Source of the DNA: a virus
Direction: 5' to 3' (one strand)
DNA: 31,991 bases
Virus record (IMG/VR): IMGVR_UViG_3300021963_005880
Location: 1 to 31,991 of that record
The notes under the pieces were generated by a model, which was not told where the DNA came from, ran no database searches, and saw only the letters and a list, made by a program, of their open reading frames with translations. How positions within the stretch are numbered: the first letter of the stretch is position 1; the number at the start of each line of letters is the position of its first letter. A program made the position numbers and the translations under genes. Shown piece by piece: positions 1 to 31,991 of the stretch.

Positions 1-115
1 CTTTAAGGTTTTTAGCCCAAATATCATTGAACCCACCACTTACCCAATTGAATTGATAACGATATTGACCGTTAGAATTCTTTAACAATTTTTCGTACTT
101 TGCTCTATGTTTCAT
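1..115 (-). CDS. Partial hypothetical protein, cut by left window edge
   Basis: A reading frame opens with ATG at 115 and runs open to the window edge, giving 38 residues starting MKHRAKYEKLLKN and passing through a Trp/Gly/Asn-rich stretch (NWVSGGFNDIWAKNL). I do not recognise it. It is supported as a real gene by its upstream region. A 16-base element (146-161) lies 31 bases before its ATG, and the identical element lies 30 bases before the ATG of the gene at 528-758. The leader just before the ATG is A/T-rich with no Shine-Dalgarno sequence. The remainder of the gene lies outside the window. Confidence 0.55.
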   Translation of the reverse strand, partial: MKHRAKYEKLLKNSNGQYRYQFNWVSGGFNDIWAKNLK

Positions 116-137
116 ATTTTTATATTTTATAGTTTAT

Positions 138-188
138 TATCTCTCAATCTTATAAAGCTAATCTACAACTTTTTTTCCACATTTCCTA
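138..188 (-). promoter_or_regulatory. Promoter-like element, copy 1 of a duplicated leader
   Basis: Read on the minus strand, this stretch contains GTGGAAAA, a short spacer, then TTAGCTTTATAAGATT and GAGATAA. The 16-base core (146-161) is identical to 788-803, and flanking bases also match. Both cores sit 30-31 bases upstream of a start codon. Equal spacing before two unrelated genes points to a promoter or leader element, possibly of an early or middle class. The exact -10 and -35 boxes are not certain. Confidence 0.5.
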
Positions 189-206
189 ATATTTTAGGAC
201 TTATTT

Positions 207-515
207 TTACAAATAAGTTGGGCCATAATGTGACCATTTAGCTGTTCCCTCAAATATGTTTCCTCTACTATGTTTAGCCGGGGCTCTCCAACTGGCAGGT
301 TTCATTAAATCACCTTTCTTAACCGGAACACCCATATGGTAACCATCAAACATTGAAACGAACGCCCATACGTGGGTTGAATCCATAATTTTCATAAACT
401 TAGAACCCTTTTTAATCTTTAAAGGAGTATAATCACTATAATACTCACCGGATTCGTGTCTTTTTTTACGTTCTGAATCAACCTTTCCTAACCAAATTTC
501 AAATTGCGTTTTCAT
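207..515 (-). CDS. Hypothetical phage protein, 102 aa
   Basis: This is an uninterrupted 102-residue frame with ATG at 515 and TAA stop. The N-terminal third is basic and charged. The C-terminal half is Trp/Gly/His-rich and looks like a compact fold (WAFVSMFDGYHMGVPVKKGD, then WRAPAKHSRGNIFEGTAKW). No signal peptide or membrane segment is visible, and I do not recognise the family. It starts 12 bases after the stop of the 76-aa gene, so the two are probably cotranscribed. The leader (AAATTTAAAAGAT before ATG) is A-rich and lacks a Shine-Dalgarno sequence. Confidence 0.6.
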   Translation of the reverse strand: MKTQFEIWLGKVDSERKKRHESGEYYSDYTPLKIKKGSKFMKIMDSTHVWAFVSMFDGYHMGVPVKKGDLMKPASWRAPAKHSRGNIFEGTAKWSHYGPTYL

Positions 516-527
516 ATCTTTTAAATT

Positions 528-758
528 TTATTTTAACCATAAATTGTAAACATAATCATAACTCACATTTAAGGTCTCTGCAAGTTTCTCAAATAATCTC
601 TCTCTGATTACACTATCACTAACACCTATGTATCGGTAAACATCACCATCAACAATCAGTTGATTTAGGAGGCCGGGAAACGTTGGGGTTTCATTCAATT
701 CTAATCCCAAATTATCGGTTGGGAAGTTCTCTACATAATACTCTTTAATTGTGCTCAT
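528..758 (-). CDS. Hypothetical small protein, 76 aa
   Basis: This is a 76-residue frame starting ATG at 758. It is acidic, with a C-terminal helical segment (SVIRERLFEKLAETLNVSYD then YVYNLWLK) that could be a small helix-turn-helix-like or host-interaction fold. I do not recognise it. It is the first gene of a short unit with the 102-aa gene that follows 12 bases later. Its upstream region carries the second copy of the duplicated promoter-like element (781-830). A palindrome and tandem repeats lie further upstream (871-917). No Shine-Dalgarno sequence precedes the ATG. Confidence 0.6.
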   Translation of the reverse strand: MSTIKEYYVENFPTDNLGLELNETPTFPGLLNQLIVDGDVYRYIGVSDSVIRERLFEKLAETLNVSYDYVYNLWLK

Positions 759-780
759 ATCTTTTATATTTTATTTGTTT

Positions 781-830
781 ATCTCCTAATCTTATAAAGC
801 TAAACTACACATTATTTTCCACAATTCCAA
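781..830 (-). promoter_or_regulatory. Promoter-like element, copy 2 of a duplicated leader
   Basis: On the minus strand this reads GGAATTGTGGAAAATAATG, then TGTAGTTTAGCTTTATAAG and ATTAGGAGATAA. It is the partner of the element at 138-188. The 16-base core at 788-803 is identical, and the core-to-ATG distance is 30 bases here against 31 there. It most likely drives the 76-aa and 102-aa genes. Confidence 0.5.
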
Positions 831-870
831 ATTATTTCCCATTTATTTTCACTTTTTTTGTAAAATTTTT

Positions 871-917
871 CATTGATTATCAATGAGTTATGAGAGGTTG
901 ATTATCAATGAGTTATG
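871..917. repeat. Palindrome and tandem 20-bp direct repeats
   Basis: A 20-base unit, TTGATTATCAATGAGTTATG, occurs at 873-892 and again exactly at 898-917, separated by five bases. The first copy sits in a perfect 15-base palindrome at 871-885 (CATTGAT-T-ATCAATG). The second copy keeps the inner TTGAT-T-ATCAA. The pair lies between the terminator of the secreted-protein gene and the promoter-like element of the 76-aa gene. That is a plausible operator or DNA-binding site. Confidence 0.6.
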
Positions 918-922
918 GGCAT

Positions 923-948
923 AAAAAATCCCTCATTACAAGGGATTT
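923..948 (-). terminator. Intrinsic terminator after the secreted-protein gene
   Basis: On the minus strand, an 8-bp perfect stem (AAATCCCT / AGGGATTT, 941-948 and 926-933) with a 7-base loop runs straight into six T residues (complement of 923-928). It begins four bases after the TAA stop of the gene at 953-1333. Confidence 0.75.
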
Positions 949-952
949 AAAT

Positions 953-1333
953 TTATTTAGTGAATTTGTCAATAAATAGTTGGTGTGGTCTTGTGTGTGG
1001 TCTTTCTTTCCACATTACGCGTTCTCTAACCATTGGTCTTAATTTTTCAAAATCTGATTTATCAAAGATTACAATTACTTTATCCCCTTTAACAATTACT
1101 CTTTCAGGTTTTGGGAACATTGGGAATGTTTGAGGACCGAATTGTGGTCTTTGGTTACGTCCAAAGTTATGTCTTTGGTGGTCTTTTCTAAAATCTACAT
1201 AATCTCTGAATTGATTATTTTGGATTTGTTTTATTTCCTCTTTTGGAAAATAAGGATTAGGACTTGATTGTTCTTGTGAGAACGCAACAATAGATGTAAT
1301 CATCAATAAGGTTGCAAATAGTAGTTTTTTCAT
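953..1333 (-). CDS. Secreted or periplasmic small protein with signal peptide
   Basis: This 126-residue protein begins with a classic signal peptide. It has a Lys-Lys start, a hydrophobic core LLFATLLMITSIVAF and a likely cleavage site before QEQ at about residue 20. The style (small residues, then Ser-Gln-Glu) is common in Bacteroidota exported proteins. The mature part is basic and rich in Arg, Pro, Phe and His (for example FGRNQRPQFGPQTFP), with a short beta-like stretch near residues 78-92 (ERVIVKGDKVIVIFD). No catalytic motif is seen. It is a single-gene unit with terminator-like hairpins on both sides. An exported protein next to the capsid gene is odd for a T4-like phage. Superinfection exclusion, envelope modification or lysis support are possible, but the function is unknown. 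Confidence 0.7.
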   Translation of the reverse strand: MKKLLFATLLMITSIVAFSQEQSSPNPYFPKEEIKQIQNNQFRDYVDFRKDHQRHNFGRNQRPQFGPQTFPMFPKPERVIVKGDKVIVIFDKSDFEKLRPMVRERVMWKERPHTRPHQLFIDKFTK

Positions 1334-1349
1334 AAAATTTATTTCTTTA

Positions 1350-1359
1350 TTATAAATAG
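1350..1359 (-). promoter_or_regulatory. ATTTATA motif upstream of secreted-protein gene
   Basis: The coding strand carries CTATTTATAA at this position, 17 bases before the ATG at 1333. It is a weaker member of the set of CATATTTATA boxes listed elsewhere in the window. It lies between the terminator of the capsid operon and the gene start, where a separate promoter is expected. Confidence 0.3.
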
Positions 1360-1431
1360 TATTTTAATATTATATATACTCAAATTTATATACCACTTAT
1401 CTCATGAATTCAACCATTCGTCTAAAATGCA

Positions 1432-1465
1432 TAAAAAAAGGGAGAATATTTCTATTCCCCCTTTT
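1432..1465 (-). terminator. Strong intrinsic terminator after major capsid gene
   Basis: On the minus strand the RNA would form a 13-bp stem (1453-1465 with 1436-1448) closed by a GAAA tetraloop. One pair is a G-U wobble and the rest are Watson-Crick. A run of seven U follows (complement of 1433-1439). It lies about 50 bases past the TAA of the major capsid gene and marks the end of the head operon. Confidence 0.85.
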
Positions 1466-1516
1466 CTATTATTGAATCGTTAGTTTGATTCAGTTATTGA
1501 TTGTTCTTTATCTAAA

Positions 1517-3145
1517 TTAGATAGAAGCCAAATCTTTAACATAAATCTTGCCATAAAATTCTGGGCGCACCATCTTCTTAGCGTAACGAGTCATAACACC
1601 ACGTCTTGGCGTGAAGTTAGATGGGTCGTACACTAATGGAGTCATAATCAATGGTACATATGGAGCATAAACCGCACCAGTCTCAAGGAAGTTACTTCCT
1701 TTGAATCCTAATAAGATTTCGTTAGAAGTCATATAAGGGTTCTTGTAAACTGTGTAACGAGATGCCAAAGAACCTACTTGAGATACACCAGCTGCGAAAG
1801 ATGTAGCATCTTTATCCGCGTTAACTGAGAAACCAGGAATTGATTCTAAGATAGTACAAACATCTGGAGATGCAACGATGAAGTTAGCACCACCACGAAG
1901 AGTTAATTGGTGAATCTTGTTAGAAACTTTGTTCAATTTAACACCTAATGTTTGGAACCATGTATTTTTTTGGTAAGCTAATGAATTGTTACCAGCAGAC
2001 CAAGTACCGTTTGCAGAGTTAAACTCTTCACCGATTGTTGCTGACCAATATTCAGTTGTTAACGCGTTAGACTTTAACATATCTAAGATTTCTAAATCAA
2101 TCTCTAAAGAGATGTATTCAGATAACATAGAAGTTAATTCAGCTTCAGCATCGATTGAATGGTATGCATTCAAATCTTGTGCCAATTCTGGTGTCCACAC
2201 TGCTTTCAACTTACGAGTCTTAGCAACAATTGCCTCAGAACGTAATTCTAAGTCAACTTCTGGAATACCTAAATCAGTTGCTGGTTCAGTTGGGTTACCA
2301 TCTTCGAAATCACCACGAGTTGTAGAAGTTGGAGCCAATGAATATTTAACTGTTACATTGTTTGCAGTTGCACCAGCAGCAGTACCGCTATAGTTAGCAT
2401 AGAATACTACGTTTGAACCTGATACTTTAGTATTTGCAGGGTAGAATGCATCTAATGCAGAAAAACCTGAAGATGAGATATGGAATGAACGTGCTGCGTC
2501 AAAATCTGCTGCAGTTGAAACGTTTGATTTTGCAATAGTTACTCTTTTCAAAGTACCTGCTGCTACTGATGATGATAAAGCTGAATCATATCCAACTTCT
2601 TGCCAGTTTGCTGAAGCAGTTACAGCATTAGCTGCTACTACTGAAATTGATTGGTCATTAATTGTGTAAGAATATCTTCCGTCACCATAAAGACCATTTA
2701 CAGCTGTTTTAGTTCTACCAAAATCAGAATCAAATGTTGAAGTACCTGCTCCACCAAATAATGATTGACCATTAAATTTAGTAGCACCTGCTACTGCAGT
2801 ACCATATTTGAAATCTAGATAGAATATAAGACCTGAAGGTAAGTTCATTGGTTGAACTGAAACGAATTCTTTCGCTGCAATTTCACCAAAGATTCTTCTT
2901 ACTAATGGTAAAGCTACGCCAGACCATTCTTCAGAACCTGCTGAAGTACCAGTTGCGGTAGCTTCATCCAATAATTGTTTCGCTTGGTTCTCTAATAGAA
3001 CTGCGATTTGAGATTGCTCTCTTTCTTTTAAACCTTCTAAAAGACCAGTTGCTTCCCATTTGCTTTTCAATTGACGTGTTTCAGCCAACATTACCGCTTG
3101 TGGGTTTCTGCCTTCCATAAGTTTAGATAAATTAAAATTTGCCAT
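1517..3145 (-). CDS. 23: Major capsid protein, T4 gp23-like
   Basis: This 542-residue protein (T4 gp23 is 521) forms the hexamers of the phage head. The conserved gp23 core is clear: LPLVRRIFGEI near residue 80, VQPMNLPSGLIFYLDFKYG near 97-115, TRKLKAVWTPELAQDLNAYH with IDAEAELTSMLSEYISLEID near 310-350, and a C-terminal MVRPEFYGKIYVKDL. A Ser/Thr/Ala-rich stretch at about residues 150-285 looks like a surface insertion domain. In T4 the prohead protease removes 65 N-terminal residues after a hydrophobic-x-Glu site. Here L59-D60-E61 followed by Ala is the equivalent candidate. The start is fixed by a strong Shine-Dalgarno, AAAGGAGA. The gene follows the scaffold by 32 bases and ends at an intrinsic terminator. 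Confidence 0.96.
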   Translation of the reverse strand: MANFNLSKLMEGRNPQAVMLAETRQLKSKWEATGLLEGLKEREQSQIAVLLENQAKQLLDEATATGTSAGSEEWSGVALPLVRRIFGEIAAKEFVSVQPMNLPSGLIFYLDFKYGTAVAGATKFNGQSLFGGAGTSTFDSDFGRTKTAVNGLYGDGRYSYTINDQSISVVAANAVTASANWQEVGYDSALSSSVAAGTLKRVTIAKSNVSTAADFDAARSFHISSSGFSALDAFYPANTKVSGSNVVFYANYSGTAAGATANNVTVKYSLAPTSTTRGDFEDGNPTEPATDLGIPEVDLELRSEAIVAKTRKLKAVWTPELAQDLNAYHSIDAEAELTSMLSEYISLEIDLEILDMLKSNALTTEYWSATIGEEFNSANGTWSAGNNSLAYQKNTWFQTLGVKLNKVSNKIHQLTLRGGANFIVASPDVCTILESIPGFSVNADKDATSFAAGVSQVGSLASRYTVYKNPYMTSNEILLGFKGSNFLETGAVYAPYVPLIMTPLVYDPSNFTPRRGVMTRYAKKMVRPEFYGKIYVKDLASI

Positions 3146-3154
3146 TTTATTTTT

Positions 3155-3162
3155 TCTCCTTT
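3155..3162 (-). promoter_or_regulatory. Strong Shine-Dalgarno of the major capsid gene
   Basis: The coding strand reads AAAGGAGA nine bases before the ATG at 3145, the longest anti-Shine-Dalgarno match in the window. It contrasts with the SD-free, A-rich leaders of most non-head genes here. Confidence 0.8.
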
Positions 3163-3177
3163 GGGGTTGTTTTTTGT

Positions 3178-4293
3178 TTATTTAATATTTGCTAATTTCT
3201 TGAAACGTTCTGCCATAGAATTGCTTTCTGCTATAATTGTTTTTGGAGCAGTTGAAGCAACTTTTTTCGATGCGAATGATTCATTCATTTTAGTTTGTTG
3301 TTTTACCTTCTTAGCAGTTCCACCAATTTTCATTGATTCAGCTAATGTAGAGAAAACTAATTTTACTTCTCTAACGTTTTGAGTTCTATCTAAAGTTTCA
3401 ACAACTTTGTGTTTTTGCTCATTAGTTAAATCGTAAGAACGGAATAATTTGTTAGTATACAATAATTTTGCATTTAACAAGTTTACTTCGTTGATTGTAG
3501 ATTTCAAAGATTTGATAACTTTGTATGCTTCTTCTAAATCAGCTTGTAATTCAGCTTTTTCTTCATCAGCACCTTCTTCCATCTTCTCTTCTTCACCTTC
3601 CATTTTTTCGTCATCACCATATCCCATTTCACGTAAGATTTCGTCTAAATCGATTTCCTCGTTATCTTCTTCGGATACTGGTTCTGCTTTTTCGTCACCT
3701 TCTGCAAAAGCTTCTGGTTTTTCTTCCTCTTCAACATACTCAGGTTTTTCAGTTTCGAATTTTACTTCGCCTTTTTCATCACCTTCTTCTGTCATTGGGT
3801 CGTTTTTACCATCTAACTCTTGTTCTAGTTCTCTGATAATTTCTTCTAAATCGAAATCATCTTCATCCATAGGTTCTGCTTTTTCTTCTTCAGCGATTGC
3901 GCCAGTTGGGTCGTCGTTAACACCATCACCATTTTCATCTTCATCAGATTCTGCGATTGTGTTGTTTTCGTCTTCTTTACCTGGTGTTGCTGTTTCTTTG
4001 TCAGTATCACCTAATTCTGTGTGTGCGTCAGTTGAGATACCCTGTGGGTCTTTGTTCTCAACATCGCTAAATTTTGTGCTGTCTGCATCCGATGTGTCAT
4101 CTGCACCATACTCTTCAGTTACATCTGCTGTCTCTTCTTCTTCTTCCATTTCAGCGGTAAGTTTCTTAGATAAGATAGATTGTAATCTTGGAGTAAAAGC
4201 TTCCTCTAATGCGATTTTAGCATTAGCGATTGCAGTTTCACGTACGGCTTTAGCATCAGCAATTGCATCTTTCAACAATTTTGAATTTGCCAT
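3178..4293 (-). CDS. 22: Prohead core scaffold protein, T4 gp22-like
   Basis: This 371-residue protein is the internal scaffold around which the head shell assembles. In T4 it is later degraded by the gp21 protease. The N-terminus (ADAKAVRETAIANAKIALEE then AFTPRLQSILSKKL) and the C-terminal helical part (LNAKLLYTNKLFRSYDLTNE then QKHKVVETLDRTQNVREVKL) match gp22-type core proteins of T4-like phages. The middle, about residues 48-245, is extremely Glu/Asp-rich and low in complexity. This makes the protein longer than T4 gp22 (269) and explains the long Ser-rich antisense frame opposite it. Position directly before gp23 agrees. A good Shine-Dalgarno (AAAGGAAG, 4301-4308) sets the start. Confidence 0.93.
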   Translation of the reverse strand: MANSKLLKDAIADAKAVRETAIANAKIALEEAFTPRLQSILSKKLTAEMEEEEETADVTEEYGADDTSDADSTKFSDVENKDPQGISTDAHTELGDTDKETATPGKEDENNTIAESDEDENGDGVNDDPTGAIAEEEKAEPMDEDDFDLEEIIRELEQELDGKNDPMTEEGDEKGEVKFETEKPEYVEEEEKPEAFAEGDEKAEPVSEEDNEEIDLDEILREMGYGDDEKMEGEEEKMEEGADEEKAELQADLEEAYKVIKSLKSTINEVNLLNAKLLYTNKLFRSYDLTNEQKHKVVETLDRTQNVREVKLVFSTLAESMKIGGTAKKVKQQTKMNESFASKKVASTAPKTIIAESNSMAERFKKLANIK

Positions 4294-4408
4294 TTGTTTT
4301 CTTCCTTTACTTTTTTTTCTGAAAATATTGAGTGATTTTCAATCGAATTGATTAAGTTAGTTGTTCGGTGACCTCACATAAGGGTGGGTATTCATTAACC
4401 AACGGGAT

Positions 4409-4434
4409 AAAATTAAACCTACATTAAGTAGGTT
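4409..4434 (-). terminator. Possible weak terminator or leader hairpin before gp22
   Basis: A perfect 7-bp inverted repeat (AACCTAC / GTAGGTT, 4416-4422 and 4428-4434) with a 5-base loop is followed on the minus strand by TAATTTTAT. It lies in the roughly 200-base gap between bS21 and the scaffold gene. The T tract is broken, so it may be a partial terminator or an mRNA-stabilising hairpin. Confidence 0.4.
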
Positions 4435-4442
4435 ATTATAGA

Positions 4443-4458
4443 AATAAATATATAAATG
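4443..4458 (-). promoter_or_regulatory. CATTTATA/TATATTTATT boxes upstream of the scaffold gene
   Basis: Minus-strand CATTTATATATTTATT lies in the bS21-gp22 gap, about 150 bases before the gp22 ATG. It resembles the CATATTTATA boxes seen before other late genes, in two overlapping copies. It could be a late promoter for gp22-gp23, though the distance to the gene is long and a hairpin intervenes. Confidence 0.3.
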
Positions 4459-4491
4459 TTTACGAAACCGCAAAATTTATGTAAAATATTT

Positions 4492-4794
4492 TTAATCTCT
4501 TGAGGTGTCTTTATCTGATTGAGGTGTTTTTTTACTAACTTTCTTTTTCTTTTTAGTAAAAAACCTAATCGTTCTATCACCATCTGCAATCTTACTGAGA
4601 GCAACTCTTTTTTGCTCTTCTCTGATTGCCTTTTGTTTTTGTAATCGTCTTTTTGTAGTAGGTTTAACGTATTCCTTTCTTTCTCTTAGTTCTAAGAGGT
4701 GTCCAGATTCCATAACCTTTTTTTTGAATTTCTTTAAAGCCTTTGCAATGTCTCCATTACGAACTTCGACTGTAACTCTTGATAATCCGCTCAT
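4492..4794 (-). CDS. rpsU: Ribosomal protein bS21, phage-encoded
   Basis: This 100-residue protein has residues 6-65 that match bacterial 30S subunit protein bS21. They read VTVEVRNGDIAKALKKFKKK, then a G-x-L-x-E-L-R-x-R-x-x-Y-x-KPTT pattern (KPTT at 44-47), then a basic helix. Ordinary bS21 is about 60-70 residues. Here a roughly 30-residue tail of Lys, Ser, Asp and Thr is added (residues 71-100). In host bS21 the protein sits near the 3' end of 16S rRNA and helps mRNA binding. Virus-encoded bS21 is known from other phages. KPTT resembles the proteobacterial form, and where Bacteroidota versions have Tyr in the helix (from memory, a KAAY/RAVY pattern), this one has Arg58. The gene has no Shine-Dalgarno of its own and lies among head genes, so late expression is likely. 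Confidence 0.93.
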   Translation of the reverse strand: MSGLSRVTVEVRNGDIAKALKKFKKKVMESGHLLELRERKEYVKPTTKRRLQKQKAIREEQKRVALSKIADGDRTIRFFTKKKKKVSKKTPQSDKDTSRD

Positions 4795-4829
4795 TAATTG
4801 TATTTAAATTGTGTTTGTAACTTATTTGG

Positions 4830-4840
4830 TAATAAATATG
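4830..4840 (-). promoter_or_regulatory. CATATTTATTA box upstream of bS21
   Basis: On the coding strand CATATTTATTA lies about 36 bases before the bS21 ATG. It matches the CATATTTATA boxes at 20043, 13305 and 9459 except for the end. It is a candidate late promoter. Confidence 0.4.
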
Positions 4841-4851
4841 TCTTTTATAGA

Positions 4852-5925
4852 TTATTTGCTTAAAAGGAACAATGCTTCTTCAGCTTCTTGTTGATTTTTA
4901 ATCTTTGGGTCTTTATACATATCTACTTTATATCCTCTTAACGCATTTGATAAGAATATCATATACTTAGGATGTCCTAATTTTTCTTCTAACGTAGAAA
5001 GTGAATCATAGAACGATTGCTCGTTTCCTTTGTTCATTTTTTCTGCTGCTTTGAATTCTTCTTTATGTTTGTCAATATATGATGCAGTTGAATCTTTATA
5101 TCCATGTGCTGCTTCCTTTACTTTACCACATTCAACACAATTAGTTTTAGATTCTTCCAATGGCCATTGTGTTAACCACTTCAACCAATCTTTAGTATTC
5201 CAATCGTTTCTTTCTCTTGCCCCTACTTTGTAGTATTTTGTAAATACATCTCTTAATTCCGCTTTGTTATTAGCAAAACCGGGTATCTTAGATGCCACAT
5301 TTATAAATTCATTTGCACTAGCGTAATGTTCCATTGAGTTAGATAACATATCTACTAATGCCAACATTGCTTTATCATTACCTATCGCTTCGTTTACTGA
5401 TTCATTCTTTGGAACACAATTAGGAACTTGAGCACCACCTTTACCTGGTTTCATTCCTATCATCTCATATCCTTTCCAACATGGGTCTTTCTCCCCACCT
5501 TGTAATTTACCATCTTCTCTCAATCCCAAACGTTCTTTCATTTGCTCTTCAGTAATTTCACCAATTTTATAGTAACGAGATAGGATATGACCCATATCTT
5601 CGTATAATCCATGTAATCTTTGGTCTAAGTTCTTTGCTTCTATTGCAACTTGGTCAAATGATTTACCTAATTTGGTTAATTCATTCATATTACGTTTAAC
5701 AGTATGTGCATCAAACCAATCATCTGCTTCGTTTACCGCCAATTCTCTAGCTGCATCGGTAATACCACCCAAAGTTTCTGCTATCTCAGTAATGTCTGAT
5801 TTTCTATCCATCATTTCTTGATACTTGTTGTATGTAGAAACGATTTCTAAGAAATGTTTTTTTACTTCGTTGGAAAATCTTTTTGGTTCTTCACCTTCTT
5901 TAACTATCTTTGATAAACGTATCAT
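4852..5925 (-). CDS. Head-region modular protein with DPCWKGY motif
   Basis: This 357-residue protein is of unknown function. The N-terminus MIRLSKIVKE/GEE ends in a hydrophobic-x-Glu pattern like a T4 capsid-targeting leader. A helical domain follows (about 20-135). Next is a short module with DPCWKGYEMIGMKPGKGG and VPNCVPK (147-173), a cassette I recall from head-region proteins of marine T4-like phages. The linker NESVNEA (174-180) then separates a second helical domain, which has a C-x2-C pair at 263/266. The ESVNE linker recurs in neighbouring proteins and is a candidate gp21 cleavage site. The start is supported by AGGAGAT nine bases upstream, formed from the TAG stop of the previous gene. 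It is likely a prohead core or internal protein. Confidence 0.7.
   Translation of the reverse strand: MIRLSKIVKEGEEPKRFSNEVKKHFLEIVSTYNKYQEMMDRKSDITEIAETLGGITDAARELAVNEADDWFDAHTVKRNMNELTKLGKSFDQVAIEAKNLDQRLHGLYEDMGHILSRYYKIGEITEEQMKERLGLREDGKLQGGEKDPCWKGYEMIGMKPGKGGAQVPNCVPKNESVNEAIGNDKAMLALVDMLSNSMEHYASANEFINVASKIPGFANNKAELRDVFTKYYKVGARERNDWNTKDWLKWLTQWPLEESKTNCVECGKVKEAAHGYKDSTASYIDKHKEEFKAAEKMNKGNEQSFYDSLSTLEEKLGHPKYMIFLSNALRGYKVDMYKDPKIKNQQEAEEALFLLSK
5389..5403 (-). repeat. Dispersed linker repeat encoding ESVNE (357-aa protein)
   Basis: Coding sequence GAATCAGTAAACGAA is identical to 9102-9116 in a different gene, and one variant step from 10100-10114 and 10385-10399. It encodes the junction E-S-V-N-E between two modules of the 357-aa protein. 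Confidence 0.6.
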
Positions 5926-5935
5926 TTATTATCTC

Positions 5936-7432
5936 CTATTTTACTAATTTTGCTAATTTTATAGATTCATTCTTCATATATGGTTTATTATCAAATACTG
6001 ATTGAATTAAATCTGCTTCTTTATGAAATCCATTCATTCTCAATGTAAATGCTATACCATCTGCTGCATCGACTCCGTCCCATCCTGATGCTTGTGATAC
6101 ATCCGTACCATAATCATCAATCTCACCAGTTCCGTTCATATAAACCGAACCATCTGCAGAATTCTTACGAATATCATCCATTTTCTCTTTATACTTAGGG
6201 TCTTTGATTGATGGATATTCAGGTTTCTTTGCGAATTCAGGTTTTCCTTCAATTGCTGCTACTAATTCTCTTGCTTCACTATGAAAATTTGAATCAGTTA
6301 GTGCAGAAACTGCTGCTTGAAACATTGCTTCTTTATATTTTTCATTACCCAATTTTTGTGGAGTAATTCCTGATTTCTCAGCTAATTTCTTAGCATCTTT
6401 ATTTACTGATGGATTACCTGGTCTTTTCTTTTTAGGTTCTGATGTTGGTGTATCCGCTTTAGGCCCTTCTTGATTAGCATCTGCCTTTTTAGCAGCAACT
6501 CCTTGGTCTTCAGCAAATTTATTACACATAGGAATTGCATCTTTGATATCCATATCAATTACAATTACTTTCATATTTGCAGGTTTACCTGATGCAATTG
6601 CTGCTGATGTTACTGCTGCCCATCTATGATGACCATCAATTACATATCCATCTCTACTTACATAAATTGGTGCCGTAATACCAGGATGATTTGGGTCTTT
6701 TTCTAAAGCTTTGGACATTCCTGCTACTTTTGAACCCACTAATTCTGATTGTGTAGCTTTTAATCTATCTGATGGTATTTCGGTTTCTACTGTTTTTATT
6801 TTACCGTCCTTTAACATTTGCTGAAACATTGGTTCAGTGTCCACTTCACCCTTTGCATCTTTAGGTAATTTGTCGGCAGGTGAACCGGGAGTTGGTTTTC
6901 CTTTAAATTGTGGCATTTCTTCACGAGGAATACCAGCGTTACCAGCACAATATAAGTTTGTTCCAGCTACAGTTATTTTACATAAATTATAGTTAGGAGC
7001 TTCTTCACCTTTAGCCTTTGCATCACTAGCTATTTTATCTAACTCATCAATTTTCATAGAAATTTCTCTCTTATCACTATCTGATATTTTATTTATATCG
7101 GATGGTGCATTAAAAGTTTTTTTATCTGCCTTAGGCATTATATCTTTAATCTTAGTAGATTGTATTTTTGGGGTATCAAATTCTGTTGATGATTTATCAC
7201 CACTTTTATCTGATTTAGCAGATGTATTTTTTGCTGGTTTGTCAAAAATATTTACTGTTGGAGTTTTTGTATCAGGTTTATCTGATTTTTTGTCTTCTGG
7301 ATTAGTATGTGTTCCAGCTTTAATTGCATCAGCTTTACTGGCTTTTGACCTAAATATTGATGTTTTACCTGTCTTTTTATTTACAGCGGTAAAAGTTTCT
7401 GCTTCAATAAGTAAATTTTTTAATTTAATCAT
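5936..7432 (-). CDS. ParB/sulfiredoxin-fold domain protein, head region
   Basis: This 498-residue modular protein opens with MIKLKNLLIE/A, the clearest capsid-targeting-like leader in the window (compare the T4 internal-protein leader, which also ends hydrophobic-x-Glu before Ala). Next comes AVNKKTGKTSIFRSKASKAD and a Lys/Ser/Thr/Asp-rich linker. A ParB/Srx-like domain follows at about 215-300, with the signature VIDGHHRWAAV (DGHHR 266-270). This fold binds nucleotides or acts as nuclease or kinase in relatives, but the activity here is unknown. A Lys/Pro-rich linker and a C-terminal helical module (about 340-485) end in NESIKLAKLVK. The gene stops with TAG, 10 bases before the next ATG. A TAGGAA about 12 bases before the ATG is a modest Shine-Dalgarno. 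Confidence 0.72.
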   Translation of the reverse strand: MIKLKNLLIEAETFTAVNKKTGKTSIFRSKASKADAIKAGTHTNPEDKKSDKPDTKTPTVNIFDKPAKNTSAKSDKSGDKSSTEFDTPKIQSTKIKDIMPKADKKTFNAPSDINKISDSDKREISMKIDELDKIASDAKAKGEEAPNYNLCKITVAGTNLYCAGNAGIPREEMPQFKGKPTPGSPADKLPKDAKGEVDTEPMFQQMLKDGKIKTVETEIPSDRLKATQSELVGSKVAGMSKALEKDPNHPGITAPIYVSRDGYVIDGHHRWAAVTSAAIASGKPANMKVIVIDMDIKDAIPMCNKFAEDQGVAAKKADANQEGPKADTPTSEPKKKRPGNPSVNKDAKKLAEKSGITPQKLGNEKYKEAMFQAAVSALTDSNFHSEARELVAAIEGKPEFAKKPEYPSIKDPKYKEKMDDIRKNSADGSVYMNGTGEIDDYGTDVSQASGWDGVDAADGIAFTLRMNGFHKEADLIQSVFDNKPYMKNESIKLAKLVK

Positions 7433-7451
7433 TAGTTGATGTTCCTATATT

Positions 7452-7892
7452 TTAAAATCCTATTGAGACCGTTTTATTATCAAATTCTATCCAACGTATT
7501 TTGAACGAAATTAATAATTTTAAATCACTAACATCCATTCTCCAATTTTTTTCTGCCATTTCAATATCAGCGATATTACCATGTATACCATCCCAAATTG
7601 TAATAACTTTACCATTAAAGAATTTTAAGAATTGTTGTACTTGTTTTTGTTTAGCAGAATCTAATTCACTAACTTTAATTTCTGATGCTTCTTTAATTAC
7701 CCTTTTACTTTCAGTTAATACAGTTTTATGTGTATATAGGTCTAATTTACCATCAGCTTTAATCTTAACCTCATAGTTAGTCTTACGAATATCGTTATGA
7801 CCACCCTTAAAAGGTGTATCACCAACTTCTTTCTTAATACTACCCATTTCTATTTTGTTATCTCTTAGATAATCTTGTATTGAAAATGCCAT
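7452..7892 (-). CDS. Hypothetical head-region protein, 146 aa
   Basis: This is a 146-residue protein I do not recognise. The N-terminal part (about 1-58) is polar and beta-like. A linker with LTESKRVIKE/AS (59-70) resembles the hydrophobic-x-Glu junctions of neighbouring proteins. The C-terminal part (about 75-146) contains LDSAKQKQVQQFLKFFNGKV then ITIWDGIHGNIADIEM and ends in alternating hydrophobic strands. It lies 10 bases after gp21 and 19 bases before the ParB-domain gene. AAAGGAT at seven bases before the ATG is a good Shine-Dalgarno. A prohead core or decoration role is possible from context alone. Confidence 0.6.
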   Translation of the reverse strand: MAFSIQDYLRDNKIEMGSIKKEVGDTPFKGGHNDIRKTNYEVKIKADGKLDLYTHKTVLTESKRVIKEASEIKVSELDSAKQKQVQQFLKFFNGKVITIWDGIHGNIADIEMAEKNWRMDVSDLKLLISFKIRWIEFDNKTVSIGF

Positions 7893-7902
7893 ATTTTATC
7901 CT

Positions 7903-8502
7903 TTATGCTAATTCAGTAATGATTTCTCTCATAAAGTCTTGTGCCTTACAATACTCACCACAAACTATAGCTTGTTCTTTTAATTGTCGATTTACTGATT
8001 CGTTCATCGTAACCGGTGTCATAAATGCACCATGTGTAGATGGGTTAGAAACAAAATCCCAACCAATCAGTTCAAAATCATCACCCACTTTTACTTTACC
8101 TTCGCCAATATTAACTACCGAACCCATACCACGAGAAGAGATACCCAATAGGATACCTGCTCTTAATAATTCTTTTAAGATGTTACCTGATGGAGTTGGT
8201 AAAATTTCTACTGTCCCACAAAGGTCATCGCCTTCCCAATGAATTTCTTTGACATTATGAGAAACGTTCTTTAAGTTGATAATACCAGAATCTGGATGGT
8301 CTAATTCCCCTAATGCACGTCTTTCTTTAATAAGAACTTCGTATTTCTTTGCTTCACGCATTAGAATATCTTTAGGGTATATACGACCATTTTGGTTTTC
8401 TGCAACCGCTCTTTGAAGAATTCCCTTAACTAAGGTTCTACCACTTGAATCTTCATTCAATTTTCCTTCAAATAATGTCGTTTCTATTAATAAATTTTTC
8501 AT
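7903..8502 (-). CDS. 21: Prohead maturation protease, T4 gp21-like
   Basis: This 199-residue serine protease cleaves scaffold, capsid and internal proteins during head maturation (T4 gp21, 212 residues, herpes-protease-like fold). The candidate catalytic residues are His69 in ALGELDHP and Ser122 or Ser123 in GISSRGMG. WDFVSNPS (Asp149) follows in the usual place. I chose ATG at 8502 over an in-frame GTG at 8514. The ATG overlaps the TAA of the upstream 58-aa ORF (TAATG), and GGGGAG sits five bases before it. The N-terminus (LLIE, LFE, LNE) and a C-terminal NESVNRQLKE carry hydrophobic-x-Glu sites, consistent with self-processing. Confidence 0.92.
   Translation of the reverse strand: MKNLLIETTLFEGKLNEDSSGRTLVKGILQRAVAENQNGRIYPKDILMREAKKYEVLIKERRALGELDHPDSGIINLKNVSHNVKEIHWEGDDLCGTVEILPTPSGNILKELLRAGILLGISSRGMGSVVNIGEGKVKVGDDFELIGWDFVSNPSTHGAFMTPVTMNESVNRQLKEQAIVCGEYCKAQDFMREIITELA
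7990..8004 (-). repeat. Dispersed linker repeat near gp21 C-terminus
   Basis: Coding sequence AACGAATCAGTAAAT encodes N-E-S-V-N near the gp21 C-terminus. It shares GAATCAGTAAA with the linkers at 5389 and 9102, but the final Glu codon has become CGA (Arg). Confidence 0.5.
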
Positions 8503-8678
8503 TATGCTCCCCACGTTTTTCTCTTTTTAAAGAGGTCAAAAAATATTGCAGATACTTCTCTACGAATGATATCACGAATAAGTTTTTCATCCTCATTTGT
8601 GATTTCTTCTTTGACGATACCCCATTTTACTTTGGTTATCTCTTCGTTAATAATATCTAACAATCGTTTTTTTGTCAT
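8502..8678 (-). CDS. Small basic helical protein, 58 aa, before gp21
   Basis: A short frame of 58 residues, MTKKRLLDIINEEITKVKWG to a Trp-Gly-Ala end, fills the gap between the 238-aa gene and gp21. It predicts as amphipathic helices with Lys/Arg and Glu. Its TAA shares a base with the gp21 ATG (TAATG), so the two are probably translationally coupled. T4 has small head proteins gp67 and gp68 in the same place between gp20 and gp21. The position is equivalent, but I see no convincing sequence match. No Shine-Dalgarno is visible before its ATG. Confidence 0.65.
   Translation of the reverse strand: MTKKRLLDIINEEITKVKWGIVKEEITNEDEKLIRDIIRREVSAIFFDLFKKRKTWGA
8507..8512 (-). promoter_or_regulatory. 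Shine-Dalgarno deciding the gp21 start
   Basis: GGGGAG lies five bases before ATG 8502, inside the end of the 58-aa ORF. It falls downstream of the alternative GTG at 8514, so it supports the ATG as the true start. Confidence 0.6.
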
Positions 8679-8687
8679 TGTTATTAT

Positions 8688-9404
8688 TTAGTTTAATAAA
8701 CCAATTGCAATATCGCCTACTATTCTTTCCGAATCTGTAGCGTATTTCTTATTTATAATAGCAATGGTATTACCAGATACTTTAATCATATACATTGGCA
8801 TCATCGATGTTGTAAAATCATATTTAATACCTATTTTTTTCAATTCAGTACCAACACTCATAAAAGAAGATGCATTTTTAACAGCTGCTTCTATCTTATC
8901 TAAATCAGCATCGTATTTTCCTTCATTCACCGATTCCATTTTCAAATTTCTCTGTGCATTAGTTAAACCACTAACGATGGATTTGATAGCTTTTTTAGTT
9001 GCATCTTCATCTTTAGAAAGAACTCTTTTCTCTAATTCCTTAGTGTTCATTTTTAAAAATTTAACAAATACGTTATGAATAGTATCCCAATCTTTAACTT
9101 CTTCGTTTACTGATTCGTTTGCTTTTTTACCAGCTCTTAAATCTGCTAAATCATCACTACCGATATCACCATCTTTATCTAAATCTAATTTTTTTTGACC
9201 ACCAACTAATTCCTCATTCTTCTCACCCTTACCATTCCATGCTGAATCTATTTTATCAAAGAATGCTTTCTTTTCTTCTTCAGACATAGATGGAATTGAT
9301 TTTCCAGCCTTATCTAATGCTTTTTGAAAGAATGCTTGATATTCGCTTTCTTCCGTCATTACTCCTTTGATGATTTCTTTTAATCGTGTACGTGATATTT
9401 TCAT
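8688..9404 (-). CDS. Modular head-region protein with EF-hand-like loop
   Basis: This 238-residue protein is built from modules. The leader MKISRTRLKEIIKGVMTE/E resembles a capsid-targeting sequence. A helical module (about 20-66, YQAFFQKALDKAG then FFDKIDSAWNGKG) is a type I recall from marine T4-like head proteins. An EF-hand-like calcium loop DLDKDGDIGSDD occupies 74-85. The linker ESVNE (97-101) precedes a helical module (105-155), and a second ESVNE (157-161) precedes a small alpha/beta C-terminal domain. If gp21-type cleavage occurs after each final Glu, three pieces result. The start is backed by AGGAGAT. The gene begins right at the stop of the 399-aa gene. Confidence 0.7.
   Translation of the reverse strand: MKISRTRLKEIIKGVMTEESEYQAFFQKALDKAGKSIPSMSEEEKKAFFDKIDSAWNGKGEKNEELVGGQKKLDLDKDGDIGSDDLADLRAGKKANESVNEEVKDWDTIHNVFVKFLKMNTKELEKRVLSKDEDATKKAIKSIVSGLTNAQRNLKMESVNEGKYDADLDKIEAAVKNASSFMSVGTELKKIGIKYDFTTSMMPMYMIKVSGNTIAIINKKYATDSERIVGDIAIGLLN
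8926..8940 (-). repeat. Second ESVNE linker of the 238-aa protein
   Basis: The coding strand, continuing to 8922, gives Met-Glu-Ser-Val-Asn-Glu using GAA TCG GTG AAT GAA. It has the same amino acids as the linker at 9102-9116 but diverged codons. This suggests selection on the peptide and not only recent DNA copying. Confidence 0.45.
9102..9116 (-). repeat. First ESVNE linker of the 238-aa protein
   Basis: Coding GAATCAGTAAACGAA is base-for-base identical to 5389-5403 in the 357-aa gene. It lies between the EF-hand-like loop and the next helical module. Confidence 0.6.
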
Positions 9405-10603
9405 TATTTTTCTATCTCCTGTATTGTTTTCGCTATGTTGATTAATCGTTCCTTTATCTTATAAATATGTCCGTGCGTTCTTTTCCAAAATGTATCGGAA
9501 CTCAATTCATTCATAGTCTTAATTTGATTATACCAACGGAAAAAAGTTTCAACTTCTTTTAATTGATATTTTAATTCTCTCAAACCAGTTGCTAACTTCT
9601 TATTAGCATGCATTGATTCATCATTTTTCAATTCTAACCAACGATTTACTGGTCTTTTTGATTTGCCTTCTGATAAACTCTCATCCATATGTTCTAAACC
9701 ATATTTCATAATAGTTTTATCATCTAACATCTTACCATTAAGAGTAAACATACGTTTACCTTTGTAATAAACTGACCAATTACCTTGTGGGGTTGCATCG
9801 ACAGTAATATTCTTTAAATCCTTTATACTTCTATCATTAACTTGAATAGCATCTAAGAATTTTTCTGCTTTAGGGTCTAATGCTTCATTAACACCTTCTC
9901 TTTTATCTAATTCAAAATATATTTTATTCTTAACTTTTTGAAAAGCATCAATTGCAGCTTTTTGGTTACCCATAAATCCCATATTCAATCCAATCTCCCA
10001 TGAACGAACACCTTTCTTAGCTAATGCAAGAATTTGTGCTGCCACTGGTTTTGATACTATTTGTGTTGGGGTTTCTACGTGGATAAGATGTTTTAATGCT
10101 TCGTTTATGGATTCAAATTTAAGTTTATTAAGTTTTATATTAGTTGGGTTTCTTTGAAATAAATATCCATTTTGAAATTCAGCATGGTCTCCACCTTTAA
10201 AGAAAAACTCACCCTTACCATATGCTTTATCTAAACTATTTTGTATAAGATTTACTATTTTATTAGTTCCTATTTCTCTAATTTTAATACTTGCTGCTTT
10301 TTTATCTATAAAAGAAAAGAATATTCTTCCATTCATTTCACTTATATTAAAATCTATACCTAATATATTTACACGTTTAGTATCTTCGTTTATGGATTCA
10401 TCAATATTATTAATATCATTATTTACTAATGTATAACCGAATTGTGTTGCAGTTTTTTTTCTTTTTTTATCAGAATTTTTACCAGAAAAGGCATTAGGAG
10501 TATCATAACCATCGACATTACCTGTCACATTGGCTTCATCTAATTCATCTTCGATTTCTTTGATAAGTTCGTCTATAAAAGATTTAATATTTTTTTCTGA
10601 CAT
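9404..10603 (-). CDS. Modular head-region polyprotein with ESINE linkers
   Basis: This 399-residue protein appears to be a string of five or six short modules. The leader MSEKNIKSFIDELIKEIEDE reaches LDE/A at 23. Next is a VTGNVDGYDTPNAFSG and KKRKKTATQFGYTLV module, a cassette I recall from other T4-like marine phages. Then come ESINE (69-73), an alpha/beta module, ESINE (164-168), a helical module, EGVNE (236-240), a beta module (NWSVYYKGKRMFTLNGK), ESLSE (308-312) and a C-terminal helical bundle with RWYNQIKTMNELSSDTFWKR. Each linker ends in hydrophobic-x-Glu, the gp21-type cleavage pattern. It overlaps the upstream 289-aa gene by 20 bases. AAAGGAAA supports the start. It is probably a packaged internal or core protein, but this is not proven. 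Confidence 0.7.
   Translation of the reverse strand: MSEKNIKSFIDELIKEIEDELDEANVTGNVDGYDTPNAFSGKNSDKKRKKTATQFGYTLVNNDINNIDESINEDTKRVNILGIDFNISEMNGRIFFSFIDKKAASIKIREIGTNKIVNLIQNSLDKAYGKGEFFFKGGDHAEFQNGYLFQRNPTNIKLNKLKFESINEALKHLIHVETPTQIVSKPVAAQILALAKKGVRSWEIGLNMGFMGNQKAAIDAFQKVKNKIYFELDKREGVNEALDPKAEKFLDAIQVNDRSIKDLKNITVDATPQGNWSVYYKGKRMFTLNGKMLDDKTIMKYGLEHMDESLSEGKSKRPVNRWLELKNDESMHANKKLATGLRELKYQLKEVETFFRWYNQIKTMNELSSDTFWKRTHGHIYKIKERLINIAKTIQEIEK
9459..9469 (-). promoter_or_regulatory. CATATTTATAA box upstream of the 238-aa gene
   Basis: Coding-strand CATATTTATAA lies inside the 3' end of the 399-aa gene, about 55 bases before the ATG at 9404. That is the same distance as the box before the portal gene. 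It is a candidate internal late promoter. Confidence 0.4.
10100..10114 (-). repeat. ESINE linker repeat, copy A in the 399-aa gene
   Basis: Coding GAATCCATAAACGAA is identical to 10385-10399 in the same gene, and differs at two bases from the ESVNE linkers at 5389 and 9102. Confidence 0.6.
10385..10399 (-). repeat. ESINE linker repeat, copy B in the 399-aa gene
   Basis: Coding GAATCCATAAACGAA is an exact copy of 10100-10114. It encodes the first internal linker of the 399-aa protein. Confidence 0.6.
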
Positions 10604-11453
10604 TGGTTATTTCCTTTATTAATTCGTATGATATCATCAACGCTGAAACTTGTTCATCCGTAATTTTCTTTCCTATCTTTTGTGTTTTTAAAACATTGAT
10701 AGTTTCTTTTAATTTAATTTTTGTGATTTTATCGTTAATTTCGGAATGTAATTTGTGAAGTTCAGTTACTACTTTCTTTAATTGTGAATCATAGTATTCA
10801 CCGAATTTAGAGGTGTTATTAACATTATTAATAAATTCTCTTAAAAGACCTTTTTGGTCGTCGTTTAAGTTAGTGTATTTACTATTAAATGTTTCAACTA
10901 GTATTTTGTATGTCAACAATCTCAAATCCTTTTCTTGATTCTTATATGTTTCCATTAATTTATCTTCAATCTTCTTAATAGATGTTTGGGTTGTAGATAC
11001 GTGTTCTACTAATGTAATCTTAGCATCAAATACATCCTTAACATTAGTTACATCTTGTATCTTTGCTTCAAAAATCTTATGAACCGATGCCAATACTCTA
11101 TAATTAGAAACAGGCGAAGCAACAAATTCTTCAATATCAAAATTTTCTTTAATAGCCTTTACTAAGTTATACTTTTCTCTTAATAATTTAGTTTCATCTA
11201 ATTTAGTACGAGTTTCGATAATAGCATCAATAAATTTTTCTGCTTTACTTTCTGAATTATATTTTTCAGTCGTAAGTAAATTGAATAAACGCAATTCCTT
11301 TGCTAATTCGGTTTTACCACCAAAAAATTCTTGTACTATTTTTTTAGCCTTTTCTACTGGAGCATTATTTAAAATCTCCAACGTGATTTGACGAGTTAAG
11401 AGTTCGAATAAAAACCCAGTATTTTTAAATTTCGAATGTTTAATTTTTTTCAT
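10584..11453 (-). CDS. Conserved helical head-region protein after portal
   Basis: This 289-residue protein is almost entirely alpha-helical and highly charged (Lys, Glu, Asp, Asn), with no membrane or signal sequence. The opening KHSKFKNTGFLFELLTRQIT resembles a protein I recall next to the portal gene in marine T4-like phages. I know no established function. It sits directly after gp20, where T4 has gp67 and gp68 core proteins, so a prohead core or assembly role is plausible from position only. Unlike the genes that follow, it has no clear hydrophobic-x-Glu leader. AAGGAT at 11 bases before the ATG is a moderate Shine-Dalgarno. Confidence 0.65.
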   Translation of the reverse strand: MKKIKHSKFKNTGFLFELLTRQITLEILNNAPVEKAKKIVQEFFGGKTELAKELRLFNLLTTEKYNSESKAEKFIDAIIETRTKLDETKLLREKYNLVKAIKENFDIEEFVASPVSNYRVLASVHKIFEAKIQDVTNVKDVFDAKITLVEHVSTTQTSIKKIEDKLMETYKNQEKDLRLLTYKILVETFNSKYTNLNDDQKGLLREFINNVNNTSKFGEYYDSQLKKVVTELHKLHSEINDKITKIKLKETINVLKTQKIGKKITDEQVSALMISYELIKEITNVRKKY

Positions 11454-11493
11454 TGTTTTTAAATCCTTATTTTGATAGACTCAAATTTCTATA

Positions 11494-11503
11494 TATAAAT
11501 ATA
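11494..11503 (-). promoter_or_regulatory. TATATTTATA box upstream of the 289-aa gene
   Basis: Coding-strand TATATTTATA lies about 40 bases before ATG 11453, in the 67-base gap after the portal gene. It belongs to the same set of ATATTTATA boxes as those at 13305 and 20043. Confidence 0.4.
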
Positions 11504-11520
11504 AAAAATTAGAAGTTAGA

Positions 11521-13251
11521 TTAATTTTCCGTATCATCGATAATATTAGTTTCATCTAACATATCTTTAGTTTCGTGTAAATATTTCTTTTTTGATGAAA
11601 TCCCATTGATGTAATTCATTGCTTTTGTTTCAGATGTTCTACTTCTCTTTGAAGTTCTCTCATCATCACCTAATGGGTCTCTTCCATAAGGATGCTTGTC
11701 TTTACCATAAGTATTACCTTCGCGAGGTCTACCACCTTTATCCTTCAATTCTGTTTTAAGATTTTCCAAACTTTCTTCAACATCAGTTGGTTTTGGAGGG
11801 TTTGCAGGGTCATTACCATCATTTTCTATTGAATTGTAACGGAATACATCCTTTAAATCCTCAACCACTTTACCTCTTTGTTCGGTTTGTTCCGTTTCTG
11901 ATAATTTAAATATATTTTCATATATCCAATCCTTAGATAACATCTTCAATGCAGCCATATCAGTTGCTAAACGGATTTTTTCACTCCATAGGTTTACTTT
12001 CTCTTGTTCGTAGATTGTAGATGGGTTAACTAATCCAATTTCAAAGTTAGTCATTTCAGAATCTTGTATACCATTACCATATAAGTGGATAACTGCTATT
12101 TTAGATAATTCTGAGGTAACTGTTCTTTGGATTCTTTCGATTGTTCTTGCAAAACGAACATCTTCTGCTGCTAGGGTTGCTTTACCATTTACATTTTCAT
12201 CATATCCCAAATATGCTTTAGGAATTTTTAATGCAGCAAATAATTTAGCTTTTAGGTAATCAATATCTTCAATTGAAGCATATTCTAAACCTGCAAGGTT
12301 ATCAATCGATGTACCACTATCACCACCTCTTACCGGTAGATAAAAATCTTCCGTAAGGTTTTGCATGTTGTACTTTAAATTATAATCACCACTTGTCTTA
12401 TCTAAGAATGGAACTTTTTTCATCTTATTGATAATTTTTTGCATGTAGTTATCAACTTCAGTTGGTGGAATATTACCAATATCAATTTTGAATACCCTTT
12501 TTTCAGGTGCTCTCATAATACGATGGATTAACATCGCATCTTCCATTAAAGATAATTGTTTCCACAACCTTCTGCCATTTTCAATCATTGATTTACCATA
12601 AGGTAACCAGTTGGTATCAGATAATAAACGGAAATGTGCCATTTCAAAGTTATCATACTCTACTTTACCAATCGGGTCTTCTTGCACTTTGAATTTAACA
12701 AGAGAAGCATTAGTTGGGTCAAACCCTTCTAATCTTTCGGTATTATATTGTGAGTGGGGAGTAACGTTTACTATACCTTTACCTTCAGCAATTTCAAGTC
12801 CTAAAAAGAAATCACCATATTTACACATATTACGAACCCACGGCCATAAAGTGAATTCAATATTAAGAATATCATAAAAAAGGTTTTCTAATAATTCTTG
12901 AACACGCGGATTGTCTGAACGTATTGTTATGATATCACCGAATTCGTTTTTAAGAGTAGATTCATCAGCGTAAATATCTAATGCAGATGCTATAATTGGG
13001 TCTTGGTCCATCGCATCAAAATCTCTAAATACTTCTCTACGAACTTGAGCGTATGCCATTGATTGTGCACCTCCCGCTTGTTCATAAAAAGATTTTTGTA
13101 TTTTTGAGTATCTATCTTTTAATGAAGATAGGTTTGTTTGTTGCCTTTCATCCGCATCAAAAACTTTTCGTTTTCCACTGGCATCGACAGTAACAATTGC
13201 CTTTGTTGAGAAAAGTTTTTTTAACCGATTGAAAAATGTAGTATCTGCCAT
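11521..13251 (-). CDS. 20: Portal vertex protein, T4 gp20-like
   Basis: This 576-residue protein (T4 gp20 is 524) forms the dodecameric portal through which DNA is packaged and the tail attached. T4-like portal features are clear. The N-terminal region includes KSFYEQAGGAQSMAYAQVRR, then DPIIASALDIYADEST and NEFGDIITIRSDNPRVQELL. The core includes PWVRNMCKYGDFFLGLEI, APEKRVFKIDIGNIPPTEVD, and KIPKAYLGYDENVNGKATLA with the SDVRFARTI-type helix (here AEDVRFARTIERIQ). The C-terminal tail, about residues 480-576, is polar and rich in Lys, Asp and Asn, and is probably flexible. The gene follows the terminase after 73 bases. It has a CATATTTATA box upstream but no Shine-Dalgarno. Confidence 0.95.
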   Translation of the reverse strand: MADTTFFNRLKKLFSTKAIVTVDASGKRKVFDADERQQTNLSSLKDRYSKIQKSFYEQAGGAQSMAYAQVRREVFRDFDAMDQDPIIASALDIYADESTLKNEFGDIITIRSDNPRVQELLENLFYDILNIEFTLWPWVRNMCKYGDFFLGLEIAEGKGIVNVTPHSQYNTERLEGFDPTNASLVKFKVQEDPIGKVEYDNFEMAHFRLLSDTNWLPYGKSMIENGRRLWKQLSLMEDAMLIHRIMRAPEKRVFKIDIGNIPPTEVDNYMQKIINKMKKVPFLDKTSGDYNLKYNMQNLTEDFYLPVRGGDSGTSIDNLAGLEYASIEDIDYLKAKLFAALKIPKAYLGYDENVNGKATLAAEDVRFARTIERIQRTVTSELSKIAVIHLYGNGIQDSEMTNFEIGLVNPSTIYEQEKVNLWSEKIRLATDMAALKMLSKDWIYENIFKLSETEQTEQRGKVVEDLKDVFRYNSIENDGNDPANPPKPTDVEESLENLKTELKDKGGRPREGNTYGKDKHPYGRDPLGDDERTSKRSRTSETKAMNYINGISSKKKYLHETKDMLDETNIIDDTEN

Positions 13252-13304
13252 ATTTTATTTTTTATATTAAAATTATATTATTTAATAGTGCATCTTATTA
13301 TACA

Positions 13305-13315
13305 CTATAAATATG
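13305..13315 (-). promoter_or_regulatory. CATATTTATAG box upstream of portal
   Basis: Coding-strand ACATATTTATAGTG lies about 55 bases before the portal ATG at 13251, between the terminase and portal genes. The 10-base box recurs before several late genes. Its reverse complement contains TATAAATA, the T4 late-promoter octamer, so the orientation is opposite to T4. Confidence 0.45.
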
Positions 13316-13324
13316 TTGAATTTA

Positions 13325-14908
13325 TTATTTAATCAACCAAGTCAAATCTTCGTCTTGATTACCCACTTTCATTGACCACGGATTATCATCCATTGAACTA
13401 CCACCATAGAAGCCAGATTCTTGTACTTGTTGTTGAATTCCACCTAATGATTTGATAGTTAAATCAATTCCTTCTTGTCTTAATCTGAGTGCAGTATCTC
13501 TCACCCATAGAGCAATTGATAACGCCATCACTAAGTCATCGTTGTATCCTCTCATTGCTTCCGCACGATTATTGTTCCATATAAAGGTAAAAAGCTCCTC
13601 TATCAACCTATTAGAACGTATGGTGATAGATTTCTCTCTGAAATAATCATCCAACTTTGAAATAATTAGAGGTCTTGTTTTAGAGGTTGTTGAAAATCCT
13701 GCAACCATACCCCTTTCTTCTGCTCTAAACTTATTATGCATCTGATGTTCAACATCCACATACTTTAAATCCTTACTCATATAGAATAAATTTTTATATC
13801 CTCTATCAATTACCTGTTGGATAACTGCCCAACCAATATTTGCGTTCTCTATTACTAAAAGTGCTTCGTTATAATCGGTTGCTAAGGAAACTAAGAAATT
13901 TCCAAAATCTTTTGTATCTAATTTTCCTTTGTATTCTGCTACTTGTACCGAATTAACAATATCAATTACTTGTGCGGCGGAGTAATCCGTAGAATCTCCA
14001 CGTGCAACGTCCGCAACAACCATATATGATTTTTGATAATCGGGATATTCCCATTTCCAAAGATTTCCATCAAAGCCAGTTTTTTCTAATGGTTCTTGTA
14101 CAAAAGTTTCCCTATAAAACATTAGAAGTTGTGGGTCTATGACACTATCACCTGATGATACGAAATCACAATCACATTCCTGTGCTGCACCCTTTACTCC
14201 TAAAAGTCTTTGTTGTTCATCTCTCCAAATTTGGTCTCTTTCTGGATGTACCGTCCAATGTAAACGAATTGTATTGAATCCATTAGTTCCGTCTTCTGCA
14301 CTAACCCATGTTCTATGAAAAAAATTACCCACACCATTAGGAGTAGAAAGAATAATTGCGTTACCACCCGTTGATAGAGTAGATTGTGCAGATACCCAAA
14401 TATCTTCAATATTATCAATGAATGCTGCCTCATCAAATACTAAAAGAGATAGGGCTTCAGACCGACCAGCATCTGATGCTGCAGAAGTTGCTTTAACTTG
14501 CGAACCATTTGAGTATCTAAGGGATAATTTATTATCTTCGACTGTTGTTTGTTTTAACCAACTAGGTAAATATTGATTCATTACCCTTACTTTGGTTACT
14601 AAGTTTTTTGCAACCTCTTGTTTCGTTGCAATTACTAATACGTTAAAGTCCTGATTAAATAACATCTTCCATAACGCAAATCCTGCAGTTAAGGTTGATA
14701 TACCCGTCTGGCGGGATTTCAGAATGATGTTATATCGATTATCTTTGAATTGGGCTAGAGTATTTTCTTGAAATGGGTATAAATGAAAAGGTATCTTACC
14801 CCTAACAGGGTGTTGAATCATGCAATACTTCTTCATAAAGTATACGGGGTCACCTGCACACTTTTGGTATTCTAATTTTATTATATCTTTTAAAGAAGTT
14901 CCTGCCAT
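13325..14908 (-). CDS. 17: Large terminase subunit, T4 gp17-like
   Basis: This 527-residue DNA-packaging motor combines an ATPase and a nuclease (T4 gp17 is 610). The Walker A-like motif is KSRQTGIS (64-71) and Walker B is SLLVFDEAAF with Asp159 and Glu160. The coupling motif is ILSTPNG (186-192). In the C-terminal RNase H-like nuclease, acidic residues appear as VVADVARGDS (Asp300), LLVIENAN (Glu354) and GYNDDLVMAL (Asp457/Asp458). All expected catalytic residues look present. It starts 12 bases after the zinc-cluster gene, with no Shine-Dalgarno. It uses the motor with the portal encoded next. In T4, gp18 and gp19 (tail sheath and tube) lie between 17 and 20, and they are absent here. Confidence 0.96.
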   Translation of the reverse strand: MAGTSLKDIIKLEYQKCAGDPVYFMKKYCMIQHPVRGKIPFHLYPFQENTLAQFKDNRYNIILKSRQTGISTLTAGFALWKMLFNQDFNVLVIATKQEVAKNLVTKVRVMNQYLPSWLKQTTVEDNKLSLRYSNGSQVKATSAASDAGRSEALSLLVFDEAAFIDNIEDIWVSAQSTLSTGGNAIILSTPNGVGNFFHRTWVSAEDGTNGFNTIRLHWTVHPERDQIWRDEQQRLLGVKGAAQECDCDFVSSGDSVIDPQLLMFYRETFVQEPLEKTGFDGNLWKWEYPDYQKSYMVVADVARGDSTDYSAAQVIDIVNSVQVAEYKGKLDTKDFGNFLVSLATDYNEALLVIENANIGWAVIQQVIDRGYKNLFYMSKDLKYVDVEHQMHNKFRAEERGMVAGFSTTSKTRPLIISKLDDYFREKSITIRSNRLIEELFTFIWNNNRAEAMRGYNDDLVMALSIALWVRDTALRLRQEGIDLTIKSLGGIQQQVQESGFYGGSSMDDNPWSMKVGNQDEDLTWLIK

Positions 14909-14920
14909 TATTGTTTTGTA

Positions 14921-15580
14921 TTAAACGTAATGTTCACAATTATGTTCTTTTAAAATTTCGAACGCTTTATTACGGAACTCTTCTATTTTTTGTAACTCTT
15001 CCTTACCATTTGTAATAATTTCCATTATTTCTTTTTGGGTTTCCTCTACTGAATTAGGTAATTCCCATTTTTCCGTAGTTCCATCCTCATTAACGTATTC
15101 GTAGTAAGGTTTCACATCATCGTGTGCTTGTTGAAGTTCTTCTAATTTTATTTTACCATCGATTATCATACGAGTGTATATTTTATAATCCTCATATTGT
15201 TCCCATACTCCGGCAACTCGTACTTTATGTTCTCTTTCCGCTAAACAATTGATACAATATCCAGTTTTTTTAATAACCTTCTTGTGATTACTATTAATCT
15301 TTATTGTAGTGCAATCTGGGTTAGAACATCTTTCTAATTCTGCTATATATTTTCTGATTTCATCAAATGCTTCAGAGTTTTTAGAAGTTTTCATTGTGAA
15401 TCCCTCTTTTTTCTCATATCTATGATGTTCGTCTTCCCAAACATCACCAACCTTTCGTTCTACGTTAGCGGTTTCCCATCCAACTGTGGTGCTTTTTGCA
15501 TATTCACCACCGGTCATAACCATATCCACCAACTTCCTACGAGTTGGATGCATAAATTTTTTATTGAATTCCTTTGCCAT
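14921..15580 (-). CDS. Zinc-cluster protein in the gp16 (small terminase) position
   Basis: This 219-residue protein lies directly before the large terminase, where T4 has the small terminase gp16 (164 residues). A four-cysteine cluster, C85-x4-C90 and C109-x2-C112, spaced by 18 residues, should bind zinc. The N-terminal part is basic (FNKKFMHPTRRKLVDMV). The C-terminal third is acidic and helical, possibly coiled coil (SVEETQKEIMEIITNGKEEL). I do not see a confident gp16 match, so small terminase is a positional guess. A zinc-binding packaging or recombination accessory is equally possible. No Shine-Dalgarno is present, and TATA-rich sequence fills the gap before the gene. Confidence 0.6.
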   Translation of the reverse strand: MAKEFNKKFMHPTRRKLVDMVMTGGEYAKSTTVGWETANVERKVGDVWEDEHHRYEKKEGFTMKTSKNSEAFDEIRKYIAELERCSNPDCTTIKINSNHKKVIKKTGYCINCLAEREHKVRVAGVWEQYEDYKIYTRMIIDGKIKLEELQQAHDDVKPYYEYVNEDGTTEKWELPNSVEETQKEIMEIITNGKEELQKIEEFRNKAFEILKEHNCEHYV

Positions 15581-15633
15581 TATTATATATTAGGTTTTTA
15601 TTTTAATACATATATAAGTATATATAAAATAAA

Positions 15634-18600
15634 TTATGCGTAAAAAATACCCAATAATTGATTCAGAGAGGCGAATGCTCCTGTTAATTTGAATGTCTGT
15701 CCGTTATATACAAATACAATTCCTTCGATTGGTACGATTCTTTTAGCACCACCAATTGCATTTAATCTTTTAAGTTCTAATTTTAGTTTATCTATCTTCT
15801 TAGGGTCTCCACTTGCCTGAACATCCTTTATCGTTTGTTCTAAACGTTTCTTCATATCCCTTAAAGCGGAATCTGGATTAACTGTTAGTACCGATGCGGT
15901 GAATTCCAATACATCTGCACCAACTCCTAAGAAAATATCTTCAAATTTCATTAAGTTATCTTTTGAAATACCTTTATGGTCTTCCTTATCTATCTTAGTA
16001 GCCCATGCAAGGGTCTTTTCATCCTTAATTGAATTCTTATCAATACGGAATCCCTTTTCGTTAAACGCCCATCTCTTAACTAACCCCATTTTAGTGGCGT
16101 TATCTAATGTAGTCGGTGATTTCTTATCCACAAAGTTTTCCCACCATGCTTGATGGTAATCAGCAACACCTGCAGTATCTCCTAATCCAAATTCTTTTTG
16201 TAATTTAGATATCATAGCAAGATACTTACCTTTCTTAGATGATAGGTCTTGTGATTTTGGTAACTTTAATACCGGTGGCCCTTGTAGTGTATACTTTGAT
16301 TGAACATCGGCGTTTACTTGTTTAAGCATTCCACCCAATACTCTACCTGCTTCTGCTGATTCCCCTATCGCATCACCATTCTCATCGTATTCCATTGTTC
16401 CGTGAAATACTAATAGTGGTTGACCATAAGGAATAACGTTGACTGAGGTAGGATATATCACCTCTATGTTCATAAAACATGAACCATTCTTAAATACTTT
16501 ATCTTTTTGTGCTTGGGATAATGATTTTATAGCATTAGATAGGTCTTTCATCGCGAAATTATAGGCATCGGTTAGTTCACCTCTACCGGCAAACTTATCT
16601 GCTACTCCGTTGATATCTAACGCCCCAGCACCTTTATTTTTCAAATGTGATTTGTTTCTTGCTGCTACTAATCTACCATCTATCCAACTTATAGCCAATG
16701 CCTGACCATCAGTTTTCTCTCTAGCAAATTCTAAGTTACCATCTAATGCACGATTTACGATATCTTTAAGTTGACCAAAGGTTAAATTGATTTCAGTATC
16801 AAATGGATGATTCATATGTCCATATGCACCACCTTCCATTATTAGGGATTCGGTTGTAAATACAGGAGTAGATGATTTGAAATCAGCTTTTCTCATTACC
16901 GTCTTAGCAATCAATCTATCAGCCACTTTAATAAATGCTATATTGATATTCGATACTCTATCTTTAACTACAAACTCTTTATATTGTTTTAGGAACTCTA
17001 AAAATTTCTTTTTGTTTCTAGCCAATCTTTTGAATAACCCCGTTAGTTCTGCAGGGGATATTTCTTTACCATTTCGCGGGTCGTTTAACCTTTGAAAGAA
17101 ATGGTCAGTTTCCCTTCCTAAATCAACATCAGTTGGATTCATCTGTGAATCAGCGTATTTTTCAACCGCATCCATATCAGTCTTAGCCATTTCAACTTTA
17201 ACTTTTTCTCTTAATACTGCACTTTGAGATGAATAAAAGTATCTATCAATTAATTTATTTTCTAATTTTTTAAATCCAATATTTTTATGACAATTATGGA
17301 ATGGGTTTTGTTGTTTCAACAAAAGTATTTGATGCGTTATCTCATGTAATATTGCCCTTTCTATATCAATAACTTTACTCAAATCAAAGGTAATGTATTC
17401 TGGTATAAATGTTTTAGTATCGTATGTAGTTGCTGCACCTGCACGGCCAACTGAACCAAACTTAACTGCGATGGGTTTTATCTTTAAATCTTTACAAATT
17501 TCTTTGTAGTAATTTATAACACTTTCTTTTTTAACTTCGGTTAATGGTTCGTTAGGTATATCATCAACTTGTACCGCTATTTCCTCTAAATCATCTTGGC
17601 CTGAGTCTTTTACTTTGAAATTAGCTTTTTTATTATCGTATTTTCTCGGATGTGTTCGGGCCCAATCTGCGTAATTATCAACGGTTCCATCATAGTAATA
17701 ATTTTCTTTAACACTATCACTCCCTTCATCTTTCTTTTTATTTCGTTGTCTACGCAAATCAACGTGCGAATTACCAACAGGAGCAATTACTGTGTATCCA
17801 TTATCTTCAGCTTCTTTGATTTTTCTATCTAATTCTCTTTGACGAAACCCGTTATATGCTTCCTGTCCTTTTGTTATTTCAGTTTCACCATATCCATCAT
17901 CATCTCTAAAATTTAATTGATATATATCTTCTTTTTGTTCATCAGTTAAATTATCAAAATCAGTATTGTCATCTATTGAATCTACTCCGCCCTTTTTAGC
18001 TTGGTCAATTAACCATGCCTTACCCTCATCATCTAAATAATCTTCAGCAAGTAAATCATCTCCTTGTCCAACCATATTTGACCAGATTGAAGCTTTTGCT
18101 TTTGATTTACTACCACCTAAAGATTGTGCAACTTCATCAAATACTGGGGAATCTTCATTAGATATATCTGCATTTTCATCCCAACTACTTTCTTCTGCAT
18201 TGTCAAAATGTCCTTTTACTGCATTTCTAAATTCATTTTGTTCTCCACCAAATTCAATATTACCATTCTTATCTTTACTCATGCCACCCTCGCCTACAAA
18301 CATTACTTTTGTATCTTTAGGTAAAGTTTTTATTTGTTCTATTGTTTCTTTATTACTTTTCTTTCTTTTTCCATGTTCAACTCCAATAATCAATGAACCA
18401 TTTGGTGTTACATCAATATCTAATTCTTCACCATTTTTTGTTTTTCTATTCTTTAATTTATTTGCTACTTCAGCCGTATCAGATGATGATTTTGTAGGTT
18501 CTTGTTTTGGTTCTTCTTTAGGTTGTTTAACACTTTTATCATGTTTAAACATATCTGCACCTTGTACTGGTTTACCAGGTGTTTTTGGCTCTTGTCCATT

Positions 18601-20022
18601 TTCACCATCCGATTTTATTGGACTATATTTTCCACTATCATCTTTTTTAAATAGGGGTGCACCCTCTACATCTTTTTTACTTTTTTCTTTGTATTTACCA
18701 TACCCAACGTGGACATATTTATCATCTTCACCATCTGATTCAAATAGTGAATCTAATAAATCAGAATAATCAGATATTAATTCTGAAATAGAATCTTTTT
18801 GTTTTGTTTTCTTTTTCAATCTCTTTTCTGCCTTTTCAATTTTTTCAACTTCGTGAGTGACATCAACATCATCAAACCCAAGCGGATATGTAGTTGGTTT
18901 ATTCAAATTTCTAGCGTTGTTTTTTGTTTTAATTTTAAAGGTTATTTGGTTTTCATCATCAGATGCATATATTGCATCTGCTTTTGGAAAATCAGTTTGG
19001 GTATATCCTCCTCTAACAAACCAATCATCGCCACTATTAACCCCATCATCACCACCTAATACTCTTGTCTTGCCTTTTGGTAGATATCCACCATCGGGTT
19101 GTGCATCATCACCGCCGGAAACAGTTGCTGCCTCTTTAAAAATATTTACCTTTGGTAGAATTCTAAATGTAGCCACTTTTTTACCATTTATAGTTGGCAT
19201 TCCATGTTCATCTTTACCAATTGTCTTAACTACTGTTTTTTTATTTTTAAATTTACCCATTAATATGGTATCACCAATATTAACATCTAATTTAATTTCT
19301 TCATTTACCTCATCTTCATCATCCAACTTTTTACGCATCTTTTTTACATCTTCAGGTTTCGGTGCACCATTAATTGTTCCGTTTGGAAGTGATAGTCCGA
19401 TTCCCGTTCCACCTGGCATTCCTTCACTCATAGTTTTAAGTTTAAGAGTAATCAGTTTAAATATTTTTTCATCAAACTTTGGGTATGCTTTTAAGAATCC
19501 AGCCTTTTGTTGTTCTTCATCGCCCTTACTTAACCAATTTCGTACATTAGTACCTGATATTGGGTTTGATTGTGATGGTGAAACATACACATAACCTTTT
19601 TCCTTATATCCTTGTTCTATCTTACCTTTATATTTCTCAAAATACTTTCCACCCAATCTCATCTCATCTTTTTCACCAACAACACTTATATAACCAGTTG
19701 TAGTTTCATCAAAGTTTTTTAAGATTTCAGTTGGTGCATAAGGATTCTTAATCTCAACTATTTTGTTTGATGGAATACCAAACATTTTAGTCATGATTAT
19801 TTTCTTTTCCTTAAAATTAAATGGAGATTGCCTATTATCGGTTTTATTAGATGTTCCAATAAACACTTTATCCTTACCAAATTTCTTACAAAGATTTTGA
19901 TAAGTTGCGTAGTGGCCTTTATGGAAAGGTTGGAATCTACCTGAATACACCACAACAAAGTTGTGTAATTCGGTGTCTTCTAATAAAATTTGATTGATAA
20001 GATATTGACTTAGTTCATTCAT
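15634..20022 (-). CDS. 1462-aa multidomain protein: nucleotidyltransferase, metallopeptidase, ligase
   Basis: Domains in order. Leader MNELSQYLINQILLE/D. A cytidylyltransferase/NMNAT-like domain at about 20-195, with YSGRFQPFHKGH (HKGH 34-37) and ISGTNVRNWL. A short KFKNKKTVVKTIGKDEHGMP module (about 245-290). Disordered linkers (about 295-525). A domain with VGEGG (576-580) and GNSHVDLRRQ (750-759), loosely like TraB/ChaN proteins. A zinc metallopeptidase-like domain with HEITH (893-897). A C-terminal domain (about 1060-1462) like ATP-dependent RNA/DNA ligases, with KTDG (1103-1106), NIEVIYP, EGIVF (1433-1437) and FKLTG. Possible gp21-type sites include EVNE/E at 241, FKE/A at 297 and IME/G at 1063. 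It is probably a packaged and processed polyprotein. This is inference from its leader, linkers and position before the head genes. Confidence 0.8.
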   Translation of the reverse strand: MNELSQYLINQILLEDTELHNFVVVYSGRFQPFHKGHYATYQNLCKKFGKDKVFIGTSNKTDNRQSPFNFKEKKIIMTKMFGIPSNKIVEIKNPYAPTEILKNFDETTTGYISVVGEKDEMRLGGKYFEKYKGKIEQGYKEKGYVYVSPSQSNPISGTNVRNWLSKGDEEQQKAGFLKAYPKFDEKIFKLITLKLKTMSEGMPGGTGIGLSLPNGTINGAPKPEDVKKMRKKLDDEDEVNEEIKLDVNIGDTILMGKFKNKKTVVKTIGKDEHGMPTINGKKVATFRILPKVNIFKEAATVSGGDDAQPDGGYLPKGKTRVLGGDDGVNSGDDWFVRGGYTQTDFPKADAIYASDDENQITFKIKTKNNARNLNKPTTYPLGFDDVDVTHEVEKIEKAEKRLKKKTKQKDSISELISDYSDLLDSLFESDGEDDKYVHVGYGKYKEKSKKDVEGAPLFKKDDSGKYSPIKSDGENGQEPKTPGKPVQGADMFKHDKSVKQPKEEPKQEPTKSSSDTAEVANKLKNRKTKNGEELDIDVTPNGSLIIGVEHGKRKKSNKETIEQIKTLPKDTKVMFVGEGGMSKDKNGNIEFGGEQNEFRNAVKGHFDNAEESSWDENADISNEDSPVFDEVAQSLGGSKSKAKASIWSNMVGQGDDLLAEDYLDDEGKAWLIDQAKKGGVDSIDDNTDFDNLTDEQKEDIYQLNFRDDDGYGETEITKGQEAYNGFRQRELDRKIKEAEDNGYTVIAPVGNSHVDLRRQRNKKKDEGSDSVKENYYYDGTVDNYADWARTHPRKYDNKKANFKVKDSGQDDLEEIAVQVDDIPNEPLTEVKKESVINYYKEICKDLKIKPIAVKFGSVGRAGAATTYDTKTFIPEYITFDLSKVIDIERAILHEITHQILLLKQQNPFHNCHKNIGFKKLENKLIDRYFYSSQSAVLREKVKVEMAKTDMDAVEKYADSQMNPTDVDLGRETDHFFQRLNDPRNGKEISPAELTGLFKRLARNKKKFLEFLKQYKEFVVKDRVSNINIAFIKVADRLIAKTVMRKADFKSSTPVFTTESLIMEGGAYGHMNHPFDTEINLTFGQLKDIVNRALDGNLEFAREKTDGQALAISWIDGRLVAARNKSHLKNKGAGALDINGVADKFAGRGELTDAYNFAMKDLSNAIKSLSQAQKDKVFKNGSCFMNIEVIYPTSVNVIPYGQPLLVFHGTMEYDENGDAIGESAEAGRVLGGMLKQVNADVQSKYTLQGPPVLKLPKSQDLSSKKGKYLAMISKLQKEFGLGDTAGVADYHQAWWENFVDKKSPTTLDNATKMGLVKRWAFNEKGFRIDKNSIKDEKTLAWATKIDKEDHKGISKDNLMKFEDIFLGVGADVLEFTASVLTVNPDSALRDMKKRLEQTIKDVQASGDPKKIDKLKLELKRLNAIGGAKRIVPIEGIVFVYNGQTFKLTGAFASLNQLLGIFYA

Positions 20023-20042
20023 TTGTGTAGTACTCTATTAGT

Positions 20043-20053
20043 GTATAAATATG
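20043..20053 (-). promoter_or_regulatory. CATATTTATAC box upstream of the 1462-aa gene
   Basis: Coding-strand TCATATTTATACAC lies about 20 bases before ATG 20022. It matches the boxes before portal and the 238-aa gene. It falls right after the small ORF that ends the glycan operon, where a new transcription unit is expected. Confidence 0.45.
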
Positions 20054-20066
20054 AATGAGTTAAGAA

Positions 20067-20186
20067 TTAGTGATTTTTATAAACAAATGGGTCTCTTTTA
20101 CGGAGTTCTTCTAAACGTTTTTTATATTGTTTTTTTAATTTACGTTGTTTGAACCAATCTGTTATTTTTTTAATAAGCTTTTTCAT
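20067..20186 (-). CDS. Small basic protein, 39 aa, ending RDPFVYKNH
   Basis: A 39-residue frame, MKKLIKKITDWFKQRKLKKQ to LRKRDPFVYKNH, overlaps the end of the 470-aa glycosyltransferase-like gene by 17 bases. It is a single very basic amphipathic helix followed by RDPFVY. I recall tiny proteins with a C-terminal (K/R)RDPF(I/V)Y motif in other T4-like phages, which supports it as a real gene. Function is unknown. The helix could bind nucleic acid or membrane. No Shine-Dalgarno is present. Confidence 0.55.
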   Translation of the reverse strand: MKKLIKKITDWFKQRKLKKQYKKRLEELRKRDPFVYKNH

Positions 20187-21582
20187 TAATAGTTTTTTTT
20201 AAGTTAATTATAAATTCATTTTCGATTTCATCTTTATTATTTGCGTATTCAAACAATAAATTTCTATTATAAATAAGTATTTCAAAAATTGATTTATACC
20301 ACTCATTTAATTCTTCAAAAGACAGTGAATTTAATCTTATAATTTCAGCATATATAGATTCCATACGTTCTGCATCATCTTTTATATTATCATACTCTTC
20401 ATTTATAAATGGAGAAAATGTTTTAAATCCTAATTTTTTTAATTCAACAAGTGCACCCGGTTTGTTAACCATTATAAATGGTTGTAGATGACCAATCGGT
20501 TTCCATGTCTTTTCGGAAAGATATAATCCTGTTTCATAAAAATTAGTTTCTGATAAAATATGAATATATGAATTTAAATAAGGTTCTTTATTTTCAAAAT
20601 TAAATCCCCAAACTGATTCTATATCTTCATAATCAATTGTTTGTTTTTTTAGTTTAATTATATTTTGAAATTCTTTATATGCACTTAGTGCTAAATTACT
20701 AGTGTGTAAATGGTGTGAAAAAAATGAAAGATTATTTTCTCTTTCAAACATATTAATGTCAAATGAAACTAAATTTTCTTTTATAAAATCAATACCTAAT
20801 AACGAAAGTAATGTAATTCGTTGTGGTCTTAATCGTCTATTCATAAATAAAAATTTATGTTTTCTAATATTAGAAAAATCAATATCACTTTCTTTTACAA
20901 TAGTACTCGTATTATTAACGTGTTCCCAAAAATTATCCTTTACTCCATTAAAAATTTGTTGCATTTCTAATGATTTCATTCTTAATGACCATCCCCAATA
21001 AATTACTTTTATTTTATCAGTAATGTTATTTTCTAAACAAATCTTATTATGTAATTCTTCAATATCAACACTTGAAATTGTGAATATAACTTTATTAGCA
21101 GGGATTTCATATTTTTTAAATAATTCGTATAAATACACTATTAAATGCTCTTCAAATACACCTTCAGTTGAAAAATTAATATGTAAATAAAAATTGGGTG
21201 TATTTTTTATTTCCGTTAATGCATGAGTTGATATAAAATCTATAAAATTCCATTCTGAAAATTGAGTTTGTTTTCCTAAAAATTGTGAAAAACTTCCAAA
21301 TGGTTCTACTAAATATACAAAACTTTTATTACTTTTTATTCTAATATCATAATACTCATTAAAGGATAATTTAGTATATAAGTTTGTATTTAAATTTAAA
21401 TTTGCATTGTAAACGGGTGGTTGTAAATAATTTTTAAAAAAATGTTCGCTAACTGAACTATTTACTTCCCCACCTTCTTCAAAAAATTTGTAAGAATAAA
21501 AATAATTAAACGCGTTTGGAATCCAACCAGATGGTCCAAAGAAATCATAAACTGCGTGAAAATTATCAATCGTATTATGCAT
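20170..21582 (-). CDS. Glycosyltransferase-like protein, paralog 1 (470 aa)
   Basis: This 470-residue protein is one of three paralogs in the operon. The shared signature is an N-R-x-x-x-x-x-R segment (MNRRLRPQR 247-255), then SETNFYETGLYLSEKTWKPI (SEKTWKP 356-362), LQPFIMVNKPGAL, LGFKTFS (384-389) and a Glu-Tyr-Asp segment. The S/T-E-K block followed by a conserved hydrophobic-Pro strand resembles the nucleotide-sugar-binding part of GT10 (fucosyltransferase) and related enzymes, so transfer of a sugar to a surface glycan or virion protein is the best guess. The family match is by eye, so the sugar is unknown. It overlaps the E1-beta-like gene by eight bases and has no Shine-Dalgarno. The N-terminal 230 residues are specific to this copy. 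Confidence 0.6.
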   Translation of the reverse strand: MHNTIDNFHAVYDFFGPSGWIPNAFNYFYSYKFFEEGGEVNSSVSEHFFKNYLQPPVYNANLNLNTNLYTKLSFNEYYDIRIKSNKSFVYLVEPFGSFSQFLGKQTQFSEWNFIDFISTHALTEIKNTPNFYLHINFSTEGVFEEHLIVYLYELFKKYEIPANKVIFTISSVDIEELHNKICLENNITDKIKVIYWGWSLRMKSLEMQQIFNGVKDNFWEHVNNTSTIVKESDIDFSNIRKHKFLFMNRRLRPQRITLLSLLGIDFIKENLVSFDINMFERENNLSFFSHHLHTSNLALSAYKEFQNIIKLKKQTIDYEDIESVWGFNFENKEPYLNSYIHILSETNFYETGLYLSEKTWKPIGHLQPFIMVNKPGALVELKKLGFKTFSPFINEEYDNIKDDAERMESIYAEIIRLNSLSFEELNEWYKSIFEILIYNRNLLFEYANNKDEIENEFIINLKKTINEKAY

Positions 21583-22120
21583 AGTATAATTCAGGGTATT
21601 CTGCTAATACATGAATACCAATATTTTCGGTTGCGTATTTATATGATAATTCAACGTCTTGCCAAGTCTTTAAATCGTGAAATTCTATATTAGGACACAT
21701 TGATTTAAACTCATCTATATAATTTCCTTTATGTTGATGACCTGGGTCTAATGGTTTATCCGAGCCCTTACCTACTCTAATTAAAATATGAGGATTCCAT
21801 TGACCATTTGACATTTTCTTAATTTTATCTAAATGATTTACCAATTGATTTGATGCACAAATTAAAAAATCCCAGCGAGGATAAAATGTAACAACTTTAT
21901 GACCAGCCATAGCTAATCCTAAACTCATACCTAATTGAGTTTCTTCCATTACTGGTGTTTCTATCATTTTTTCTTTAGGTAATCCTTCAATTGTTTTTGA
22001 CATTGGATTTCCATAATAAACTATTTGTTGGCCAATAAATATAGTTGATTCATCTTGCATAATAGTTTTCATAGCAGTTGTCAATGCATCAACATATGGT
22101 GTAAATTGTGGTGTACTCAT
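21575..22120 (-). CDS. Thiamine-diphosphate enzyme, E1-beta-like (PYR domain)
   Basis: This 181-residue protein resembles the pyrimidine-binding domain of transketolase and 2-oxoacid dehydrogenase E1-beta subunits. ETPVMEETQLGMSLGLAMAG (54-73) contains the candidate Glu (59 or 60) that activates the cofactor ring. YPRWDFLICASNQLVNHLDK (80-99) matches the E1-beta F-x-D-F-x-x-x-A-x-D-Q pattern. It is about half the usual E1-beta length, with no C-terminal transketolase domain. The E1-alpha-like partner is encoded 4 kb upstream in the same operon (25983-26618). Together they could form a minimal carbon-transfer enzyme for an unusual sugar. That role is inferred from the neighbours. Confidence 0.75.
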   Translation of the reverse strand: MSTPQFTPYVDALTTAMKTIMQDESTIFIGQQIVYYGNPMSKTIEGLPKEKMIETPVMEETQLGMSLGLAMAGHKVVTFYPRWDFLICASNQLVNHLDKIKKMSNGQWNPHILIRVGKGSDKPLDPGHQHKGNYIDEFKSMCPNIEFHDLKTWQDVELSYKYATENIGIHVLAEYPELYYA

Positions 22121-22128
22121 TTTTTAAT

Positions 22129-22854
22129 TTAATTTGGTTGCCAATTATCTTTTTTTAATTTTTTAATTATTGATTCTGCGACACATTTATGTCCTTTTAG
22201 ATTAAGATGTATATCATTTTTTTGTAATCCTTGTGATACAAAATCAGATGCTATTGTTACATTGTATTCATCTCTATGTAGAAAGTATTCAAATGAATTT
22301 TTTGTATCACCATCTATTTCTATATCAACGTGTCTATCTTTAAAATATTTTTGATATAATGGATGATTTGGAAATTCTTCATACCAACTAAGTGTTACAA
22401 CTTTAACACCTAACAATTCCCATTTAATAATTTCTTTATTTACAATTTCAATTTGTTCTTCTATTGACATTACATCACCTGTTAATTTACCTTCTTTAGT
22501 ATAACGTTGATTTATAAAATCTCTATCATGTGATGTAAATTGATATATTATTAATCCAAATTTTGTTATCGGTAGATTAACTTTTTTTTGTAAATAGCCA
22601 TTTATATAATCTTTTATATTTCTCACATTCGAACCACCATTTCCACTATTAGCAATATCCCATGTTTTATATTCATTTGCTATAATTCGTAGAAATCTAT
22701 TTTCATCTTTAAACTTAATATGGTCGTCAGATAAGGTGTAATCAAATTGATGATATTCTTTTAAAGCTGGTAAATCTGGTAGATTACTATAAAAATATAA
22801 TCCTTCACCCCACATAAAAGAACAGCCGATACCTAATACACCTTTTGTATTCAT
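22129..22854 (-). CDS. SGNH-hydrolase-like protein, copy 1
   Basis: This 241-residue protein matches the SGNH/GDSL esterase pattern. GIGCSFMWGEG provides a candidate nucleophile Ser12. GNGGSN (71-76) gives the Gly/Asn oxyanion residues. DIHLNLKGHKCVAESI has Asp214 and His216 in the D-x-x-H position, one residue shorter than the classical spacing (D-x-H). Such enzymes remove or transfer acyl groups, often O-acetyl groups on glycans. The second copy at 26625-27371 is a paralog with the same start and end motifs. The ATG overlaps the stop of the preceding epimerase (TAATG), so the two are coupled. Confidence 0.72.
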   Translation of the reverse strand: MNTKGVLGIGCSFMWGEGLYFYSNLPDLPALKEYHQFDYTLSDDHIKFKDENRFLRIIANEYKTWDIANSGNGGSNVRNIKDYINGYLQKKVNLPITKFGLIIYQFTSHDRDFINQRYTKEGKLTGDVMSIEEQIEIVNKEIIKWELLGVKVVTLSWYEEFPNHPLYQKYFKDRHVDIEIDGDTKNSFEYFLHRDEYNVTIASDFVSQGLQKNDIHLNLKGHKCVAESIIKKLKKDNWQPN

Positions 22855-23846
22855 TATGGTTTTGAATTTGGATTATATAAATGCTTATTTGCTTTATACC
22901 ACTCAATAGTTTCTTTCAAAGCTTCTTTTAGATTTCTCTTTGGTTTCCATCCTAAATCATTAATCTTTTTTGAAGATAATAATCGGATAGGAATCATTGG
23001 TGCTTTATTATTTACAAATTCGATTGGATTGCTATTACCATCTAATTCTTTGATTGTTGCAAGTGTTTCATTTACTGTAAACCCTTCACCATAACATACA
23101 TTGAAAATATCATATGTATCATTGTTTTCTGCTACAAAAATAAAACCGTCTGCCATATCCTCAACATGCAATAAATCTCTTACTTCAGTACCATCACCCC
23201 AAACAGGGATTGGATTTAATCCATCTGCTACTTTACGGATGTTTGCCGGAGTAACGTGGCACTTTTCAAAATCAAATTTATCATTTGGTCCAAATGCGTT
23301 TGAAGGTCTAACAATCAAACATTGCATTGGTTCGTGAATCTGATTGGAAAAAAAATCACACAACATTTCGCCATATCTTTTCATACCACCAACTGCTTTG
23401 TAAACAGGTAACATTGGGGTTGCGTGAATATTAATATCTTCAGTGCAAAATTCAGTACCCATATCTGGATATGTTGTATTTGATGAAATAAATAAAAATT
23501 TACGAACTTTGTTTTTCCAACTTTGTTCTAATAAATTTACATTCATTTCTACGTTTGGTGTAACGTGTAATAACGGATTGAATTTAGTATCTAATGCATT
23601 TGATGTGTTTGCTGCACAATGGAATACTACATCTACATCCTTACTAATTAATTGACAAAACTCTGCAGTTTGTAAATCCCCTTTGATGTGTTCTACTTCC
23701 GATGTTCCTTCAAAATCGTTTCTCAAATCTCTACTGAAAGAGGTTGAGCGAAGGTTTCGGTAACCCTTCTCATATAATAATCTTAATAAATGTGAACCTA
23801 TAAATCCACTTGCGCCTGTAACTAAAACTTTGTCTGTTTTTTTCAT
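22854..23846 (-). CDS. NAD-dependent sugar epimerase/dehydratase (330 aa)
   Basis: This is an extended short-chain dehydrogenase. The Rossmann motif VTGASGFIGSHLL (9-21) binds NAD(P), FHCAANTS and FLFISSNTTYPD follow as expected, and VRPSNAFGPND and WGDGTEVRDLLHVEDMADG mark the sugar-nucleotide side. The catalytic Y-x3-K is unusual. The segment reads PVYKAVGGMKRYGEM, so Lys156 has Val, not Tyr, four residues before it, while Tyr149 is seven before. Either this subfamily uses a shifted Tyr or it is altered. Substrate is unknown, and GDP- or dTDP-sugars are likely. It begins three bases after the previous epimerase stop and overlaps the SGNH gene by one base. Confidence 0.85.
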   Translation of the reverse strand: MKKTDKVLVTGASGFIGSHLLRLLYEKGYRNLRSTSFSRDLRNDFEGTSEVEHIKGDLQTAEFCQLISKDVDVVFHCAANTSNALDTKFNPLLHVTPNVEMNVNLLEQSWKNKVRKFLFISSNTTYPDMGTEFCTEDINIHATPMLPVYKAVGGMKRYGEMLCDFFSNQIHEPMQCLIVRPSNAFGPNDKFDFEKCHVTPANIRKVADGLNPIPVWGDGTEVRDLLHVEDMADGFIFVAENNDTYDIFNVCYGEGFTVNETLATIKELDGNSNPIEFVNNKAPMIPIRLLSSKKINDLGWKPKRNLKEALKETIEWYKANKHLYNPNSKP

Positions 23847-23849
23847 AAC

Positions 23850-24815
23850 TTATTTTTTGTATTCATTTAAATAATAATCAATTGTATGTCTTAATCCTGT
23901 CTTTAAAGATATTTTTTGTTTAATTCCAAAAGATTCTGCTCTTTCGGTACTCATCAATCTTTTCTCATCACCATTTGGTTTTGTTGGGTCCCAGTTTATT
24001 TCGACTTTTTCACCATACATTTCTTCGTATATTTCTACAAGAGTTTCTGCAAGTTCTTTAATTGTTACACCCGTACCACTACCTAAATTTATTGGTTGTG
24101 TTAGTTTTTGTTCGTATGCTTGAATGATTCCATCAGCAACATCTCCTGCATAGATAAAATCTCTAATTGGAGAACCATCTCCCCAACATACTAATGGATG
24201 TTCTTTTTCACCGAATAATCTTTTGATTAGGGATGCAATGACGGTAGATTCTGGACTAAAGTTATCATGTCTACCATATATGTTTGCCGGTCTTACAATT
24301 GATACTTTATTCCAATCGTATGATACTGAATATACTTCTGCTTGAAGTTCTCCAAGTCTCTTAGCCCATCCTGCATATTTATCTTTTTCTGATGGGAACG
24401 TTTTCCAAACCGCATCTTCATAAAATACTTCAGCCGGTTGATATACTCCAACTGTCGATGTGTAAACATACCATTCTACATTTTCTAAACGTGCAGCTTC
24501 CATCATATTGGTATTAAACTGCAACATTGGTACAAAATAATCTGCGGGTTGTTCTGCTGCTCTTTTTGGTGAACCCTTTACCCCTGCAATATGGAAAATT
24601 ATATCCTGTCCTTCAACTACTCTTTTACAATTTTTGAATTCACGTAAATCAGCTTTAATAAACTGATAGTTATCCACATTGTATTTTTCTAATTGATTTT
24701 CTGGAGTGTTAATATCCACCGCGGTTACAAATGCTCCTCTTTGGATACATTTATCAACCATATAATTACCAACTAATCCGTTGGCACCTGTTATTAAAAC
24801 CCTTTTACCATTCAT
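23850..24815 (-). CDS. NAD-dependent epimerase, GDP-fucose-synthase-like (321 aa)
   Basis: This is an extended SDR enzyme of 321 residues, the usual length. LITGANGLVGNYMV (8-20) is the NAD(P)-binding loop. FHIAGVKGSPKRAAEQPADY and TSTVGVYQPAEVFYED resemble GDP-L-fucose synthase and related reductases. VRPANIYGRHDNFSPES and WGDGSPIRDFIYAGDVADG bind the sugar nucleotide. The Tyr/Lys segment reads YAGWAKRLGE, with Tyr147 five residues before Lys152 and not four. The gene overlaps the 397-aa glycosyltransferase-like gene by 11 bases. It probably makes a nucleotide-activated deoxysugar or epimer for the operon's transferases. The exact product cannot be read from the sequence. Confidence 0.83.
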   Translation of the reverse strand: MNGKRVLITGANGLVGNYMVDKCIQRGAFVTAVDINTPENQLEKYNVDNYQFIKADLREFKNCKRVVEGQDIIFHIAGVKGSPKRAAEQPADYFVPMLQFNTNMMEAARLENVEWYVYTSTVGVYQPAEVFYEDAVWKTFPSEKDKYAGWAKRLGELQAEVYSVSYDWNKVSIVRPANIYGRHDNFSPESTVIASLIKRLFGEKEHPLVCWGDGSPIRDFIYAGDVADGIIQAYEQKLTQPINLGSGTGVTIKELAETLVEIYEEMYGEKVEINWDPTKPNGDEKRLMSTERAESFGIKQKISLKTGLRHTIDYYLNEYKK

Positions 24816-25998
24816 TTTCTATTGAATTTAAAATTTTACTAAATTCATCCACTTCCCAAAAGGTTTGTAGATGTTTTTTATTATATATACATATATCCAA
24901 AACGGATTTATATTTTTTTTCACACTCTTCTAATGACCACTCGCTAATTTCGGTTATTAAATCAAATATTTTTATCAATCTATCTTCATTATCTAAGATT
25001 GTGTCGTAACTTTCATCCCACAACATATCAAATGTTTTGAAACCTAACTCTTTTAATTTTTTTAAATAATTTGGACTAGATACAACTAAGAATGGTTGTA
25101 AACCTAATAGTGGTTTAATTATTTTTTCAGTTAAAAATATCTGACCTGCTTCAAAACACGTTTCGGTTACAATATTAAAATACGAATCTAAATAATTTTG
25201 TTTTAAAAACGTATTACCCGTATGAAATCCCTCCAATGTTTCTATTCTATCTTGTGTATCTATTTCTAATGGTATTTTTGCACTTACCTCGTCTTTATAT
25301 TCTTCTAAATAATTTAATTTTTTAAAATTATTTTCATGTAATGGAAATAATAATGAATATAGTGCTTTATCATACAATTTATTTTTTTCAAAAAATAATG
25401 ATAAATAATAACGATGTGGTCGTTGAGAATTTCGGTTTAAACACATAAAATGCTTAGGTCTATATATTAATTCTAATATTTCTGATTTAGTGGGTAATTC
25501 TGATATATAATTTAATCCGTTTTTTTCATTTGGTTGATAATTACGAACCACGATAAAATGATAAGTTGTAAAAATTTTAAATTCATTATTAATATTTGAA
25601 AAATTTTGATTTGAATCTAATAAAATTATATTATTTTTATTTAATCCAAACCGATTTAATTCTTTTCTAATATTATCAAAAAAATTATTAGTTATTTCTG
25701 TTGCTTCTGCAATAGATGCTAATAAAATCTTAGTATTACCATTTTTTATAGAATTTATAAAATCAATTGGTAATAACTCTAATATAGTTTTTCCATTTTC
25801 ATCTTTTTTATAAAAATCATGCAAAGATTGTCTACATTCTAATAAAAATATGTTTTTAGTAGATTTTGATAAATGATAATCGGTTGTTTTTGAAAAATTT
25901 GGGTTATTATTTACATAATTGTATAAACCAGATTGATGAAAAAAATTATTACCATTAATTTCAGTATTTCCGTATACAAAATTTAAAATACTACCCAT
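24805..25998 (-). CDS. Glycosyltransferase-like protein, paralog 2 (397 aa)
   Basis: This is the second copy of the three-member family. The shared blocks are CLNRNSQRPHRYYLS (from 186), DSYFNIVTETCF then TEKIIKP (290-296), LQPFLVV, LGFKTFD (318-324) and WDESYD. It lacks the longer N-terminal region of paralog 1. The N-terminal half is alpha/beta with low sequence conservation, as expected for an acceptor-binding domain. It is likely a glycosyltransferase of a GT10-like or related fold, by family resemblance only. The gene overlaps the E1-alpha-like gene by 16 bases. AGGA four bases before the ATG is a weak and too-close Shine-Dalgarno. Confidence 0.6.
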   Translation of the reverse strand: MGSILNFVYGNTEINGNNFFHQSGLYNYVNNNPNFSKTTDYHLSKSTKNIFLLECRQSLHDFYKKDENGKTILELLPIDFINSIKNGNTKILLASIAEATEITNNFFDNIRKELNRFGLNKNNIILLDSNQNFSNINNEFKIFTTYHFIVVRNYQPNEKNGLNYISELPTKSEILELIYRPKHFMCLNRNSQRPHRYYLSLFFEKNKLYDKALYSLLFPLHENNFKKLNYLEEYKDEVSAKIPLEIDTQDRIETLEGFHTGNTFLKQNYLDSYFNIVTETCFEAGQIFLTEKIIKPLLGLQPFLVVSSPNYLKKLKELGFKTFDMLWDESYDTILDNEDRLIKIFDLITEISEWSLEECEKKYKSVLDICIYNKKHLQTFWEVDEFSKILNSIENEW

Positions 25999-26618
25999 TT
26001 TCCTGTTCCGTAATGCGGATATTTTGATTTATATTTATAATAGATGACATCTTCTGGTATTTCTCTCTGAATTTCTCCCCAAGTGTGCGAGGTCGGAGTA
26101 TTTGTAGATACTTCATTATCTTCAACTACAAAATAAAGTGGTAAATTATGATTTCTAGCGTATTTATGTACTTCATAAAAAATTCCTGTCTCAAAAGTCA
26201 TATCACCAATGAAACACCATACCTTTTTGTCTTCACCTTTTAGTTTAATTGATTGAGCTGCACCTAAAGCAATTGGTAAAATACCAGTTACTATCGCTGA
26301 TGAGTAAAAATTACACTTTTTATTGACAATTGTTATACTTCGACCATCTAAAATTTCATCTTTTAGCCAAGATTCATCAATTCCATGTAAAAGTGCATGA
26401 TAATGAGACCTCCAAGTAGAAAATACCCAATCATCTACCCCTACTTTTTTGAATATTTCTATTAATTCATTTTCATTTCCGTTTGATAAATGTATTGGGC
26501 CGTGAATATCTCCCGCTTCCCAATGTTTGATAATATCGTCTTCAAATCCAATGAGTTGTTCTTTCGTAAGATTACCATCAAGCCAACGGTCTTCGTGATA
26601 ATTTAAATTTTTTATCAT
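25983..26618 (-). CDS. Thiamine-diphosphate enzyme, E1-alpha-like
   Basis: This 211-residue protein resembles the cofactor-binding part of E1-alpha subunits. STWRSHYHALLHGI (67-80) matches the R-x-H-x-x-x-L-x-x-G substrate loop. The ThDP/metal motif reads GDMTFETGIFYEVHKYA (from 138) and ends in VVEDNEVSTNTPT with Asn168, fitting GD-x(about 25)-N. Usual E1-alpha is 330-370 residues, so this is a short form. With the E1-beta-like protein at 21575-22120 it could make a split two-subunit ThDP enzyme. Carbon-transfer chemistry in sugar or acyl-group synthesis is likely given the surrounding epimerases, but the substrate is unknown. Confidence 0.75.
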   Translation of the reverse strand: MIKNLNYHEDRWLDGNLTKEQLIGFEDDIIKHWEAGDIHGPIHLSNGNENELIEIFKKVGVDDWVFSTWRSHYHALLHGIDESWLKDEILDGRSITIVNKKCNFYSSAIVTGILPIALGAAQSIKLKGEDKKVWCFIGDMTFETGIFYEVHKYARNHNLPLYFVVEDNEVSTNTPTSHTWGEIQREIPEDVIYYKYKSKYPHYGTGKWVVF

Positions 26619-26624
26619 AAATTT

Positions 26625-27371
26625 TTATCTATTTTTAATTTTATTATATATTTTTTCTGCAATAAGCTTATGGCCAATTGGATTTAAATGTAAATCAGGT
26701 ATTGGGCAATTTGGCATATCTATTAATCTTAATTTATTTTCTAAACACCACCTTCCCATATTTAAACCATCAAATTTCATAAAATTATCTGATTCTATAA
26801 ATTTATCATTACCTCCATCATATGAAAACCATATCGTATCTATATTTTTATTTTTAAGCCAAATAGTATATAATTCAATATTTTTTTGTAAATTTTTTAT
26901 TGTATTATTTTCATTATAAATAAATGCTAAAAAATTTGTGTAATATGTATGTAATGGTTTAAATTCAATAGAATTATTAAATGGTACTTCTGAAAATTCG
27001 GTTCTATTTAATTTAAAAAACTTTTTTAAGTGATTGTAGTAAATATATTGTCTTGTATATAGGGTTAGCTGAGTAATTACTAATATTTTTTTATCACTTA
27101 TATTGGTAGTATTAAAGTGTTCATAAATTTTATCAAATAATAAATCATTTGAGGCTGATGATTCTGCTAAATTAAGATATTCACAATTTAATAATTCAGA
27201 TAAATAAGCAATAAAGTTATTTTTATATCTAAAATTTAATATATCGGATGGTAGTATGTTTACATTTGCATCAGTTATATTATTTAAAAATTTGTAAATA
27301 TCTAAATTTTCAAATCCACCGCCTTGCATAAAAGAACACCCAAACCCAACTATTAAATCATATTTTTGCAT
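26625..27371 (-). CDS. SGNH-hydrolase-like protein, copy 2
   Basis: This 248-residue paralog of the protein at 22129-22854 has GFGCSFMQGGG with candidate nucleophile Ser13, ESSASNDLLF with the Gly/Asn region (Gly replaced by Ser/Ala), and PDLHLNPIGHKLIAEKI with Asp226 and His228. Probable acyl esterase or acyltransferase acting on a glycan. The two copies diverge strongly in the middle, which suggests different substrates. The ATG lies inside the 3' end of the RmlC-like gene (14-base overlap), and a GAGATAGAG stretch before it is only a weak Shine-Dalgarno. Confidence 0.68.
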   Translation of the reverse strand: MQKYDLIVGFGCSFMQGGGFENLDIYKFLNNITDANVNILPSDILNFRYKNNFIAYLSELLNCEYLNLAESSASNDLLFDKIYEHFNTTNISDKKILVITQLTLYTRQYIYYNHLKKFFKLNRTEFSEVPFNNSIEFKPLHTYYTNFLAFIYNENNTIKNLQKNIELYTIWLKNKNIDTIWFSYDGGNDKFIESDNFMKFDGLNMGRWCLENKLRLIDMPNCPIPDLHLNPIGHKLIAEKIYNKIKNR

Positions 27372-27945
27372 CTCTATCTCTATTTGAAAGTATTGGTTGT
27401 GCTACGGGCCATTCAACATTAAATCGTTTATCGTTAAACACTATTGTTTTTTGTTTATTCTCATCGTTATATTCACCATTATACGCCATTTTATAGAAAA
27501 AGATAGAATCATCTTCCATTACATAATGGCCGTTAGCAAACATTGGTGGAATTAGAACCTGTGTACCTGTTTCTGGAGAAATTATAAAAGATTCCCACTT
27601 ACCATAGGTTGGTGAGTTCGGTCGGACATCCATTACAACCAAATATATACGACCATGCAGACAACTTACTAGTTTCCAAGTCTTTTCATCATAGTGCATT
27701 CCTCTTAATACCCCTACCTTTGATTTTGAAAACCTATCATGCTTAAATTCTAACCCATTGTTGCGTTCAGCGGCGGGCAACAAACGGTCATAATACTCTG
27801 AGTGATAAGTTGTAGAGATTGAACCTCTATATTCGTAATAGGTAGATGGTTGTACGATTTTTACCTCTGGCAATACCAACCCATTATAGTAGTGAAAATC
27901 ATTCCACCCTCTTTCTTTGTAAAATATACTACGTCCTTGTGCCAT
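27358..27945 (-). CDS. RmlC-like dTDP-sugar 3,5-epimerase
   Basis: This 195-residue cupin of the dTDP-4-dehydrorhamnose 3,5-epimerase family is close to the usual 180-190. KHDRFSKSKVGVLRGMHYD (68-86) carries the catalytic His84 in the RG-x-HY motif. LVSCLHGRIYLVVMDVRPNS followed by YGKW is the conserved core strand. IPPMFANGHYVM (132-143) and FFYKMAYNGEYN follow as in RmlC. In that family it inverts C3 and C5 of a 4-keto sugar nucleotide. Residues 1-60 carry extra N-terminal sequence. It overlaps the amber-split epimerase by 17 bases and the SGNH copy 2 gene by 14. The stop is TGA. Confidence 0.88.
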   Translation of the reverse strand: MAQGRSIFYKERGWNDFHYYNGLVLPEVKIVQPSTYYEYRGSISTTYHSEYYDRLLPAAERNNGLEFKHDRFSKSKVGVLRGMHYDEKTWKLVSCLHGRIYLVVMDVRPNSPTYGKWESFIISPETGTQVLIPPMFANGHYVMEDDSIFFYKMAYNGEYNDENKQKTIVFNDKRFNVEWPVAQPILSNRDRDAKI

Positions 27946-28900
27946 AACTTAAAGGGAATCCATTTCTATACTTTGAAGATAAGTCCTGGATTAAAATTTT
28001 ATATGTTTTTATTAATTCTACTATTCCATCATCTAAACTATATTGTGGAGTCCAACCTAATGCTTCTAATTTAGCGTTAGAAACAATATAATCTCTTTTA
28101 TCAGGGTCTTCATAATAATCTGAATATGTGATTGCAAAATCCGGTACATATTCTTTAATTTTTTCTACTAATTGTTGTTTTGATAAATTAGCGTTTGAAA
28201 GACCCACATTAAATACGTCTCCTTTTAATTTTTCATAATTTTCTATCATATACACAAATGTATTTGCAACATCTCTGATATGAATATAGTTTCTTATGAA
28301 ATTTTTCTCAAAAATGGTGATGTACTTATCAGTTAATGCTTTGTAAACAAATTCATTAACAAGTAAGTCCATTCTCATACGTGGTGATGAACCAAAGACG
28401 GTGGCCAGTCTAATTGAAATACCACCATAGTTTAATACTTCTCTCTCAGCATTAACTTTGGTTACACCATAATGAGAAATGGGGTTTAGTGGACTCTCTT
28501 CAGTACACTCACCATTCTCTCCTATCCACTACCCACTATTTGTGTTGGGGTATATAATCTTTTTATTAGTATCTTTTATTCTATCACAAATAAACTTTAC
28601 TTGAGTATAGTTTACTGCAGTTGCAAGGTCTTTATCTCTATCACATGCCGGAAATCCAACTATTGCTGCCAGAGGTATTATTACATCTGCCTCATCAACG
28701 TATTTTGAAAGTTTTTCCTGGTCTCTAACATCACCATAAACAAATTCAAAATTCTTTCTCCAACTATAATGTATTAATGATGTTTGGTTGTACATTAAAT
28801 TATCATAAACTGTAAGTTTGGTGACTCCCCCATTGTTAAATAAACGTTCAATTAAAACTGAACCTAAATAACCTGCACCACCTGTAATTAAAATATTCAT
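27929..28900 (-). pseudogene. NAD-dependent epimerase/dehydratase split by an in-frame TAG
   Basis: One reading frame of 324 codons would encode a normal-length SDR epimerase. A single TAG at 28529-28531 (codon 124) interrupts it, and no frame change is needed. Before the stop: LITGGAGYLGSVLIERL (NAD loop), IPLAAIVGFPACDRD and IIYPNTNSG. After it: WIGENGECTEESPLNPISHY, GVTK (Tyr144/Lys148, canonical Y-x3-K), LATVFGSSPRMRMDLLVNEF and RNYIHIRDVANTF. The N-terminal part lacks the catalytic Tyr/Lys and the C-terminal part lacks the NAD loop. Relatives usually read SGYGIGE at this point, so TAG-TGG seems to replace Tyr-Gly. TAG is also a normal stop here (5936, 27929), so general recoding is unlikely. 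Nonsense mutation, suppression or sequence error remain open. Confidence 0.85.
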
Positions 28901-30333
28901 ATTAAATCTTTATTTAAAGCTTTATAAATTGTGTTTCCTAAATATTCGGGTAATAAATAACTTTGATATATTTTTACTAAATTATTAAAATTATGTTCTA
29001 ATACTTCAAACATATCAAAATAAATTTCATGTATTTCATCAATATCTAATTTAGATATTTTTAAAATTTCATTGTATGCTAATTCGAATCGTTTGTTTGT
29101 ATTTATTTCTAAATCATATGATTCATCAACCCATTTATCAAATGTTTTAAACCCTAACTCTTTTAATGATTTTAATGTATATGGATTACCAAATATAATA
29201 AATGGTTGTAAATTTATTACGGGTCTTAATGTTTTTTCAGTTATAAATGTATAATCAGAATGACAAGATGTTTCACACACAATATTAAAATATGAATTTA
29301 AAAAATGCTCTTTTGTACTAATTTGATTATCTGCTCTAGCACAATCATCGGCATCATCGTGGTCTAATTTTAATGGATATGATTCATCAACAAATTTTTT
29401 CAAAATTTCTCTATCTTCTTTTGAAAATTTTAAAGTTTCAAATTCTAAATTACTAATTGATTTTAAAACAGTATCATATTCTGATAACGCTCTCGATTCA
29501 TATAATGAAACTAATGATTCTTTTAAAATTCCATCATTATATAATTTAGAAATAACATATGGACGATGTAATCGATTTGAATTACGATTGTATGATAAAA
29601 ATTTATATTTTCTTATATTAGAATACGAATTAAAAGCATCATCATTTTTAACAAACGTTAATTCTTTGTTTGTCATAGAATCTGCTCTACCATATACACG
29701 TGGGTCAAACCCCATTAAAATATACCACGGGAATGTTGCAACCGAAAAGTAATATTTTTGTGAATCTTTTTTTATTTGAAAATTATTATTTACAAAAAAA
29801 ACATCTTCTTTTTTAAATCCGTTTTTACTAACAAACCCATTAAAAAGTTCAATAGTTTTATCTGTTATTTCATACGAACCTTCTCTCCAATCCATAATAA
29901 GTAAAATACAATTTTTATTATTTTTAATTAAATTGATTGTTGCTAGAGCTAATTTGAAATTATCAAACCCAAATTGTCTATGAACTGATATAGTATCCGC
30001 TTCTAATATTACTATATTTAAAATATCATCTTTTAATTCAGTTTCATTTATTTGGTATGGTAATTTAAATTTTACTACGGGTGTTCTATGTGCTTCATTT
30101 GAAAATTTTGATTTATACTCTTTTAAATAATTTAAAAATGGAGTATCAACATAACGTAATTCATATTTTTCTTTTGGCCTTGTTGGACGAGTTAAATGGA
30201 CATCAAAATCTTTTATTTTGTTTAAATTATTTAAAAATATTTCAGGCAAATCTTGTTGGGTATATCCAGAAAAAAGATATCCATTTGGTGTTATATATTC
30301 ACTTATTATATTAATTTTAGAATATAAGGACAT
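28897..30333 (-). CDS. Glycosyltransferase-like protein, paralog 3 (478 aa)
   Basis: This is the third copy of the family. Shared blocks are YNRNSNRLHRPYVISKL (from 248), NSYFNIVCETSCHSDYTFIT then TEKTLRP (365-371), LQPFIIFGNP, LGFKTFD (393-399) and WVDESYD. It has its own N-terminal half with NIVILEADTISVHRQFGFDN and LLIMDWREGSYE, predicted alpha/beta. A sugar transferase of a GT10-like type is the best guess, with moderate support. It ends in TGA overlapping the ATG of the split epimerase (ATGA, four bases) and starts two bases after the LamG gene, so these genes should be cotranslated. No Shine-Dalgarno is present. Confidence 0.6.
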   Translation of the reverse strand: MSLYSKINIISEYITPNGYLFSGYTQQDLPEIFLNNLNKIKDFDVHLTRPTRPKEKYELRYVDTPFLNYLKEYKSKFSNEAHRTPVVKFKLPYQINETELKDDILNIVILEADTISVHRQFGFDNFKLALATINLIKNNKNCILLIMDWREGSYEITDKTIELFNGFVSKNGFKKEDVFFVNNNFQIKKDSQKYYFSVATFPWYILMGFDPRVYGRADSMTNKELTFVKNDDAFNSYSNIRKYKFLSYNRNSNRLHRPYVISKLYNDGILKESLVSLYESRALSEYDTVLKSISNLEFETLKFSKEDREILKKFVDESYPLKLDHDDADDCARADNQISTKEHFLNSYFNIVCETSCHSDYTFITEKTLRPVINLQPFIIFGNPYTLKSLKELGFKTFDKWVDESYDLEINTNKRFELAYNEILKISKLDIDEIHEIYFDMFEVLEHNFNNLVKIYQSYLLPEYLGNTIYKALNKDLI

Positions 30334-30335
30334 AC

Positions 30336-31118
30336 TTAAATTAGAGTAGAAGATTTTTTATTTATACTATTCATTAATTCAACTTCGTAATTTTTAAAAG
30401 TTTCAATATACCATTGTCTTCTATGTCTTAGGTGGTTACAATGACCAGATTTATCTGATATTGTTGAGTATGTACTTGAAACTCCATCATATTCAAACCA
30501 AGTATTTTCATATTTTGCATCATGCATTATTTCATCAAAATATATCTCGTCTTCCAATACTATTTTTGGAATAAAATAATCAACTGCTTTTAAGTAATCA
30601 ATACTACCTGCCCAAAACCCATTATGTGGTATTGAATTTTTGTGATGATATGCACATCCTATATAAGTGTTACACCAACTATAATCGATAAGGTTACCTG
30701 TATATTTATTTGCTGATGACATCATTAATTCATCTAATTCATTATAGAAACAAACTACAAATTCTTTATTTACACTATCATGCGAAACAAATACCTTTAA
30801 CCATTCTTGATTTTCAATTTTTTGTGGTACAAAGACGTGATTAAATTTTGGTTCTGCAGACGGTGTTTCTTTTGTCCACCAATCAAATTTAATATATCCA
30901 TCTAATGTTATATACAACCCTAAATGCAATCCCGGTTTACCGATAATACAACATGCATTATTTTCACCTTCATCTTTTTTAATTGCTTCAAAATTTGTTT
31001 TAAATTTGGTAAACAAAGTAAAATCTCCTTGTACCCAAGCAGCAGAATTCTTATCTTTTAATCCATGTTGGTTTTCTATACAAATTTCCCACCAATCTTT
31101 ATAATTTATTTCTATCAT
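30336..31118 (-). CDS. LamG/concanavalin-like lectin domain protein
   Basis: This 260-residue protein has alternating strands typical of a LamG-like jellyroll: SAAWVQGDFTLFTKFKT, GLHLGLYITLDGYIKFDWW, EWLKVFVSHDSVNKEFVVCF and NTYIGCAYHH, then a G-x-W-x-G-x-I-D-x-L-K-like turn (GFWAGSIDYLKAVDYFIPK). Such folds bind carbohydrate. The C-terminal 70 residues are charged with a His/Arg-rich patch (SGHCNHLRHRRQW). No signal peptide is present, so it is either cytoplasmic or part of the virion. Overlap with the radical SAM gene (ATGA) links the two. It could recognise the glycan made by the operon or act as a virion adhesin. Confidence 0.65.
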   Translation of the reverse strand: MIEINYKDWWEICIENQHGLKDKNSAAWVQGDFTLFTKFKTNFEAIKKDEGENNACCIIGKPGLHLGLYITLDGYIKFDWWTKETPSAEPKFNHVFVPQKIENQEWLKVFVSHDSVNKEFVVCFYNELDELMMSSANKYTGNLIDYSWCNTYIGCAYHHKNSIPHNGFWAGSIDYLKAVDYFIPKIVLEDEIYFDEIMHDAKYENTWFEYDGVSSTYSTISDKSGHCNHLRHRRQWYIETFKNYEVELMNSINKKSSTLI

Positions 31119-31991
31119 AATTTTGTGTTTTTACATATGTTCCAAAAATTTTCAAACTCAGGGAAGGTCTTTAAAAAATCAGTTCCTCTTCTCTTATCGT
31201 GGTTTGAAAAGAATTGATAAAAATTATATCTTCTCATATTTTTTAACCAATCTTCCTCATCAGATATATACCAATCATAAATTCTTTTTATTTTTGCTAT
31301 TTCCATATCACCATATCCTGCTTCAGTTTTTGCTGCGTATGGAGTTGCTAAAAAATCCATTAATTTTGCTTGATTTAATATATCATTACCCCAATCATGT
31401 GAATCATCTGCCATTAAGGTTTTAACTGCTTGGTGTTGTGGGTGTCTTAAATAAGAACTATCTAATAATACGGCGTTTGGCCAATATCTATCAACACTCT
31501 TATGATTATATTTTATATCGTAGATATCAGTAATCAGTCCACCAAAATTTGGAACTGATAACGCGTTATAAGTTGTCATAAATGTGATATTTACGCGAGG
31601 ACATTTTAATAAAATTTTATTAACATTATCCATAAACTGATTATACACTAATCCGCTTCTAATATATTCCGCTTGTTCTCCCTTTGAATCGCATGATGTA
31701 AATATTACAAAATCTTTTACCTTATCACCTTCCGTAATTCTATTTATTTTTTCTATAAATTTATCAATCAATTTATCAGGTACACCTAAGTTTGAATTGA
31801 TTGCTAATGATAAATTTTTATTTGGATTTTTTTCATCAATTATATAATCTAATACCTTCCATGTATCTTTTGACATTAGAGGTTCACCACCAGTGATTCT
31901 AAAGGTATGTAAATCCCTATATAACTCAGGCCACCATTTCCAAAATGCTTCTACATATGGATTTTCTTGTGATAATGGTATTGGCATTTTA
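31115..31991 (-). CDS. Radical SAM protein, C-terminal part, cut by right edge
   Basis: The frame runs open to the window edge, so the true start and the CxxxCxxC iron-sulfur motif lie outside. What remains is about 292 residues. DLHTFRITGGEPLMSKDTW (GGEP at 33-36 from the first Met in the window) is the SAM-binding GGE motif of radical SAM enzymes. LSLAINSNLGVPDKLIDKFI, DFVIFTSCDS and NITFMTTYNALSVPNF are the later barrel strands. This type, often called twitch domain-containing radical SAM, is common in phage sugar-modification regions. Substrate is unknown. Position at the head of the glycan operon suggests sugar, peptide or cofactor modification. Confidence 0.75.
   Translation of the reverse strand, partial: KMPIPLSQENPYVEAFWKWWPELYRDLHTFRITGGEPLMSKDTWKVLDYIIDEKNPNKNLSLAINSNLGVPDKLIDKFIEKINRITEGDKVKDFVIFTSCDSKGEQAEYIRSGLVYNQFMDNVNKILLKCPRVNITFMTTYNALSVPNFGGLITDIYDIKYNHKSVDRYWPNAVLLDSSYLRHPQHQAVKTLMADDSHDWGNDILNQAKLMDFLATPYAAKTEAGYGDMEIAKIKRIYDWYISDEEDWLKNMRRYNFYQFFSNHDKRRGTDFLKTFPEFENFWNICKNTKL

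Follow-up and report, generated by a model that had tools for sequence, protein, structure and literature searches.

Among the ribosomal proteins encoded by phages, bS21 is the one met most often and, to our knowledge, no benefit of a phage-borne copy has been demonstrated so far. In Flavobacterium-like hosts the anti-Shine-Dalgarno (ASD) of the 16S rRNA is kept out of reach by bS21 acting together with bS18 and bS6, and host genes are devoid of Shine-Dalgarno (SD) motifs.

In the work on Flavobacterium johnsoniae, Tyr54 of bS21 stacks on A1534; the Y54A replacement increases the expression of a strong-SD reporter by 70% in vivo and the synthesis of rpsU'-gfp 3-fold in vitro; removal of the C-terminal part of bS21 raises the translation of strong-SD messages; and bS21-free ribosomes initiate faster on the strong-SD rpsU mRNA (PMC9976891). 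The effects of Y54A are moderate in size. An exchange of bS21 during infection was also a matter of speculation there (McNutt et al. 2023, PMC9976891).

According to Chen et al. 2022 (PMC9723584), phages with predicted Bacteroidetes hosts have bS21 beside the genes of the large terminase subunit (TerL), portal, protease and capsid, bS21 is highly expressed with the structural genes late in replication, and 61 of 61 Bacteroidetes phage bS21 have an aromatic residue at position 54. It was proposed that the phage bS21 enters ribosomes late and selects phage messages (PMC9723584). How phage messages would be favoured was left open by these aromatic bS21. Two further reports are relevant: the bS21 of the Pelagibacter phage HTVC008M was incorporated into 70S ribosomes of E. 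coli (Mizuno et al. 2019, PMC6375957), and SD in huge phages were treated with regard to S1 (Al-Shayeb et al., PMC7162821). In the open-licence literature searched, no paper joining residue 54 of phage bS21 to SD use was found. Phage bS21 itself is thus already known, including from Bacteroidetes phages; the Arg-type clade described below departs from the published set.

Identification of the phage bS21

The window, i.e., the whole stretch of 31,991 bases that was analysed, is an uncultivated virus record. The product of the ORF at 4492..4794 (minus strand, ATG start, 100 aa) is firmly assigned to bS21 from its sequence, as in the first-pass annotation: its residues 8-59 match Pfam Ribosomal_S21 (PF01165; E 4e-15, 55.7 bits for a cut-off of 27), and matches are also obtained with PHROG 21469 (E 3.8e-10) and NCBIfam S21p (48.1 bits, cut-off 28.95). 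The KPTT segment pointed out in that annotation is present (K44-P-T-T47), and so is Arg58, which aligns with Tyr54 of the F. johnsoniae protein. With reference to Bacteroidota bS21 (KPSV..KAxY), the alignment is gapless from KP through Arg58, so that no reasonable alignment puts the Tyr back; the replacement of Tyr by Arg, initially only supposed, therefore stands.

The AlphaFold model, built on only seven aligned sequences (mean pLDDT 69, low confidence past about residue 70), predicts helices at 16-30, 32-38 and 48-70, Arg58 being within the last one. Members of the bS21 family are basic, helical proteins of the 30S platform; for the window protein the model gives three putative helices. Bacteroidia bS21 (those read) stop at about 63-66 aa and the window bS21 reaches 100 aa, which confirms the extra charged tail noticed in the first pass. 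The tail is variable, since the bS21 of Arg-type relatives have 70, 72, 87 or 100 aa, and it is predicted to be disordered; the tail was consequently ruled out as the key part of the protein.

No SD is found by motif scan of the window ahead of the bS21 ATG, unlike many host rpsU genes, which are preceded by a strong SD. An ASD-sequestering bS21 would be recognized by an aromatic residue 54 and a strong SD before its gene; the window bS21 has neither. Directly 3' of the bS21 stop codon lies a terminator-like hairpin that matches the consensus (4416..4434, minus strand). It is weak evidence, since 8 terminator-like hairpins are counted on 16 kb for 6.5 in shuffled sequences.

Gene content of the window

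The gene set of a T4-like myovirus is encountered in the window (PF07230, PF07068, PF03420 and PF03237). bS21 lies between gene 4852-5925 and a scaffold-like gene, in the same minus-strand block as terminase, portal, protease and capsid; all features given in this paragraph and the next are on that strand. The major capsid protein gp23 (1517..3145; PF07068, 1.2e-77) is preceded by the SD motif AGGAG (3156..3160). The acidic scaffold-like head gene (3178..4293), so called because it adjoins gp23, has no Pfam or PHROG match, and an SD-like AGGA is found ahead of it (4303..4306); its relatives are found in G001, G003-G006, G010 and G012 (viral contigs, see below) and in the cultured phages immuto (Flavobacterium) and Mel-JY01 (Microcystis). 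On the other side of bS21, the upstream neighbour is a head-module gene (4852..5925) that matches PHROG 36547, a function-unknown family (5.5e-9), with AGGAG at 5933..5937.

Further upstream, an SD-like AGGA precedes gene 5936-7432 (7443..7446) and gene 7452-7892 (7899..7902). The prohead protease (7903..8514; PF03420, 1.3e-26) has its likely true start at an internal ATG (MKNLLIE) with GGGGAG just before. AGGAG is found ahead of gene 8688-9404 (9416..9420), and AGGA ahead of genes 9404-10603 (10612..10615) and 10584-11453 (11464..11467). Portal gp20 (11521..13251; PF07230, 7.2e-69) and TerL (13325..14908; PF03237, 6.3e-13) are without SD.

The remainder of the window contains neither tRNA nor Rfam match, which is also true of the window as a whole. 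Next to the head module, positions 20170-31987 hold, as judged by eye, sugar-nucleotide epimerase-like, transketolase-like and other surface or glycan-type genes, none of those scanned having an SD by the motif rule. A 1462-aa ORF (15634-20022) with a nucleotidyltransferase-like start (PF01467) is matched in part by sequences of other clade members, of Mel-JY01 and of immuto. At 953-1333 a small protein without Pfam or NCBIfam match has a signal-peptide-like start ending in AFSQ, a style that we take to resemble that of Bacteroidota.

SD motifs of the virion genes

A phage bS21 that releases the ASD leads one to expect SD on the phage genes, even though those of the host are without. SD were scored as AGGA, GGAG or GAGG at −22 to −4 of genes called from ATG with a minimum of 90 aa; start positions and the smaller genes are approximate as a result. 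The term near denotes genes at most 9 kb from bS21. In the window, SD are found in 8 of the 14 head-block genes, or nine if the internal ATG of the protease is used, vs. 0 of the 17 others (p 0.0004); expressed by distance, the counts are 9/13 near bS21 and 0/16 elsewhere. The SD motifs predicted for a freed ASD are thus found, mainly round the head genes. The best explanation, with a probability of roughly 0.57, is that the Arg-type phage bS21 makes SD-reading ribosomes that favour the SD-bearing virion genes.

A scan of viral contigs yielded 52 loci encoding relatives of this bS21. Nine of them are full-length, on separate contigs, and 96-100% identical to the window bS21; further relatives at 84-86% identity are on contigs of up to 288 kb, e.g., G006 (288,673 bases) and G010 (287,455 bases). 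The head-gene neighbours of bS21 are common to G001, G003-G006 and G010. The 52 viral loci and these shared neighbours indicate that the bS21 gene is not there by chance. Arg occupies the place of Tyr54 throughout L002-L025, the bS21 of L018-L021 being read as Arg. The clade is one of T4-like phages (two members of about 288 kb), and its hosts are most likely Bacteroidia of the Flavobacterium-like kind. The nearest cultured capsid relatives are Mel-JY01 (52.9%), annotated as a Microcystis phage, and immuto (52.0%); this order, with a margin of one point, counts against a Bacteroidia host. G006 and G010 have 25 or 26 tRNA genes and one tmRNA each (L057-L058; L079-L080); the tmRNA tag of G006, as called, is unusually long.

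The contrast between near and far genes is also observed in the relatives: 15/19 vs. 42/268 in G006 (p 1e-8), 13/20 vs. 40/262 in G010 (p 3e-6), 11/12 vs. 13/66 in G005 and 11/18 vs. 12/52 in G003; for the partial contigs G001 and G004 it does not reach significance (p 0.12 and 0.73). On a whole-contig basis, SD genes make up 19-38% in the seven clade members vs. 8-10% for shuffled leaders. AGGA, AGGAG and AGGAGA come at the top of unbiased word lists established from 46 genes near bS21, and motif starts peak at about −11 to −14, which is a canonical spacing. The duplex energy to the ASD was dropped as proof of SD: a reversed ASD discriminates between the groups of genes just as well. Since this measure is non-specific, the case for SD rests on motif, spacing and conservation.

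Conservation was evaluated on G006 and G010 genes that are reciprocal best matches and whose starts agree, 151 pairs in all, with a median identity of 71% at the protein level. SD are present in both members of 25 pairs, in one member of 20 and in neither of 106 (p 6e-13), while the upstream regions of these orthologues are only about 50% identical. This both-or-neither pattern in diverged upstream DNA shows that SD are kept gene by gene. It bears on the idea that the phage bS21 poisons or slows host translation, or offsets bS21 turnover, the SD of late genes being a relic of an earlier host. E. coli ribosomes with the pelagiphage bS21 are indeed only about 5% active (PMC6375957), but a relic is hardly expected to persist across orthologues at 71% median protein identity while the nearby bases diverged, and this idea is considered highly improbable.

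The distribution of SD along the large genomes is not uniform. In G010, SD are found in 6 of 107 genes between 100 and 190 kb (4.9 expected) and in 9 of 26 genes of the tail-gene block at 190-230 kb (2.9 expected); in G006, the first 30 kb have 0/31 (1.1 expected). SD-less genes of both genomes have an A peak (about −11 to −13) close to the one of immuto. The SD-less blocks far from virion genes, presumably early genes, together with the SD-less bS21 gene, suggest a late translational switch.

Residue 54 and SD use in other phages

Immuto has SD in 4 of 160 genes (150 of its 160 kb), and its whole record contains no bS21 detected by the profile search that does find the bS21 of Mel-JY01. Phages with a Tyr or Phe bS21 have 4/102 (G017), 4/115 (G020), 9/94 (G018) and 12/146 (G019) SD genes, i.e., about the values of shuffled leaders; near bS21 the counts are 2/17, 0/16, 0/13 and 0/12, respectively. 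G018 and G019, which have a common bS21, have five-base motifs in 3/94 and 6/146 genes (about 1 and 2 expected), all of them away from bS21. Among the first 52 loci, 19 have Tyr or Phe and show 0/125 SD genes, many of these genes being near-copies.

These phages are informative about another possibility, in which the SD motifs take advantage of ribosomes that are naturally free of bS21 in the host, i.e., the route of rpsU autoregulation; the phage protein would then be an ordinary stand-in for host bS21, with an incidental Arg. The faster initiation of bS21-free F. johnsoniae ribosomes on strong-SD rpsU mRNA (PMC9976891) is in agreement with it. The hosts of aromatic-bS21 phages and of the bS21-less phage should hold the same pool of such ribosomes, yet these phages have no SD excess near their head genes, which makes such a use of the pool improbable.

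Three more scans brought the total to 161 loci and 73 distinct bS21. The 46 called aromatic (Tyr, His, Trp) are accompanied by 10/326 SD genes (13.5 expected) and the 21 called non-aromatic by 131/227 (35.3 expected); the latter include L026 (E by gapped local alignment, Tyr ungapped; 0/10 SD genes). Six have no residue at the site, including L052, which is Phe by eye. Many of the non-aromatic bS21 form one clade, and some of their phages probably infect other phyla. The non-aromatic set being largely one clade, the relation of residue to SD is an association and the counts are not independent. Moreover, distant Arg phages are weak in SD: 7/93 genes in G012 (about 3 expected; 2/15 near bS21), 4/37 in G011 (1.3 expected) and 3/31 in G465 (1.0 expected). 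From these lineages (G011/G012 and G465), Arg alone is not a predictor of heavy SD use.

L023 (Arg, 3/12) and L026 (Tyr, 0/10) were considered as a clean sister pair. This was not upheld on whole contigs, where the values of 3/31 (1.0 expected) vs. 1/17 (1.6 expected) are suggestive only. In a pass over 109 loci, 28 of them without readable residue, phage loci having a bS21 with Trp (L511, L512) show 0/19 SD genes and those with His (L451, L455) 0/14; the aromatic ring, and not Tyr itself, may therefore matter.

Host assignment

The host is assigned to Bacteroidia at roughly four in five, on the basis of outer-membrane protein affinities and, weakly, of GroEL rather than of an isolate or CRISPR spacer. 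The Bacteroidota host supposed at the outset appears borne out on these grounds. The capsid gene has no match among 395 Bacteroidota genomes (a search without positive control), and a first profile scan of genome contigs with the phage alignment gave no close bacterial bS21.

Host bS21 were read at 70 loci (L224-L293), the eight hard-to-read ones being seven Tyr and one Phe; rereading gave Tyr for G354 and G249 and Arg for G184. Bacteroidia bS21 have KPSV (or KKSV)..KAxY with rare variants. Those of Ignavibacteria, Chlorobi and allies mostly have Arg at the site (KAxR), one of the sister-class readings covering 15 of 19 rows. A host of such a sister class, with an Arg bS21 of its own, would provide another origin for the observations, since both Arg58 and the SD motifs would then mirror the host. 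SD use in host regions is compatible with it: ten Arg-type regions (127 genes) have 33% SD genes vs. 13% expected. Ten Tyr-type regions (127 genes) have 2.4% vs. 5.8% expected, in line with the SD-less hosts of the preferred reading. It must be added that the Arg-type regions are uneven (two without SD genes, others near expectation) and that nine of the ten were called Arg from the ungapped KAxR, gapped local alignment giving no residue.

G010 encodes an outer-membrane protein (CarboxypepD_reg plus beta-barrel) for which seven of 390 genomes have counterparts, with 59-63% identity along its length. All seven are of the Tyr54 type, and six have the Flavobacterium-type bS21 MLIIPIKDGENIDRALKRYKRKFDKTG. 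The next matches are G190 (55%), an Arg-type genome and thus a point for the sister-class host, then G213 (54%), G249 (51%) and G308 (50%), which are Tyr; the value for the Chloroherpetonaceae G030 is 44%. The family is wide, 170 of the 390 genomes matching at E 1e-110. Among phages, the protein is 89% identical in G003, a close relative of the window, and 72% in the Tyr-type phage G017; it is not found in G006. The nearest matches to Tyr54-type genomes and the presence of the protein in a Tyr54-type phage both argue against a sister-class host.

This receptor-like protein of 1089 aa (L074:9569-12835, G003:1898-5170, G017:42996-46268) is thus common to phages with Arg-type and Tyr-type bS21 and close to Flavobacterium-type genomes. 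A phage-borne host surface protein perhaps has a role in excluding rivals.

For GroEL of G010, the highest identity is 74% with Bacteroidia and 70% with Chloroherpetonaceae, whereas Ignavibacteria-class genomes (29 of 31 with a match) do not exceed 69%; this also disfavours a sister class. In trees it is placed with Cytophagia, and the long-branched GroEL of G006 with Flavobacteriia; a placement beside the Ignavibacteria/Chlorobi rows is not rejected by AU tests (p 0.134 and 0.182), which is compatible with a sister-class host. The tmRNA tag GxNNYALAA failed as a marker of Bacteroidetes proper: GEYNYALAA tags occur in Arg-type genomes too, as a sister-class host would have it. On the other hand, the blocks far from virion genes are SD-free and the capsid is 52% identical to that of a Flavobacterium phage. 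Adaptation to an Arg-type host is weakened by these results and appears unlikely.

It was observed besides that the host regions L324-L343 comprise Tyr-type genomes without SD use and, for several of the ten Arg-type ones, genomes with SD use. With this contrast, the part played by residue 54 could be tested across the phylum.

Proposed mechanism

The preferred reading, i.e., SD-reading ribosomes made by the Arg-type bS21, can be decomposed as follows: (i) the phage bS21 would be translated from its SD-less message by unmodified host ribosomes; (ii) it would enter the 30S, either replacing host bS21 or arriving before it; (iii) being of the Arg type, it would be unable to hold the 16S tail, giving SD-reading ribosomes; (iv) these ribosomes would favour head and other virion genes of the phage over SD-less host messages. 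Incorporation into 30S, exposure of the ASD and preferential late translation are inferred steps.

That the phage bS21 works as a switch has about even odds, and a late translational switch is the simplest account fitting all observations. In its extended form, SD-less early genes and bS21 would come first, the opened ASD would then hand over to SD-bearing virion genes, and residue 54 would co-evolve with SD use in phages and, phylum-wide, in hosts; the chances of this whole scheme fall a little short of even.

Here, the change of one side chain is found together with SD on virion genes, in a host that is likely SD-blind. This coincidence offers a possible direct mechanism for the preference given to phage messages. 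If true, the system would be a natural case of dedicated ribosomes, in which position 54 helps to decide whether the bacterium or the phage can use SD signals.

Comparison with known systems

HTVC008M resembles the window in that its bS21 is that of a myovirus, and differs by its alphaproteobacterial host. We know of no ASD-hiding bS21 to be replaced in that host. Mel-JY01 (PP395634) also has RpsU between prohead protease and capsid genes, and its capsid is 53% identical; unlike the window, its bS21 is far diverged and its SD use is even rather than concentrated near bS21 (9/22 near and 29/78 far, for 100 of 190 kb examined).

Ribosomes of F. johnsoniae lacking bS21 are comparable in their consequence: loss of the C-terminal part of bS21 or of Tyr54 lets strong SD be read. 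There, the origin is a host mutation or subpopulation and not a phage product, and the SD gene is rpsU itself. The bS21 of Ignavibacteria and Chlorobi share with the window the Arg in a KA-x-R frame (in most of those read); they are cellular genes, their N-terminal and KPSV segments differ, and many have a strong SD before rpsU.

The phages of Chen et al. are like the window in having bS21 within the head-gene neighbourhood. Clades a-e of that study combine bS21 on the opposite strand with an aromatic residue 54, whereas the window combines the same strand with Arg. bS21 is on the head-gene strand in the window, G006 and G010, and on the opposite strand in G017 and G020, which are taken as Chen-type from this layout and to which the window TerL is about 30% identical. 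The head genes of the window carry SD motifs, unlike those of Chen-type phages. With Arg58 against 61 aromatic residues out of 61, the clade of the window is an exception to the published picture.

What the first reader, a model, noticed from the sequence alone, without database searches (positions are those of the whole stretch)
15634..20022. 1462-aa fusion of NMNAT-like, metallopeptidase and ligase-like domains
A single gene combines HKGH/SGTNVR nucleotidyltransferase, HEITH metallopeptidase and KTDG...EGIVF ligase-like chemistry, with disordered linkers and candidate gp21 sites. If packaged, it would deliver NAD- or nucleotide-modifying and nick- or RNA-repair enzymes at injection, countering NAD-depleting or RNA-cleaving defences. 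I know of no described role for this combination.
Basis: partly seen in the sequence, partly recalled or inferred. Interest (0 to 1): 0.78.

Follow-up and report, generated by a model that had tools for sequence, protein, structure and literature searches.

The report
Phage head-packaged polyprotein with swappable enzymes
This gene of a T4-like phage encodes one long chain of several enzymes joined by sites that the phage's own head protease probably cuts, and related phages swap different enzymes in and out at those sites, which suggests an exchangeable payload that is loaded into the virus head and injected into the host.

Summary
The 1462-aa ORF (15634-20022, minus strand) and the quoted motifs are real. 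It is not a lone curiosity: the NMNAT-like N-terminal and ligase-like C-terminal (LIG) domains recur in T4-like environmental phages (over 590 LIG matches in IMG/VR). LIG is C-terminal in all 180 ORFs checked; TerL lies downstream in 108 of 108 loci with room. Between the two ends the content changes: HEITH zincin, a TIKI/ChaN-like domain, CCA-adding enzyme, ParB, acetyltransferase, P-loop kinase, DUF5661 and others. Cassette edges coincide with the T4 head-protease motif [LIVM]xE (2-3 times chance; control motifs about 1). Several domains (ligase, kinase, others) occur either as separate genes behind a short leader, MIKLxxLLxE, or as internal cassettes, with an [LIV]xE site kept just before them. 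That leader occurs 64 times against 0.28 expected, on 12 unrelated protein groups. LIG keeps ligase-superfamily catalytic residues; its model matches mainly RNA ligases, weakly. Best reading: a capsid-targeted cargo polyprotein cut by the gp21-like protease and injected, in effect a shuffled string of T4 internal proteins. Packaging, cleavage and enzyme activities are inferred, not shown. RNA-end repair or NAD maintenance is plausible but unproven.

The parts
15634..20022 (-). whole ORF, 1462-aa cargo polyprotein
   Evidence: relatives
19978..20022 (-). N-terminal leader MNELSQYLINQILLE, candidate capsid-targeting sequence ending in LLE
   Evidence: M(N/S)xLSxxLxxxIL.E conserved at the start of most full-length relatives
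19423..19977 (-). NMNAT/cytidylyltransferase-like (HIGH) domain, HKGH and ISGTNVR
   Evidence: PF01467, phrog_395, PDB 1f9a E=5.5e-6
19423..19431 (-). candidate head-protease site MSE|G; left edge of a swapped cassette
   Evidence: L013 has a different cassette from exactly here
19300..19308 (-). candidate site VNE|E at a cassette edge (VSE|D in L013)
19147..19296 (-). short module GDTILMGKFKNKK...GMPTINGKK, found in different positions in relatives
   Evidence: moved to just before LIG in L028
18466..18726 (-). linker module YVHVGYGKYKEK... plus low-complexity linker
17719..18465 (-). TIKI/ChaN-like domain: GVEHG (18370-18384), VGEGG (18283-18297), GNSHV (17761-17775)
   Evidence: invariant G..H, GEGG, G..H; best Pfam hits of diverged homologs are ChaN 0.006 and TraB 0.015, sub-threshold; model pLDDT 80-94 over most of the domain but no PDB match
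17704..17712 (-). candidate site VKE|N (IKE|N/D in relatives with an extra upstream cassette)
17536..17544 (-). candidate site LTE|V (ITE|V in L007, L094), preceded by a remnant of the DUF5661 cassette
17188..17538 (-). zincin-like domain, HEITH at 17332-17346
   Evidence: homologs as separate genes L128, L131
16855..17187 (-). unknown domain 'HFFQRLNDPRNGKEIS', phrog_14518
   Evidence: 52% identical in Flavobacterium phage immuto gene 190
16834..16842 (-). candidate site IME|GG before the ligase-like domain
   Evidence: [LIVM]xE precedes GGAYGHM in the fused relatives listed (one has an ambiguous residue), after unrelated upstream sequences
15637..16833 (-). ligase-like (covalent nucleotidyltransferase) domain LIG: KTDG, EVIYP, FHGT, EGIVF, FKLTG
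   Evidence: model pLDDT 87; top PDB matches are RNA ligases, E 0.008 upwards
7903..8514 (-). prohead protease, S77 (T4 gp21 type)
   Evidence: PF03420 E=1.3e-26
1517..3145 (-). major capsid protein; QLLDE|A lies where the T4 gp23 cut is expected
   Evidence: phrog_138 E=4.6e-73; sequence; T4 comparison from memory
5936..7432 (-). second leader-bearing cargo protein (MIKLKNLLIE|A, ParB-like); homologs are 1400-2400 aa polyproteins that carry the TIKI-like domain
4852..5925 (-). leader-bearing protein MIRLSKIVKE|G
13325..14908 (-). large terminase; conserved downstream neighbour
   Evidence: 108 of 108 loci with room

Best explanation
The ORF is a late-gene cargo polyprotein. Its short N-terminal leader (capsid-targeting type, ending in [LI]xE) brings the whole chain into the prohead core. 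The phage's gp21-like S77 protease then cuts after the glutamate of [L/I/V/M]xE in the linkers, releasing separate proteins inside the head: NMNAT-like enzyme, TIKI/ChaN-like protein, zincin, HFF protein and ligase-like enzyme. These are injected with the DNA to protect or condition the first minutes of infection. New cargo is gained or lost by recombination at the linkers, because any domain flanked by [LI]xE becomes a functional cassette. Shown here by sequence: constant ends, cassettes, junction-motif coincidence, leader family, stand-alone/fused equivalence, synteny. Inferred: packaging, cleavage, injection, enzyme activities.
For: [LIVM]xE lies within 3 aa of 30.8% of cassette edges against 10.3% by chance, while [LIVMF]x(D, K, Q, N, S or G) stay at 0.4-1.1 times. 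With the LIG junction and the NMNAT-like domain left out and near-duplicates removed it is still 145 against 73 expected, 0 of 300 random placements, controls 0.86-1.13. LIG as a separate gene starts MIRLxK(I/L)LNEVLLKE|GGAYGHM; fused, it follows unrelated cassettes but keeps the site; L062, L064 and L068 keep the old start and leader inside the fusion. The P-loop kinase occurs as a gene, MIKLFDILNE|GVYDPG..., and as an internal cassette, (INE, VNE, VTE, IKE or IRE)|GVxDPG.... Other cassettes also occur as leader genes. The leader is found 64 times against 0.28 in shuffles, on 12 unrelated body groups. S77 protease, portal, TerL and MCP are in the window. T4 gp21 cuts after L/I-x-E, and the first 10 residues of IPIII suffice for packaging (PMC9026906). 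NMNAT-like proteins are in cyanophage virions (PMC10665884; PMC9602691).
Against: No proteomics or assay for this family. Linkers are E-rich, so part of the enrichment is compositional ([hydrophilic]xE is 1.28 times). LIG and the NMNAT-like domain also carry occasional [LIVM]xE (0.54 and 0.74 per 100 aa against 1.38 in the interior), and the window protein as a whole has no excess of the motif (15 against 15.3). Its own leader differs somewhat from MIKLxxLLxE. Junction motifs could partly reflect recombination at short shared linker DNA.
Confidence: 0.8

Rival explanations
1. A polyvalent protein in the sense of Iyer et al. 2017: injected as one multidomain chain and processed mainly by its own zincin, rather than by the prohead protease.
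For: Multidomain, conflict-type domains, a zincin in the chain; processing by zincins was proposed for that class (PMC5512222).
Against: The zincin is missing from most relatives with the same [LI]xE-delimited layout, and no LPD (polyvalent-associated) Pfam domain was found in the members scanned. Stand-alone leader genes need no zincin.
Confidence: 0.1
2. An ordinary cytoplasmic auxiliary enzyme fusion for NAD salvage or RNA repair, expressed after infection and never packaged.
For: Phage NMNAT/NadR enzymes are usually read as NAD salvage (PMC9503650). In relatives a P-loop kinase and CCA-adding enzyme join the chain, as in RNA repair.
Against: Fixed position beside TerL in 108 of 108 loci, the leader family shared with unrelated head-region proteins, and cassette turnover at protease motifs are not expected of a cytoplasmic enzyme.
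Confidence: 0.07
3. Within the packaged payload, NMNAT-like + ligase-like + (in relatives) P-loop kinase form an injected RNA-end repair set against anticodon nucleases and similar defences.
For: LIG keeps the ligase motifs and its model matches RNA ligases first. Kinase-NMNAT-like-LIG order in L156, L160, L176, L187. CCA-adding cassette in L042; NUDIX and an RNase T-type exonuclease in others.
Against: No activity shown. Fold matches are weak (best E 0.008, TM 0.2). Motif V is K-L-T rather than K-x-K. Many other cassettes have no link to RNA repair.
Confidence: 0.35
4. NMNAT-like and LIG work as a pair: LIG takes AMP from NAD+ and releases NMN, which the NMNAT-like domain turns back into NAD+, so that the injected pair is self-sufficient.
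For: The two are the only constant parts: both are in 99 of 111 complete LIG-containing ORFs.
Against: No NAD-binding Ia domain seen; nearest folds are ATP-dependent ligases; the two can sit in separate genes; first His of HxGH lost in about half of the N-terminal domains.
Confidence: 0.1

Closest known systems
T4 internal proteins IPI-III and Alt with capsid-targeting sequences, cut by gp21
   Same: Short N-terminal leader ending in [LI]xE, gp21-type protease in the same gene cluster, small non-homologous cargo proteins sharing a leader; Alt is cut at both ends (ITE-6, LTE-619; PMC5694885).
   Different: Here many domains are strung into one chain with internal sites, and the same domain alternates between a leader-bearing gene and an internal cassette; cargo is mostly enzymes.
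Polyvalent proteins (Iyer et al. 2017, PMC5512222)
   Same: Large multidomain, predicted virion-borne early effectors with zincins and varied enzymes.
   Different: None of the named LPD domains found; cassettes delimited by head-protease motifs; constant ends (NMNAT-like and ligase-like).
Giant-phage ejection proteins cut by phiKZ gp175 / SPN3US gp245
   Same: Head proteins processed after x-x-E by a gp21 homolog (PMC5694885, PMC9026906).
   Different: Those are single proteins with propeptides; no cassette polyprotein is described in the passages read.
Virion NMNAT/cytidylyltransferase of cyanophages (S-CREM2 ORF154, S-SCSM1 ORF91)
   Same: NMNAT-like protein found in virions (PMC10665884, PMC9602691).
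   Different: S-CREM2 ORF154 spans 861 bases (about 286 aa), too short for a NMNAT-like plus LIG fusion.
ATP-dependent RNA ligases (Rnl1, Rnl2, archaeal Rnl3)
   Same: Motifs I, III, IV and part of V; best fold matches.
   Different: About 200 aa of mostly helical sequence between motifs IIIa and IV; only one lysine in motif V; very short tail after motif V.

Membership tests
T4-type internal/ejected head proteins (CTS + gp21 processing) | Short N-terminal leader ending in L/I-x-E | tested here: met
   MNELSQYLINQILLE; conserved in relatives; MIKLxxLLxE family 64 observed against 0.28
T4-type internal/ejected head proteins (CTS + gp21 processing) | gp21-type S77 protease and head genes in the same cluster | tested here: met
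T4-type internal/ejected head proteins (CTS + gp21 processing) | Present in virion, cut, and injected | not testable with these tools
   needs proteomics and ejection assays
Polyvalent proteins | Two or more unrelated effector-type domains in one chain | tested here: met
Polyvalent proteins | Known polyvalent-protein-associated (LPD) domains | tested here: not met
   none in Pfam scans of 78 sequences, 38 + 40
NMNAT / HIGH nucleotidyltransferases | PF01467 match, HxGH and SxTxxR | tested here: met
   about half of relatives have GxHH instead
NMNAT / HIGH nucleotidyltransferases | NMN adenylylation | not testable with these tools
   assay needed
Covalent nucleotidyltransferase (RNA/DNA ligase) superfamily | Motif I KxDG, motif III E, motif IV EG | tested here: met
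   kept in 146-147 distinct rows
Covalent nucleotidyltransferase (RNA/DNA ligase) superfamily | Motif V KxK (definition from memory) | tested here: not met
   (F/Y)K(L/F)TG: first K invariant, second position is T
Covalent nucleotidyltransferase (RNA/DNA ligase) superfamily | Nucleotidyltransferase fold | tested here: inconclusive
   ranks 1-28 are RNA or DNA ligases but E >= 0.008 and TM about 0.2
Zincin metallopeptidase | HExxH plus third ligand | tested here: inconclusive
   HEITH kept in all 10 rows printed; a downstream E is conserved, the His residues are not; model low confidence
TIKI/ChaN/TraB superfamily | GxxH ... E ... GxxH and fold | tested here: inconclusive
   motifs invariant; sub-threshold Pfam; no PDB fold match

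The most novel reading that the evidence does not exclude
A large group of environmental T4-like phages uses a self-processing cargo polyprotein as a general loading dock: any protein domain flanked by head-protease sites can be inserted, packed, cut free and injected, so that the payload evolves by cassette exchange between this gene, a second polyprotein gene and stand-alone leader genes.
Probability: 0.65. Interest if true: 0.82.

Novelty: new variant of a known kind. Interest (0 to 1): 0.72.

Why it matters
It would turn the known but small set of T4 injected proteins into a readable, searchable class: leader plus [LI]xE boundaries predict which proteins a phage carries into the cell, including many of unknown function. 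It gives directly testable cut sites and points to two cultured relatives (Microcystis phage Mel-JY01, Flavobacterium immuto phages). If LIG and its partners are active, these phages would bring nucleotide- or RNA-repair enzymes ready-made, before any phage gene is expressed.

Tried and rejected
PDB sequence search with the LIG profile found no credible ligase (best hits ribosomal eS6 and P1 DarA at E 0.02-0.04), so the ligase claim rests on motifs and the fold match. PDB sequence search with the zincin found nothing. The TIKI+zincin+HFF model gave good confidence only for the TIKI part and no PDB match. A mixed fragment alignment (A5) misplaced fragments and was replaced by A6. The minus-strand ORF control for the leader is weak, so shuffles were used. 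One genome-contig scan gave only a phage-like contig in a Pelagibacteraceae MAG. Paper searches for the NMNAT-RNA ligase fusion in virions and for cassette polyproteins found nothing relevant; the library lacks most subscription papers. The idea that NMNAT + HEITH + ligase is a fixed trio was rejected: HEITH is absent from most relatives.
Full report
Observation. The ORF at 15634-20022 (minus strand) is real, 1462 aa, uninterrupted. The window is a 32-kb IMG/VR fragment of a T4-like phage head region: MCP (1517-3145), S77 prohead protease (7903-8514), portal (11521-13251), large terminase (13325-14908).

Domains. N-terminal domain: PF01467 above its gathering score, phage cytidyltransferase families, archaeal NMNAT 1f9a at E = 5.5e-6. 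C-terminal domain (LIG): no Pfam family; KxDG, E of the EVIYP strand, EG(I/L)VF and (F/Y)K(L/F)TG kept across 146-147 distinct rows; AlphaFold2 model pLDDT 87; Foldseek ranks 1-28 in the PDB are almost all RNA ligases, with one putative DNA ligase (archaeal, T4 Rnl1, T4 Rnl2, Naegleria, Aquifex), best E 0.008, probability 0.9, but TM only about 0.2. I read it as a distant covalent nucleotidyltransferase with a large, mostly helical insert between motifs IIIa and IV. The HEITH domain rests on its motif.

A variable middle between constant ends. LIG was C-terminal in all 180 ORFs with a complete 3' end, and 99 of 111 complete LIG ORFs also have the NMNAT-like domain. The smallest versions are only these two domains, as in Microcystis phage Mel-JY01. 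The middle differs from phage to phage and its order changes, for example HEITH-HFF and HFF-HEITH. Pfam finds DUF5661, HD, CCA-adding/poly(A) polymerase head, acetyltransferases, ParB, zeta-toxin-like P-loop kinase, NUDIX and an RNase T-type exonuclease in relatives.

Cassette edges are head-protease motifs. T4 gp21 cuts after L/I-x-E (PMC9026906). Edges between shared and unshared blocks lie within 3 aa of [LIVM]xE in 30.8% of cases against 10.3% for random positions; the same pattern ending in D, K, Q, N, S or G gives 0.4-1.1 times. After removing near-duplicates and leaving out the NMNAT-like domain and the LIG junction, 145 edges lie within 4 aa of the motif against 73 expected (0 of 300 random placements), controls 0.86-1.13; E-rich linkers alone give 1.28. 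The exact junctions between the window protein and near-identical relatives are MSE|G, V(N/S)E, (V/I)KE|N, (L/I)TE|V and IME|GG. The density of the motif alone is not raised in the window protein (15 against 15.3 in shuffles): placement is the signal.

The same cargo appears with a leader or with a site. LIG as its own gene starts MIRLxK(I/L)LNEVLLKE|GGAYGHM; in the fusions the [LIVM]xE|GGAYGHM is kept after quite different upstream sequences, and in L062, L064 and L068 the former start and leader are still inside the fusion. The P-loop kinase is either a gene, MIKLFDILNE|GVYDPG..., or an internal cassette..INE/VNE/VTE/IKE/IRE|GVxDPG. A third domain is a leader gene in L202 and a cassette in L013 and L028. 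A fourth is a leader gene in the cultured Flavobacterium phage immuto and a cassette in L069 (60% identity). The strict leader M(I/K)(K/R)(L/I)xx(L/I)(L/I/V/M)xE occurs at 64 ORF starts against 0.28 in shuffles, on 12 unrelated body groups. The window itself has two more leader genes (4852-5925, 5936-7432), and homologs of the second are 1400-2400-aa polyproteins that carry the same TIKI-like domain.

Position. TerL follows on the same strand in 108 of 108 loci with at least 4 kb downstream, median distance 1.4 kb, as expected of a late head gene.

Mechanism. Most likely the leader targets the chain to the prohead core, the S77 protease cuts it at the linker motifs, and the freed proteins are injected. 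In T4 the first 10 residues of IPIII suffice for packaging (PMC9026906), Alt is cut at both ends (PMC5694885), and the internal proteins Ip1-3 counter host restriction (PMC12373910). NMNAT-like proteins are already known in cyanophage virions (PMC10665884, PMC9602691). Packaging, cutting and injection are inferred here. What the payload does is less certain: ligase, kinase, CCA-adding and NUDIX cassettes point to RNA ends or NAD, but other cassettes do not.

Filing. It works like a string of T4 internal proteins. It overlaps with polyvalent proteins in concept, but none of their named LPD domains was found. LIG is superfamily-level only: motif V is not the full KxK and the fold match is weak.

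Noticed in passing
window 5936-7432 and homologs L093, L097, L102, L105, L110: A ParB-like, leader-bearing protein (MIKLKNLLIE|A) whose homologs in other phages are 1400-2400-aa polyproteins that share the TIKI-like domain: apparently a second cargo polyprotein.
   Followed up: partly
window 20170-31991: A run of genes upstream with nucleotide-sugar epimerase and weak transketolase-like matches, probably for sugar or surface modification.
   Followed up: no
L004 (Flavobacterium phage immuto) 1671-4394: 907-aa protein annotated NadR: apparent polymerase-beta-type nucleotidyltransferase start, an NMNAT-like domain and two HExxH motifs; a cultured multidomain relative beside the head genes.
   Followed up: partly
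L042 5663-11212: 1850-aa relative that carries a CCA-adding/poly(A) polymerase domain and a second zincin motif (HELVH) between the NMNAT-like and ligase-like ends.
   Followed up: partly
NMNAT-like domains of diverged relatives: About half have GxHH in place of HxGH while SGTxxR is kept; the substrate or activity may differ.
   Followed up: no
window 9404-10603 and 8688-9404: Head-region proteins of unknown function with repeated ES(I/V)NE motifs, probably multiply cut core proteins.
   Followed up: partly
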